Source: an uncultured Oscillospiraceae bacterium (GTDB lineage Bacteria > Bacillota > Clostridia > Oscillospirales > Oscillospiraceae). From it: a DNA stretch of 44,532 nucleotides. Where the stretch lies: assembly GCA_944386975.1 (NCBI GenBank), contig CALXDC010000018.1, positions 1 through 44,532 of the forward strand. The letters run 5' to 3'. A model generated the notes under the pieces. The model ran no database searches. It saw nothing but the letters and a program-made list of their open reading frames with translations, and was not told the origin of the DNA. Shown here one piece after another: positions 1-44,532 of this stretch. The stretch's first letter is position 1. Every line of letters begins with the position of its first letter. A program made the translations under genes and the position numbers.

Positions 1-6
1 GGCCAT
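1..6 (-). CDS. Start of the next operon gene, cut by the window edge
   Basis: Only ATG GCC is visible on the minus strand at 6-1. It is preceded at about ten bases by a strong Shine-Dalgarno site (GGAGGT, plus-strand positions 16-21). This suggests that the minus-strand operon continues leftward. Nothing can be said about the product. Confidence 0.4.
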
Positions 7-75
7 CGGGCTATCACCTCCGGGCAAAACAAAAAGCGCCCAAGCCGTGCCACCCCGTTGGGGGTTGACATAGGC

Positions 76-276
76 TCAGGCGCTGGTCGCTGTGGACTCT
101 GGCTCAGGCGCAGGAATATTCACGATGGACTCCTGCCCGCAGCGTTTGCACTTCCGAGGCAGGTTTCGGACGGTGGTGTCGCTCTGGATCTTCAGCAGCT
201 TACCCTTTCCGCAGATCGGGCAGTAGACCCATCCGTCCTTTACGATCAGTTTAACATTTCTCTCGACGGTTTGCAA
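76..276 (-). CDS. Small cysteine-rich KTR-like zinc-ribbon protein
   Basis: This 66-residue protein has two CxxC knuckles (CPICG at about 19-23 and CKRCG at about 43-47) separated by a segment with a DTTVRNLP motif. This resembles the cysteine-rich KTR family found on Firmicutes mobile elements, although the KTR triplet itself is GKG here. The start is taken as TTG at 276 because AGGAGG lies nine bases upstream; no ATG gives a comparable site. It probably binds one zinc ion and may be a small nucleic-acid or protein adaptor. Its role is unknown. It is near the distal end of the element A minus-strand operon. Confidence 0.7.
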   Translation of the reverse strand: MQTVERNVKLIVKDGWVYCPICGKGKLLKIQSDTTVRNLPRKCKRCGQESIVNIPAPEPESTATSA

Positions 277-356
277 TCCCCAAATCCTCCTTTTGCGGCG
301 TGTGTACGAAAAGACACTATATTTCAAGATTGACGCGCGTGCGCGCGCGACTGATT

Positions 357-1085
357 CTAAAGCAAAGAACCGTTCTTCGGTTTGATATACTCTCCGTAAT
401 AATAAGCGCCGAAATCGTTGGTCACATTCCCGCGCCGGGCCCACATCACATGGTCCGGGATTTCGATGGCCCCGCTGGCCTCTTCCCACCGCACCGGCGG
501 CGGCAGCTTGGCCCGGAGGGAGCGGCTGCAGCTCCACGGATGGCGGCCAATGGGGATGATCACACCGTCGGTCCGCTCCTTGGTGAGATATCTGGCCAGC
601 CGTCGGTATCCGCCCTCCCTGCGGAGCACCGGCTCGTCCTCCACGTCGCCGTACTTCCAGAGATGCCGCACCTCCGCCGGAGAGAAGTCATCGTCGGACA
701 GCACCACATGGATGTGATAGCGGTGATCACCATGGAGTCCCTCAATGGCATAGATCCAGTCGTATGGCCGGAGATCCCGCCACCGCAGGGATTTGGCCTG
801 ATAGGCCCTCAGACATCGGCGGACCCCCACGAAGTTGGGAGGCAGCCAAAGGCTGTCAAAGGTCAGCGTATAATGACTGCCGCGAAAACCATACAAGGCG
901 AGGCACAGCTCCAACAGGTCCGTAGGAGACCGGCATACTGCGGTCCTCTGGGACTTGATGATCTGCAGCTTATCCCGCCGGTCCTCCGGAGAGTCTGTGC
1001 GGGAGAGGCGGGGGCGCAGGGCCCGGCACTCCTTCACCAGCGGCCCTGCCTCCTGCCGCACACAGATCCACCGGGCCTCACCCAT
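357..1085 (-). CDS. HUH-endonuclease, rolling-circle Rep-like protein
   Basis: The 242-residue product shows the three motifs of rolling-circle Rep proteins in order: a YTLTFD strand at 72-77 (motif I), HIH at 124-126 inside a hydrophobic strand (motif II, metal-binding HUH) and YLTK at 166-169 (motif III, YxxK, with Tyr166 as the likely nucleophile). Such enzymes nick one DNA strand and stay covalently attached to the 5' end. Related proteins are annotated as replication-associated proteins in Firmicutes phages. The ATG overlaps the last eight bases of the preceding gene, so translation is probably coupled. A nicking or transposase-like role instead of replication is possible. Confidence 0.72.
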   Translation of the reverse strand: MGEARWICVRQEAGPLVKECRALRPRLSRTDSPEDRRDKLQIIKSQRTAVCRSPTDLLELCLALYGFRGSHYTLTFDSLWLPPNFVGVRRCLRAYQAKSLRWRDLRPYDWIYAIEGLHGDHRYHIHVVLSDDDFSPAEVRHLWKYGDVEDEPVLRREGGYRRLARYLTKERTDGVIIPIGRHPWSCSRSLRAKLPPPVRWEEASGAIEIPDHVMWARRGNVTNDFGAYYYGEYIKPKNGSLL

Positions 1086-1548
1086 GGGCCTCCCCCTCTG
1101 CAGCCTGCTTTGTCATGTCCGTCTCCTCCTTGTCCAGTTTGTCCAAGGCCCGGGCCACTGCCGCCCACTGGGCGTCCTCCAGGGCGTCGGCGTTGGAGAT
1201 CACTCGGCGGAGCACGTCGGCGGTAACGTCCCTCCGGCGGGCCGCCTTGGCCACCGCCTCCAGGCAGCCCAGGCCATGGGTTTTACGATAGGACAAAAGG
1301 CGGGCGTGGGTTGCCTGCTTCCGTGCAACATTTTCACTTTTCGGCCGTTTGGTTTTTTCTGTCGGCTCCTGAGGAGCCACCTCCGCCAGGCCGGGCAGCT
1401 GCTCAATGGTCCAGGTGTAAGCGGCAGGGATCACCCACACGCCGCTGGAGACGGCCCGGATGGTGGCCAGCCGGATGGCCTCCGCCTGCTCCGCCGTACA
1501 GGACGGCACCCGCACCACCAGAACCTCCCTCAGATCTTGTTGATCCAT
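1078..1548 (-). CDS. Hypothetical phage-type protein, 156 residues
   Basis: I do not recognise this family. The start is ATG at 1548, with AGGAGGG six bases upstream. The N-terminal half (about 1-55) has a strand/helix pattern with a tryptophan-rich hydrophobic patch. The middle is very basic (KTKRPKSENVARKQ) and the C-terminal third is helical and charged. The basic linker hints at DNA or RNA contact, but no known motif is seen. The end overlaps the Rep-like gene by eight bases and the start is one base from the stop of the preceding zinc-ribbon gene, so it is part of the same transcript. Confidence 0.7.
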   Translation of the reverse strand: MDQQDLREVLVVRVPSCTAEQAEAIRLATIRAVSSGVWVIPAAYTWTIEQLPGLAEVAPQEPTEKTKRPKSENVARKQATHARLLSYRKTHGLGCLEAVAKAARRRDVTADVLRRVISNADALEDAQWAAVARALDKLDKEETDMTKQAAEGEAHG

Positions 1549-1549
1549 C

Positions 1550-1789
1550 CTATCCCTCCTGTCTATGTTTCGGCCACCAGGGGCAATACTGCCGCTTGCA
1601 GGCCTGGCGGCAGGTCTCACAGTGCCGCTTTGCCTCAGATCTCCAGATCTTGGACACCCACGCATCCGCTGCCGCCCGCTCCCCCGGCACGGTCACGATC
1701 ACGCCGCAGTCAAGGCAGCGGTAGGTGGTGCGGCTGTCCCTTGTAAGCCCGATCATCTCCGCCCCGCAGCGGGGGCATTTAGCCCTCAT
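1550..1789 (-). CDS. Small double zinc-ribbon protein
   Basis: The 79-residue protein begins with a classical zinc ribbon, CPRCG at 5-9 paired with CLDCG at 25-29. It ends with a second cysteine cluster (CETCRQACKRQYC, about 57-69). ATG at 1789 is preferred because AAGGGG lies seven bases upstream; an ATG six bases earlier has no room for a ribosome site. It overlaps the end of the upstream 140-residue gene. Proteins of this kind are common in phage early regions, and no enzymatic role can be assigned. Confidence 0.65.
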   Translation of the reverse strand: MRAKCPRCGAEMIGLTRDSRTTYRCLDCGVIVTVPGERAAADAWVSKIWRSEAKRHCETCRQACKRQYCPWWPKHRQEG

Positions 1790-2201
1790 GGGCATTCCCC
1801 TTAGCGCCATAAGCGGCTCCGGCAAAAGCATAGGCCCGCCATGTGACGCCGTACAGGCTATAGGCGAGGTATTTATTCAGGCGCTCGGTAGTAGTGACGA
1901 AAAAGCCCGTATCCCCGGCCGCGCTCAGGATGGCCCAGAAGGCTCGGCCCAGCCTGGGCTCCTCGATCCACACCGGCTGCCCCACCACCTCCCGCAGCTG
2001 CTCCAGGGGCAGGGGCCCGTCGTCGGGGAGCCGCTTGATGATCTCCACCGCCTCGCTGCAGGCCTGGATCTCATGGTTAAGCGTTGACAGAACGACCGCC
2101 GTAAGCTCGGTATAGCTCCTGCGTTCGACGCACTTTCTCCAGTTGGTTTTCAAGCTGTCCAGGTGCATCTCCAGCACCTGGACGATCTCCTCGGTTTTCA
2201 T
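1779..2201 (-). CDS. Phage-type protein with LEQLRE..G.PVW motif (paralogue 1)
   Basis: The 140-residue protein has an amphipathic helical N-terminus and then the segment PLEQLREVVGQPVWIEE (about 65-81), which recurs in the 178-residue gene at 4109-4645. The same motif is common in small proteins of Clostridia prophages; the function is unknown. The start is ATG at 2201 with AAAGGAG upstream. The first 14 codons are nearly duplicated at 4068-4112 on the far side of the inverted three-gene cassette. The gene therefore appears to have been separated from its former upstream neighbour by that insertion. Confidence 0.7.
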   Translation of the reverse strand: MKTEEIVQVLEMHLDSLKTNWRKCVERRSYTELTAVVLSTLNHEIQACSEAVEIIKRLPDDGPLPLEQLREVVGQPVWIEEPRLGRAFWAILSAAGDTGFFVTTTERLNKYLAYSLYGVTWRAYAFAGAAYGAKGNAHEG

Positions 2202-2204
2202 TGC
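2160..2204. repeat. 45-bp direct repeat, copy 1
   Basis: This segment covers the start codon and first codons of the 140-residue gene. It matches 4071-4115 at 41 of 45 positions in the same orientation. The two copies flank the plus-strand cassette. Confidence 0.85.
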
Positions 2205-2269
2205 ATCGTCTCCTTTCCTTTTCGTTATTTTACATAAAATTCCTAATTGATTTTTGTTCGCCTATTTGG

Positions 2270-2305
2270 ATATACTCTATTGACGTATACGCTAATAGAG
2301 TATAT
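2270..2305. promoter_or_regulatory. 36-bp operator-like palindrome over the cassette promoter
   Basis: Perfect 12-bp inverted arms (ATATACTCTATT and AATAGAGTATAT) are separated by 12 bases that contain a central GTATAC. The palindrome spans from before the -35 box into the -10 box, the expected place for a repressor. The HTH protein at 2682-3005 is the natural candidate ligand. Confidence 0.75.
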
Positions 2306-2308
2306 AAT
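2280..2308 (+). promoter_or_regulatory. Consensus promoter of the three-gene cassette
   Basis: TTGACG (2280-2285), a 17-base spacer and TATAAT (2303-2308) lie 47 bases upstream of the first cassette gene. This is a near-perfect housekeeping sigma promoter. Confidence 0.85.
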
Positions 2309-2355
2309 AAAACCATCAAGAGAGGGGACCACCCCAGAAGCAGGAGGAAACCATT

Positions 2356-2685
2356 ATGAAGAGCATCAATACCCACGGCTTGACCATCAAAGGACTCAAA
2401 GCCGCCTGTGGCCGGACAATCAACTGGTGGCCCGGATCCGGCGGATATACCGAGGTGTTTTTTGACAGAGCCACCGGGGAGATCTGGACGGTGGATCAGG
2501 TTTCCCTCGGGATGAACACATGGACCCAGTACGACGATCCTGATGTCATCAAGGTCTGCAATGCGACCACTCACCTAACCATGCAGCAGCTGGCCGACCT
2601 GGTTTATCAGGCGGTCACAGCCCACCGGGAGATGGAAGAGTACTTTGCGTCCTTATGTGCGGAAAATAAGGAGGCGGCGGAATGA
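2356..2685 (+). CDS. Cassette gene 1, hypothetical protein of 109 residues
   Basis: I do not recognise the family. ATG at 2356 follows AGGAGG at good spacing. The N-terminal half is rich in aromatic and glycine residues (NWWPGSGGYTEVFFD, about 23-37) and looks like a beta sheet; the C-terminal half is helical and acidic. The stop overlaps the next start (ATGA). It is expressed from the strong cassette promoter, so it is probably made in the lysogen or early in induction unless repressed. A partner of the HTH protein is possible, for example as a toxin-antitoxin-like pair, but no toxin motif is visible. Confidence 0.7.
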   Translation: MKSINTHGLTIKGLKAACGRTINWWPGSGGYTEVFFDRATGEIWTVDQVSLGMNTWTQYDDPDVIKVCNATTHLTMQQLADLVYQAVTAHREMEEYFASLCAENKEAAE

Positions 2686-3005
2686 CAGACAAAGAGTTCT
2701 GCGTCCTCTTCGCCGAGGCGCTCAAAGACAAAAACAGAGAGGTCTTTGTGTCCGATTGGGTGATGTCCTCCATGTGGGGTGAGGACGCGGATCCCATCCG
2801 CATGGCAGAGATCTGCGGAGCGGTGTGGGATCTGGCCCACCTGTCCGTAGCGGACATACGGGCACACACCGGATTGACTCAAGCCGCCTTTGCCACCCGG
2901 TTTTGTATCCCCGTCCGGACTGTGCAAAACTGGGAGTCCCGCGGCGGGTGTCCGCATTACGTCCTTTTGATGATGGCGCGGTTGGCCGGGATAACGGACC
3001 TATGA
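2682..3005 (+). CDS. Cassette gene 2, HTH protein (XRE/HigA-like)
   Basis: The 107-residue protein has a C-terminal helix-turn-helix: IRAHTGLTQAAFATRF followed by a recognition helix around IPVRTVQNWE (about 60-85). It resembles HigA/MqsA-type antitoxins and phage repressors. The N-terminal half is helical and unassigned. It overlaps both neighbours by ATGA junctions, so the three genes are translationally coupled. It is the likely autoregulator of the cassette through the palindrome at 2270-2305 (inference). Confidence 0.75.
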   Translation: MTDKEFCVLFAEALKDKNREVFVSDWVMSSMWGEDADPIRMAEICGAVWDLAHLSVADIRAHTGLTQAAFATRFCIPVRTVQNWESRGGCPHYVLLMMARLAGITDL

Positions 3006-3997
3006 AAACCGCCGCGTCACCCATCCAGCCCGGGGATGTCTTTGGGGAGCTGACTGTCCTGGCCCCCGCTGGGATTCAGCTGAACGGATCCAACACGTGG
3101 ATCTGCAAATGCTCCTGCGGCGCTATCTGCAAGGTATCCGCCAGGGCACTGCGCAATGGGGGAAGGCGCTCCTGCGGCCACCTAAAGCGCACCGATAAAG
3201 CCGGAGTCCGCAGCGGGAGGCTCGTTGCCGTCAGGCAGATGGCCAAGCGGGAAAACGGGTTTGTCGTCTGGCTCTGCCGCTGCGACTGTGGCAACGTCGC
3301 CCTGCTCCTAAGCAGCAATGTGGGGAGCACAAAGTCCTGCGGATGCTTGCAGCGCGGCCGTGGGAAACCGGTCCGCGCACGCTGCCCGGCCTGCGGCGAT
3401 TTATTCGAAATCTCCTTGGACGGGAATCCTACCCCCCAGTTTTGCCCCTCCTGTGCGCCGAAGTATCGCGGGCAGACATGGCGGGTGTGCCCGATCTGCA
3501 AGACGCTGTTCCCCGCGCCGCCCAGTGACAAGACCGTGACCTGCTCCAAGGAGTGCTCTGCACAGTGGCGGCGGCTTACGCATGCCGGGGTGTCAAATCA
3601 CTGGAGCGATGAGGCCCGGGCCAAATGCTCCCAGCGGGGGCAGACCGACAACCTCAAGCTCGGCTCCCCTGCGGCGCAACGGTCTCCGGCGGCCGGCCGG
3701 TTTGAGACCAACCAGGAGGCCAAGGTATGGACCTTAATTGATCCGAGCGGAAACGAAATCGTAGTGCGCAATCTGAGAATGTGGGCCAGGGACCACACGG
3801 ACCTGTTCGGTAAGCCGCCGGGAGATCACTCAGCAAATCAAATTTCCGCCGGATTTGCGCAGATCGTCCAGACCATGCTGGGGAAGCGAAAGACCCCTGC
3901 CATGTCATACTTTGGCTGGACGCTGAAGTGCTTGCCCCAGGTCCCGGAACAGCCACCCTCCTCTTTGCCTCCATCCAAGAGGAGATCCAAGGGATAA
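3002..3997 (+). CDS. Cassette gene 3, multi-zinc-ribbon protein
   Basis: The 331-residue protein starts at the ATG in the ATGA overlap. Two tandem modules of the type G(D/R)xFGxLxV...CxCxCG...SCGxL occur at about 12-60 and 65-115. This module is common in Gram-positive phage proteins, often beside AP2 or HNH domains. At least two further CxxC zinc knuckles follow (about 125-185). The C-terminal part (about 240-315) contains WTLIDPSGNEIVVRNLRMW, which recalls a DNA-binding module of phage homing-endonuclease relatives (inference from memory). No HNH or GIY-YIG catalytic motif is present. A nucleic-acid-binding regulator or defence-type function is possible. Confidence 0.7.
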   Translation: MKTAASPIQPGDVFGELTVLAPAGIQLNGSNTWICKCSCGAICKVSARALRNGGRRSCGHLKRTDKAGVRSGRLVAVRQMAKRENGFVVWLCRCDCGNVALLLSSNVGSTKSCGCLQRGRGKPVRARCPACGDLFEISLDGNPTPQFCPSCAPKYRGQTWRVCPICKTLFPAPPSDKTVTCSKECSAQWRRLTHAGVSNHWSDEARAKCSQRGQTDNLKLGSPAAQRSPAAGRFETNQEAKVWTLIDPSGNEIVVRNLRMWARDHTDLFGKPPGDHSANQISAGFAQIVQTMLGKRKTPAMSYFGWTLKCLPQVPEQPPSSLPPSKRRSKG

Positions 3998-4035
3998 AGT
4001 CAAACGAAAGCGTGTAACAGGGCACTCCTTAACGG

Positions 4036-4062
4036 GCCGCCCCCATCCGGGGGGCGGCTTTT
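4036..4062 (+). terminator. Intrinsic terminator of the three-gene cassette
   Basis: GCCGCCCCC, a four-base loop and its complement are followed by TTTT. The orientation fits only the plus-strand cassette. Confidence 0.85.
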
Positions 4063-4067
4063 CTCGG

Positions 4068-4112
4068 TTACAGGTGCAGCTCCAGCACCTGGATGATGTC
4101 CTCGTTTTTCAT
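4068..4112 (-). pseudogene. Severed start of a second copy of the 140-residue gene
   Basis: ATG at 4112, with AGGAGG upstream, opens a 14-codon frame reading MKNEDIIQVLELHL and then stop. It matches the N-terminus of the gene at 2201 (MKTEEIVQVLEMHL). It overlaps the stop of the 178-residue gene by ATGA, the normal coupling in this operon. It looks like the original gene start, cut off when the plus-strand cassette came in. Confidence 0.75.
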
Positions 4113-4115
4113 TGC
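4071..4115. repeat. 45-bp direct repeat, copy 2
   Basis: It matches 2160-2204 at 41 of 45 positions in the same orientation and marks the other edge of the cassette. Confidence 0.85.
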
Positions 4116-4645
4116 TCCTCCTTCCTAGTGATCCGTCTTTCCAACTCGGCCCAGGCTTCCTCTGTCAGTGGACGGCCGCATTCTCCGCAAAATTTTTCAA
4201 AAAAAACCTTCCGCTGTTTCTCGCACAACTCGCACGGTTCCCACGTCTCCCGATCGATGCGGGCGGGAGGGTAGGCGTAGGCAAGCCAGCCGAGTTTATG
4301 AAGCCCGCCCTTTCCGTCTGGGTCTGGATAAGTCAACCCGTAAAGGTCTGGGTCTCTGTCTAAGATGTAGTCCTCCGCATCTTCAGATAGTTCCCAGTGC
4401 CCCCAGTATGGGGCCTCCGCAATCCACACCGGATGCCCATTCATCTCCCGCAGCTGCTCCAGGGTCAGCGGCTCCCCTCTGGAACAGCCGGTATTCCGCA
4501 GCGCATCCGCTCCCATCTTTCTCGCCTCACGCAGCGCCTTCACCAGGATTTCCTGCCATGCAAAACCGTGATAATATTGCAGTTCTTCCATCGCCGCAAG
4601 GTTCGTTTCAGGGTCAAGGAGCCGCGCGGCTTCTTCATTCGTCAT
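4109..4645 (-). CDS. Phage-type protein with LEQLRE..G.PVW motif and zinc knuckles (paralogue 2)
   Basis: This 178-residue protein shares LTLEQLREMNGHPVWI (about 61-76) with the gene at 1779-2201. It adds a C-terminal zinc ribbon, CELC at about 138-141 and CGECG at about 153-157. It is acidic and tryptophan-rich between those parts. Such proteins recur in Clostridia prophage early operons without a known role. It overlaps the upstream ASCH-like gene by 11 bases and the severed frame downstream by four. Confidence 0.72.
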   Translation of the reverse strand: MTNEEAARLLDPETNLAAMEELQYYHGFAWQEILVKALREARKMGADALRNTGCSRGEPLTLEQLREMNGHPVWIAEAPYWGHWELSEDAEDYILDRDPDLYGLTYPDPDGKGGLHKLGWLAYAYPPARIDRETWEPCELCEKQRKVFFEKFCGECGRPLTEEAWAELERRITRKEEQ

Positions 4646-5234
4646 GGGTAGTCTCCTCCCTGCTGATCCGCTCGAACGCGATCACCCATACCCAGGGGTT
4701 TGCCTCCCAGCCGTAGGTGGGCAGGTCTGCCGGCTTGATGGTGTGGTTCCAGGTCTGATGCCACCGGTCCCAAGTCTTTTCGTACTCGTCTGTCTCTTTG
4801 ATTCCCTCCATGAGTACGTCGGCCAGGGTCATGTCCCGCAGCCGCTCCACCCGCACCCCGGTGACCCGCAGGAAGATTCTGGCGGCATCCCTGGGCATGT
4901 GGTAGGGGGAACGCCATTTATCCTCTGGCTCCGCCCCGTCGGCCTTGTACCGATAGGTTTTGCTTGTCCCTCTAAGGGGTTCCGGGATCGGCAGGCAGTT
5001 CCAGGTTTCCCGTACCCACAAGATATCGCCACGGTCGCAGGGCGGATATACCGCATGTATTCCACCTGCACAAGAGTGACATATAGCACACAGACGCCCA
5101 TTGCTATCCCGATACATTCCTCTTACTGCAGCATAATCGGGTTCTGGCTGAGGCTTAACCGCCCGCCGGGTGACAGTCTTCCGGCCATCCAGAAGGGCCC
5201 TCACGTTTTCTGTGTTAAACAGGATCGGTTTCAA
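4635..5234 (-). CDS. ASCH/PUA-like domain phage protein
   Basis: The 199-residue protein opens with MKPILFNTENVRALLDGRKT, followed by VTRR and then a conserved DILWVRETW (about 70-78). This is the layout of the ASCH-like proteins often labelled phage morphogenesis proteins. ASCH domains belong to the PUA superfold and are thought to bind RNA or modified nucleotides. The start is TTG at 5234, supported by GGAGG nine bases upstream and by the typical family N-terminus. A cluster of cysteines at about 52-55 may bind metal. Confidence 0.72.
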   Translation of the reverse strand: MKPILFNTENVRALLDGRKTVTRRAVKPQPEPDYAAVRGMYRDSNGRLCAICHSCAGGIHAVYPPCDRGDILWVRETWNCLPIPEPLRGTSKTYRYKADGAEPEDKWRSPYHMPRDAARIFLRVTGVRVERLRDMTLADVLMEGIKETDEYEKTWDRWHQTWNHTIKPADLPTYGWEANPWVWVIAFERISREETTHDE

Positions 5235-5251
5235 CTATGCTTACCTCCTCC

Positions 5252-7108
5252 TCACGCCGGGCGGGCCTCTCTGCCCTTCTTCCCAGCGGCCGTCAGTTTC
5301 TGCTCCGACTCGCCGCGCCTGGCCGCGCACCACGGCGTCAGCACCTCCCGCTCCCAGCGGTCGCAGAAGTCCCGCACCTTCTTTGGAATCGAATGGGAGT
5401 ACTGCTTACGCTCCCCATGGTGCTCATTGCCATAGCCGTGGAGCTGGATCTCCTTGGGCAGCTTCCCCCGCATGTCGATCTGGAGAGTGTAATAGCTCCG
5501 TTCCGGCCGACGATACTTCCGGACGAAAAAGACCGGTTTGCCCGAGCAATGGTCATGCCCGTAGGTCCCCACACAGTGCCGCAAGACCTTCCCCTCCGTC
5601 ACAAGATCCTCTTCCGCCTGGGGGATCACGACGCACAGTTCTCCATCCGTCCATGCCAGATCCCGATACAGGTGAGCAGTCCTGTTGAAGTCCACCCGAT
5701 AGGAGGACTTGCCCCTGACGCCCCAGAACTCCGCCAGCCGCTCATGGGCCGCCATCAGATCCCGGGGCCACAGGGTCTCCGTCGTCTCCGCCATCTCCGC
5801 GGAGCGCAGCATCTTCCGGTAGTCGATGAGGTACTGCACACCGCCGGCCAGCATCTTCTGCCGCTCCAGGTACCGCACCACCCGCACCGGCGTCAGGTCC
5901 TCCCATCCGGCGGCCACCATCTCCAGCAGCTGCCCCACCGCCTCACTGCCCACCTTCCTCCTGCAGGCGGCAAACGTGTCGGCATCCCCACCGGGGATCT
6001 GGAACCGGTACCGGCTCCAAATCTTCAGATCATAGCCGGACCACCCCTGCCGGGAGATCTCCCGGAATGCCTCTTTGTCCATCCCCAGCATCCGGTGGGG
6101 CTTCATCTGCCGCCAGTCCACCCAGGTGATGGGCGGCGTGTCGTTGAGATCCCGCAGGGAGGTAGCGTTGTCCAGCTGGTCGTCAATGGCGTCCACCACC
6201 GCCCGGGCAAAGCCCTGCCGCATGAGGTTCTCCACCTGAGGGAACCGCTGCCACACATGGAGATAAGCCCCCGGCCAGCATCCATGGGCCCCGATGTACT
6301 GCTCCAGGCCGGTCTTCTCCCCGGTGTGACCCTCCAGCTCCGGGCCATAGGCAAAGGTCCAGCCCCCGATCTTCCGGTTGTTCTCCGCCTCCCAGGAGTA
6401 GTAAGGCATCTGCATGGGGTCCCGGGTGCGGGCACATGGGAGCCACTCCACCTCCCGCACCTCACAGCCCGTCCGCCTGGCCCGGAAACGCCGGAGCTTT
6501 CCGTCCGTGTCGATCAGGAGGGCGGCATGGGGCAGGAACTGGACGGTATCGTGACCGGTACTGTCGATATGCTGCTGCACCAGCCAGTACATAAGGACGG
6601 TGTACCGCTCCACATTGACCACCTCCGCCTGGAGGACCTGATAGGTCCTCCCCTTCCGCAGCTCCGCTTTCTGTACCAGTTCCACGATGCTCCAGCAGTA
6701 GGGACACTGGACCGTTTCGCCGTCAAAGATCTCCAGGGCGTCCTCCCCCGGCTCCGCGTACCCGGTGTAGGTCTGCCCATCCGGCCCCTCCGCCAGGACG
6801 ATGCCCCGGCTGCCGTTCTTGCTGGTATAGCCGGCGATGAATGTCTCCTCGCACTGGGAACAGGTGCAGAGAGCGCCCCAGCGATGCCGCGCCGTCCGCG
6901 CCCGGCGCTCCCAGTCCTCCGGGTACATGGTCTGTTGGATCTCCTCCTGGATCACCACCGCCTCCCGCCGGAACAGGAGGAGGTGTGGGGCCAGCTCTTC
7001 CTCGCCATAGATCGAGCTCATTACATACTGGACCAAATCGCCGCAGGGCTGTTTGGGGAGCAGAGATGCCACATCCTTCCATGCGTCGTTTTTCTTGTTT
7101 TTGGCCAT
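5252..7108 (-). CDS. PcfJ-like protein
   Basis: The 618-residue protein carries the PcfJ signature near its C-terminus: LRHCVGTYG, then FFVRKYRRPERSYYTLQI and GYGNE (about 530-590). PcfJ-like proteins are encoded on conjugative plasmids such as pCF10 and on many Firmicutes phages and ICEs, usually beside a PcfK-like gene as here; their biochemical role is not settled. The N-terminal part has a CxxC pair (CTCSQC at about 81-86, with CPYC at about 134-137) that may form a zinc site. ATG at 7108 has GGAGG-type ribosome binding upstream. Confidence 0.85.
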   Translation of the reverse strand: MAKNKKNDAWKDVASLLPKQPCGDLVQYVMSSIYGEEELAPHLLLFRREAVVIQEEIQQTMYPEDWERRARTARHRWGALCTCSQCEETFIAGYTSKNGSRGIVLAEGPDGQTYTGYAEPGEDALEIFDGETVQCPYCWSIVELVQKAELRKGRTYQVLQAEVVNVERYTVLMYWLVQQHIDSTGHDTVQFLPHAALLIDTDGKLRRFRARRTGCEVREVEWLPCARTRDPMQMPYYSWEAENNRKIGGWTFAYGPELEGHTGEKTGLEQYIGAHGCWPGAYLHVWQRFPQVENLMRQGFARAVVDAIDDQLDNATSLRDLNDTPPITWVDWRQMKPHRMLGMDKEAFREISRQGWSGYDLKIWSRYRFQIPGGDADTFAACRRKVGSEAVGQLLEMVAAGWEDLTPVRVVRYLERQKMLAGGVQYLIDYRKMLRSAEMAETTETLWPRDLMAAHERLAEFWGVRGKSSYRVDFNRTAHLYRDLAWTDGELCVVIPQAEEDLVTEGKVLRHCVGTYGHDHCSGKPVFFVRKYRRPERSYYTLQIDMRGKLPKEIQLHGYGNEHHGERKQYSHSIPKKVRDFCDRWEREVLTPWCAARRGESEQKLTAAGKKGREARPA

Positions 7109-7125
7109 CGTTCACCCCTCCTCCG

Positions 7126-7461
7126 TCAAAAGAAATCCGCCAGGTCCACCACCACGGCCCTCCTGCGCCCCGCCTCCGGCGCGTCCGCAGCGGGCAGGCC
7201 GTAGAACTCCCGGAGGATCCGCTCCGCCTCACCCGGCATCACGCAGGAGAAATTCCCCGTCTTGTGCTGGTCGGCAAAGGCCTTGATCTTACGCTCCGCC
7301 TCCACGATGCCCATTTGCGGGTTGTCCAGATCCCGGTCGATCAGCTCCGCGCAGTCCGGCTCCCGCCGGCAGAGGTCCATCAGCTGCTCCGCCACCATCC
7401 AGGGGGCCGAGCGCTCCTTGACTGCGGCCTGCTGCGCCTTCAGCTTGTCAATGGCACTCAC
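7126..7461 (-). CDS. PcfK-like / AcrIIA9-family protein
   Basis: The 111-residue protein matches the PcfK-like family: an N-terminal helix SAIDKLKAQQAAV, then LCRREPDCAELIDRDL, a KKIKAFADQHK-like stretch and the conserved ILREFYGLP. Members of this family include AcrIIA9, described as a Cas9 inhibitor, and databases now often use that name. Whether this copy inhibits Cas9 is unknown. GTG at 7461 is chosen because GGGAGG lies eight bases upstream; it overlaps the stop of the DUF3102 gene as GTGA. It directly precedes the PcfJ-like gene, the usual pairing. Confidence 0.8.
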   Translation of the reverse strand: MSAIDKLKAQQAAVKERSAPWMVAEQLMDLCRREPDCAELIDRDLDNPQMGIVEAERKIKAFADQHKTGNFSCVMPGEAERILREFYGLPAADAPEAGRRRAVVVDLADFF

Positions 7462-8435
7462 TCTGCACACCTCCCAATGGCCTCCGCCAGAGCCCGGAGG
7501 GCCTTCTCCATGCCCTGGGCGGCGGTCTGATCCTCCCGGCCCCGGGCCTTTATGAGCAGACCGTGGAGCTTGTTGGCCAGCTCCTGGCCCTGGGTAAACA
7601 ACACTTCGAACATGGCCAGGTCCTTGTCGGCCGAGAGGGCCGCCCGCTTGTCCGCCTTCTCCGCCGCCTCCAGGCGCTGCCGGACCTCGGCCAGACTGTC
7701 CTCGGCGGCTTTCTGCCGCTCCTCGGCCTTTGCCTTGGCGGCCTTGGCCCGGTCCAGCTTGCCCTGCATCTCCGCCACGGCGTCGGCCCTGGCCTTCTCC
7801 ACGGCCTCCTGGTCCACCACGGTCTCCACCGCCACCTCCACCGGCCGGTCCTTGAGCTCCGCCAGCTCCGCCTCCAGGCGGGAAACGTCCCGCATGGCCA
7901 GATCATAGTCCTCCTTGCTGCCCGCCAGCCGAACGTTAAGCAGGCGCATATCCTCCGCCATCTTGGCCCGGGCCTCCTCGGCAGAGGCGGCGTCCGCCTT
8001 GGCCGCCTGGGCGGCCTTCAGCGCCTCATCCCGCTCCCGGATGGCCGCCTCCAGCTGCCGGGCGGACATGTCGACGACGTTGTGCTCCTCCAGGAACTGC
8101 TCCCGCTCCTCCCGGGGCAGGGCCAGCAGGGTCAGGGCCTTTGTGGCGCCCAAATCCGCAAGCGCCTGCGGATTTGACCACTCCCGGGCCAGCCGCATCA
8201 GGTTCTGAGCGGAGCGCTCGGAGAACTCCACCCGCTCCGTCAGCCAGGGCAGCCACTCCCCGTGGGGCAGCAGCGCCTTGGCGTCGATGAGCCTCCTGCC
8301 GATGTCCAGGATGGCGGTCCCGGCCTTTTCCTTGAGGACCAGGATCTCGCCGGTGATGGCCTCAATGTCCTTGGGACCATCGCCGGCGGACTCCATCACG
8401 CTCTTGGCAAAGGCGCCGATCTCAAATTTTGCCAC
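7458..8435 (-). CDS. DUF3102 coiled-coil protein, possible ParA partner
   Basis: This 325-residue protein has an N-terminal DUF3102 domain (about 25-125, with AILDIGRRLIDAKALLPHGE and ERSAQNLMRLAREW). A long alanine/glutamate-rich coiled coil (about 130-280) and a helical tail follow. The start is GTG at 8435 with GGAGGT upstream. It overlaps the ParA gene by 14 bases. ParA followed by a DNA-binding coiled-coil protein is the layout of partition operons. Two near-identical palindromes in this element, one inside this gene, could be its binding sites (inference). Confidence 0.78.
   Translation of the reverse strand: MAKFEIGAFAKSVMESAGDGPKDIEAITGEILVLKEKAGTAILDIGRRLIDAKALLPHGEWLPWLTERVEFSERSAQNLMRLAREWSNPQALADLGATKALTLLALPREEREQFLEEHNVVDMSARQLEAAIRERDEALKAAQAAKADAASAEEARAKMAEDMRLLNVRLAGSKEDYDLAMRDVSRLEAELAELKDRPVEVAVETVVDQEAVEKARADAVAEMQGKLDRAKAAKAKAEERQKAAEDSLAEVRQRLEAAEKADKRAALSADKDLAMFEVLFTQGQELANKLHGLLIKARGREDQTAAQGMEKALRALAEAIGRCAE
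8150..8176. repeat. 28-bp-type palindrome, copy inside the DUF3102 gene
   Basis: The sequence reads CCAAATCCGCAAGC followed by a nearly symmetrical right arm. It is almost identical to the perfect palindrome at 15149-15176, differing at one central base and one edge base. This is a candidate centromere-like or replication site. Confidence 0.75.
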
Positions 8436-9198
8436 AATAATCCACCTCCCCGAAGATCTCCTGGCACAGCAGCCGGTAGTCCCGGCTGGCGGCGCTGGTG
8501 ACGCTGTAGTCCACCACCGACGCCTTCAAAAAAATGCTCTCCGGCACCTTGTCCGTCCGGCGGATGGTCTGGCGGAACACCGGCAGCATGGACCGGAGCA
8601 GCCGCTCCCCCTCCGTCACCGCCGGGCACCGGTGCCACTGGTTGATCAGCACCCCAGCCACCCGGAGGGCCGGGTTGACCTCCCGCATGGAGGACACCTG
8701 GAGCAGCATGTCCGTCATGCCTTCCACGGAAAAGCCGTCCATCAGCACCGGGATGATGATCTCGTCGGCGGCCATCAGGGCCGCGGTGGAGGCCGCCGTG
8801 AAGCCCGGCGGGCAGTCGAAGAGCACCACGTCCACCGTGCCGTCCTCGGCCACCGCCTCCAGGAAGTCCTGCAGGGCGGTGAGCCCGGCGGCCCCCCGGC
8901 GCAGGGCCGCCAGGTCCAGCCGGTACAGCTCCTGACTGGCCGGCAGAAGCAGCAGCCTCGGCTTGACGCCGATCACGTTGTCCATCCAGTAGGGGTCGTG
9001 GTTCCCCTCCAGCACCTCCGCCAGAGTGACGGTGTCCGGCACTTCCCCGAGGTAGAACCGGGTGAGATTGCATTGGCCATCACAATCCACCACCAGCACC
9101 CGCTTGCCGTAGGTCTCCGTGAGAATGTGGGCCAGGGAGATGGTGGTCACCGTCTTCCCCACCCCGCCTTTGAGATTTTCAATCGCTATTGCCCTCAT
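8422..9198 (-). CDS. ParA-family partition ATPase
   Basis: The 258-residue protein has a deviant Walker A box KGGVGKTVTT (about 10-19), the switch segment VLVVDCDGQCNLT (about 34-46) and Walker B VVLFDCPPG (about 121-129), all typical of ParA/Soj. ParA proteins move DNA along the nucleoid together with a centromere-binding partner. It sits in the replication operon directly after dnaB and overlaps the DUF3102 gene. It is clearly distinct from the chromosomal ParA at 33842-34597. Its presence suggests that the element can persist as an episome. Confidence 0.9.
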   Translation of the reverse strand: MRAIAIENLKGGVGKTVTTISLAHILTETYGKRVLVVDCDGQCNLTRFYLGEVPDTVTLAEVLEGNHDPYWMDNVIGVKPRLLLLPASQELYRLDLAALRRGAAGLTALQDFLEAVAEDGTVDVVLFDCPPGFTAASTAALMAADEIIIPVLMDGFSVEGMTDMLLQVSSMREVNPALRVAGVLINQWHRCPAVTEGERLLRSMLPVFRQTIRRTDKVPESIFLKASVVDYSVTSAASRDYRLLCQEIFGEVDYCGKI

Positions 9199-9213
9199 GG
9201 TATGGTCCTCCTG

Positions 9214-10596
9214 TCAAAATGGCAGATCCGGAGTCTCCCCCAGCTCTGTAAAACTCACCTGCCCACTTGCCTCACGGCTCTGGGCCTTGGCCTTCCGCCC
9301 GGCATCCACCAGGCTCCGCATGACGCTGCGGCCGCCGGCGTCCGTCAGCACAGAAAAGGTCTGCTTGTCTCCGTCAAAATACAGCGGCCAGCGCCCCAGC
9401 TTGTACTCCTTGTTCTTGGCGATCTTGAGGATCCGGTGCTGGTCCTTATTGAGGTCCTTGTCCTTGGGATCCGGCCGGAACAGCAGGAAGATCATGTCCG
9501 CGTCCTGCTCAAACTGACCGCTCTCCTTGAGGTCGTGCATATCCGGCTCCCGCCAGCCGCCGGAGCGCTCCTGCCGGGTCAGCTGGGCCAGCTCCACCAC
9601 CAGCGTACCCGTCCGCTGGGCGAAGGTGTGCAGGGCCATGGAGACCGACGCCATCTGCTCCTGCCGGGTGGCCCGCCGGTCCAGCTCCGGCTGCACCAGC
9701 TGCACATAGTCGATAAAGATCACCTGGAACCCATAGGCCCGGCTGACCGCCTGGATCTCCGTGGCCGTCATGCCGGAGGCCTGGAGCACAGTCAGGTCCC
9801 GCTTGAGCATGTCGTCGGACTTGGCGATCAAGGCGGACCAGTCCCCCTCGGAGAGGCTGCGGGTCTTGATATCCCGGGCGCTGATCTGAGCCACATGGCT
9901 CACCATGCGGTCCCGGACCTTGCCCTTGCGGGTCTCCAGGGAGAAAAAGCCGACCTTGTACCGCCCGGCCATGTGATAGGCCATCATCAGGGCCAGGGCC
10001 GTCTTGCCGTCGGAGGGGTACCCGCCCACCATGACCACGTCCCCCAGTTCGGTGAAGGCCCCCTCGTCCACCTGGCCCAGGCCGAAGGAGACATATTCCG
10101 GCGCCGGGGTATCCGGATTCTGGGCGGTGAAAAAATCGTCCAGCATCTCCCGCATGGTCCAGGCGTCGGTCCGGCGGCCGTCGCTGAGCAGCTGCCCCAG
10201 GTCCGCGCACAGGGGGCGGCACTCGTCCAGGGTGATGGCCTCCCCCAGCTTTTGGGCCACATCCCGGACCCGCTGCAGCCGGGCCTGCTGCCGGCAGAGG
10301 GCGGCGTACTCCCGCCAGTTGGCGCTGGTGGGCGTGATCTCCATGAGCTCCACCATGTAGCCGTTGTAGTTGGGACCGATCCGGTCCCGGATGGTAATGG
10401 CGTCCACCGGGCTGCCGGCGCGGAACAGCGCCCGGGCCGTCTGGTAGATCAAGCGGTTTGCCTGGTTGAGGAAATCCTCCGGCGCCACGGCGGAGAGCAG
10501 TTCGCTCGCAATATCCGGATCGATCAGCAGCGACCCGATGACGGCCCGCTCCGCGTCCAGCTGGTGCTCCAACTTGGCCTGACTGCTCACTGCCAT
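9214..10596 (-). CDS. Replicative DNA helicase, DnaB family
   Basis: The 460-residue protein has the DnaB layout. An N-terminal domain (about 8-110, AERAVIGSLL) is followed by a RecA-like core with Walker A GGYPSDGKTA (191-200), Walker B VIFIDYVQL (292-300) and a later QLTRQ/ESGQFEQDADMI segment (about 345-375). DnaB unwinds DNA as a hexamer at the replication fork. It overlaps the upstream initiator gene by ten bases, so initiator and helicase are co-translated. It replaces or supplements the host helicase for this element. Confidence 0.93.
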   Translation of the reverse strand: MAVSSQAKLEHQLDAERAVIGSLLIDPDIASELLSAVAPEDFLNQANRLIYQTARALFRAGSPVDAITIRDRIGPNYNGYMVELMEITPTSANWREYAALCRQQARLQRVRDVAQKLGEAITLDECRPLCADLGQLLSDGRRTDAWTMREMLDDFFTAQNPDTPAPEYVSFGLGQVDEGAFTELGDVVMVGGYPSDGKTALALMMAYHMAGRYKVGFFSLETRKGKVRDRMVSHVAQISARDIKTRSLSEGDWSALIAKSDDMLKRDLTVLQASGMTATEIQAVSRAYGFQVIFIDYVQLVQPELDRRATRQEQMASVSMALHTFAQRTGTLVVELAQLTRQERSGGWREPDMHDLKESGQFEQDADMIFLLFRPDPKDKDLNKDQHRILKIAKNKEYKLGRWPLYFDGDKQTFSVLTDAGGRSVMRSLVDAGRKAKAQSREASGQVSFTELGETPDLPF

Positions 10597-11390
10597 CCGT
10601 AGGACCTCCCCTCCCCGGGTGGGTCAGGTACGGGAGGCCGTGCCTCCGCCTCCACCCATCGGGCGTTGTTCAGGTAGGTGCTGGCGTAGGGCTTGCCGAT
10701 GCCGGCCTGCCAGCCGGGGGAGGCCACCTGACGCTCCAGTGCCCGGCCGATCCGGGCGATCAGGGCGTCGTCGGGCCGCAGCTTGTCCCAGGCCCGGATG
10801 GCCGCCTGCCGGTCCTCGTTGCGGACGTTGGCGCTGTAGTAGGCCCAAAAGGCCTCGAACCGCTCCGGCTTCCACGCCGCGGTGGTCTTGGGCGTCCTGC
10901 CTGCCCTGGGCCGCTTCTTTTTGGCCGCCTCCTCACCCGGTCCCCCTTGGGGGACTATAGGGGGTATATATAACTGGTCAGTAACTGTATCCTTATTACA
11001 TTTCACCGTTTCGTGAAATCGATTTCCCCGTTCGGTGAAATGCATTTCACCGTTTGGTGAAATGGGAACGAGCAGCTCATAGACCTCCAGAACGCTGTCA
11101 GCCAGGGCATACCAGACCGTCCGGTCTGTCCTGTCCTCGCTGTAGTTCCCGGTCAGCAGCGCCTCCTGTTCCTTGAGCTTGGCGATGATCCGCTCCAGCT
11201 GCCGCCTGGACCAGAAGGGAAACAGCTTGGCCAGGGCCTCTAAGGTGTTGTAGGTCCAGGTGCGCCCGTCGTGAAAGTGCTTCCCGTTGGCCTGATTTTT
11301 CGCCACCCAGAAGGCCATGGCGTGGAGGAAGATAGCGCCGTCCACCCCGTACCGCTGGGCCAGCTCCGCCTTGAAATGAAACTCTGTCAC
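10587..11390 (-). CDS. Replication initiator / replisome organiser protein
   Basis: The 267-residue protein has an N-terminal winged-helix part (about 1-100, with FWSRRQLERIIAKLKEQE), a variable centre and a basic C-terminal domain (about 165-260, FEAFWAYYSANVRNEDRQAA) typical of phage initiators that load DnaB. Codons 110-131 coincide with three tandem 22-bp iterons on the DNA, as in lambda gene O, where the origin lies inside the initiator gene. It begins the initiator-DnaB-ParA block. A short RNA is encoded antisense to its leader (11438-11500). Confidence 0.82.
   Translation of the reverse strand: MTEFHFKAELAQRYGVDGAIFLHAMAFWVAKNQANGKHFHDGRTWTYNTLEALAKLFPFWSRRQLERIIAKLKEQEALLTGNYSEDRTDRTVWYALADSVLEVYELLVPISPNGEMHFTERGNRFHETVKCNKDTVTDQLYIPPIVPQGGPGEEAAKKKRPRAGRTPKTTAAWKPERFEAFWAYYSANVRNEDRQAAIRAWDKLRPDDALIARIGRALERQVASPGWQAGIGKPYASTYLNNARWVEAEARPPVPDPPGEGRSYGWQ
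10999..11064. repeat. Three tandem 22-bp iterons, candidate replication origin
   Basis: Three copies (10999-11020, 11021-11042 and 11043-11064) abut without gaps. Copy 3 contains perfect arms ATTTCACC and GGTGAAAT around GTTT; copies 1 and 2 differ at a few bases. The repeats lie inside the initiator gene, the place where lambda-type origins occur. Confidence 0.85.
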
Positions 11391-11402
11391 CCGGTTCCCC
11401 CC

Positions 11403-11431
11403 TTGCGTTGCCGCCTGTTTTGTGCTATACT
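11403..11431 (+). promoter_or_regulatory. Promoter of the antisense RNA
   Basis: TTGCGT (11403-11408), a 17-base spacer ending in TGC, and TATACT (11426-11431) form an extended -10 promoter. It points against the surrounding minus-strand operon, and no plus-strand reading frame follows. Confidence 0.8.
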
Positions 11432-11437
11432 GAATCT

Positions 11438-11500
11438 GCCCGCATGGGGGATCTCCCCATGTCCGCCCCGTAAGGCCTGCCCGCCTGCGGGGCTTTTTTT
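11438..11500 (+). ncRNA. Putative short antisense RNA over the initiator leader
   Basis: A transcript from the promoter at 11403-11431 would start near 11438. It would fold a first hairpin (CATGGGG/CCCCATG, 11443-11461) and end at a strong bipartite hairpin followed by seven T (11465-11500), giving about 63 nucleotides. It is complementary to the mRNA leader 48-110 bases upstream of the initiator start. This resembles plasmid counter-transcribed RNAs that limit Rep synthesis. Function is inferred from position only. Confidence 0.68.
11465..11500 (+). terminator. Terminator of the antisense RNA
   Basis: GCCCCG and AGGC pair with GCCT and CGGGGC, followed by TTTTTTT. The T run is only on the plus strand, so it does not serve the minus-strand operon. 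Confidence 0.85.
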
Positions 11501-11508
11501 ATGTCCTC

Positions 11509-11757
11509 TCACGGCCGGCCCTCCATCCTGGCGGTGTAGAGTCCCTCCCCGCTGCCCATAGCCGCCTCCAGGGCCGCTAAGTCCCAGTATTGGATCACCT
11601 GGACCTCCGCCGCCTGCCGCTGCCGGGCCTGGGCATCCAGCCGGGCGGCGTACTTCCCGGCGGTTACCCACAGGGCGGCCGCCGCCATAATCAGCACCGC
11701 CAGCCAGATCCGCCGCAGCCACCGCCGCCGGCGCAGCTGCTCCCTCGTTCTGCTCAT
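11509..11757 (-). CDS. Small single-pass membrane protein
   Basis: The 82-residue protein has a very basic N-terminus (MSRTREQLRRRRWLRR), one transmembrane helix (about 17-34, IWLAVLIMAAAALWVTAG) and a helical C-terminal part. The positive-inside rule places the N-terminus in the cytoplasm. The start overlaps the stop of the preceding gene. No family is recognised. The leader between it and the initiator gene contains the antisense RNA region. Confidence 0.68.
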   Translation of the reverse strand: MSRTREQLRRRRWLRRIWLAVLIMAAAALWVTAGKYAARLDAQARQRQAAEVQVIQYWDLAALEAAMGSGEGLYTARMEGRP

Positions 11758-12110
11758 GCCTGACTCTCCTCTTCGGTGTAGTGGACTTTCCCGTCATCGT
11801 CGCGCCAGCAGTCGTAGACCCGGCCATCCGTAAACTCCAGACGGCAATGGCTGCCCCTTCGAGAGACCTCCTGAATTTTGCCTTCGGGGAAGGATCTGTA
11901 GATGTCATCCAGGATCAGGATAACGGTGGAGATCTGCCTGCATCCGGCGGAAAATCCACGATCAAGGGACTCCACATAGATCTCCTCCTCCGGCGTCAGA
12001 TCGTCCCGCCACTCCTGAGTCTCCGGGGCCTCCGTCTCCTCGGTCCAGATCCGGTACAGGCCTTCACGCCGCTCCTCCGGGAGCATGGTGGCATCGTTGA
12101 TCTGCGTCAT
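11754..12110 (-). CDS. Hypothetical acidic protein, 118 residues
   Basis: I do not recognise it. The N-terminal half is acidic (PEERREGLYRIWTEE, WRDDLTPEEEIYVESLD). The C-terminal half looks like a small beta barrel (about 80-118, SRRGSHCRLEFTDGRVYDCW), similar in feel to Sm/KOW-like nucleic-acid-binding folds, but this is weak. It overlaps both neighbours by four bases in the early operon. Confidence 0.65.
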   Translation of the reverse strand: MTQINDATMLPEERREGLYRIWTEETEAPETQEWRDDLTPEEEIYVESLDRGFSAGCRQISTVILILDDIYRSFPEGKIQEVSRRGSHCRLEFTDGRVYDCWRDDDGKVHYTEEESQA

Positions 12111-12334
12111 GCGGCGCCTCCGTCATCCGTGGCCCGCTCGGCCACCCACTTGTCAAAGAGCTTGGTGTAGATTTCAAAGATCCGGTGCTTCCCCTCCGGG
12201 GTGCGGATGCAGATGGCAAAGGGGTAGAGCCCCGCCTCGATGCCGGCGGCCAGACGCTCGTTGGACGTGGGCACCCCCAACTGCCGCATCCGGACCGCCA
12301 GCTCACAGAGGGTCATGGTCTCAATTTTCAGCAT
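12107..12334 (-). CDS. Small winged-helix-like protein
   Basis: The 75-residue protein has the pattern N-E-R-L-x-A-G-I-E-x-G-x-Y-P-F-A-I-C-I-R followed by a tyrosine and tryptophan-containing tail. A related pattern (LRASIEQGKCPFGFCWR) occurs in the small gene next to the integrase of element B (17938-18195). Proteins with this layout are frequent in Clostridia phages and are probably MerR/excisionase-like DNA binders. It overlaps the upstream regulator gene by 14 bases. Confidence 0.68.
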   Translation of the reverse strand: MLKIETMTLCELAVRMRQLGVPTSNERLAAGIEAGLYPFAICIRTPEGKHRIFEIYTKLFDKWVAERATDDGGAA

Positions 12335-12782
12335 GATGATGTACCTCCTCAGACAGTTTGAGATTCAGCGCCGCCCGGACCAGATCGTCCAGGTCGGCCA
12401 GGATGGCGTCGAACAGGGGCCGCTCAGTCTCGTCGATGACGCCGTCCTCGGCGATCTGCAGCAGCTCCCGGTCTCGGTGCTGCTCGGCGAAGCGGACCAC
12501 CTTGTTGATCAGCTGGATGGACGCCCGGGGCAGGTCCAGCACCTGGACCTCCGGCACGACCTTGATCTCCCCGGAGGCGATCCGGTTGTGCTGATAGGCC
12601 AGATACAGGGCGTCGTAGACGATGCACATGCGATCCACCACGTCGGCCGGGGGCAGACGGTGGTAGCCCTCATAGGCCTTGATGCTCTCCACGGAGATGC
12701 CGAGTGCCTCAGCGGCCCCCTCCTGGGTCTTTCCGGCCTTGACCCGGGCTGTTTTGTAAATATTCGTGTCATACATGGACAT
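12321..12782 (-). CDS. XRE-family regulator with long C-terminal domain
   Basis: The 153-residue protein has an N-terminal helix-turn-helix (about 8-50, ARVKAGKTQEGAAEALGIS, then VESIKAYEGYHRLP) and a helical C-terminal domain (about 70-150). ATG at 12782 is chosen because AAAGGAG lies at proper spacing; a second ATG two codons later is possible. It is the second gene of the early operon after the Cro-like gene. It may be a CII- or antirepressor-like regulator (inference). Confidence 0.75.
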   Translation of the reverse strand: MSMYDTNIYKTARVKAGKTQEGAAEALGISVESIKAYEGYHRLPPADVVDRMCIVYDALYLAYQHNRIASGEIKVVPEVQVLDLPRASIQLINKVVRFAEQHRDRELLQIAEDGVIDETERPLFDAILADLDDLVRAALNLKLSEEVHHHAEN

Positions 12783-12814
12783 GGACAAATTCTCCTTTCG
12801 CGGGATAAGATAAA

Positions 12815-13009
12815 TCATGCAGAGCGGTCCCGGCCCAGCAGCTCGTCCACCGAGCAGCCGAAGAGCTCCGCCAGCTTGATCAGGTTGGCAGTGGAAGGGT
12901 AGGCCTTGCCCTCCTCCCAGGCGATCAGGGAGGGGCGGGCCACTCCCATCCGCCGGGCCAGCTCGCTGCGGTTCATACCTGCCGCTTCTCTCAACCGCTT
13001 GATATTCAA
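12815..13009 (-). CDS. Cro-like XRE regulator
   Basis: The 64-residue protein is almost entirely a helix-turn-helix domain: LREAAGMNRSELARRMGVA, then SLIAWEEGKAYPSTANLIKLA. Minimal single-domain XRE proteins at the head of an early operon, divergent from a repressor, are typical of Cro. Its promoter (13045-13073) carries a GTAG-N7-CTAC operator exactly in the spacer, so it is a controlled early promoter. Confidence 0.85.
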   Translation of the reverse strand: MNIKRLREAAGMNRSELARRMGVARPSLIAWEEGKAYPSTANLIKLAELFGCSVDELLGRDRSA

Positions 13010-13044
13010 GGACTTTCACCTCCTTTACATCCATGGATTTGCAT

Positions 13045-13073
13045 GGTATAGTAGTCTGTAACTACAGGTACAA
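13045..13073 (-). promoter_or_regulatory. Early-operon promoter with operator in the spacer
   Basis: Read on the minus strand, TTGTAC (13073-13068), a 17-base spacer and TATACC (13050-13045) precede the Cro-like gene by 35 bases. The operator at 13051-13065 fills the spacer. Confidence 0.8.
13051..13065. promoter_or_regulatory. Operator type 1, copy 1
   Basis: GTAGTCTGTAACTAC, a GTAG-N7-CTAC inverted repeat, lies between the -35 and -10 boxes of the early promoter. Confidence 0.75.
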
Positions 13074-13192
13074 GCTATTGCTATGAAGCCAAACAAACCG
13101 CTTGGCCGATCACAGGAGGGAATGTCAGATTGAATTGGGATAAATTACACAGATTCTCCCGTTTATTACCTCTCTGAGTTCCCTGCTGTCCG

Positions 13193-13669
13193 TCATTGTG
13201 GCCTTCTACGCTGTGCAGCAGGCCCGCAAAACTGCTTTGACCGGCACCTACTTTTCCGAAATGGCCCAGGCCTATTCCGGGTATTTGCGCTGTGTATCTG
13301 AGTTCGTTTTCCGCCGCGGCCTGGGGGAGCGTGACGCCCTGGCGGCATCGCTCTACCGCCTCCAGCTGGTCGCCTCCAGAGAGATCGCCAGCGACGCCCA
13401 GGAGCTTTATGTTTTCCTCTTGGCCTGGGCGTCGTCAAATCCGGCGGGGGCGTTGGAAGTGGATGAGCAATTGAATAGTTTAGGAGCGAAAATGAGGGAA
13501 CATCTGGATCAGGCTCGAAAGTACGGCCGTCTGTAAAGAGCTCCCGGAAAAGCTCCCGGATCTCCTGCACCCCGATCCCCAACACGAGGATCAGCTCCAG
13601 TGCTGTGCAGGCGGTGACAAACCCCAGGCACCACAGATCAATGGGACGAATTTCTTGGATCTCCCTCAC
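13193..13669 (-). CDS. Possible small membrane protein, convergent with 13198-13536
   Basis: From GTG at 13669 the first 44 residues look real: a charged start, then a hydrophobic helix (LWCLGFVTACTALELILVLGIGV) and an amphipathic segment. Beyond about 13536 the frame runs antisense to the plus-strand gene and becomes proline/arginine-rich, as shadow frames do. Either the gene is short and its end has been overrun, or the whole frame is accidental. Its promoter would lie in the operator region around 13696-13740. Confidence 0.3.
   Translation of the reverse strand: MREIQEIRPIDLWCLGFVTACTALELILVLGIGVQEIRELFRELFTDGRTFEPDPDVPSFSLLNYSIAHPLPTPPPDLTTPRPRGKHKAPGRRWRSLWRRPAGGGRAMPPGRHAPPGRGGKRTQIHSANTRNRPGPFRKSRCRSKQFCGPAAQRRRPQ
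13198..13536 (+). CDS. Small membrane-anchored protein, N-terminus apparently frameshifted
   Basis: The frame encodes AFYAVQQARKTALTGTYFSEM followed by a helical soluble domain. The same frame is open upstream to 13144 and would add ILPFITSLSSLLSVIV, making a full transmembrane anchor, but it has no usual start codon. A strong ribosome site (AGGAGGG) instead precedes TTG AAT TGG GAT AAA TTA in another frame, which ends at TGA 16 codons later. Joining the two frames gives a normal short anchor protein, so a one-base shift near 13145-13155 is suspected. GTG at 13198 is the first ordinary start left. Confidence 0.5.
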   Translation: MAFYAVQQARKTALTGTYFSEMAQAYSGYLRCVSEFVFRRGLGERDALAASLYRLQLVASREIASDAQELYVFLLAWASSNPAGALEVDEQLNSLGAKMREHLDQARKYGRL

Positions 13670-13695
13670 CCCCTTCCCGCCCGGCGGTGCAATTT

Positions 13696-13710
13696 GTAGT
13701 TACTGTCTAC
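13696..13710. promoter_or_regulatory. Operator type 1, copy 2
   Basis: GTAGTTACTGTCTAC. Its reverse complement matches the operator at 13051-13065 at 13 of 15 positions, and the GTAG/CTAC ends are conserved. Confidence 0.7.
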
Positions 13711-13722
13711 ACTCTTAGGATA

Positions 13723-13789
13723 AATCCGTAATTACGGATTGTCAATAGTGTTAAGCCGTAATTACATATTTTATCCGTAATCACGAATT
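13723..13789. promoter_or_regulatory. Operator type 2, three 18-bp copies
   Basis: A perfect 18-bp palindrome AATCCGTAATTACGGATT (13723-13740) is followed by two copies each matching at 15 of 18 positions (13753-13770 and 13772-13789). They surround a weak promoter (TTGTCA at 13739-13744 and TTACAT at 13762-13767) upstream of the repressor-like gene. Confidence 0.78.
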
Positions 13790-13814
13790 CTTTTTATAAT
13801 AGGAGTGATGCCCT

Positions 13815-14159
13815 TTGAATGTCGAAGTTTTTGTGCAAAACATCAAATATTACTGTGCAAAGAAAGGGGTAAAGCCGACAAACGCCTGCAAAGAGAGCGG
13901 CGTTGGTGCCAGTTTTATCTCCGACATCAACCGCGGTCAAACGCCCTCTGTAGCCAAGGTCCAGATGCTGGCCGACTACCTCGGCGTCACCACCAGCGAG
14001 CTGCTGGGCGAAAAAATGCCCGCCACCGGAGAGGGTGACGGGCCGTCAGAGAATGAGACTTTATTCAGAAAACTTTCTCCTGATCTCCAGGAGGAGGCGT
14101 TACGGTACATGCGGTACTTAGCAGCGCAATCAGATAAGCGCGAAGGGTCTGGGGATTGA
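13815..14159 (+). CDS. Repressor-like XRE regulator
   Basis: The 114-residue protein has an N-terminal HTH (about 8-62, with ACKESGVGASFISDINRG and LADYLGVTTSELL) and a short helical C-terminal domain that may dimerise. The start is TTG at 13815 with AGGAG nine bases upstream. It is divergent from the Cro-like operon and preceded by three type 2 operators, fitting an autoregulated lysogeny repressor. No peptidase or S24 domain is present, so induction would not be by RecA-driven self-cleavage. Confidence 0.82.
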   Translation: MNVEVFVQNIKYYCAKKGVKPTNACKESGVGASFISDINRGQTPSVAKVQMLADYLGVTTSELLGEKMPATGEGDGPSENETLFRKLSPDLQEEALRYMRYLAAQSDKREGSGD

Positions 14160-14208
14160 TTCGGCCCTCCAATTGGCGAAATTCTACCAGGCGTTCCAGC
14201 TCGGTCAT
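14065..14208 (-). CDS. Possible 47-residue protein antisense to the repressor 3' end
   Basis: ATG at 14208 follows a very strong ribosome site (TAAGGAGG, eight-base spacing) and encodes TELERLVEFRQLEGRINPQT and a helical tail. The last two thirds lie antisense to the repressor gene. The good ribosome site is the only strong support. Confidence 0.3.
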   Translation of the reverse strand: MTELERLVEFRQLEGRINPQTLRAYLIALLSTACTVTPPPGDQEKVF

Positions 14209-14258
14209 GGCAAAGGCCTCCTTAGATGGTCTTGCCCCTGGCCGCAATCCGACAAGAG

Positions 14259-14300
14259 TTGCACGAGATCGTGCAATTGGGAACCTGCGAAATATATAAT
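14259..14300 (+). promoter_or_regulatory. Promoter region of the Ltp-like gene with palindrome
   Basis: An 18-bp inverted repeat (TTGCACGA, two bases, TCGTGCAA; 14259-14276) lies just upstream of a TATAAT box (14295-14300). No good -35 box is seen, so the palindrome could be an operator or an activator site. Confidence 0.55.
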
Positions 14301-14376
14301 ACTACATGTGTGATTGCCCGTCGGTGTGCGGATAAATAAAAATGTGTCCAAATCGGGCACAAGGAGGAAGAGAAAG

Positions 14377-15102
14377 ATGAAATGCAGCAAATGTGGACAA
14401 GAATACCAGGGTAATTTTTGCCCGAAATGTGGTGCCCCTGCTCCCGGTAATGCCGCCCCAGCGCCCCACAAGAAAAAGAAGTTCCGCTGGTGGTATGTGT
14501 TGATTGCTCTGGTGCTCATCGGGGTCATCGGTTCCGCAATGGGAGGAAATGAAGAGGACCCCTCCACAGAGGACAATCAGATTCAGGGAGAAATTTCCCA
14601 ACCGGAGGAAACACCCGATCCGGTGGAAGATTCTGAGCCCACGGAGAGCGAGCCGGAAGTGTCAGAAGGCTGGACTGTGGAGCAGCAGAACGCCATGGCA
14701 ACTGCTAAAGATTATCTGGACTATTCTGGCTTTTCTTATAATAGGCTTATCAGTCAGCTGGAGTATGAAGGATATTCCACTGAACTGGCCACTTGGGCGG
14801 CGGATAATTGCAATGCCGATTGGGATGCCGAAGCATTGGAGAGTGCCAAGGATTACCTCGACTATTCTGCCTTTTCTTATAATGGACTTATCAATCAGCT
14901 GGAATATGAAGAGTTCACAACAGAGCAGGCCACCTACGCTGCCGATAACTGCGGAGCGGACTGGAATGCCGAGGCAGCCGAGTGCGCTAAGAGTTATCTG
15001 GACTTCTCCTCGTTCTCCAGAGATGGGCTGATCGACCAGTTAGAGTACGAAGGCTTTACTTATGAACAGGCCGTTTATGGCGTAGAGCAGAATGGGATGT
15101 AA
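14377..15102 (+). CDS. Ltp-like protein, putative superinfection exclusion
   Basis: The 241-residue protein has a zinc ribbon (CSKCG at 3-7, CPKCG at 15-19), a transmembrane helix (about 38-55), an acidic linker (56-98) and three Ltp-type repeats of about 48 residues (about 105-152, 153-200, 201-241; each with AKxYLDxSxFSxxGLIxQLEYEGF). In Streptococcus thermophilus phage TP-J34 the Ltp lipoprotein blocks DNA injection by related phages and lies between repressor and integrase, as here. Instead of a lipobox this version uses a transmembrane anchor. The start is ATG at 14377 with AGGAGG upstream. Confidence 0.82.
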   Translation: MKCSKCGQEYQGNFCPKCGAPAPGNAAPAPHKKKKFRWWYVLIALVLIGVIGSAMGGNEEDPSTEDNQIQGEISQPEETPDPVEDSEPTESEPEVSEGWTVEQQNAMATAKDYLDYSGFSYNRLISQLEYEGYSTELATWAADNCNADWDAEALESAKDYLDYSAFSYNGLINQLEYEEFTTEQATYAADNCGADWNAEAAECAKSYLDFSSFSRDGLIDQLEYEGFTYEQAVYGVEQNGM

Positions 15103-15148
15103 ACCCAAACATTCCGTAAGATCTAAGAAAGAGTATCTCTGGCCCTCC

Positions 15149-15176
15149 CCAAATCCGCAAGCGCTTGCGGATTTGG
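15149..15176. repeat. Perfect 28-bp palindrome
   Basis: The arms are CCAAATCCGCAAGC and its exact complement. A near-identical copy lies inside the DUF3102 gene (8150-8176). There is no T run, so it is not a terminator. Confidence 0.8.
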
Positions 15177-15178
15177 CC

Positions 15179-15195
15179 GTGTCCGAGTCGGACAC
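15179..15195. repeat. Second short palindrome, GTGTCCGA-G-TCGGACAC
   Basis: A perfect 8-bp inverted repeat around one base, two bases from the 28-bp palindrome. It could be a separate protein-binding site. Confidence 0.6.
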
Positions 15196-15211
15196 CTGAA
15201 TAGACAAAAGC

Positions 15212-15240
15212 CACCGCCCCAGCGCGGGGCGGTGCTTTTT
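15212..15240 (+). terminator. Intrinsic terminator after the Ltp-like gene
   Basis: CACCGCCCC and GGGGCGGTG form a nine-base-pair stem with a five-base loop, followed by CTTTTT. Confidence 0.85.
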
Positions 15241-15297
15241 ATGCTTGCAATTATCGAACAGCCGTTTTAATATAACCTAAAGAGGGGAGGGGACGTC

Positions 15298-16440
15298 ATG
15301 GAATGCCGGAAGTGCAGCCGGGATCTGCCGGCGGACGCCGTCTACTGCTGCTACTGCGGCCGCAGGCTGTCGGGAGGCCCCCGCAAGGCCGCCAAGCGGC
15401 CCAACGGAGCCGGCAGCGTGTATAAGCTCTCAGGCCGCAGAGCGCGTCCCTGGGCGGCCTCCAGGAAAGGGGTATGGCTGGGCACCTACGAGACCAAGGC
15501 GGCCGCTCTGGAGGCCCTGGAGCGCTCCGCACGCCGTCCCATCAGCGACGCCATCAACTTAACAATGGAGCAAATCTGGGAGCGCTGGAAGGCGGAGAAA
15601 TTCCCCGGTCTGGCGGAGAAGTCGCAGGAGGTATACCTCACCACCTGGCCCATCTTCTCCGGCCTGGCGGGGGAGAAGATGCGGACGCTGCGGACAGAGG
15701 ACGTCCAGCGCCTGGTGGACGAGCAGGTCCAGAAGGGCCGCAGCCGCTCCCAGTGCGAGAAGATCCGGAACCTCTACAGTCAGCTTTGTAAGTGGGCCAT
15801 GAGAGAGGATATCATCGACCGCAACTACGCCGAGTTCCTCCGGCTCCCCCGGGGGAAGAAGCCCCAGCGGGATACCTTTACTGCCAAGGAGCTGGCACTC
15901 CTCCAGCAGGACGCCGAGACCTGCGACACCTCGAAGCTGATCCTCATGCTGATTTTTACCGGATTCCGCCTCAATGAGCTGCTGCTTCTGCCCATGAGCG
16001 GCGTAAATCTGGAGGCTGACACCCTGACCGGCGGGGAAAAGACGGAGGCAGGCCGGGATCGCGTGGTCCCGATCCACCCGGCCATCCGGCCCTATGTAGC
16101 ATATTTCGCGGGGAAGGCAAAGGGAGATCTGCTGATCAGCGGCTACGAGGGGAACCGGGATCAGAAGAATTTCCGGAGCCGGGACTACTATCCCACGCTG
16201 CGGCGCCTGGGGATCAGCACGGCGGAGCGGCCCATGAAGCCCCACAGCTGCCGGTATACCTTTGCCACCATGGCCGTCAGCGCGGATCTGCAGCCGGAGG
16301 CACTGCAGAAGATCATGGGCCATGCTCAATACTCGACAACGGCAAATATCTACGATCAGGGAGATCTCCAGCGGATCCAACAAGAGATGGGAAAGCTGCC
16401 CGGGATTGATAGAAAATTGTTAGAAACTGATGCAGAATGA
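15298..16440 (+). CDS. Tyrosine integrase of element A, with N-terminal zinc ribbon
   Basis: The 380-residue recombinase has a short zinc ribbon (CRKC at 3-6, CCYCG at 17-21), a core-binding domain (about 85-180) and a catalytic domain with Arg224, His316, Arg319, His342 and nucleophile Tyr352. The HxxRH box reads HSCRY, with tyrosine in place of the usual histidine. It ends 78 bases before the 46-bp tRNA-Val core, so it is the enzyme that integrates element A there. ATG at 15298 has GGGGAGG upstream. Confidence 0.93.
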   Translation: MECRKCSRDLPADAVYCCYCGRRLSGGPRKAAKRPNGAGSVYKLSGRRARPWAASRKGVWLGTYETKAAALEALERSARRPISDAINLTMEQIWERWKAEKFPGLAEKSQEVYLTTWPIFSGLAGEKMRTLRTEDVQRLVDEQVQKGRSRSQCEKIRNLYSQLCKWAMREDIIDRNYAEFLRLPRGKKPQRDTFTAKELALLQQDAETCDTSKLILMLIFTGFRLNELLLLPMSGVNLEADTLTGGEKTEAGRDRVVPIHPAIRPYVAYFAGKAKGDLLISGYEGNRDQKNFRSRDYYPTLRRLGISTAERPMKPHSCRYTFATMAVSADLQPEALQKIMGHAQYSTTANIYDQGDLQRIQQEMGKLPGIDRKLLETDAE

Positions 16441-16518
16441 AGGTATCTGAGCAGGTGGTTTCTATCACAAAGGCCTTGCAAAATCAGCGTCAGCCACTGC
16501 CAGATATGGCGAGAAATA

Positions 16519-16564
16519 TTTGACGTGCAGGGGGTCAGCGGTTCAAGTCCGTTAGCGTCCACCA
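16519..16564 (+). repeat. Attachment site: right end of element A and left end of element B
   Basis: This 46-bp segment is identical to 29149-29194. It reads as the 3' part of a tRNA: anticodon loop TTGACGT (anticodon GAC, valine), T-arm AGCGG-TTCAAGT-CCGTT, acceptor strand AGCGTCC, discriminator A and CCA. The 5' half of a tRNA is missing here, so it is an att core and not a tRNA gene. Confidence 0.93.
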
Positions 16565-16571
16565 GGAAAAT

Positions 16572-16607
16572 CCCTTAGAGCCCAGGGCTCTGAGGGATTT
16601 CTTTTTT
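16572..16607 (+). terminator. Terminator beyond the shared attachment site
   Basis: CCCTTAGAGC pairs with GCTCTGAGGG around a five-base loop, followed by a T-rich tract. It would end transcripts from the element A integrase, and would serve the tRNA if element A excised. Confidence 0.8.
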
Positions 16608-16634
16608 CCTTTGGGACCCAGTCCATTTTTACAT

Positions 16635-16652
16635 TACGACAAAAATACGACA
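16635..16652. repeat. Integrase arm-type repeat pair, left end of element B
   Basis: TACGACA-AAAA-TACGACA. The same pair with a three-base spacer occurs at 29038-29054 near the right end, in the same orientation. Confidence 0.72.
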
Positions 16653-16695
16653 CTTTTGCAAAAAACAGCCCTTTGAGGCCGGCGAACACAAAAAA

Positions 16696-16721
16696 GAAAC
16701 CGCCTGTCACAGGGCGGTTTC
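16696..16721 (-). terminator. Integrase terminator overlapping its stop codon
   Basis: GAAACCGCC and GGCGGTTTC pair around an eight-base loop that contains the integrase stop codon (16707-16709). The minus-strand side continues into TTTTTT. Confidence 0.8.
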
Positions 16722-17870
16722 TTCCTTGTTTCCTGCGTTGCGTCCCACAGCCAGCAGAGCGCTCCGCAGGGTTTCAGTGTCCGTGTGATCGTAGATTTTG
16801 GTCAGCATCTTCAGATCACTATGGCCCAGGAGCCGCGCCGCCATATAGGGATCCATCCCCTGAGCGATCCAGAGAGTAGCCCGGGTATGGCGAAGTTCGT
16901 GGGGAGACAACAGGGGAATCTCCGGGTGAACGGCACGGAGATCCCGCATGAAGCGGCGATACACCCGGTTTTCCCAGTTGTTGGGCTGATAGGGCTTCCC
17001 CTCAGGGCTGTGAATGATCTCTTCGGTGAGAATGGTCTTCTTACCTATTGTGACGGTTCTGGGTGTCTGCTGCAGCCGCTGCCACAGGGCGTCGTCTGTG
17101 ATGGGAATGGTACGGCGCCGGAACTTATTTTTCAACCCCGTTTTTTCCATCACATGCTTGTCCTCATCTGCAGAGTGGTATACCACCAGCCCCTGCCGGA
17201 TATAAATGCACCGCTTTTCCAGATCCAGATCTGTCCAGCGCAGTCCCAGCAGTTCACTTCTGGATACGCCGGTCTCCATCATCAGCATGATGGACAGCCC
17301 ATTCTCCCACTCCCTGGCAAACTGGTAAGCCGCATCATACTGCTCCTGGGTAAAGGCATGTTTTTCTACCCGGGTTTCATACCGGGGCAATTTGATGCTT
17401 TTTGTCACAGGCGATTTACTGCACAATTGATTGTCTACGGCGGTGGAGAAGATCAGGTTTAGAACTGTCATGTCCTTCTTTAACGTCTCCGGGGCATATT
17501 TTTTGGCAGCCTCATTGATGTATTTCTGAATGTGGATAGGACGGATTTCGCTGAGAATCTGGTCTCCAAAATAGGGATTCAGATGATACTTGACCGGAGC
17601 CAAATAGGTCCCGTTGTAGGTGTTTGCCTTGACATAGGGCTTTTTATACAGTTCCAGACAGGAGAGCGCCCACGTGGAAAATTTCACCGGCTTGATGCAG
17701 CCACTGCCGTTGACACAGATCTCCATCTCGTACTGTAGGCGGAAATTTTCTGCTTTTTTCCTGGCGTCGGCCAGACTTTTGGTGCTATAAAAAGAACGGC
17801 GGATCGGACGGCCATCCAGACCCTTTCCCAGGTTTAACTTATACTCATACCGCTTTTTGGGCTTGGTCAA
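16707..17870 (-). CDS. Tyrosine integrase of element B
   Basis: The 387-residue protein has an AP2-like arm-binding N-terminus (about 5-50), a core-binding domain (about 75-165) and a catalytic domain with Arg204, His324, Arg327 (HELRH), His350 and nucleophile Tyr360 (KIYDH). It is of the ICE/Tn916 type and not closely similar to the element A integrase, although both use the same tRNA site. The paired TACGACA repeats just downstream of its stop, and near the other end, are probable targets of its N-terminal domain. Confidence 0.94.
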   Translation of the reverse strand: MTKPKKRYEYKLNLGKGLDGRPIRRSFYSTKSLADARKKAENFRLQYEMEICVNGSGCIKPVKFSTWALSCLELYKKPYVKANTYNGTYLAPVKYHLNPYFGDQILSEIRPIHIQKYINEAAKKYAPETLKKDMTVLNLIFSTAVDNQLCSKSPVTKSIKLPRYETRVEKHAFTQEQYDAAYQFAREWENGLSIMLMMETGVSRSELLGLRWTDLDLEKRCIYIRQGLVVYHSADEDKHVMEKTGLKNKFRRRTIPITDDALWQRLQQTPRTVTIGKKTILTEEIIHSPEGKPYQPNNWENRVYRRFMRDLRAVHPEIPLLSPHELRHTRATLWIAQGMDPYMAARLLGHSDLKMLTKIYDHTDTETLRSALLAVGRNAGNKEETAL

Positions 17871-17937
17871 TTGAAATACAACCCCTTTCTGATAGGGGGA
17901 GAGGGCATTCAGCCCTCCCCCTGTAATTTTGTATAGG

Positions 17938-18195
17938 TTATGCAGGCAACACCCGGCTGCAGGTCAGCCAGTAGACAAAAGTGACCGTAGGCAGTTTATA
18001 GGCCGTGCGATCCCCAAGACGCCAGCAGAATCCAAAGGGACATTTGCCCTGTTCAATACTGGCCCGAAGGGCATCCGGCTTGACGTGGAGAAATTCAGCA
18101 GCAGCCAGAACCGGGATATAGATCGGATACTTTTCCACCAGAAGGCTCACGGAGTCCATTTGCTCCTTGAGCAGAGACAATGCTTTCTCAGACAT
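17938..18195 (-). CDS. Small excisionase/winged-helix-like protein
   Basis: The 85-residue protein contains IPVLAAAEFLHVKPDALRAS, a helix-turn-helix-like segment, followed by IEQGKCPFGFCWRLGDRTAYK, a pattern shared with the element A gene at 12107-12334. It sits between helicase and integrase, where directionality factors often lie. ATG at 18195 follows AAGGGGG and overlaps the end of the helicase gene by eight bases. A second, more typical excisionase is at 28805-28993. Confidence 0.7.
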   Translation of the reverse strand: MSEKALSLLKEQMDSVSLLVEKYPIYIPVLAAAEFLHVKPDALRASIEQGKCPFGFCWRLGDRTAYKLPTVTFVYWLTCSRVLPA

Positions 18196-19864
18196 TGCAG
18201 TTTTCCCCCTTATGAAAGATTGTAAAGGTGCCATTGCTGGCAAGAACCTGGAAAGGAAGTCCCAGGGTATTGAGACGGGAATTGATTGCCTGGTGTCCTA
18301 ACGTGCGTGTGCTGTCGTGGGGAAAGGACTGTACTGCGTTGGCAAGAGGTGTAAACTCCTTGGAGAACGCTGCGAAAGAGGTGCGGTCCATGGAAGATCC
18401 GGCGGAGACTGCCAGAAATGCCATCAAATCTGCTTTGGCCTGTGCTTTGCGATCATAGTCCAGCCAGCGCTGGGGAGCGTAGCCATCCGGCTGCTCCAGC
18501 CACTGGTGGGCCAGACGAGGCAGCGCCGAGTCATCACCCAGCCTCTTTTCACTGTCCAAAAGGCCCTGCAGTGTCGCCTCCTGCCAGTGCAGATAGAGGG
18601 AGGCAGTCCGCTTGGGAGTAAGACGCCCGTTGCCGGTATAGTTGAACAGATGCATGTACCGGCGCTCATTGCTCTCGTCGTTCCAGCCACGGTAGATCAG
18701 AGCGTCACAGCGATCCGTTTTTGCTGCCTGTTCCCCTTCCTGCAGAAGGTGAAGGCCGCAGCGGACGTCGCTCAGCCGTCTGCAGATTGTCCCCTGGTCC
18801 GGTACCCAGAGATAGACATGAATGTTTTCTCCGGGCATCAAGCGCTTGCGTCCCAGCATCTGGAGAAACTCGGTGCGATCCGTGGTCTCCACAACAATGT
18901 GGCGCAGTGCTGGATCCTTGATGTTGACGCCGCAGTCCAGAACAGAGGTGCAGACCAGTGCCTGCTGGGTAAACCGCTCTTTTTTGCAAAGTTCATTCCA
19001 AGGGAGCGATCCTTTTGAAAAACGGTCCAAATAGACTGCCTGGATCCTCTGATGTTTCAGCGCTGCCATGTAGGATTTTTTCATCCCGCCGCTTTCACTC
19101 TCTCTGCTGGAAGTGAAGATCAGAAACTTATCTTTGGGACAGGATTTTACCAGGTCAGCAATCTCTTCCGCTTTGCGGTAGTAGTGCAGATCAACAGTGG
19201 AGAAGTGGTGGGGGAAACGGTAGAGCACCAGTTTTCCATATCCCGCACAGAAATACCGGCAGTTCTTGCAATCCCTCAGGTTCTCCTCCTCCGCCTGACA
19301 GAGAAGGGGCAGAATTGTGCCCGGCGTGGCGGAGAGGTACAGGCGGTGGGCGTGGCGAAAGAGGACGGGCAGTTTCCAGAATAACGAATCCAGGTGGGGG
19401 TTGAAGGCGGCATCAGAGTAAAAGTAGTGGACCTCGTCACCTACAACCCAGGCAAAGTCCTTCAGATTCATCTCCTTATAGCGGGCAGCAAAGCGCTGGT
19501 AGGTCATAACCGTGACACCCACATCCTCCAGGGCCTCATCGGCATAGGCCAGTGCCTGGAGGTCCTCCACTTTGGCCCATTTTGACTGCAGTGCTTTTGC
19601 CAGACTGGCCTTCTGCTGGACAGCGATGGCCGTCCGGTGGACCAACAAAAGCACCTTCCCCCGGCGACGCTGCTGATACCTGACGATCCTTCTGACAAAC
19701 TCCGTCTTTCCCTGGCCGGTAGGGGCCTCAATGAGTATTGGCCGGTTGGTACACCAACTGCCGATCATTCCGCCCAATGCCTCTCCAACCCAGGTGTCCG
19801 GCATCTGCACAATGTGGCATTCCTCCGGGATCTCCTCCCGGGTATAGGGAAGGATGACCCGCAC
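18188..19864 (-). CDS. DEAD/DEAH-type SF2 helicase
   Basis: The 558-residue protein has SF2 motifs: Walker A APTGQGKTEF (about 47-56), motif Ia around LLLVHRTAIAVQQK, motif II GDEVH (about 142-146), motif III LSATPG (about 177-182) and a second RecA domain with TSVLDCGVNIKD and QMLGRKRLMPG (about 310-345). It probably acts on element DNA or RNA, possibly in mobilisation or replication. GTG at 19864 has no ribosome site. AAGGAGG lies nine bases before an in-frame ATT at 19900, which would add 12 residues and may be the true start. Confidence 0.85.
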   Translation of the reverse strand: MRVILPYTREEIPEECHIVQMPDTWVGEALGGMIGSWCTNRPILIEAPTGQGKTEFVRRIVRYQQRRRGKVLLLVHRTAIAVQQKASLAKALQSKWAKVEDLQALAYADEALEDVGVTVMTYQRFAARYKEMNLKDFAWVVGDEVHYFYSDAAFNPHLDSLFWKLPVLFRHAHRLYLSATPGTILPLLCQAEEENLRDCKNCRYFCAGYGKLVLYRFPHHFSTVDLHYYRKAEEIADLVKSCPKDKFLIFTSSRESESGGMKKSYMAALKHQRIQAVYLDRFSKGSLPWNELCKKERFTQQALVCTSVLDCGVNIKDPALRHIVVETTDRTEFLQMLGRKRLMPGENIHVYLWVPDQGTICRRLSDVRCGLHLLQEGEQAAKTDRCDALIYRGWNDESNERRYMHLFNYTGNGRLTPKRTASLYLHWQEATLQGLLDSEKRLGDDSALPRLAHQWLEQPDGYAPQRWLDYDRKAQAKADLMAFLAVSAGSSMDRTSFAAFSKEFTPLANAVQSFPHDSTRTLGHQAINSRLNTLGLPFQVLASNGTFTIFHKGENCNV

Positions 19865-19990
19865 TTTAAGGGGGTTTTCAGGCGGGTTGAATGAAAAAAT
19901 CGAAATCAGCCTCCTTATGTCAAATTTCCTGCGCAGGGGAGGCCTTATGTGACCTCCATGTGACTATTTTAATAAAAAAGGCAAAAAAAG

Positions 19991-20031
19991 GCACCAGACA
20001 ACGGCAGTCAGAAAATGCCGTTATCTGGTGC
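19991..20031. terminator. Long bidirectional terminator between the 436-residue gene and the helicase
   Basis: GCACCAGA-C-AACGGCA pairs with TGCCGTT-A-TCTGGTGC with one mismatch. T-rich tracts follow on both strands. It would end transcription of the minus-strand gene at 20065. Confidence 0.8.
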
Positions 20032-20064
20032 TTCTTTTTGGTGGAACACCGGTTTTTGGGCCGG

Positions 20065-21375
20065 TTATCTGGAATCTGGTGCAAGAGGCGTTCTTTTTGG
20101 CAGGGCGGACTGTATGTCATTATAGACGTTTTGAAACAAATTATGACATAAATTAGGATTTTTTGACGATTTTTCCTGTGATAAAATTGAGAAAATTTTG
20201 CTGGGATCTGCGTTGGCATCAAAAACATTGTGCAGCATCTCGGCGACATGGGGATGCCGCAGGTTACAAAAGGCGATGGGACCATAGGGCTTTTCAGAAA
20301 TGTAGGAGACAATATCAACAGGGGCCTTGATCCGCTCCAGGAGGCAATGCAGCCGTCCTTGGCAGGCTTGCAAATCTTCGCTGGACACATTACAGAGATC
20401 CTCCGTGTGTGGATCCCAAACATGAGCGTTCAATATACGTTCTACTACATTTTTTGTGATATCAAATTTCAGACGCTTGAACGCTTCTGGATTTTTATGG
20501 TATGCATCAGCATAGAGCACATATTTCTCGTGAAACTGCACATTTTCAAGAACCAACTTGACCTCATGAATGCACTGGCGCACAAGGGTGATGCGGGAGA
20601 GGATAAAGGGTATGGAAAAAATCCTTTGATAGAATTGTCGCAAAACATCTCTGCAGATCTCCCGGTCCTCCTTGGAAATTTCCAGCAGTGCCGCACAGGT
20701 TTCTACTGCAAAAGAACACCTGGTCTGCAGTTCGTAATAGATGTAATCCTCCAACTGAAAAGGCGGAAGATCCACCGGATAGTCCTCTTCCTGATACCGC
20801 AGACGGTTTTTGAAGAATTCCGTTGAGAAAAAAGTACCCATGTAAAGCAGACTTGCGTGCTGGTTTTTGTACTGGTATAGTCGTTTGGCAAGCAGATCTG
20901 CCTTTGCAGAAAATGCAAATGGATGGTAGCCATATGACCGCTGCATACTTCCCGCCTTGTGTGTAATGGCGATTGTGGGGACGATCAGTTCTTTCCGCTC
21001 AGAAACGGGCAACTTCAATTGGGCGTCCAATTTTTCTGCCATGGCCTCGTCCAGATACTGAAGAGGACCGGTTTCCTGTAGTTGCCCCGTTACCCAGAAG
21101 TAGTGAAAGAGGACTGTATCAACAGTTTTCTCCAGAAAATCAGCATCTGCGGGAAATAATTTTGTTTGGCCGGAGACGGCGTACTCCACCACATCGGCGA
21201 GGTCCATCTGCATATGGGGAACAAAAACATCGTTTGAAACCGGGCGGCTGGACGTCAGACGCTCATTTGCACAGTTTTCAAGCAGTTCCGGGGCGGGAGC
21301 AGTCTGGAGCCGACACAACTGGCAAGGGGATATCAATTTCACAGATACATTCAAAGGGTTCTCTTTCGCACCCAT
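20065..21375 (-). CDS. Unrecognised 436-residue element protein
   Basis: No known catalytic motif is found. ATG at 21375 follows AAGGGAGG. The N-terminus has one CQLC pair (about 19-22). The rest is mainly helical with many aromatic residues (FHYFWVTGQL, LYQYKNQHASLLYMG, QFYQRIFSIPFIL). A cysteine near CNLRHP in the C-terminal third may be structural. It is the first gene of the left minus-strand group, divergent from the relaxase, and is large for an accessory gene. Replication, regulation or defence are all possible. Confidence 0.7.
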   Translation of the reverse strand: MGAKENPLNVSVKLISPCQLCRLQTAPAPELLENCANERLTSSRPVSNDVFVPHMQMDLADVVEYAVSGQTKLFPADADFLEKTVDTVLFHYFWVTGQLQETGPLQYLDEAMAEKLDAQLKLPVSERKELIVPTIAITHKAGSMQRSYGYHPFAFSAKADLLAKRLYQYKNQHASLLYMGTFFSTEFFKNRLRYQEEDYPVDLPPFQLEDYIYYELQTRCSFAVETCAALLEISKEDREICRDVLRQFYQRIFSIPFILSRITLVRQCIHEVKLVLENVQFHEKYVLYADAYHKNPEAFKRLKFDITKNVVERILNAHVWDPHTEDLCNVSSEDLQACQGRLHCLLERIKAPVDIVSYISEKPYGPIAFCNLRHPHVAEMLHNVFDANADPSKIFSILSQEKSSKNPNLCHNLFQNVYNDIQSALPKRTPLAPDSR

Positions 21376-21592
21376 AGGCGTCCTCCCTTTTGTAAAGTTT
21401 TCCTTATTATACCGCATAAAACTTTACCAAGCAACGAACAATATGATAAGGGGCCCCGGGGAAGTTTCTTCCCCTTGTGAACCGTAAGAATCCATACAAT
21501 ATTACAGAATTGATACCTTAATCATACCTATATAACAAAAGAGATTACCGATAAGATCTCTATAGAGATATATACCCGCAGGAGGAACTACC
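21376..21592. promoter_or_regulatory. Divergent intergenic region upstream of the relaxase, possible oriT
   Basis: It contains a hairpin GGGGAAG-TTT-CTTCCCC (21458-21474) preceded by a GGGGCCCC palindrome, an AT-rich stretch with TATATAAC, and a perfect 14-bp palindrome ATCTCTATAGAGAT (21556-21569) just before the relaxase ribosome site. Relaxase genes often lie next to their oriT and repress themselves, so both a transfer origin and an operator are plausible. Neither is proven. Confidence 0.4.
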
Positions 21593-22063
21593 ATGGCAAC
21601 ATATCGTGTAATTGGCGTTGGCGAACACGGAAAATATTTTGACGGACAGGCTTATCGCAATACCACAAACTACATATTGAACCCTCAAAAAGCACAGTAT
21701 GTTGGGGGCTGCGGCATCACTTCCCTGGCCACAGCGGCACAGGAGATGGAGCAGACCGCTGAGACATATCAGAAGAACAGCGGAAAACGGGTACGGCATT
21801 CCGTACTCAGTTTCGATGCAGGCGAACATATCACACCGGAGCAGGCTGATCAGTTTGCCCGTGAGATTTTGCAGCACTATGGCTCAGAGTACCAGATCCT
21901 CTATGCAGTCCACACCAATACGGACGACGTCCATATCCATATGGTGATGAATCAGGTTTCTTTTGTAGATGGACACCGTTATCAGGGAAAGAAACAGGAT
22001 TACTACGCATTCCTTGGCCATATGAGGCATGTTACCCATCTGCCGGTAATCCCCGTAAAGTGA
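21593..22063 (+). CDS. Short MOB-type relaxase domain protein
   Basis: The 156-residue protein matches the catalytic core of MobA/VirD2-like relaxases. It has an N-terminal YRNTTNYILNPQK segment holding candidate nucleophile tyrosines (about 21-33), RHSVLSFD (about 67-74) and the metal-binding VHTNTDDVHIHMVMN (about 103-117). Usual relaxases have several hundred more residues; this one stops soon after the HxH motif. There is a clean stop and no continuation in another frame nearby. It may be a naturally minimal relaxase or a remnant. AGGAGG lies seven bases before ATG. Confidence 0.82.
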   Translation: MATYRVIGVGEHGKYFDGQAYRNTTNYILNPQKAQYVGGCGITSLATAAQEMEQTAETYQKNSGKRVRHSVLSFDAGEHITPEQADQFAREILQHYGSEYQILYAVHTNTDDVHIHMVMNQVSFVDGHRYQGKKQDYYAFLGHMRHVTHLPVIPVK

Positions 22064-22225
22064 CCAGGATGGCTGTCCGCAGGTATATCTGTCCGGCCAT
22101 TATATAGGAGTCGGGACAAAACACGTTCCGGACAAAAGAAAGCCTGCTTGTTGGACATTCCCGGCAAAAATAAAACCAGAACTCCGGAGAAAACGGGGAG
22201 AGATTTTTCGTAAAGGACAGAGGGG

Positions 22226-22258
22226 GCCCAGACGTAAGGAAACACATCCGGGCCCCTC
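22226..22258 (-). terminator. Possible terminator of the amidoligase operon
   Basis: GGGGCCC and GGGCCCC enclose about 19 bases. The T tract on the minus side is weak, so this is only a candidate. Confidence 0.4.
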
Positions 22259-22265
22259 AATACGG

Positions 22266-22370
22266 TTATCGGTTGATTTTGATGTCCTGCAGGAAGGTAA
22301 ATGCCATACCGCCCAGCATGGTCCCTACCATAAAGTCATAGAGGGGACCGGTCAGAAGAATAGGAAACAT
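22266..22370 (-). CDS. 34-residue hydrophobic peptide
   Basis: ATG at 22370 follows GGAGG (GGAGGTGTCGAA ATG). The peptide starts MFPILLTGPLYDFMVGT and ends FLQDIKINR, with a glycine/methionine-rich hydrophobic centre. It is the last of three tiny genes, each with its own strong ribosome site, downstream of the amidoligase/amidotransferase genes. It may be a membrane peptide, a holin- or toxin-like peptide, or a substrate of the upstream enzymes (inference). Confidence 0.62.
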   Translation of the reverse strand: MFPILLTGPLYDFMVGTMLGGMAFTFLQDIKINR

Positions 22371-22391
22371 TTCGACACCTCCAATTCACGT

Positions 22392-22472
22392 TCAACCGGC
22401 GGACACAGCCGCCTGCGTTACCACCAAAACTGTCAGAGAGACAGCAAATCCCAGAACAACATAGGGACTCAT
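22392..22472 (-). CDS. 26-residue membrane peptide
   Basis: ATG at 22472 follows GAGGAGG. The peptide MSPYVVLGFAVSLTVLVVTQ continues AAVSAG and is one transmembrane helix without charged residues. Small peptides of this form resemble type I toxin or stress peptides, but here it is embedded in an operon between a 36-residue and a 34-residue frame. Confidence 0.6.
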   Translation of the reverse strand: MSPYVVLGFAVSLTVLVVTQAAVSAG

Positions 22473-22485
22473 CACAACACCTCCT

Positions 22486-22596
22486 CTACCACGCCCGCAC
22501 CAGATCCCGTAAAAGGATCAGGTGCTCCAATATGTCTTTGCCAGGGGCCTCTCCGCCCCAGGGCGGAAACTGCGCAGGTTTTACAAATCGGCCCAT
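22486..22596 (-). CDS. 36-residue small protein
   Basis: ATG at 22596 follows GGAGG. The sequence begins MGRFVKPAQFPPWGGEAPGK and ends in an amphipathic helix (DILEHLILLRDLVRAW). It overlaps the end of the DUF3846 gene by 16 bases, so it is translationally coupled to it. The proline/glycine-rich first half with a helical second half is unusual. No family is recognised. Confidence 0.6.
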   Translation of the reverse strand: MGRFVKPAQFPPWGGEAPGKDILEHLILLRDLVRAW

Positions 22597-22979
22597 ACCA
22601 GCACCTCCATGTTATGGTCTGTATCTGTAACATTTTCTTTCAGCAGGACAAACTCTTCCGGTTGACAAAAACGTTCTTGCAATATGCGGATCTCTTCCGG
22701 GGACAGGGAGACAAAATTGTCGCTGTCCGGAGGAGCGCCGCAGAGGAAAAAGGTGCCCGCCACAATGTCGTAGGGCTCCCATGTCTCCCAATCGTACAGT
22801 GTCCGATTCAGGGGGAGTCCCAGTATCTTTCCCTCGTCGTTGCAGACCAGGGCCACTGGTTCCGGAAAAGGATATACGGCCTGAATTGTGCCGCCCACCA
22901 GGGATTGCATTGCCCCAAGGTCCTGAGGGATTTCCGTTTCATAGGGTGTCTGCCCAGGTTCCACCACCAGAATTTTCAT
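22581..22979 (-). CDS. DUF3846 protein
   Basis: The 132-residue protein has the DUF3846 pattern: MKILVVEPGQTPYETEI, MQSLVGGTIQAVYPFPEPVAL and VCNDEGKILGLPLNR (about 1-60), then DIVAGTFFLCG (about 70-80). Such proteins are widespread on conjugative and mobilizable elements of Clostridia. Their role is unknown. It lies 21 bases from the amidotransferase gene in the same transcript. Confidence 0.85.
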   Translation of the reverse strand: MKILVVEPGQTPYETEIPQDLGAMQSLVGGTIQAVYPFPEPVALVCNDEGKILGLPLNRTLYDWETWEPYDIVAGTFFLCGAPPDSDNFVSLSPEEIRILQERFCQPEEFVLLKENVTDTDHNMEVLVWADL

Positions 22980-23000
22980 GGATGAGTCTCCTTTCTGTCC

Positions 23001-23933
23001 TTAAATTTCTCCGCAGTAGAGCAGTTCCTCGACCTCCTCCGGAGAAAACCCGCAGGCTGCCAGTTGGTCAATGTCCTCCGGGGTATACCCAAAGGCACAG
23101 GCTACCTTCTTGATCTCCTCCAGGTAGGTGCTTGTTGTATTCCGTACCGGATACATGGGACGGCTCTGAAAGGCGGAGGGCGCGCACTCCCTCCAGAAAT
23201 GATGGAAAAGATGGGCCGCATGAAATGTATCCTGCTCTGTAGCGCCTGACGGCCTGATGCGCAGGATCTCTCCGCATTCCAGAGGGATTTCTTGGCCCTC
23301 TCTTCCGGACAGGCCTATATCTGCCAGGGCCTGCTGGAGAATAGGCTTGGTAGAGGCATAGAGATACAGTCCCTGGGCGGGAAAGTGGTACAGACACAGA
23401 GGATTGTCGCCTTTTACCAGGTAGAGGTTGTCCCTGCTGTCCAGAATCGAAAAGCAGAAAGACCCCTCCAGGGCCTCGGCGGTATATCGCAGGCTTTCAA
23501 AGTTCACAGCGCTGCGGCTCTGGATCAACTGCACAGCGATATAACTGTCCGTCTCTACGTTCGTATTGGGTAAGTGCAAGGTTTGGCGAAGTGCTTTGTC
23601 GTTGTGCAAAATACCGTTGTGGGCCAGTGCGAAAGCCCCCTCCCGGGTCTGCCCAGGGAAGGGGTGATTATTGCGATTTTTCTTTTCACAGCCCTGGGTT
23701 GTCATCCTGGTGTGGCCCATAACTACCCGGGTTTCTGCCGGCACATGGAAACGGAGCAGATGGGCGGGCCAGGGACGCTTGTAGATGCGCATTTTCCCGC
23801 CGGCGTTGTAGGCAATACCGGCAGCATCGGTCCCTCTGGCCTCACAGACAGCGGCCAGGACGTTCAGCATATGGCTCTTTTTGCTGGCAGGGAGACTGCG
23901 GCGGTAGTCTATGAGTCCGAAAAGGCTGCACAT
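23001..23933 (-). CDS. Class II glutamine amidotransferase-like protein
   Basis: The 310-residue protein starts Met-Cys2 (MCSLFGLIDY). Cys2 becomes the N-terminal nucleophile after methionine removal, as in PurF/GlmS/AsnB glutaminase domains. Supporting motifs are ARGTDAAGIAY (about 33-43), GHTRMTTQG (about 73-81), LAHNGILHN (about 103-111) and NVETDSY (about 124-130). No asparagine synthetase or PRTase domain follows; a helical C-terminal extension ends with an acidic repeat-like tail (GYTPEDIDQLAACGFSPEEV). It overlaps the amidoligase stop (TGATG), so the two are co-translated and probably work together. Confidence 0.88.
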   Translation of the reverse strand: MCSLFGLIDYRRSLPASKKSHMLNVLAAVCEARGTDAAGIAYNAGGKMRIYKRPWPAHLLRFHVPAETRVVMGHTRMTTQGCEKKNRNNHPFPGQTREGAFALAHNGILHNDKALRQTLHLPNTNVETDSYIAVQLIQSRSAVNFESLRYTAEALEGSFCFSILDSRDNLYLVKGDNPLCLYHFPAQGLYLYASTKPILQQALADIGLSGREGQEIPLECGEILRIRPSGATEQDTFHAAHLFHHFWRECAPSAFQSRPMYPVRNTTSTYLEEIKKVACAFGYTPEDIDQLAACGFSPEEVEELLYCGEI

Positions 23934-25045
23934 CACTCGTCCACCTCCGCCTCCACTGGCTCATTGACATAGAGCCGCCGCTCTTTTAGATACTGAATCA
24001 GTTCCGGACAGGTGTCGGATGGAATGGCCGCTACAAAACTGGTCCAGGACAACCCCTTGATCTCTTCGTCAGAGCAGTACAGCACCAGATCGCACAGCCG
24101 GTCCAACAACTCCAGAGTTGCGATCAGCGTGTTGTATTTCAAAGTGCCCCGAAAGATCCGGACCTCAACGGTATCACAGTTTTGCAGGTTGATGCAACTG
24201 TACCGACCGCCAAGGCCCCCCTTTTTGGCGTGATCCAGAATCTCAGCAGGTTGCTCCTTGTAGCCGTAGCGGGCGGCCCAGCGCTCCAACTGTCGTGGGG
24301 TGCGGCGGCTGAACTTCAGCAGTTCCTCCCAGTGCTTTTCAAAGAAATACAGGAGACGGGCAATGGCAGCATCCTGCTGCTGGACAGTCTCCCCAAAGGA
24401 CGGTCGGCTGATATGGACGTGAAGGCCGCAGGTTCTGGCCTTATGGGACTGATATCCTAATTGCACTGCCTGTCCCAGCACTGCAGCCCAGGGCATTTGT
24501 CCTTTGTGATAGTCCAGAGACATGGGATGGGACACCAGTTCCATTCCGTCCGTCAGACTGCCGTCATGCTTGCAGTAGATGTGCTCAGCGGAGCGGTTGG
24601 CAAGATTCAACAGTTCTCTGGCGTTGCTGTTGTCCTCACCAGCCTCATCAATCTCCAGTTCCACGCCAAAATACCGGGGCCCATCTCCATAGAAAATTGG
24701 GTCGGGCTTGAAGTAATAGTCGTGGATTGTACGAGTTTTTGCGGCCCGCTCATAACATCCGCAGCAGAGCGGCTCGTCGTTTCTGTCCCAGTAGCGGGCA
24801 TCGGCCTGCCGGATCAGAGCACCGCAGCGGTCGCACTCGGTGTAGTATCGGTCGCGACAAGATGGGCACAAAATTACCTGGGACGTGCCTGCGTTGTCGT
24901 CCCAGGTAATTCGTTCTCCGCAGTGGGAGCAGAACGTAGTGGTGTCATTCAGGCAGTCCCGACACAGCATGGTGTCGCCGAAGGGAATGAGTTGTTCCCG
25001 GGACAATAAAATCCCGCAAGACTCGCAGTAAAATTTTTCTCGCAT
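23933..25045 (-). CDS. Amidoligase-family enzyme with N-terminal zinc ribbons
   Basis: The 370-residue protein opens with several CxxC knuckles (CESC at 7-10, CRDC, CSHCG, CPSC, CDRCG; about 7-105). A COOH-NH2 ligase domain related to glutamate-cysteine ligase/glutamine synthetase follows: YFGVELEID (about 125-133), HDGSL plus MELVSHP (about 159-175) and CGLHVHIS (about 206-213). These enzymes use ATP to join a carboxyl to an amine. A partner glutaminase (next gene) could supply ammonia. ATG at 25045 follows GGAGG. Ribons at the N-terminus may select a protein or nucleic-acid target. Confidence 0.85.
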   Translation of the reverse strand: MREKFYCESCGILLSREQLIPFGDTMLCRDCLNDTTTFCSHCGERITWDDNAGTSQVILCPSCRDRYYTECDRCGALIRQADARYWDRNDEPLCCGCYERAAKTRTIHDYYFKPDPIFYGDGPRYFGVELEIDEAGEDNSNARELLNLANRSAEHIYCKHDGSLTDGMELVSHPMSLDYHKGQMPWAAVLGQAVQLGYQSHKARTCGLHVHISRPSFGETVQQQDAAIARLLYFFEKHWEELLKFSRRTPRQLERWAARYGYKEQPAEILDHAKKGGLGGRYSCINLQNCDTVEVRIFRGTLKYNTLIATLELLDRLCDLVLYCSDEEIKGLSWTSFVAAIPSDTCPELIQYLKERRLYVNEPVEAEVDE

Positions 25046-25060
25046 AGGGGTAACCTCCAC

Positions 25061-25091
25061 AAATAAAAATCCCCGGGGCTTTTCCCCGGGG
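25061..25091 (-). terminator. Terminator/attenuator just before the amidoligase ribosome site
   Basis: Two CCCCGGGG arms (25071-25078 and 25084-25091) flank a five-base loop and are followed on the minus strand by ATTTTTATTT. The amidoligase Shine-Dalgarno begins only about five bases later, leaving no room for a promoter. Amidoligase mRNA must therefore read through or start upstream. Confidence 0.72.
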
Positions 25092-25132
25092 TCCTTCATG
25101 GAGATAGTATCTTATTGTAAATGGAAAGTTTT

Positions 25133-25474
25133 TCAGAACAGGTCTACCATGTCCTCAAAGATCTGCAGCACATTTTCTACCTTATCATTAGGAACACGCG
25201 CCAGCAGTTCTTCGATCCTACGGCCATAGGCGGAATTATTACCGGGCAATGGGCCAGTGCGCAACAGTTCTGTAGGGGAAACCCCAAGTGCCTCGGCAAT
25301 CTTGTAGATCGTGTCGACCGTAGGACATTTTTCGCCTCGCTCAACCTGGCCAAAATAGGAGGTATTGAGCCCGCTGCGCAGGGCCAGTTCCTCCTGGCTG
25401 AAGGCGCACCTGTGGCGCAGTTCCCGAATCCGGTTCCCGATTGTTGTCATGATTTCCTGTCGTTGTACAGACAT
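25133..25474 (-). CDS. XRE-family regulator
   Basis: The 113-residue protein has an N-terminal HTH (about 10-66: IGNRIRELRHRCAFSQEELA, then TSYFGQVERGEKCPTVDTI) and a helical C-terminal tail (about 75-113, RRIEELLARVPNDKVENVLQI). It lies upstream of the amidoligase operon in the same orientation and is separated from it only by the hairpin at 25061-25091. It probably controls that operon. Imperfect inverted sequences around its start (CTATAGGCGGTATAAAG and TATAGCAC) may be its operator. ATG at 25474 is used; an in-frame ATG eight codons later is possible. Confidence 0.82.
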   Translation of the reverse strand: MSVQRQEIMTTIGNRIRELRHRCAFSQEELALRSGLNTSYFGQVERGEKCPTVDTIYKIAEALGVSPTELLRTGPLPGNNSAYGRRIEELLARVPNDKVENVLQIFEDMVDLF

Positions 25475-25641
25475 GCTTTATACCGCCTATAGCACTTAAT
25501 ATAACTATGCTATCGTGTTTTTATGCCCCTTTCAAATGGATATATACAAGAAATAAATGTCTATAGACGTTGACTAATTTTGAAAATGGCTTTATAGTAA
25601 AGCCATATCCCACAGTGCAGCAGAAAGGGAGGAGCGTAGAG

Positions 25642-26142
25642 ATGTATTGCCGACAGTGTGGACATAAGGTGGAAGATACTGCTAAATTTTGCCCAAAATG
25701 CGGCACGCAAATTGCTGATGATGCTGACCAGGAAAAACCACTATCTACTGATGTGCAGAAAAATGATGTACCCGAGGCTGCGTTCCAGCAGACTCGGTTG
25801 ATTATCAGCATCATCACCCTTGCATTCACTTTTTTTATCCTTTTTCAGTCGTGTGCAGCGGGGCTCAGCAATCGTTTGGAAGGAAGCGCAGAAATCGGCG
25901 GCACAGCGGGACTTGTTCTCTGTATCTGCTGGTGGGTGGCTGGGATCTTGACAATTACCAAACGGAAAGACTACCGGTATACAAAAAACGCCATGGTGGC
26001 CTACGGAATTGCCAGCGTGACAGGGCTGCTGTTTGCCGGGAGTTTTTCAGACCTTAGGGTCTATGGCTTTCTATCCATTGCCTTTGCAGTTATCTGCTAC
26101 TTGGCTGCAAAGCCGCGTGGGCCGCAGAGGTCGGGCAATTAA
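25642..26142 (+). CDS. Zinc-ribbon membrane protein, four helices
   Basis: The 166-residue protein has an N-terminal zinc ribbon (CRQCG at 3-7, CPKCG at 17-21), an acidic linker and four predicted transmembrane segments (about 52-73, 87-106, 116-134, 140-156). ATG at 25642 follows GGGAGGAG. It is followed after 39 bases by another zinc-ribbon membrane protein, and the pair form a plus-strand cargo unit in element B. The function is unknown; zinc-ribbon membrane proteins are common cell-envelope or stress proteins in Clostridia. Confidence 0.75.
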   Translation: MYCRQCGHKVEDTAKFCPKCGTQIADDADQEKPLSTDVQKNDVPEAAFQQTRLIISIITLAFTFFILFQSCAAGLSNRLEGSAEIGGTAGLVLCICWWVAGILTITKRKDYRYTKNAMVAYGIASVTGLLFAGSFSDLRVYGFLSIAFAVICYLAAKPRGPQRSGN

Positions 26143-26181
26143 GAGAAGAACAAAAAGCAGACAATAAAAAGAGGGAGAGTA

Positions 26182-28047
26182 ATGTCCATGTTTTGTAAAG
26201 AATGCGGGAAAAAAATTCCAGATGACAGCAAATTTTGCCCTAACTGCGGTGCTCCGACCGCGACGCTGGAGGAGCCGCCTGCGCAGGAAACGACTGCGGA
26301 GGCAGTTGAAGACCATCCGCAGTCTGCTATAACAGGTAAAACCACAGTGGAGAAACCGGATTTCTCAAATCCTGACATGCCAGAAGGAGCCCTTCCGGAG
26401 CAGGATGCCACATGGAGTGGTAACTATCAAAAAAACAAAACGATCGGGCTGGTCACCTATAAGCGGATTCATACGGAAATTACCATTTCCGCCGGAGAAA
26501 TTGTGCTCTCACAAAGAGCAGGGCGCAAGAACCTGACAGAGACCAGAGCCGCTTTATCCGACCTGCGACAGATTACAAACAAATCCACGTTTGACTTCTG
26601 GGACACCTTGTATGCGTTTATCTTTCTTGGAATCGCCCTGATCTGCCTGTTGTGCAGCCAGTTAGGCGGTGTAGCGGGGGCGGCACTGCTGGGTGCGGTC
26701 TGTTTCTTTACAGGGTTTGGTAAAGAGGTTTCACTGAAGTTTGGAACCGGCAGCGAGATGCGGATCCCTGTGAGTTCCGGGGCAGCAGCCGAGGATTTGA
26801 TTGGCAACGTGGCCCGCTGCAGTCGTCGTGACCTCCCGGTGGCAGTGGACAAAAAATCCACTCGAATTGTCTGGGGCTGCTTTGGGGCGCTGATTGTTCT
26901 GGATGTGCTGTTTGGAATCATCGGAATACTTGGCGGTAGGGATACCACAGTAGATCAGGCCATTGCAACAGTCAGGGACGGATATCTGGGCGGCTATACG
27001 GATGTGACCGTGGAGGAGATTGTGACGGATTTCTTTTCCGCCAGCGGAGAGGTAACCCATGATGCGATTCTCTGGAACGGTGGGCAGACCGATCAGGGTG
27101 AAACCATCGTAGAGGCACAGTGCACTTACGGTGACGGCCAGATGAGCAGAATTCAATTTAAGATGCTTACCGAGGACACTTTTGCCTTCAACGGGCTGGA
27201 GGATCCCGCTCTTACTGCAGAGAACATGTCCATTGAAATGTGTATAGAGATACTGAATACCATATATTTTACATACTATATGGACAAATACGACATGGAA
27301 GCGGCCACTGACCGACTAAATGCAGTTTCCTGCGGGGCGGTGCTCTGCGGTGCCGGAGCCGACTATCAGGGGGATCGGGAGAGCCTGTACCAGGAGGCGT
27401 TTGCACTGGAGCCTATCTCTGAAACGGCGGCCGCCTATCTGGGCCTGCTGGAGGAGGAAGTCCCGGTCTACGATGCCGGCGCATATTTCAATATCCTGGG
27501 CGGATACTCCATTGCGCTGCTGGATGGTTACTCGGTTCCTATGTTGGAGGAGAACGGTTTCAACACGCTTTGTGCTTACTATGACGAGTCCCAGGTGGGA
27601 TACATCATTGAGGACATCGACGGTAACGGCGTTCCGGAACTGCTGATCGGCGAGATCGGAGAATGGGGCGGCGGCAGCGGTTTCTTCTTCGACCTGTATA
27701 CCCAGGTGGACGGGCAGCCGGTACTGGTGGCCGCCAGTTCTGAGCGGGACCGCTACTATCTCTGTCAGAATGGCGTGATTGCCAACGAGGGATCCTCCGG
27801 TGCCGATGATTCCTTCTGTGGGTATTATGAAATAGACCCGGCAACCAGGGAACTGCGCATCATAGAAGCCGTGTTATATCAGGGTTTCTACCAGGATGCG
27901 GGCCCCTGGTTCTATACCACGCTCCAGCCGTGGGAGGCCTCTGTATATGACGGTTCTCAGGCGGAGATCTCTGAGGCGGAGGCGGCTGAAATCATGGAGT
28001 GCTATTCCTATGCATACATCGACTTTCAGCCCTTGCCTATGGGATGA
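26182..28047 (+). CDS. Large zinc-ribbon membrane protein with extracellular domain
   Basis: The 621-residue protein has a zinc ribbon (CKECG at 5-9, CPNCG at 19-23), a PH-like beta-rich region (about 86-214) interrupted by two transmembrane helices (about 143-160 and 163-180), a third helix (about 229-250) and a long acidic extracellular part. That part includes YIIEDIDGNGVPELLIGE (about 474-491), a calcium-binding or FG-GAP-like loop. It could sense an extracellular signal and act with the preceding small membrane protein. No enzyme motif is visible. The origin of this cargo and its benefit to the host are unknown. Confidence 0.75.
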   Translation: MSMFCKECGKKIPDDSKFCPNCGAPTATLEEPPAQETTAEAVEDHPQSAITGKTTVEKPDFSNPDMPEGALPEQDATWSGNYQKNKTIGLVTYKRIHTEITISAGEIVLSQRAGRKNLTETRAALSDLRQITNKSTFDFWDTLYAFIFLGIALICLLCSQLGGVAGAALLGAVCFFTGFGKEVSLKFGTGSEMRIPVSSGAAAEDLIGNVARCSRRDLPVAVDKKSTRIVWGCFGALIVLDVLFGIIGILGGRDTTVDQAIATVRDGYLGGYTDVTVEEIVTDFFSASGEVTHDAILWNGGQTDQGETIVEAQCTYGDGQMSRIQFKMLTEDTFAFNGLEDPALTAENMSIEMCIEILNTIYFTYYMDKYDMEAATDRLNAVSCGAVLCGAGADYQGDRESLYQEAFALEPISETAAAYLGLLEEEVPVYDAGAYFNILGGYSIALLDGYSVPMLEENGFNTLCAYYDESQVGYIIEDIDGNGVPELLIGEIGEWGGGSGFFFDLYTQVDGQPVLVAASSERDRYYLCQNGVIANEGSSGADDSFCGYYEIDPATRELRIIEAVLYQGFYQDAGPWFYTTLQPWEASVYDGSQAEISEAEAAEIMECYSYAYIDFQPLPMG

Positions 28048-28462
28048 CGTACAGTATAAAGTAGCCAGAAACAAGGAATTTTTGCTCGCCGAGTATTTCC
28101 TCTCAGGGGAAATTCATTTTGCCTGAATAATAAACCTCCTGGGTGATGTTTGATTGAACAGCCCCAGGAGGTTTTTATAGGATATGAGATATCCTATTTA
28201 TGATGCAGTGTAAAGGTCAGCCCTGTTTATTGGACAGATGTTTTTCTATACTGTGATATGTAGAAGCATATACTGTCTAACAAAAAGGTACTATTCAAAA
28301 TCTGTTCCGGACCCTCTTTGTTTTTGTCGATTTGCTCTAAAAGACAGTTTGCATGGAATGGATGCTGAGCACCCGCAATGAGACCTAAAAGAAATCTGGC
28401 CTTATTTCATTTTTTATCACGCAACATCATGGTAAAGAATCTATTATCAGGAGAAATGAACC
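28048..28462. other. 415-bp intergenic region of element B
   Basis: Apart from the terminator at 28132-28176 and AT-rich sequence before the gene at 28463, I see no gene, clear promoter or repeat here. Confidence 0.6.
28132..28176 (+). terminator. Terminator after the zinc-ribbon membrane genes
   Basis: AACCTCCTGGG pairs with CCCAGGAGGTT, with a long loop, and is followed by TTTTT. Confidence 0.75.
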
Positions 28463-28804
28463 ATGATTAACGAGCAAGAGTATATAGAAACTGTCAAACG
28501 CATGCGGACGCGCACCGCGCGTCTGGAGCGGGAAGGGGATTATTGGACGGAAGAGGAGAAAAAAGAACTGGCCACACAATTTACGGCCGGAAGCAGTATT
28601 ACAAAAATTGCCGTTCTGCTGCAGCGGACAGAGCCCGCTATCTTTCAGCAGATCGAAAAAATGGACCTGTATGGACGGAAGAAACGGCCACAGCGTCGTA
28701 AATCCAGGCCCAAACCGGCTGCTTGCTTATGTCCCGCCTGTATGCTGTCTCCGAGCGCCTGTGTCCGCTGTGAGTCCGATCAGACCAGGAAGGGGGAGAT
28801 TTGA
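28463..28804 (+). CDS. Small HTH-like element protein
   Basis: The 113-residue protein has a charged helical N-terminus and a segment WTEEEKKELATQFTAG plus SITKIAVLLQRTEPAI (about 26-60). This resembles a Myb/sigma-type helix-turn-helix. A cysteine-rich tail follows (CLCPACMLSPSACVRC, about 87-102) that could bind zinc. The excisionase starts immediately after its stop, so they form a two-gene unit at the right end of element B, probably controlling excision. Confidence 0.72.
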   Translation: MINEQEYIETVKRMRTRTARLEREGDYWTEEEKKELATQFTAGSSITKIAVLLQRTEPAIFQQIEKMDLYGRKKRPQRRKSRPKPAACLCPACMLSPSACVRCESDQTRKGEI

Positions 28805-28993
28805 ATGCTGGAAGATTATCTGGATATCCTGACTGTGGAAGAGGCGTGTGAAGCCCTCAGAGTGGGAGAAAATGCCTTGTACAGCCTATTAAATCGTGGT
28901 ATCATAAAAGGGTATCGAAACGGCCGCGTCTGGCGGATCCCCAAGGTAGCACTGCAGGAGTATATTCTGGAGAGCATGGGGAAGAAACAGTAA
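28805..28993 (+). CDS. Excisionase (Xis), MerR-like HTH
   Basis: The 62-residue protein is a typical excisionase-family HTH: DILTVEEACEALRVGENALY, then SLLNRGIIKGYRNGRVWRIP, ending in a short helix. Such proteins bend DNA at att arms and shift the integrase toward excision. It lies 155 bases from the right att copy and 45 bases from the TACGACA repeats. In the circular form it would face the integrase across attP. Confidence 0.88.
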   Translation: MLEDYLDILTVEEACEALRVGENALYSLLNRGIIKGYRNGRVWRIPKVALQEYILESMGKKQ

Positions 28994-29037
28994 GCCTCCG
29001 TAATAAATCCGTAATGGAGAAAATTGTACCTGGGACA

Positions 29038-29054
29038 TACGACAAAATACGACA
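29038..29054. repeat. Integrase arm-type repeat pair, right end of element B
   Basis: TACGACA-AAA-TACGACA, matching 16635-16652 in sequence and orientation. Confidence 0.72.
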
Positions 29055-29148
29055 GATTTTAGTGATCCAAATATATTTTACCCGGTGCCGCTACTGGAGA
29101 ATTATCGGAAAAGTGGTATTTCCGAGGGGTGCTTGGCGAGGGGGATCC

Positions 29149-29194
29149 TTTGACGTGCAGGGGGTCAGCGGTTCAAGTCCGTTAGCGTCCACCA
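29149..29194 (+). repeat. Attachment site: right end of element B
   Basis: It is identical to 16519-16564 over 46 bp, from the anticodon loop of tRNA-Val(GAC) through CCA. Again only the 3' half of a tRNA is present, preceded by element sequence. Confidence 0.93.
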
Positions 29195-29199
29195 AAAAA

Positions 29200-29231
29200 C
29201 CGCCGTTTTCTATGGAAAACGGCGGTTTTTT
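29200..29231 (+). terminator. Chromosomal terminator of the tRNA-Val gene
   Basis: CCGCCGTTTTC and GAAAACGGCGG pair around TATG and are followed by TTTTTT. It begins six bases after CCA, as expected for the original tRNA transcription unit before the elements arrived. Confidence 0.85.
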
Positions 29232-29352
29232 AGTAGCCGTCAAATCTCCCCGTGTATAAAAAGGCCGTCATCTCAGTGCCCAGGCAATAAGATGGCAATC
29301 AGTCATTCAATTAAATGCAGCAAGTATCAGATATTCTCAACAATTCATTAGA

Positions 29353-29652
29353 TTGGAGGGCACCCACATAGAAAAAATAGGTAGAGCGCTATTATTAGCC
29401 GTTTCTTTATTTTTCCTCTTTTTCTTATTTAATTTACAAGTAGTCGAGCCATATTACCGAATAAATGACAATTCCTTGCTGATTACTTGTATCTGCTCAT
29501 TCTTAGCTCTTTTTCATGCATTTTTGTTCATTTCTTTGTATCACAAACATTTCTGTGAATTTCTGGCTTTCTTCATTTTGGTTTTTTTAGTTGTTTTAGG
29601 TTGTTGGAAGGTTGTCAATTCAATTTACCAATACGCTATGGTAGTTTCATAA
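29353..29652 (+). CDS. AT-rich small membrane protein with unclear start
   Basis: The frame encodes a protein with three hydrophobic stretches (IGRALLLAVSLFFLFFLF; LLITCICSFLALFHAFLFIS; FLAFFILVFLVVLGCW). A strong ribosome site (GGAGGG, 29355-29360) is seven bases before an ATA codon at 29368. The only ordinary start, TTG at 29353, lies upstream of that site. The start may therefore be ATA or may have mutated from ATG. Base composition is much more AT-rich than its neighbours, suggesting transfer. No family is recognised. Confidence 0.5.
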   Translation: MEGTHIEKIGRALLLAVSLFFLFFLFNLQVVEPYYRINDNSLLITCICSFLALFHAFLFISLYHKHFCEFLAFFILVFLVVLGCWKVVNSIYQYAMVVS

Positions 29653-29872
29653 CAAAGAGAATGCTAATACCGTAGATTGCAGCAGATATATAAAGAGGTG
29701 TTTCGGAGCGCAGCGAGGCTCTTAGCGCGGAGATGGTGACTTTGCTTTGGGGCGAGAGAAGTCACCCGTCGGAGGCAAAACACCATTCGAAGCACCATCG
29801 GGTCCCGGCAAAACGACGCCGTCTTCGTCAGAAGGCAAAAAGCCCGCCCCGGCCCATGAGCGGACAAAAGAG

Positions 29873-29905
29873 GAGCGCCCGGCTGCGGCCGGGCGCTCCC
29901 TTTTT
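29873..29905. terminator. Terminator at the end of the SLH-transglutaminase gene
   Basis: GAGCGCCCGGC and GCCGGGCGCTC pair around TGCG. The best T run (TTTTT) is on the plus strand; a shorter one is on the minus strand. Confidence 0.65.
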
Positions 29906-31251
29906 CATTTCAACTCCTGCACGGCGGTGAACGCAATCTTCACCGCCTGCTCCCGGGTCATGGTGCCCTTGGGGGAAAAACGCCCATCCCCCATTCCATT
30001 GATGACCCCGCTGCCCACAAAGAACCCCACGTAGTCCCGGGCATATCCGGCAATGGAACCGCTGTCGGTGAAGCTGCTGAGATCCGCCGACGGAAGGCCG
30101 GAACCGTCTCCCACGGCGCCTTCCTCCGCCAGCTCCCACACGCGGCCCAGCATCACCGTCGCCTGCTCTCGGGTGAGGGTGCTGTCCGGCGCAAACCGCC
30201 CCTCCCCTACGCCGCTGACCACGCCTAAACCGTAGGCGCGCAGTACGTCGGGATCATCGGTATCTGTGAAGGGATTCTCTCCCATCCAGGCCGGAGCCGT
30301 CTTCTTCGTCAGCAGCTCATAGAAGTTCACCGCCACCGCTGCAAACTCCGCCCGGCTGATCCCCGCCGTGAGATCCGCGCCGGAGAGGCTGTCGGGGATC
30401 AGTCCCGACTCCCCCGCCTGCTCCATAGTCTCACGGGCCCAGCTGGAACACTGCCCCCAGGGCCCCGCAGCCTCCTCCGCCGCCTGGGCGTACGCCTCCT
30501 GGATGGCGGCGCCGTTGGCAAACAGCCAATCGGAATAGTCGGCGTCCCAGGCATGGCGCTGCTGCCACTCGGACTTGCTGGTCTTCATAAAATAGGTGTA
30601 GGAGATGGAGCCGCTGCTCTCATAGTAAGCGTGGTCCATCCGCACATCCAACCAGTAGTACTGTCCGTCCACCAACACACAGTTCCACTTGTGCTCCACC
30701 CGGCTGCCGCTGCCGTTGATAAACTCTCCGTCAATCATCCGGCAGTCAAATCCCAGATGCCCCAGCAGCAGCGTCAGCAGCGCCGCAAAGTGCTGGCAGC
30801 TTCCCGTGCGGGCCAGCAGCATATCGTAGGCGCAGGAGGCAATCATGTAGTTGGAATCATAGGAGTAGGTCACAATGCCGGTGGCCGGATCATAGCCGCC
30901 GTTGGGGTCCAGCTCCGCACGCAGCACCATCTGACCCGTCTCCAGCATCTCCTCCATGCGGTCCATCTCCTGCTTGGCCTTCTGCGCTACTGCTTCCCGG
31001 TCAAAGTGTTCCGTTCCATCCCAGTCGTACCGCTCAAAATTACGGATGATGTAGTCATAAACCGCCCGAATCTGCTCCGTGGCGCTCTTCCCCGCTGTGG
31101 GAATCTCCTTAAGCGTCTCCTCCGCCAAGTAGTCCACATCCACATAGCCCAAATAGATGGGCGTCCGTGTTCCGGCGGCCTCAACCCCCACCGGCAGCAG
31201 GCTCACACACAGTACCAGCGTCAGCAGCAAAGCTGTGACTCGTTTCTTCAC
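29905..31251 (-). CDS. Secreted transglutaminase-like protein with SLH domains
   Basis: The 448-residue protein has a signal peptide (about 1-26, cleavage near VEAAG), a transglutaminase-like domain with the Cys/His/Asp triad (Cys152 in TGSCQHFAAL, His187 in VEHKWNCVL, Asp202 in YWLDVRMD), and about three SLH repeats (about 265-448; ISRAEFAAVAV, LTREQATVMLGRV, MTREQAVKIAF). SLH repeats anchor proteins to pyruvylated cell-wall polymers. The enzyme may act on peptides or wall cross-links. A TTTACA-17-TATACT promoter lies upstream (31282-31310). Confidence 0.87.
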   Translation of the reverse strand: MKKRVTALLLTLVLCVSLLPVGVEAAGTRTPIYLGYVDVDYLAEETLKEIPTAGKSATEQIRAVYDYIIRNFERYDWDGTEHFDREAVAQKAKQEMDRMEEMLETGQMVLRAELDPNGGYDPATGIVTYSYDSNYMIASCAYDMLLARTGSCQHFAALLTLLLGHLGFDCRMIDGEFINGSGSRVEHKWNCVLVDGQYYWLDVRMDHAYYESSGSISYTYFMKTSKSEWQQRHAWDADYSDWLFANGAAIQEAYAQAAEEAAGPWGQCSSWARETMEQAGESGLIPDSLSGADLTAGISRAEFAAVAVNFYELLTKKTAPAWMGENPFTDTDDPDVLRAYGLGVVSGVGEGRFAPDSTLTREQATVMLGRVWELAEEGAVGDGSGLPSADLSSFTDSGSIAGYARDYVGFFVGSGVINGMGDGRFSPKGTMTREQAVKIAFTAVQELK

Positions 31252-31281
31252 AGTAGTTCCCTCCTTGTTTTGATTTTCTTC

Positions 31282-31310
31282 AGTATATCAGTTCCTCTGT
31301 TTTCTGTAAA
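31282..31310 (-). promoter_or_regulatory. Promoter of the SLH-transglutaminase gene
   Basis: On the minus strand TTTACA (31310-31305), 17 bases and TATACT (31287-31282). Confidence 0.8.
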
Positions 31311-31410
31311 GCAAAGCTGAATATTCCCCCGTCCATTTTTTCTGTTGCGCAAAATTTTTTTCAATGCTTCAAAATGTGTTAAAAATTTTTTTGTAACTGG
31401 GAAATTTTTG

Positions 31411-31439
31411 TTGAAATGTCAGTCGTTCTTGGATAAAAT
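31411..31439 (+). promoter_or_regulatory. Promoter of the GH13 gene
   Basis: TTGAAA (31411-31416), 17 bases and TAAAAT (31434-31439). An inverted repeat CGGTCA-TTT-TGACCG (31490-31504) lies downstream in the leader and could be an operator for a sugar regulator. Confidence 0.72.
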
Positions 31440-31531
31440 AAGAATACTATCTCATTCCGCTGGTTCATGGATAAAATGAGCGGTGGTCACCGGTCATTTT
31501 GACCGTACGCTTGATAGGAGAACGTGCGCCT

Positions 31532-33409
31532 ATGTTAGATCGTTCCATCTATTTTTCCCGGGACCCGGCCTGCAAGACCCCCTTCGGAGCGGTGACGCTG
31601 GGAACCGAGGTCACTTTTACCCTCCGGCCTCAGAGCTGGGAGGGCTTCACCGTCTGCACCCTGATTACCTACGGGGAGTTTGGAGATCTTCACCAGGAGA
31701 CGGATCTGCCCCGGGTAGCCTTCAGCGGCGACCGGGCTATTTTTACCGGTGTTTTTACGGCGCCCATGCACCCGGAGCTGATCTGGTACACCTTCCGCTT
31801 TCGCCGTCAGGACGGCAGCTTTATCTATGCGGGAAAAAACGGCCTGTGCAGTGAGCACGAGGCCCAGGCGTGGCAGCTCACCGTCTACGACGATGCCATT
31901 CCCACCCCCTCCTGGTTCGGCGAAGGGGTCACTTATCAGATCTTCCCCGACCGCTTCCACCGCACCTCCATTCCTGATCCCACCGGCATGGTGGGGGACC
32001 GGGTGGTCCACCAGAATTGGGAGGAGCTGATGGAGTATCTCCCCGACGAGCACGGAGAGATCCGCAACCGGGACTTTTTCGGCGGCAGTCTGAAGGGCGT
32101 CATAGAGAAGCTGGACTATCTTCAGGACCTGGGAGTTCGGACCCTCTACTTCTGCCCCATTTTTGAGGCGGACAGCAACCACCGGTACAACACCGCCGAC
32201 TACAGCCGTATCGACCCCATGCTGGGCACCACCGCAGATTTCCGGCGCCTCTGTGTGGAGGCGCACCGCCGGGGTATGAAAATCATGCTGGACGGAGTGT
32301 TCAACCACACCGGCAACAACAGCCTCTATTTCAATGCCAAGGGCTTTTACCCCACCTTGGGCGCGGCCCAGAGCAAAGACTCCCCCTATTACGAGTGGTA
32401 CAATTTCCACCGCTGGCCGGACCAGTACGACTCCTGGTGGGGCATTCACACCCTGCCTGCGGTGAACGAGTCCTGCCCCTCCTATGTGGATTACATCATC
32501 AAAAATGAACACTCCATTGTCCGCCGGTGGCTGCGGCTGGGGGCCGATGCCTGGCGGCTGGACGTGGCCGACGAGCTGCCGGACTGGTTCATCGAGCAGA
32601 TCCGGTCGGTAATGATGGAGGAGAAGCCGGATTCCTTCCTGTTAGGAGAAGTGTGGGAGGACGGCAGCAACAAGATCGCCTATTCCCAGCGGCGCCGGTA
32701 CCTTCTGGGCCATGAGACCCACGGGCTGATGAACTACCCCTTCCGCACGGCGGCGCTGGAATTTCTTCGGGGCGGTCGGGCCCACGACTTTGTAGAGAGC
32801 ATGGAGACCATTCGGGAGAACTATCCCAAGGCGGCTTTTTACTCTGCCATGAATATGCTGGGGACCCATGACAATCCCCGGATTCTGACCATGCTGGGGG
32901 CCAACCCCTCTTCTCCCCTGGAGACCCGAACCCAGCGGGCCAACTATCGGATGTCCCCGGCGGAGTATGAGCGAGGCAGCCGCCGGCTGATGACGGGAGC
33001 CATTCTGTTGTATACTTTTCCTGGTTCCCCCACTATTTTCTATGGAGACGAGGCGGGAATGGAGGGCTTTGAGGACCCCTTCAACCGGGGCACCTTCCCC
33101 TGGGGGAAGGAGGATCAAACACTGCTGGGTTTGTTCCGGAAGCTGGGCCGTCTCCGCAACAGCCGTCCCTCCCTTCAGAAGGGAGACATCACCTATGTGC
33201 TGGCAAAAAACCATTGTCTGGCCTACACCCGCGTGTGGGAGAATGAGACTACGCTGGTGGTACTGAACACCGGCGAGGAGCCGGTGGATGTGGAATTTCC
33301 CTGGGCCGAGCCCTATGCCACGGATGTGGTGCTGGGGCAGCAGTTCAATACGCCTTTTGGACAGCTGCAGATTACCGTCCCCCCCTTGGATGGTATGGTA
33401 TTGATTTAA
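31532..33409 (+). CDS. GH13 alpha-amylase-family enzyme (neopullulanase/cyclomaltodextrinase-like)
   Basis: The 625-residue enzyme has an N-terminal CBM34-like domain (about 1-118) and a GH13 barrel with the four conserved regions: DGVFNH (254-259), WRLDVADE (341-348, nucleophile Asp344), GEVWE (372-376, acid/base Glu373) and THDN (445-448). An all-beta C-terminal domain follows. This layout is that of intracellular maltodextrin-degrading enzymes; there is no signal peptide. It would cleave alpha-1,4 (and perhaps alpha-1,6) glucans. ATG at 31532 follows AGGAG. Confidence 0.9.
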   Translation: MLDRSIYFSRDPACKTPFGAVTLGTEVTFTLRPQSWEGFTVCTLITYGEFGDLHQETDLPRVAFSGDRAIFTGVFTAPMHPELIWYTFRFRRQDGSFIYAGKNGLCSEHEAQAWQLTVYDDAIPTPSWFGEGVTYQIFPDRFHRTSIPDPTGMVGDRVVHQNWEELMEYLPDEHGEIRNRDFFGGSLKGVIEKLDYLQDLGVRTLYFCPIFEADSNHRYNTADYSRIDPMLGTTADFRRLCVEAHRRGMKIMLDGVFNHTGNNSLYFNAKGFYPTLGAAQSKDSPYYEWYNFHRWPDQYDSWWGIHTLPAVNESCPSYVDYIIKNEHSIVRRWLRLGADAWRLDVADELPDWFIEQIRSVMMEEKPDSFLLGEVWEDGSNKIAYSQRRRYLLGHETHGLMNYPFRTAALEFLRGGRAHDFVESMETIRENYPKAAFYSAMNMLGTHDNPRILTMLGANPSSPLETRTQRANYRMSPAEYERGSRRLMTGAILLYTFPGSPTIFYGDEAGMEGFEDPFNRGTFPWGKEDQTLLGLFRKLGRLRNSRPSLQKGDITYVLAKNHCLAYTRVWENETTLVVLNTGEEPVDVEFPWAEPYATDVVLGQQFNTPFGQLQITVPPLDGMVLI

Positions 33410-33420
33410 ATGTTCCACGG

Positions 33421-33460
33421 CGGAGCCGCCGGGGCGGACAGCCCCGGCGGCTCCGTTTTT
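33421..33460 (+). terminator. Terminator of the GH13 gene
   Basis: CGGAGCCGCCGGGGC and its complement form a 15-base-pair stem with a five-base loop, followed by TTTTT. Confidence 0.9.
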
Positions 33461-33667
33461 GTTTTCTTGCCGGGACGGCTTGCTTTTGTGCTTTATGCCT
33501 TCGGCGGTTTTTTTCACAGGTGGATTTACAATGCAGGTGTAACAAGGGAAAACCTTTTATCCGCCGGCAAACCTCTTGATTCGGAGTCAAGCGCCTTCTG
33601 CTCCGGCCGAAACAGGAAAATTTTTGGTCTCTTCCGGCCGGAGGGAAAAAACTCCCCCCTCCCTCTT

Positions 33668-33683
33668 TGTTTCACGTGAAACA
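33668..33683. promoter_or_regulatory. parS: parS site 1
   Basis: TGTTTCACGTGAAACA is a perfect match to the bacterial parS consensus bound by ParB/Spo0J. It lies 159 bases upstream of parA. Confidence 0.95.
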
Positions 33684-33729
33684 CCCCATCTTCTTTTCAG
33701 GATTCTTTAGAATAATTCCCCAATTCGCC

Positions 33730-33757
33730 TTGCATTGGTCAAAAATTGTGCTATACT
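33730..33757 (+). promoter_or_regulatory. parA promoter
   Basis: TTGCAT (33730-33735), 16 bases and an extended -10 TGC-TATACT (33752-33757). Confidence 0.68.
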
Positions 33758-33841
33758 TGATGTGTATGGGCAATTGCGGGTTTCTTTTCCGCAGGCCCCG
33801 GAACTATTCAAAAAAGGGCCGTCCGGCCCTGGAGGTACTCT

Positions 33842-34597
33842 GTGGCTAAAACTATCGCGATCGTCAATCAAAAGGGCGGTGTAGGGAAATCCACCACCTG
33901 CGTCAACCTGGTGTCTGCGCTGAAGGAAAAGGGAAAATCCATGCTCCTCTGCGACTTCGATCCCCAGGCCAACTCCACCTCCGGCATGGGTGTGGACAAG
34001 ACTCTCTCCCAAGGCGTCTACGACGTGCTCATCAACGAGGTGCCGCCGGAGAAAGTAATTGTCTCCACCAAGTATGGCGACGTGCTCCCCTCAAACAAGG
34101 TGCTGGCGGGAGCCGGAATTGAGATGATTGGTCTGGACCGGCGGGAGTTCCGCCTGCGGGACGCTCTCAGTCAGGTGGCGGACAAGTACGACTACATCTT
34201 TATTGACTGTCCTCCCTCTCTGGAGCTGCTCACCCTCAACGCCCTGTGCGCTGCCGACACTCTGCTGGTACCGGTTCAGGGAGAGTACTACGCCCTGGAG
34301 GGACTCAGCGACCTGATGAACACCGTCCGGGTGGTGAAGCGGGGCATGAATCCTAAGCTGGAGCTGGAGGGGGTGCTGATGACCATGTTTGACAGCCGCA
34401 CCAATCTGGCCCTCCAGGTGGCGGAGGAGGTCAAGCGCTACTTCCCCGGCAAGGTCTACGCCACGGTAATTCCTCGGAATGTCCGGCTCAGCGAGGCCCC
34501 CAGCCACGGAAAGCCCATCAACTTTTATGACCGGTCCTCCCGGGGCGCAGCGGCCTACACCGCTCTGGCGGAGGAATTTCTGAAGAAAAACAGCTGA
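33842..34597 (+). CDS. parA: Chromosomal ParA (Soj)
   Basis: The 251-residue ATPase has the deviant Walker A KGGVGKSTT (about 11-19), LLCDFDPQANST (about 37-48) and Walker B YIFIDCPPS (about 118-126). It acts with ParB and parS in chromosome segregation and, in sporulating relatives, in control of replication initiation. The start is GTG at 33842 after GGAGGT. It is followed after 16 bases by parB, and parS sites lie on both sides of the pair, marking the origin-proximal domain of the chromosome. Confidence 0.95.
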   Translation: MAKTIAIVNQKGGVGKSTTCVNLVSALKEKGKSMLLCDFDPQANSTSGMGVDKTLSQGVYDVLINEVPPEKVIVSTKYGDVLPSNKVLAGAGIEMIGLDRREFRLRDALSQVADKYDYIFIDCPPSLELLTLNALCAADTLLVPVQGEYYALEGLSDLMNTVRVVKRGMNPKLELEGVLMTMFDSRTNLALQVAEEVKRYFPGKVYATVIPRNVRLSEAPSHGKPINFYDRSSRGAAAYTALAEEFLKKNS

Positions 34598-34613
34598 GAA
34601 AGGAGACCCCGCT

Positions 34614-35486
34614 ATGGCAAAACCTTCCGGGCTGGGCAAAGGGCTGGGCGCCCTGCTGGGTGATGAGTACACCCGAGCCGCCAGTTCCTCCGCCTCCACC
34701 CTGCCCATTTCCCAGATCGAAAACTACGCCGGGCAGCCCCGGAAATATTTTGACGAGGAATCCCTGGCGGAGCTGGCAGAGTCCATCTCCGAGCACGGGG
34801 TCATCCAACCCCTCACTGTCCGAAAGCTCAGCTCCGGCTACTATCAGATTATTGCCGGGGAGCGCCGCTGGCGGGCCGCCCGGATGGCGGGTCTCAAGGA
34901 AGTACCCGTGGTGGTCATCGAGGCCGACGACCGCACTGCCATGGAGCTGGCCATGGTGGAGAACCTCCAGCGGGAGGACCTGAACCCCATGGAGGAGGCG
35001 GAGGGCTACAAGGCTCTCATGGACCAGTACGGCATGACCCAGGAACAGGCCGCCAGCCGGGTAGGCAAATCCCGGTCTGCTGTGGCCAACGCCCTGCGGC
35101 TGCTGAACCTCTCCCCCGCTGTGCGGAAGCTGGTGGAGGAGAACAAGCTCTCCGCCGGTCACGCCAGGGCGCTGCTGCCTCTCAGCCAGCGGGACCAGGA
35201 GAAAACTGCACAGACCATTGTCTCCACCGGCCTCAGCGTCCGGCAGACGGAGATGCTGGTGAAGCGGCTCCAGGCAGCTCAGGAGGAGCCTGAGGAAGTC
35301 CCCTCCCCTGCCCAGTCTCCTGTGGTGGACTATGTAGCGGAGGCGGAGCGGGACCTGTCCCAGCGGATGGGCCGGGCCTGCCGCATTACCCAAGGAAAGA
35401 AGAAGGGCCGCATCGAGATTGAATACTACGGTGTGGACGATCTCAACGATCTGTTGGATCTGCTGGGCCAGCTGAACCGGTCCTGA
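34614..35486 (+). CDS. parB: Chromosomal ParB (Spo0J)
   Basis: The 290-residue protein starts with the typical AKPSGLGKGLGALLGDE. It has the CTPase/ParB-N box GERRWRAARMAG (about 82-93) and ENLQREDLNPMEEA (about 115-128), an HTH (about 140-165, TQEQAASRVGKSRSAVANAL) and a dimerising C-terminus. ParB binds parS and spreads as a CTP-dependent clamp. ATG at 34614 follows AAAGGAG. Confidence 0.95.
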   Translation: MAKPSGLGKGLGALLGDEYTRAASSSASTLPISQIENYAGQPRKYFDEESLAELAESISEHGVIQPLTVRKLSSGYYQIIAGERRWRAARMAGLKEVPVVVIEADDRTAMELAMVENLQREDLNPMEEAEGYKALMDQYGMTQEQAASRVGKSRSAVANALRLLNLSPAVRKLVEENKLSAGHARALLPLSQRDQEKTAQTIVSTGLSVRQTEMLVKRLQAAQEEPEEVPSPAQSPVVDYVAEAERDLSQRMGRACRITQGKKKGRIEIEYYGVDDLNDLLDLLGQLNRS

Positions 35487-35496
35487 CTCTCTTTTC

Positions 35497-35512
35497 TGTT
35501 TCACGTGAAACA
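35497..35512. promoter_or_regulatory. parS: parS site 2
   Basis: TGTTTCACGTGAAACA, a second perfect parS site, 11 bases after the parB stop codon. Confidence 0.95.
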
Positions 35513-35571
35513 ATCCTCGCCGGAACACCGGCGCGATCTCTATTATTTTATAAAGTATATGAGGTAACACC

Positions 35572-36876
35572 ATGCTGGACATCAAGTTCGTCCGGGAAAA
35601 TCCGGACATTGTCAAGGAGAATATCAAAAAGAAGTTCCAGGAGGAGAAGCTCCCCCTGGTGGATCAGGTGCTGGAGCTGGACAAGGAGAACCGGGCTGCC
35701 ATGGCGGAGGCCCAGGACCTGCGGGCCCAGCGCAACAGCCTCAGCAAGCAGGTGGGCATGCTGATGGGTCAGGCCAAGAAGGACCCCTCCAAGCTGGAGG
35801 AGGCCGAGGCTGCCAAAGCCAAAGTAAAGGCCAACGCAGAACGCCTGGCTGAGTTGGAGCAAAAGGAGCAGGAGCTGGACGAGAAAGTGCGGCAGATCAT
35901 GATGGTGCTGCCCAACATCATCGACCCCTCTGTGCCCATCGGCCCCGACGACAGCTATAACGTGGAGGTGGAGCGGTTCGGCGAGCCGGTGACCCCCGAT
36001 TTCCCCATTCCCTACCACACGGAGATCATGGAGCGCTTCGACGGCATCGACATGGACGCCGCCGGCCGGGTCTCCGGCAACGGCTTCTACTATCTCATGG
36101 GCGACATCGCCCGTCTCCACGAGGCGGTGCTGGCCTACGCCCGGGACTTCATGATCGACAAGGGCTTCACCTTCTGCATTCCGCCTTTCATGATCCGCTC
36201 CAACGTGGTCACCGGCGTCATGTCCTTCGCGGAGATGGACGCCATGATGTATAAGATTGAGGGCGAGGACCTGTACCTCATTGGCACCAGCGAGCACTCC
36301 ATGATCGGCAAATTCATTGACCAGATTCTGCCGGAGTCCGCCCTGCCCCAGACCCTCACCTCCTACTCCCCCTGCTTCCGCAAGGAGAAGGGCGCCCACG
36401 GCATTGAGGAGCGGGGCGTCTACCGCATTCACCAGTTTGAAAAGCAGGAGATGATTGTGGTCTGCAAGCCTGAGGAGTCCATGCAGTGGTACGAGAAGAT
36501 GTGGCGGTACAGTGTGGAGCTGTTCCGCTCCATGGATATCCCCGTGCGGCAGCTGGAGTGCTGCTCCGGCGATCTGGCGGACCTGAAGGTCAAGTCCTGC
36601 GACATTGAGGCCTGGAGCCCCCGGCAGCAGAAGTACTTCGAGGTTTGCTCCTGCTCCAACCTGGGCGACGCCCAGGCCCGCCGCCTGAAAATTCGGGTAA
36701 AGGGGGAGAACGGCAAGCCCTACCTGCCCCACACTCTCAACAACACCGTGGTAGCTCCGCCCCGGATGCTCATTGCCTTCCTGGAGAACAACCTCCAGGC
36801 CGACGGAAGCGTGAAGGTGCCCGAGGCCCTGCGGCCCTATATGGGCGGCAAGGCGGTGCTGACCCCCAAGCGGTAA
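35572..36876 (+). CDS. serS: Seryl-tRNA synthetase
   Basis: The 434-residue class II synthetase has the N-terminal tRNA-binding coiled coil (about 30-105) and the catalytic motifs: YSPCFRKEKGAHGIEERG with IHQFEKQE (motif 2 region, about 264-295) and APPRMLIAFLENN (motif 3, about 391-403). It charges tRNA-Ser and also tRNA-Sec. No T-box is seen upstream; only a parS site and about 60 bases separate it from parB. Confidence 0.97.
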   Translation: MLDIKFVRENPDIVKENIKKKFQEEKLPLVDQVLELDKENRAAMAEAQDLRAQRNSLSKQVGMLMGQAKKDPSKLEEAEAAKAKVKANAERLAELEQKEQELDEKVRQIMMVLPNIIDPSVPIGPDDSYNVEVERFGEPVTPDFPIPYHTEIMERFDGIDMDAAGRVSGNGFYYLMGDIARLHEAVLAYARDFMIDKGFTFCIPPFMIRSNVVTGVMSFAEMDAMMYKIEGEDLYLIGTSEHSMIGKFIDQILPESALPQTLTSYSPCFRKEKGAHGIEERGVYRIHQFEKQEMIVVCKPEESMQWYEKMWRYSVELFRSMDIPVRQLECCSGDLADLKVKSCDIEAWSPRQQKYFEVCSCSNLGDAQARRLKIRVKGENGKPYLPHTLNNTVVAPPRMLIAFLENNLQADGSVKVPEALRPYMGGKAVLTPKR

Positions 36877-36897
36877 GACAACAAGTGAGGACAAGCC

Positions 36898-38025
36898 ATG
36901 ACACATCGACTGGCAGCCCTTATTCTGGCGGCGCTGATGCTGCTGACCGCCGCCGTTTCCGCCTTTGACCCCCAGCAGCTCTTCCCCGTCCGCCGGACCT
37001 ACTCCGGCTTCTCCGACGTATCCGCCTCCCAGTGGTACGCCGGAAATGTGGCTCTGTGCTATGAGACGGGACTCATGGAGGGGAAATCCTCCCAACGCTT
37101 TGACCCCGACGCTCTGGTCACCATGCCGGAGGTACTGGCAGTGTGTGCCCGGCTGAAGTCCCTCTTCTGTGGGGGCGACGGCGTCATTCCTTCCCTGCCC
37201 GCCGATCTGGCAGACTTCGTTCAGATCCGCACCGAGGGCGGCAGGACCATTGCCCGCCTCAGCGACATCAGCGAGGTACTGGTGACCCCCAGTGCCGCCG
37301 AAGAGGGCACCGCCCTCCTTCGCCTCCCTGCCTCTCTGGTGGAGGGACTGGACGGCCAGACCGTCGCCATTCGGGCCGGTTTCACCGGCATCCCCGGCCA
37401 GCCCCAGCAGTATACCGGCACAGTAGCCATGGCGAAGAACGACAAGGGCGAGACCGTGGGCGAGATTCAGTTTACCGTCTCCTCCAGCCACTGGGGCGGC
37501 GACCTGTGGGCCACCCATGTGGCTGTCACCGGCCTTCTCAAAGACCCAGGCCTCTCCACCATTCGCGGCTACTGGTGGGGAGACGCCTATCTCTTTCTGA
37601 TTCTCTGCCGGGAGATGCCTTTCAGCCCCCATCTCTCCCAGGCCACCGGCGCCGCTATGGACGGCAAGCCCGCCAACATGGAGGGCGTTGCCGCCAAACG
37701 GCAGGACCTCTTCGCCTGTCTGGCGGAGGTGGTACCCGCCGACGCCCTGCCTGCCATCAACACCATCTCCTCCCTGCCCGATACCGACGACGAGGAGGTG
37801 CTGGCCTTCTACAACGCGGGGATTCTGACAGGGATGGACAAATTCGGCACCTTCCAGGGGGACAAGACCCTTACGCGCAAGGAGATGGCCGCCATGCTCA
37901 GCCGCATTGCCCGACCCTCCCTCCGTGTTTCCTTCACTCCCGCCCCCGCGCCTCAGACCAAGCCCACCGGCAGCGGCAGCAGCGGCGAGCAGACGGATGC
38001 CGTTTTTCCCAACCACATGGTTTAA
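36898..38025 (+). CDS. Secreted SLH-domain protein
   Basis: The 375-residue protein has a signal peptide (about 1-22, ALILAALMLLTAAVSA) and an SLH-type repeat near the N-terminus (about 36-90: YSGFSDVSASQWYAGNVALC, then FDPDALVTMPEVLAVCAR). A central uncharacterised region contains FWGD-like aromatic segments, and a second SLH-type repeat lies near the C-terminus (about 295-345, AFYNAGILTGM and LTRKEMAAMLSRIA). It is probably attached to the cell surface. It starts 21 bases after serS and may be co-transcribed. Confidence 0.78.
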   Translation: MTHRLAALILAALMLLTAAVSAFDPQQLFPVRRTYSGFSDVSASQWYAGNVALCYETGLMEGKSSQRFDPDALVTMPEVLAVCARLKSLFCGGDGVIPSLPADLADFVQIRTEGGRTIARLSDISEVLVTPSAAEEGTALLRLPASLVEGLDGQTVAIRAGFTGIPGQPQQYTGTVAMAKNDKGETVGEIQFTVSSSHWGGDLWATHVAVTGLLKDPGLSTIRGYWWGDAYLFLILCREMPFSPHLSQATGAAMDGKPANMEGVAAKRQDLFACLAEVVPADALPAINTISSLPDTDDEEVLAFYNAGILTGMDKFGTFQGDKTLTRKEMAAMLSRIARPSLRVSFTPAPAPQTKPTGSGSSGEQTDAVFPNHMV

Positions 38026-38074
38026 CGAAGCATAGTAATTACGCATTGCAATATAGAAGGGAAGCTATTACAAT

Positions 38075-38461
38075 ATGAAATCATTCATGCGGGAATTCCG
38101 CGCCTTCGCCAGCCGGGGCAACGTGATTGACCTGGCGGTAGGCGTGATCATTGGCGGCGCCTTCAGCGCCATTACCAACTCCCTCATCAACGATATTGTC
38201 ATGCCCATTCTGGGCATCTTTACCAGCCAGATTACCATGTCCGACCTGTCTGTCACCGTAGCGGGGGCGGTAATCACCTACGGCAACTTCATCCAGGCGG
38301 TTTTGAACTTTTTGGTCATGAGCTTTGTGGTCTTCTGCCTGGTGAAGGCCATCAACCGCCTTCACAAAAAGGAGGAGGCCCCCAAGGCTCCTCCCAAGCC
38401 CAGCAATGAGGAGCTCCTCCTGACGGAGATCCGGGATCTTTTGAAGGAGCGGAAGCTGTGA
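38075..38461 (+). CDS. mscL: Large-conductance mechanosensitive channel
   Basis: The 128-residue protein matches MscL. It has an amphipathic N-terminus (MKSFMREFRAFASRGNVIDL), a first membrane helix with AVGVIIGGAFSAITNSLIND (about 21-41), a periplasmic loop, a second helix (about 70-95) and a charged C-terminal bundle. It opens as a pentamer under membrane tension to release solutes. Its stop overlaps the rsmG start. Confidence 0.95.
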   Translation: MKSFMREFRAFASRGNVIDLAVGVIIGGAFSAITNSLINDIVMPILGIFTSQITMSDLSVTVAGAVITYGNFIQAVLNFLVMSFVVFCLVKAINRLHKKEEAPKAPPKPSNEELLLTEIRDLLKERKL

Positions 38462-39156
38462 TGGGTCCCATTCTTCAGACGGGGCTCCCCCTGGTGGGCG
38501 CTCCCCTCTCCTGCGGGGAAGATCTGGAGCGGTTTGCAGCCATGCTGCTGGAAAAGAATCAGGTGATGAACCTGACGGCCATCACTGAGCCGGACCAGGT
38601 GGCCACCCTTCACCTTCTGGACAGTCTGGCGGTGTGGCAGGGGGCGGACCTCTCCGGCAAGTCCGTCATCGACGTGGGCACCGGGGCGGGGTTCCCCGGC
38701 GTGCCCCTGAAAATCGCCCATCCGGACCTCCGCCTGACTCTTTTGGACAGCCTCAATAAGCGGGTGGACTTTCTCCGGGAGGTCTGTGAGGCTCTCTCCC
38801 TCACCCATGTGGACTGCGTCCACGGCCGGGCGGAGGAGTTCGCGGCGGACCACCGGGAGCAGTACGACGCAGCAGTGAGCCGAGCGGTAGCCAACCTCCG
38901 GACGCTCTCGGAGCTGTGCCTGCCTCTGGTAAAGGTAGGCGGGGTCTTTCTCGCCATGAAGTCCACCGACTGTGAGGAGGAGCTGGAGGCCGCCAAACCG
39001 GCCATCAAGCTTCTGGGGGGCAAGACGGAGCGGGTGGTGGACTATACCATCCCCACCACGGAGGTGGTCCACCGGTTGGTGGTGATCCGGAAGCTCTCCC
39101 CCACTCCGGCCAAATATCCCCGCCGGTTTGCCCAGATGAAAAAGCAGCCGTTGTAG
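38461..39156 (+). CDS. rsmG: 16S rRNA (guanine-527-N7)-methyltransferase
   Basis: The 231-residue protein has the RsmG/GidB signature: LLEKNQVMNLTAITEPD (about 28-44), HLLDSL (about 51-56), SAM-binding VIDVGTGAGFPGVPLKI (about 70-86) and SRAVANL (about 140-146). It methylates G527 of 16S rRNA. ATG at 38461 overlaps the mscL stop; GTG at 38458 is an alternative. The gene is often near parAB in Firmicutes, consistent with an origin-proximal position. Confidence 0.94.
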   Translation: MGPILQTGLPLVGAPLSCGEDLERFAAMLLEKNQVMNLTAITEPDQVATLHLLDSLAVWQGADLSGKSVIDVGTGAGFPGVPLKIAHPDLRLTLLDSLNKRVDFLREVCEALSLTHVDCVHGRAEEFAADHREQYDAAVSRAVANLRTLSELCLPLVKVGGVFLAMKSTDCEEELEAAKPAIKLLGGKTERVVDYTIPTTEVVHRLVVIRKLSPTPAKYPRRFAQMKKQPL

Positions 39157-39200
39157 GGGGAATGTATGAAAGAATGGAACGTTGGAAAGGGGGCAACAGA

Positions 39201-39941
39201 ATGGGGCAAATAATCGCCGTGGTGTCCGGTAAGGGCGGCACGGGGAAAACCTCCTTTGTCTCCCATGTGGGTCTCTGTCTGGCAGCCATGGGGCACCGGG
39301 TGCTCTGCATGGACTGCGACATCGGTCTTCGGAATCTGGATATTGCTCTTGGCATGAGCGACTGCGCCGTGCTGGACTTTGCGGACGTGGCCCATGGCAT
39401 CTGCACGCTGGAGGAGGCCGCCGTTCCCCATCCGGTACAAAGCGACCTGTGGCTGCTGACGGCCCCCACCACTCTCTACGACCCGGTGGACCGGGAGGAG
39501 TTCCGGGCCATGCTGGAAAAAATCCGCCGGAAATTTGACTACTGTCTCATTGACTCCGCCGCCGGGCTGGGAGAGGGATTCCTCCTCTCCATCACCGACT
39601 GCGACCGGTGCATCGTGGTGTCCACCACGGACCCCACCAGTCTCCGGGACGCCCAGCGGACGGTAATGGAATTGAGCCACCTGCCCCGGGGGCGGGTTCA
39701 TCTGGTGGTGAACCGCTGCAGGAAGAAGCTGCTGCGGAGCCTCCATCAAACCATAGACGATGCCATCGACGCTGCCGGGCTGCCCCTTTTAGGGGTGGTA
39801 CCGGAAGATGAGGATCTCCCTTTGGCGCTGGGCCGCGGAGTCCCGTTGGTGTTTTTATATAACCGGTGCGCCGCCGTGGCCTATCGCAACATTGCCGCGC
39901 GCCTCACCGGACAGCGTGTGCCGTTGATGCGGCTGCGCTGA
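39201..39941 (+). CDS. minD: MinD-like ATPase lacking the C-terminal membrane-targeting helix
   Basis: The 246-residue protein has SGKGGTGKTS (about 9-18), CMDCDIGLRNLDIALG (about 37-52) and CLIDSAAGLGEG (about 114-125), with MinD-style spacing. It ends AYRNIAARLTGQRVPLMRLR, the point where MinD usually continues into its amphipathic membrane-targeting tail. No minC or minE is next to it. It could be a division-site ATPase that does not bind membrane, or a related FlhG/ParA-type protein. ATG at 39201 follows AAAGGGGG. Confidence 0.75.
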   Translation: MGQIIAVVSGKGGTGKTSFVSHVGLCLAAMGHRVLCMDCDIGLRNLDIALGMSDCAVLDFADVAHGICTLEEAAVPHPVQSDLWLLTAPTTLYDPVDREEFRAMLEKIRRKFDYCLIDSAAGLGEGFLLSITDCDRCIVVSTTDPTSLRDAQRTVMELSHLPRGRVHLVVNRCRKKLLRSLHQTIDDAIDAAGLPLLGVVPEDEDLPLALGRGVPLVFLYNRCAAVAYRNIAARLTGQRVPLMRLR

Positions 39942-40009
39942 CCCCAGCGACGAGATTGGAGAAACTCAAGAGGAGACCGCGTTCAAGGCTTTATGAAAGG
40001 AGGCGCAAC

Positions 40010-40423
40010 ATGTATATTGCGCTCATGTCCCACGACAACAAGAAGGATCTGATGGTCCAGTTCTGCTCGGCCTACGCCGGCGTACTGAGCCGTCACAATC
40101 TCTGCGCGACCAACACCACCGGCAAGCTCATCGCCGCCGAAACCGGCCTGCATATCCATCTGTTCATGTCCTGCCAGCACGGCGGCAGCCAGCAGATCGG
40201 CGCCCGCATCGCCTACAACGAGATGGACATGGTGCTGTTCTTTGTGGACCCCAAGGACCCCTCCATGGATAAGGAGCTGTTGTACATCTCCCGCCTGTGC
40301 GACCAGAACAACGTGCCCTATGCCACCAACGTGGCCACGGCGGAAATGCTGGTGCTGGGGCTCGACCGGGGCGATCTGGACTGGCGGAACATCGTCAATC
40401 CCAAGAGCAAGCTGCTTCGGTAA
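40010..40423 (+). CDS. mgsA: Methylglyoxal-synthase-like protein with altered active site
   Basis: The 137-residue protein aligns along its length with MgsA: MYIALMSHDNKKDLM, ATNTTGKLI, GGSQQIGARI, VLFFVDPKD and PYATNVATAEML. MgsA converts dihydroxyacetone phosphate to methylglyoxal. The catalytic aspartate (Asp71 in E. coli, in GGDQQ) is serine here. The loop after VDP is shorter and lacks the PH(D/E)P segment with the conserved histidine. Activity is therefore doubtful; a phosphate-ligand-binding or regulatory role is possible. ATG at 40010 follows AAAGGAGG. Confidence 0.8.
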   Translation: MYIALMSHDNKKDLMVQFCSAYAGVLSRHNLCATNTTGKLIAAETGLHIHLFMSCQHGGSQQIGARIAYNEMDMVLFFVDPKDPSMDKELLYISRLCDQNNVPYATNVATAEMLVLGLDRGDLDWRNIVNPKSKLLR

Positions 40424-40431
40424 CATTTTCC

Positions 40432-40460
40432 TTGACTTTTTTGGAAAATCCGCATAAAAT
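40432..40460 (+). promoter_or_regulatory. Promoter of the T-box/hisS-aspS unit
   Basis: TTGACT (40432-40437), 17 bases and TAAAAT (40455-40460), directly upstream of the T-box leader. Confidence 0.82.
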
Positions 40461-40466
40461 AGAGCG

Positions 40467-40735
40467 ATACCGGCGCAAAGATCGGACAGGAGTACCCCGC
40501 CGCCGCCTCACAGAGAGGGCCGTCCAGGCTGGAAGCGGCCCAGGCAGGAGTGGGTGGAAGACAGTCCGGGAGCGCGGGGCGGCAACGTCTGCGGCGATCC
40601 CCCGCCGCGGTGGGAAATGGGGAAGAGGGTCTGTCCGGTTTCCGGACAGGCTGAATGTGGGTGGCACCACGAGGCATGGACTTCAACATGCTCTCGTCCC
40701 GCGCTTTTGCCGGGATGAGAGCATGTTTTTTTATC
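40467..40735 (+). promoter_or_regulatory. Asp-specific T-box leader (tRNA-sensing riboswitch)
   Basis: Stem I has the AGAGAG element (40512-40517), a GGCTGGAAGC apical segment, and a specifier loop with GAA followed by GAC (40560-40562, aspartate). The basal helix is CGGAC/GTCCG. The T-box core GGGTGGCACC (40659-40668) offers TGGC, which would pair with a tRNA ending GCCA. tRNA-Asp has discriminator G; tRNA-His does not. A terminator (40686-40732) competes with the antiterminator. Uncharged tRNA-Asp should allow read-through. Confidence 0.88.
40686..40732 (+). terminator. T-box terminator
   Basis: ACATGCTCTCGTCCCG pairs with CGGGATGAGAGCATGT (one G-T pair) and is followed by a run of T. Confidence 0.9.
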
Positions 40736-41011
40736 CGCTGATGTGAATTTGTCCCGTTTTTTGATACCCGACGGTATTTCGATCCCTTCTTTGCCTCCGG
40801 CGGGTGGCTTTTTGATCGAACAAAAAGTCACCAAAAACTCGCTTAGAACCAAGGTTCTAAGGACTCCTTTTGTTCCTATTATGGGCAGTCCTGTTCTGTT
40901 TTTGTCGTTACCCTGTGCGGCTGACCCTGCAAGGGGGTCGGAGTTCCCCTATTTCCGCGCTTCAGCGCGCTCCCCTGGTGGTTGTTATAGCTTCTGCAAT
41001 TGCACCCATCG

Positions 41012-41067
41012 AAGCCTTCCCCCGCTGGGGGAAGGTGGCACGGCGCAGCCGTGACGGATGAGGGGAA
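41012..41067 (+). repeat. Dispersed intergenic repeat, copy 1
   Basis: It starts GCCTTCCCCC-GCT-GGGGGAAGG, continues GTGGCACGGCGCAGCCGTG and ends CGGATGAGGGG. The same sequence in inverted orientation, with a diverged centre, is at 41158-41220. Repeats of this type are common in Oscillospiraceae genomes (from memory). Confidence 0.72.
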
Positions 41068-41157
41068 CGCCATCGGAAAACTCCAGACCAACTCGGTGGA
41101 ACAATCAAAAATCAACGCTTTATGAAAAATTACCTCCGAATAAGCCAGGTATGTTTC

Positions 41158-41220
41158 GATACCCTTCCCCTCATCCGCCCCAGTGTGCGCACTTGGGCAC
41201 CTTCCCCCAGGGGAAGGCTT
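41158..41220 (-). repeat. Dispersed intergenic repeat, copy 2 (inverted)
   Basis: Read on the minus strand it gives AAGCCTTCCCCTGGGGGAAGG and then a diverged palindrome (AAGTGCGCAC) before GGCGGATGAGGGGAAGG. The outer ends match copy 1. Confidence 0.72.
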
Positions 41221-41245
41221 AGGACCAACCGACCTCCGTTACTCC

Positions 41246-41288
41246 GGAAAGTTTTCCACAAAAATTGAAAAATTGTGGAAAACTTTCC
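41246..41288. repeat. Inverted repeat with DnaA-box-like cores before hisS
   Basis: Perfect 16-bp arms (GGAAAGTTTTCCACAA and TTGTGGAAAACTTTCC) flank 11 bases. Each arm holds TTTTCCACA, one base from the DnaA box TTATCCACA. It lies 56 bases before hisS. Confidence 0.75.
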
Positions 41289-41344
41289 CGTTTTTCCCTG
41301 TACATTCTCTTTGCAAAAAGAAACGATAAGAAAGGAAATCCCCC

Positions 41345-42703
41345 ATGAGTAAGATCCAACCCAGGACCCTGTCGGGGTTCATGGAGCTCCTTCCCGCTCC
41401 CCAGCAGCAGATGGAGCACATCATGGCCGTCCTCCGGGAGACCTATTCCCTCTACGGCTTTACCCCCCTGGACACCCCCCTCATTGAGGCCAGCGAGGTG
41501 CTGCTGGCCAAGGGCGGCGGCGAGACCGAAAAGCAGATTTACCGCTTCCAGAAGGGCGACAGCGACCTCTCCCTCCGCTTTGACCTCACTGTCCCCCTGG
41601 CCAAGTATGTGGCCCTCCACTACGGCGAGCTGGCCTTCCCCTTCCGCCGCTACCAGATCGGCAAGGTCTACCGGGGCGAGCGGGCCCAGCGGGGCCGCTT
41701 CCGCGAGTTCTACCAGGCCGACATCGACATCATTGGCGACGGCAAGCTGGACATCTCCAATGAGGCGGAGATTCCCGCCATCATCTACCAGACCTTCTCC
41801 CGCTTAGGGCTTAAGCACTTCTGCATCCGGGTCAATAACCGGAAGATCCTCAACGGCTTCTATGAGCTGCTGGGCCTCAGCGAAAAGGCCGGGGATATCA
41901 TGCGGACCGTGGACAAGCTGGACAAGATCGGTGACCAAAAAGTGAAGGAAATTCTGGTCAGTGAGGAGATCGGCGTCAGCGAGGCCGATGCCGACGAGAT
42001 TCTCCGCTTCATCGCCATCACCGGCGACAACGCCGCCGTCCTCTCCGCTCTGGAGCAGTACCGGGGCAAGTGCGAAACCTTTGACCAGGGCCTGGACGAG
42101 CTGGGCACCGTGGTGAAGTACCTCTCCGCCTTCGGCGTGCCCCAGGACCACTTCGCCGTGGACCTGACCATCGCCCGGGGTCTCGACTACTACACCGGCA
42201 CCGTCTATGAAACCACCATGCTGAACCACCCGGAGATCGGCTCCGTCTGCTCCGGCGGCCGCTACGACAATCTGGCGGAGTACTACACTGACAAGCAACT
42301 CCCCGGCGTGGGCATCTCCATCGGTCTCACCCGCCTTTTCTACGTCCTCAATGAACAGAAGATGCTGAGCGACAGCTGCAACACCGCCCCTGCCGACGTG
42401 CTGATCCTCCCCATGACCGAGGACCTGACCCCCGCCGTTTCCCTGGCCACCCGCCTCCGCGCCGCCGGGGTCCGTACCCAGCTCTACGGCGAGCAGAAGA
42501 AATTCAAGGCCAAGATGAACTACGCCGACAAAATCAAGGTGCCCTATGTGGTGTTTTTGGGGGAGGACGAGATCTCTCAGAACCTGGTGGCCTGCAAGGA
42601 TATGGTCTCCGGCGAGCAGACCAAGCTCTCCTTCGAGGACACCCTGGCACGCATTCAGACCGGCCTCAAGGAGAAAAATCAGGGGGCCGTCATTCTGGAT
42701 TGA
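41345..42703 (+). CDS. hisS: Histidyl-tRNA synthetase
   Basis: The 452-residue class II synthetase has motif 1/2 features (FDLTVPLAKYVA about 79-90, RRYQIGKVYRGERAQRGRFRE about 101-121), the HisA motif ARGLDYYTGTVYE (about 280-292) and CSGGRYDNL (about 303-311), with a C-terminal anticodon-binding domain (about 350-440). It charges tRNA-His. It is the first gene after the Asp T-box; the T-box senses tRNA-Asp, so hisS is regulated together with aspS by aspartyl-tRNA supply. ATG at 41345 follows AAAGGA. Confidence 0.96.
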   Translation: MSKIQPRTLSGFMELLPAPQQQMEHIMAVLRETYSLYGFTPLDTPLIEASEVLLAKGGGETEKQIYRFQKGDSDLSLRFDLTVPLAKYVALHYGELAFPFRRYQIGKVYRGERAQRGRFREFYQADIDIIGDGKLDISNEAEIPAIIYQTFSRLGLKHFCIRVNNRKILNGFYELLGLSEKAGDIMRTVDKLDKIGDQKVKEILVSEEIGVSEADADEILRFIAITGDNAAVLSALEQYRGKCETFDQGLDELGTVVKYLSAFGVPQDHFAVDLTIARGLDYYTGTVYETTMLNHPEIGSVCSGGRYDNLAEYYTDKQLPGVGISIGLTRLFYVLNEQKMLSDSCNTAPADVLILPMTEDLTPAVSLATRLRAAGVRTQLYGEQKKFKAKMNYADKIKVPYVVFLGEDEISQNLVACKDMVSGEQTKLSFEDTLARIQTGLKEKNQGAVILD

Positions 42704-42790
42704 CCGCCATTTCCCCGGAAAATCGATTGCGATTTGTAATAATATAAAAAAGTAATACAGAATATTATCATTTTGAAAGGAACGAGAGAG

Positions 42791-44532
42791 ATGAAACAGT
42801 CCCGTACCCACACCTGTGGGGAGCTCCGTCTGGAGCACGCCGGCCAGACCGTCACCCTGGCGGGCTTTATGGAGAACGTCCGTGAGGTGGGCCAGAACTT
42901 TGCCTTTGTGGTCCTCCGTGACTTCTACGGCACCACCCAGATCGTGGTGGAGACCGAGGAGATGATGTCCATTATCAAGGGTCTCAACAAGGAGTCTACC
43001 ATCCAGGTCACCGGCACTGTCCGGGAGCGGAGCAGCAAGAATCCCAACCTGCCCACCGGCGAGATCGAGGTGGTGCCCACCGCCATCAACGTGCTGGGCC
43101 GCTGCCGCTACAACGAGCTGCCCTTCCAGATCAACCGCAGCCGTCAGGCCGACGAGACCCAGCGTCTCAAGTATCGCTATTTGGACCTGCGGAATCCCGA
43201 AGTGAAGCAGAACATCATCCTCCGCTGCCAGGTGGTGGCCGCCCTCCGTGCCGCCATGACCGAGCAGGGATTTTTGGAAATCACCACCCCCATCCTCACC
43301 GCCTCCTCCCCCGAGGGCGCCCGTGACTATCTGGTGCCCGCCCGGAAGCACCCCGGCAAGTTCTACGCCCTGCCCCAGGCTCCCCAGCAGTTCAAGCAGC
43401 TGCTGATGACCGCTGGATTTGACCGATATTTCCAGATTGCCCCCTGCTTCCGGGATGAGGATGCCCGGGGCGACCGGAGCCCCGGTGAGTTCTATCAGCT
43501 GGATATGGAGATGAGCTTTGCCACCCAGGACGACGTGTTTGCCGTGCTGGAGGAGGTGCTGCCCCCCATCTTTGCCAAGTTCGGCACCTACAACGTGGCC
43601 TCCTCCGCCCCCTTCAAGCGCATCCCCTTCACCGAGGCCATGGAGACCTACGGCTCCGATAAGCCGGACCTCCGCATCGACCTCACCGTCCAGGATGTGA
43701 CCGCCCTGGTGGGCTCCTGCGGCTTTGGTCCCTTTGAGGGCAACGTGGTGAAGGCCGTGGTGGTCAGCGACTTCTCCGCCACCCGCAAGCAGATCGACAA
43801 GCTGTGCGCCGACGTGGAGGTCCAGGCGGGTGAAAAGGCCTACTGGGTCCGCACCGACGACCAGGGCCAGCTCACCGGCGGTATTGCCAAGTTCCTCAGC
43901 GAGAAGTCCGAGGAGGTGAAGGCCGCGCTGCACCTGCAGCCCAACGCCTTCGTGGGCTTCACCGCCGGAAAGCTGGGCGCCGCCCAGAAGACCGCCGGCG
44001 TCCTCCGCAACAAGCTGGGCGCCCTCTGCCCCAATCACATGGACCGCGAGCGCTACGAGTTCTGCTGGATTGTGGACTTCCCCATGTACGAAATTGGTGA
44101 GGAGAGCGGCGAACTGGAGTTCTGCCACAACCCCTTCTCCATGCCCAACGGCGGCGCAGAGATTCTGGACAAGGCCCTCAGCGGGGAGATCGACCCTCTG
44201 ACCATCACCGCCTATCAGTACGATCTAGTGTGCAACGGCGTGGAGCTGAGCTCCGGCGCAGTGCGGAATCACGACCCGGAGATCATGATCAAGGCCTTCC
44301 AGCTGGTGCGGCTGGGCGAGGACGCGGTGAAGAGCAAGTTCCCCGCCATGTACAACGCCTTCTGCTACGGTGCGCCTCCCCATGCCGGCATTGCCCCGGG
44401 CGTGGACCGGATGGTGATGCTGCTGGCCGGCGAGGACAGCATCCGGGAGATCATTCCCTTCCCCATGAACAAGAACGCCCAGGATCTGATGATGGGCGCT
44501 CCCTCCTTCGTGGAGCAGAAGCAGCTGGATGA
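42791..44532 (+). CDS. aspS: Aspartyl-tRNA synthetase, 3' end beyond the window
   Basis: About 580 codons are visible from ATG at 42791 and the frame is still open at the right edge. It has an N-terminal OB-fold (about 1-110), LKYRYLDLRN (about 127-136), TSSPEGARDYLVP-like motif 2 region (TASSPEGARDYLVP, about 171-184), QAPQQFKQLLM, FRDEDARGDRSPGEFYQLD (about 220-238), the bacterial GAD insertion (about 290-410) and motif 3 APPHAGIAPGVDRMVMLL. It charges tRNA-Asp. The upstream T-box has an aspartate specifier, consistent with this gene being the main target. Confidence 0.95.
   Translation, partial: MKQSRTHTCGELRLEHAGQTVTLAGFMENVREVGQNFAFVVLRDFYGTTQIVVETEEMMSIIKGLNKESTIQVTGTVRERSSKNPNLPTGEIEVVPTAINVLGRCRYNELPFQINRSRQADETQRLKYRYLDLRNPEVKQNIILRCQVVAALRAAMTEQGFLEITTPILTASSPEGARDYLVPARKHPGKFYALPQAPQQFKQLLMTAGFDRYFQIAPCFRDEDARGDRSPGEFYQLDMEMSFATQDDVFAVLEEVLPPIFAKFGTYNVASSAPFKRIPFTEAMETYGSDKPDLRIDLTVQDVTALVGSCGFGPFEGNVVKAVVVSDFSATRKQIDKLCADVEVQAGEKAYWVRTDDQGQLTGGIAKFLSEKSEEVKAALHLQPNAFVGFTAGKLGAAQKTAGVLRNKLGALCPNHMDRERYEFCWIVDFPMYEIGEESGELEFCHNPFSMPNGGAEILDKALSGEIDPLTITAYQYDLVCNGVELSSGAVRNHDPEIMIKAFQLVRLGEDAVKSKFPAMYNAFCYGAPPHAGIAPGVDRMVMLLAGEDSIREIIPFPMNKNAQDLMMGAPSFVEQKQLD

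What the first reader, a model, noticed from the sequence alone, without database searches (positions are those of the whole stretch)
22266..25474. Candidate undescribed system: amidoligase, class II amidotransferase, DUF3846 and small peptides
An XRE regulator, a zinc-ribbon amidoligase, a stand-alone Cys2 glutaminase (co-translated by TGATG overlap), a DUF3846 protein and three tiny frames form one operon on a mobilizable element. Amidoligases of this superfamily are predicted to build amide bonds on proteins, peptides or small molecules, and a glutaminase could supply ammonia. Together they could amidate or tag a peptide or host target for defence, competition or element control. The zinc ribbons on the ligase may choose the target. 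The set is not a standard biosynthetic cluster that I know.
Basis: partly seen in the sequence, partly recalled or inferred. Interest (0 to 1): 0.78.

Follow-up and report, generated by a model that had tools for sequence, protein, structure and literature searches.

The report
Glutamine-fed ligase pair on mobile elements
A small mobile DNA element in a bacterium carries an enzyme pair that probably takes ammonia from glutamine and attaches it to an unknown target; the two genes travel together across related bacteria, often beside tiny membrane peptides, and what they modify can now be tested.

Summary
The operon is real and its core holds. The window carries a 12.6-kb integrative mobilizable element (46-bp repeats of tRNA-Val(gac), integrase, 156-aa relaxase). 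Its cargo is a zinc-finger, glutamine-synthetase-fold amidoligase overlapping a Cys2 class II glutaminase. The pair is nearly obligate: the glutaminase directly follows the ligase in 58 of 61 loci (of the other three, two are cut by contig ends and one ligase is truncated), and in 200 family genomes both occur in the same 19. Catalytic motifs are invariant. Two of the three tiny frames are real: paired membrane peptides (pepA/pepB). Tiny hydrophobic frames flank 16 of 44 cassettes against 2 of 227 control genes. DUF3846 is at 24 of 61 loci; the XRE gene is not conserved. A hairpin behind a -10-like box precedes the operon, so the ligase starts at 25045, not 25099. Neighbourhoods are rich in recombinases; 7 of 19 hold a protein matching a defence model, a suggestive but not decisive context. 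Amidoligase-glutaminase pairs are known from phages, so this is a new variant. Most likely it amidates carboxylates on a protein, peptide or wall precursor for the element's benefit; the target is unknown.

The parts
16519..16564 (+). att repeat, left end of the element (3' half of tRNA-Val(gac))
   Evidence: 46-bp exact direct repeat; its 38-base core at 3 places in the genome; intact tRNA-Val(gac) at the third
16707..17870 (-). tyrosine integrase of the element
   Evidence: Phage_integrase 1.7e-18
18188..19864 (-). DEAD/ResIII helicase, element gene
   Evidence: Pfam 1.1e-14
21593..22063 (+). mini-relaxase (156 aa), convergent with the operon
   Evidence: PF03432 3.4e-29; relatives within -2200..+4500 of the ligase in 11 of 61 loci
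22266..22370 (-). pepB, 34-aa membrane peptide
   Evidence: same family at 9 of 61 loci with E<=1e-3, 8 of them in the training alignment; in whole genomes only at ligase loci at the thresholds used
22392..22472 (-). pepA, 26-aa membrane peptide with LGF motif
   Evidence: same family at 10 of 61 loci with E<=1e-3, 8 of them in the training alignment; strong Shine-Dalgarno
22581..22979 (-). DUF3846 protein
   Evidence: PF12957 1.3e-36; 24 of 61 loci; distance correlation with the ligase r=0.87 over 22 loci
23001..23933 (-). class II glutamine amidotransferase, Cys2
   Evidence: GATase_6 1.4e-14; invariant Cys, RGxDxxG, HTRxxTQG, NNHPF, AHNG, TDS in 12 rows
23933..25045 (-). amidoligase: three tandem zinc fingers (12 Cys) plus GS/GCS-fold catalytic domain
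   Evidence: PF12224 4.3e-7, 30.5 bits over cut-off 22; alignment; model pLDDT 85.9 and Foldseek
25071..25091 (-). 5' leader hairpin followed by a T-rich run
   Evidence: folding z -4.1; 23 of 32 chosen leaders z < -2
25104..25109 (-). -10-like box TACTAT (TATATTAT at relatives); in several sets of close copies homology begins here
29149..29194 (+). att repeat, right end of the element

Best explanation
A two-protein, glutamine-dependent amidoligase carried as cargo by an integrative mobilizable element. The glutaminase (N-terminal Cys after Met removal) releases ammonia from glutamine; the glutamine-synthetase-fold ligase activates a carboxylate with ATP and metal and joins the ammonia to it, making a primary amide. 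The zinc fingers hold the target, most likely a protein, a membrane peptide or a peptidoglycan precursor peptide; the tiny membrane peptides place the enzyme at the membrane or are themselves the target. The benefit goes to the element, for example by changing the envelope against competing phages or elements. Shown by sequence: the pair, its near-obligate linkage, intact motifs, the element, the peptides. Inferred: ammonia transfer, target class and benefit. I put about 0.85 on the two proteins acting as one enzyme and much less on any target.
For: Glutaminase directly 3' of the ligase in 58 of 61 loci, median gap 4 nt. In 200 family genomes this glutaminase subfamily (E<=1e-40) is in exactly the 19 genomes with the long ligase, 27 of 28 places next to it and the 28th at a contig end. 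Ligase-glutaminase distance correlation r=0.87 over 51 loci, 0 of 2000 permutations (duplicates not dropped). Metal and ATP motifs (GVELEID, KHDGS, HxH, ExRxFRGTL) and glutaminase motifs conserved. Catalytic domain matches YbdK-type ligases and glutamine synthetase (6 hits with E<=0.001), more weakly GmaS, Dop and PafA. Tiny hydrophobic frames at 16 of 44 cassettes against 2 of 227 controls. Pairs also in phages, where cell-surface change against superinfection has been proposed.
Against: No substrate, no product, no experiment. Foldseek TM-scores of the six best hits are low (0.31-0.37 on the model), so only the catalytic fold is supported. Peptides are absent or unrecognised at most loci, and one peptide family (pepC) also precedes other mobile-element operons. 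A C. difficile phage has a ligase relative followed by a gene that does not look like a glutaminase, and the glutaminase search gave no hit in that record.
Confidence: 0.45

Rival explanations
1. Anti-phage defence or counter-defence module: the pair amidates a phage or host protein when infection occurs. (Overlaps with the best explanation, so the odds are not exclusive.)
For: Patchy mobile cargo (20 of 391 class genomes). Within 7.5 kb, 7 of 19 family loci hold a PADLOC match at E<=1e-10: type I restriction-modification at L054 and L059 and a weak type I REase match at L061, DarG at L059, a Toprim-ATPase-like protein at L063, PD-T4-6-type kinases at L051 and L055, an SspD-like protein at L052.
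Against: Kinase and ATPase matches are generic; L051 and L055 are related copies in one genome; the 20 control regions also give 8 models with 1-3 proteins each. The pair and DUF3846 match no PADLOC model.
Confidence: 0.25
2. The tiny peptides are ribosomally made precursors (toxin, bacteriocin or exclusion peptide) and the pair is their tailoring enzyme.
For: pepB only at ligase loci at the thresholds used; several peptide families recur at the cassette.
Against: No residue that could be amidated is invariant in pepA or pepB; no transporter or peptidase was noticed beside the pair, but none was searched for; most loci lack a recognised peptide.
Confidence: 0.2
3. Auxiliary nitrogen metabolism: the pair makes a small amide from a metabolite.
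For: Proposed for a Planctomycetes phage with amidoligase and glutamine amidotransferase (passages).
Against: Gives no role to the zinc fingers and membrane peptides.
Confidence: 0.1
4. Unrelated mobile-element genes collected by chance.
For: DUF3846, DUF960, DUF6809, the XRE gene and the recombinase vary in presence and order.
Against: Ligase and glutaminase are not found apart in 200 genomes except at contig ends.
Confidence: 0.05

Closest known systems
Phage amidoligase / class II glutamine amidotransferase cassettes (LUZ24-like, PSA-HP1 and relatives, OM43 phages, Marvin group)
   Same: PF12224-type ligase and class II GATase in one region; in UFV-P2 one HNH gene apart, in PSA-HP1 neighbouring gene numbers, in MosMoris adjacent
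   Different: PSA-HP1 also has an ATP-grasp enzyme, a second amidoligase and a gamma-glutamyl cyclotransferase, UFV-P2 an ATP-grasp enzyme; the operon here has none of these; its ligase has three zinc fingers, and tiny peptides, DUF3846 and a resolvase-type recombinase accompany the family
YbdK / glutamate-cysteine-ligase-like and glutamine synthetase fold
   Same: Catalytic fold and metal/ATP motifs
   Different: Zinc fingers, partner glutaminase, 12-16% identity in the six best hits
MurT-GatD and LtsA peptidoglycan amidation (recalled)
   Same: Glutamine-fed amidation of a carboxylate
   Different: Recalled: MurT is a Mur-ligase fold with a class I glutaminase; LtsA is asparagine-synthetase-like. 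Not compared here
PafA/Dop pupylation (recalled; weak fold hits)
   Same: GS-fold enzyme acting on protein carboxylates
   Different: No Pup-like protein was noticed; a glutaminase instead

Membership tests
Amidoligase_2 (PF12224) | Profile score above gathering cut-off | tested here: met
   30.5 bits, cut-off 22
Amidoligase_2 (PF12224) | Conserved metal/ATP-binding acidic and basic motifs | tested here: met
   E129, E131, H209, H211, E294, R296, R299 listed as invariant over 14 rows; their roles are recalled
Class II glutamine amidotransferase | N-terminal catalytic Cys and glutamine-binding motifs | tested here: met
   Met-Cys and motifs invariant over 12 rows; PF13522 54.7 bits, cut-off 27
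DUF3846 (PF12957) | Profile score above cut-off | tested here: met
   125.3 bits, cut-off 27.5
Phage peptidoglycan-modification cassette | Amidoligase and class II GATase together | tested here: met
Phage peptidoglycan-modification cassette | ATP-grasp, second ligase and gamma-glutamyl cyclotransferase in the operon | tested here: not met
   None among the operon proteins scanned
Integrative mobilizable element | att repeats, integrase and relaxase | tested here: met
Integrative mobilizable element | No mating-pore genes of its own | tested here: inconclusive
   None among the window proteins scanned; not every frame was scanned
Anti-phage defence system in PADLOC | Match to a PADLOC model | tested here: not met
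   Ligase, glutaminase and DUF3846: 0 models with E<=0.001
RiPP (modified ribosomal peptide) | Peptide carries the modification | not testable with these tools
   Needs mass spectrometry

The most novel reading that the evidence does not exclude
A new kind of mobile-element peptide-modification system: a zinc-finger amidoligase, fed by its own glutaminase, amidates tiny membrane peptides encoded in the same cassette (pepA/pepB, pepC1/C2, pepD and others), giving membrane-active or exclusion peptides whose state depends on glutamine and ATP.
Probability: 0.2. Interest if true: 0.85.

Novelty: new variant of a known kind. Interest (0 to 1): 0.57.

Why it matters
Phage amidoligase-glutaminase pairs have had only proposed roles in the passages I saw. 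Here a compact version, whose two genes were not found apart in 200 genomes except at contig ends and which often has 25-41-aa membrane peptides beside it, reduces the question to a two-enzyme, two-peptide experiment. It would also tell whether mobile elements of Clostridia change their host's envelope or peptides by amidation.

Tried and rejected
Defence-island test: PADLOC (E<=1e-10) on 105 of 115 neighbour proteins of 19 loci matched 214 models, of which 25 were shown; 100 of 191 control proteins from 20 regions matched 8 models. A second run on 72 neighbours matched 65 models, 25 shown, and single proteins were named. It may be more, since lists were capped and long proteins (over 900 aa, for example at L068) were left out. 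DUF3846: model pLDDT 76.8, no PDB fold hit with E<=0.001. RNAalifold found no common leader structure (0 pairs); single-sequence folding was used on leaders that I had picked by eye and pattern, which biases that count. Leader-peptide reading of the hairpin rejected: start and frame are not kept (L009, L053). The cassette as an insertion sequence moved by its small recombinase: close copies share a left end at the -10-like box and often a right end near the recombinase or behind the relaxase-MobC genes, but I did not search for an empty site; left open. MT839723.1 as a circular phage rejected: linear, unverified. Rfam: no match at gathering score. Plasmid DNA search: no match. Peptide count: overlap with other frames was tested more strictly for controls than for cassettes (17 of 46 against 2 of 233); with one filter for both and L121, L129 dropped it is 16 of 44 against 2 of 227, without the frame filter 16 of 44 against 4 of 227, loosest settings 20 of 44 against 13 or 21 of 227, strictest 12 of 44 against 1 or 2 of 227. 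L012, L020, L069 and L130 have ligase or glutaminase in pieces and were kept as pieces.
Full report
WHAT IS THERE. The window lies in an unnamed 2.66-Mb genome of 96 contigs, contig C18. On the minus strand between 25474 and 22266 lie, in order, an XRE regulator (HTH_3, 1.8e-13), an Amidoligase_2 protein (4.3e-7, 30.5 bits over a cut-off of 22), a GATase_6 protein (1.4e-14), a DUF3846 protein (1.3e-36) and small frames without Pfam match. The ligase stop and glutaminase start overlap as TGATG. A 46-bp exact direct repeat at 16519-16564 and 29149-29194 is the 3' half of a tRNA-Val(gac) gene: its 38-base core occurs three times in the genome and the third place holds the intact tRNA. The cassette thus sits in a 12.6-kb element with a tyrosine integrase and a helicase and a 156-aa relaxase. 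A second integrase (15298-16440) abuts the left repeat, so another element probably lies in tandem.

CORRECTION OF THE LIGASE START. Upstream of the ligase, and of DUF3846 where that comes first, many relatives carry a -10-like TATATTAT box, a hairpin of changing sequence, a T-rich run, a Shine-Dalgarno and the ATG. In the window this is TACTAT at 25109-25104 and a hairpin at 25091-25071; the start is ATG 25045. Of 32 leaders that I picked by eye or pattern, 23 fold with z below -2. In several sets of close copies (L059/L060/L062, L009/L011/L012, L053/L054, L006 or L007 with L008) homology begins at the box; in others (L051/L055/L056) there is no such box.

THE PAIR IS NEARLY OBLIGATE. Relatives came from genome contigs (18 loci), a viral contig (1), family genomes (23 of 200 with a match; 19 with a long match, 4 with only the zinc-finger part) and class genomes (20 of 391 at E<=1e-15, in 12 families, one of them, G375, only a short match). 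I compared 61 loci, which include two duplicate pairs. A class II glutaminase follows the ligase directly in 58 of 61, median gap 4 nt; of the other three, L004 and L137 end at a contig edge and L138 holds a truncated ligase with no glutaminase. Searched on its own, this glutaminase subfamily (E<=1e-40) occurs in 19 of 200 family genomes, the same 19 that hold the long ligase; 27 of its 28 places are next to a ligase and the 28th begins at base 5 of its contig. Pairwise distances correlate: ligase-glutaminase r=0.87 (51 loci), ligase-DUF3846 r=0.87 (22), glutaminase-DUF3846 r=0.80 (23), ligase-recombinase r=0.56 (30), glutaminase-recombinase r=0.49 (31), recombinase-DUF3846 r=0.22 (14; 208 of 2000 permutations reach it).

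WHAT THE PROTEINS ARE. The ligase has three tandem CxxC..CxxC units (12 Cys, invariant or nearly so) and conserved GVELEID, KHDGS, HxH and ExRxFRGTL motifs. Its model (mean pLDDT 85.9, pTM 0.69) has six Foldseek hits with E<=0.001: 1tt4, entered as a predicted glutathione synthase (2.3e-5), YbdK (3.4e-4) and glutamine synthetases (3.2e-4), with TM-scores of 0.31-0.37; GmaS, Dop and PafA follow at E 0.002-0.02; weak hits to LIM domains (LMO2, 0.0098) point to the zinc fingers, as does a weak profile match to LIM proteins (best 0.017). The glutaminase matches PurF and GlmS; its Cys and motifs are invariant in 12 rows. DUF3846 gives no fold match.

TINY PEPTIDES. Downstream of DUF3846 or of the recombinase, ten loci encode pepA (25-33 aa, MxWxxLGFV) and nine of them also pepB (30-41 aa, PLAxFxEGAxLAxSVYL), on the same strand and in this order. 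Eight rows of each trained the profiles, so new finds by profile are pepA at L008 and L012 and pepB at L015; L107 has a pepA by eye. In whole genomes pepB occurs at E<=0.001 in 1 of 200 family genomes, this one, at its two ligase loci, and at E<=0.05 in 6 of 11 further genomes, each hit at the ligase locus by its coordinates. In ten genomes searched at E<=1 weaker matches (0.024 and up) lie elsewhere; I take them for chance. Six other loci have two peptides (pepC1, pepC2) just upstream of the ligase, and a few have single peptides. With one rule (ATG, strong Shine-Dalgarno, 18-45 aa, hydrophobic) and one filter, 16 of 44 cassettes with enough flank have such a frame, against 2 of 227 control genes of the same loci; other settings are in Tried and rejected. 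Related cassettes are not independent, but the peptides fall in several families unlike each other by eye. Against a strict link: pepC2 at E<=0.01 gives 10 hits in 9 of 200 genomes, of which five are at ligase loci, one (G029) lies before a stand-alone zinc-finger protein, two precede operons that by eye are DUF932/YqaJ-like, and two weak ones were not looked at; pepC1 gives 6 hits in 5 of 200 genomes, five at ligase loci and one in G029.

OTHER PARTNERS. A resolvase/invertase-type recombinase is near 33 of 61 loci, 31 of them 3' of the glutaminase, with a conserved inverted-repeat region in front of it in about 15 of 20 by eye; in ten genomes 10 of 12 matches to it lie at ligase loci, and this genome has none at that threshold. 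DUF3846 is at 24 of 61, before or after the pair; a DUF960-like gene lies upstream in eight distinct loci by eye, one confirmed. The relaxase is within reach in 11 of 61. The XRE gene has only scattered, weak relatives at other loci.

CONTEXT. Among 105 neighbour proteins (of 115 called, 19 loci), resolvase domains occur in 7 and phage integrase in 5; among 100 control proteins (of 191 called, 20 regions) integrase occurs in 1 and resolvase in at most 1. PADLOC matches at E<=1e-10 were named at 7 of 19 loci: type I restriction-modification at L054 and L059, a weak type I REase match at L061, DarG at L059, Toprim-ATPase at L063, kinases of the PD-T4-6 model at L051 and L055, SspD-like at L052; WYL regulators are not counted. 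Controls gave 8 models. So this is mobile-element cargo with a suggestive but not decisive defence context; the pair itself matches no PADLOC model.

WHAT IS KNOWN. Amidoligase plus glutamine amidotransferase is printed for UFV-P2, a LUZ24-like phage (table passage), OM43 phages (passages), PSA-HP1 and relatives (passage) and a Planctomycetes phage (passages); amidoligases with a gamma-glutamyl cyclotransferase in a C. clostridioforme prophage and in Tn6164 (passages). A role in changing the cell surface against superinfection is proposed, partly citing Iyer et al. 2009, which is not held. Mycobacteriophage MosMoris has the two genes side by side, both below the Pfam cut-offs, a podovirus has the pair by eye, and genome G039 has a distant ligase next to a Met-Cys protein by eye, neither with a Pfam match. 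Searches with amidoligase plus conjugative and glutamine amidotransferase, plus class II glutamine, alone (40 of 81 listed) and with relaxase, recombinase or island terms (15 of 1,084 listed), and for DUF3846, listed no paper that I could recognise as describing this form.

MECHANISM. Best reading: glutamine to ammonia on the glutaminase, ATP-driven amidation of a carboxylate on the ligase, target held by the zinc fingers, possibly at the membrane with the tiny peptides. The first two steps follow from family knowledge and intact motifs; the target and the benefit are inference. The zinc-finger domain standing alone behind pepC1/C2 in G029 hints that zinc fingers and peptides act together.

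Noticed in passing
window 1-16564: A second integrase (15298-16440) abuts the left att repeat: probably two elements in tandem at one tRNA-Val(gac).
   Followed up: partly
L006, L007, L015 (oriented right ends): The shared block ends near another TATATTAT-like box with a new gene behind it: cassettes of these elements may be exchanged at promoter boxes.
   Followed up: partly
window 28463-28993: A weakly GcrA-like small protein and an HTH_17 protein that recur near the cassette in other genomes (6 and 13 of 40 loci).
   Followed up: no
L162:1415-1765 and L161: Stand-alone relatives of the ligase's zinc-finger part: in L162 followed by a gene that by eye is a single-stranded-DNA-binding protein, in G029 (L161) behind pepC1/pepC2 and before a DUF932-like gene.
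   Followed up: partly
L164, L165: pepC2-like tiny peptides in front of DUF932/YqaJ-like operons (by eye): tiny membrane peptides may be a general first-gene feature of mobile-element operons.
   Followed up: no
L167:5827-8086: A distant amidoligase-like gene beside a Met-Cys (glutaminase-like) gene in genome G039, without zinc fingers.
   Followed up: no
upstream of the recombinase in about 15 of 20 aligned loci: Inverted repeats like GTCCCATTAGGGT...ACCCTAATGGGAC, resembling a resolvase site.
   Followed up: partly
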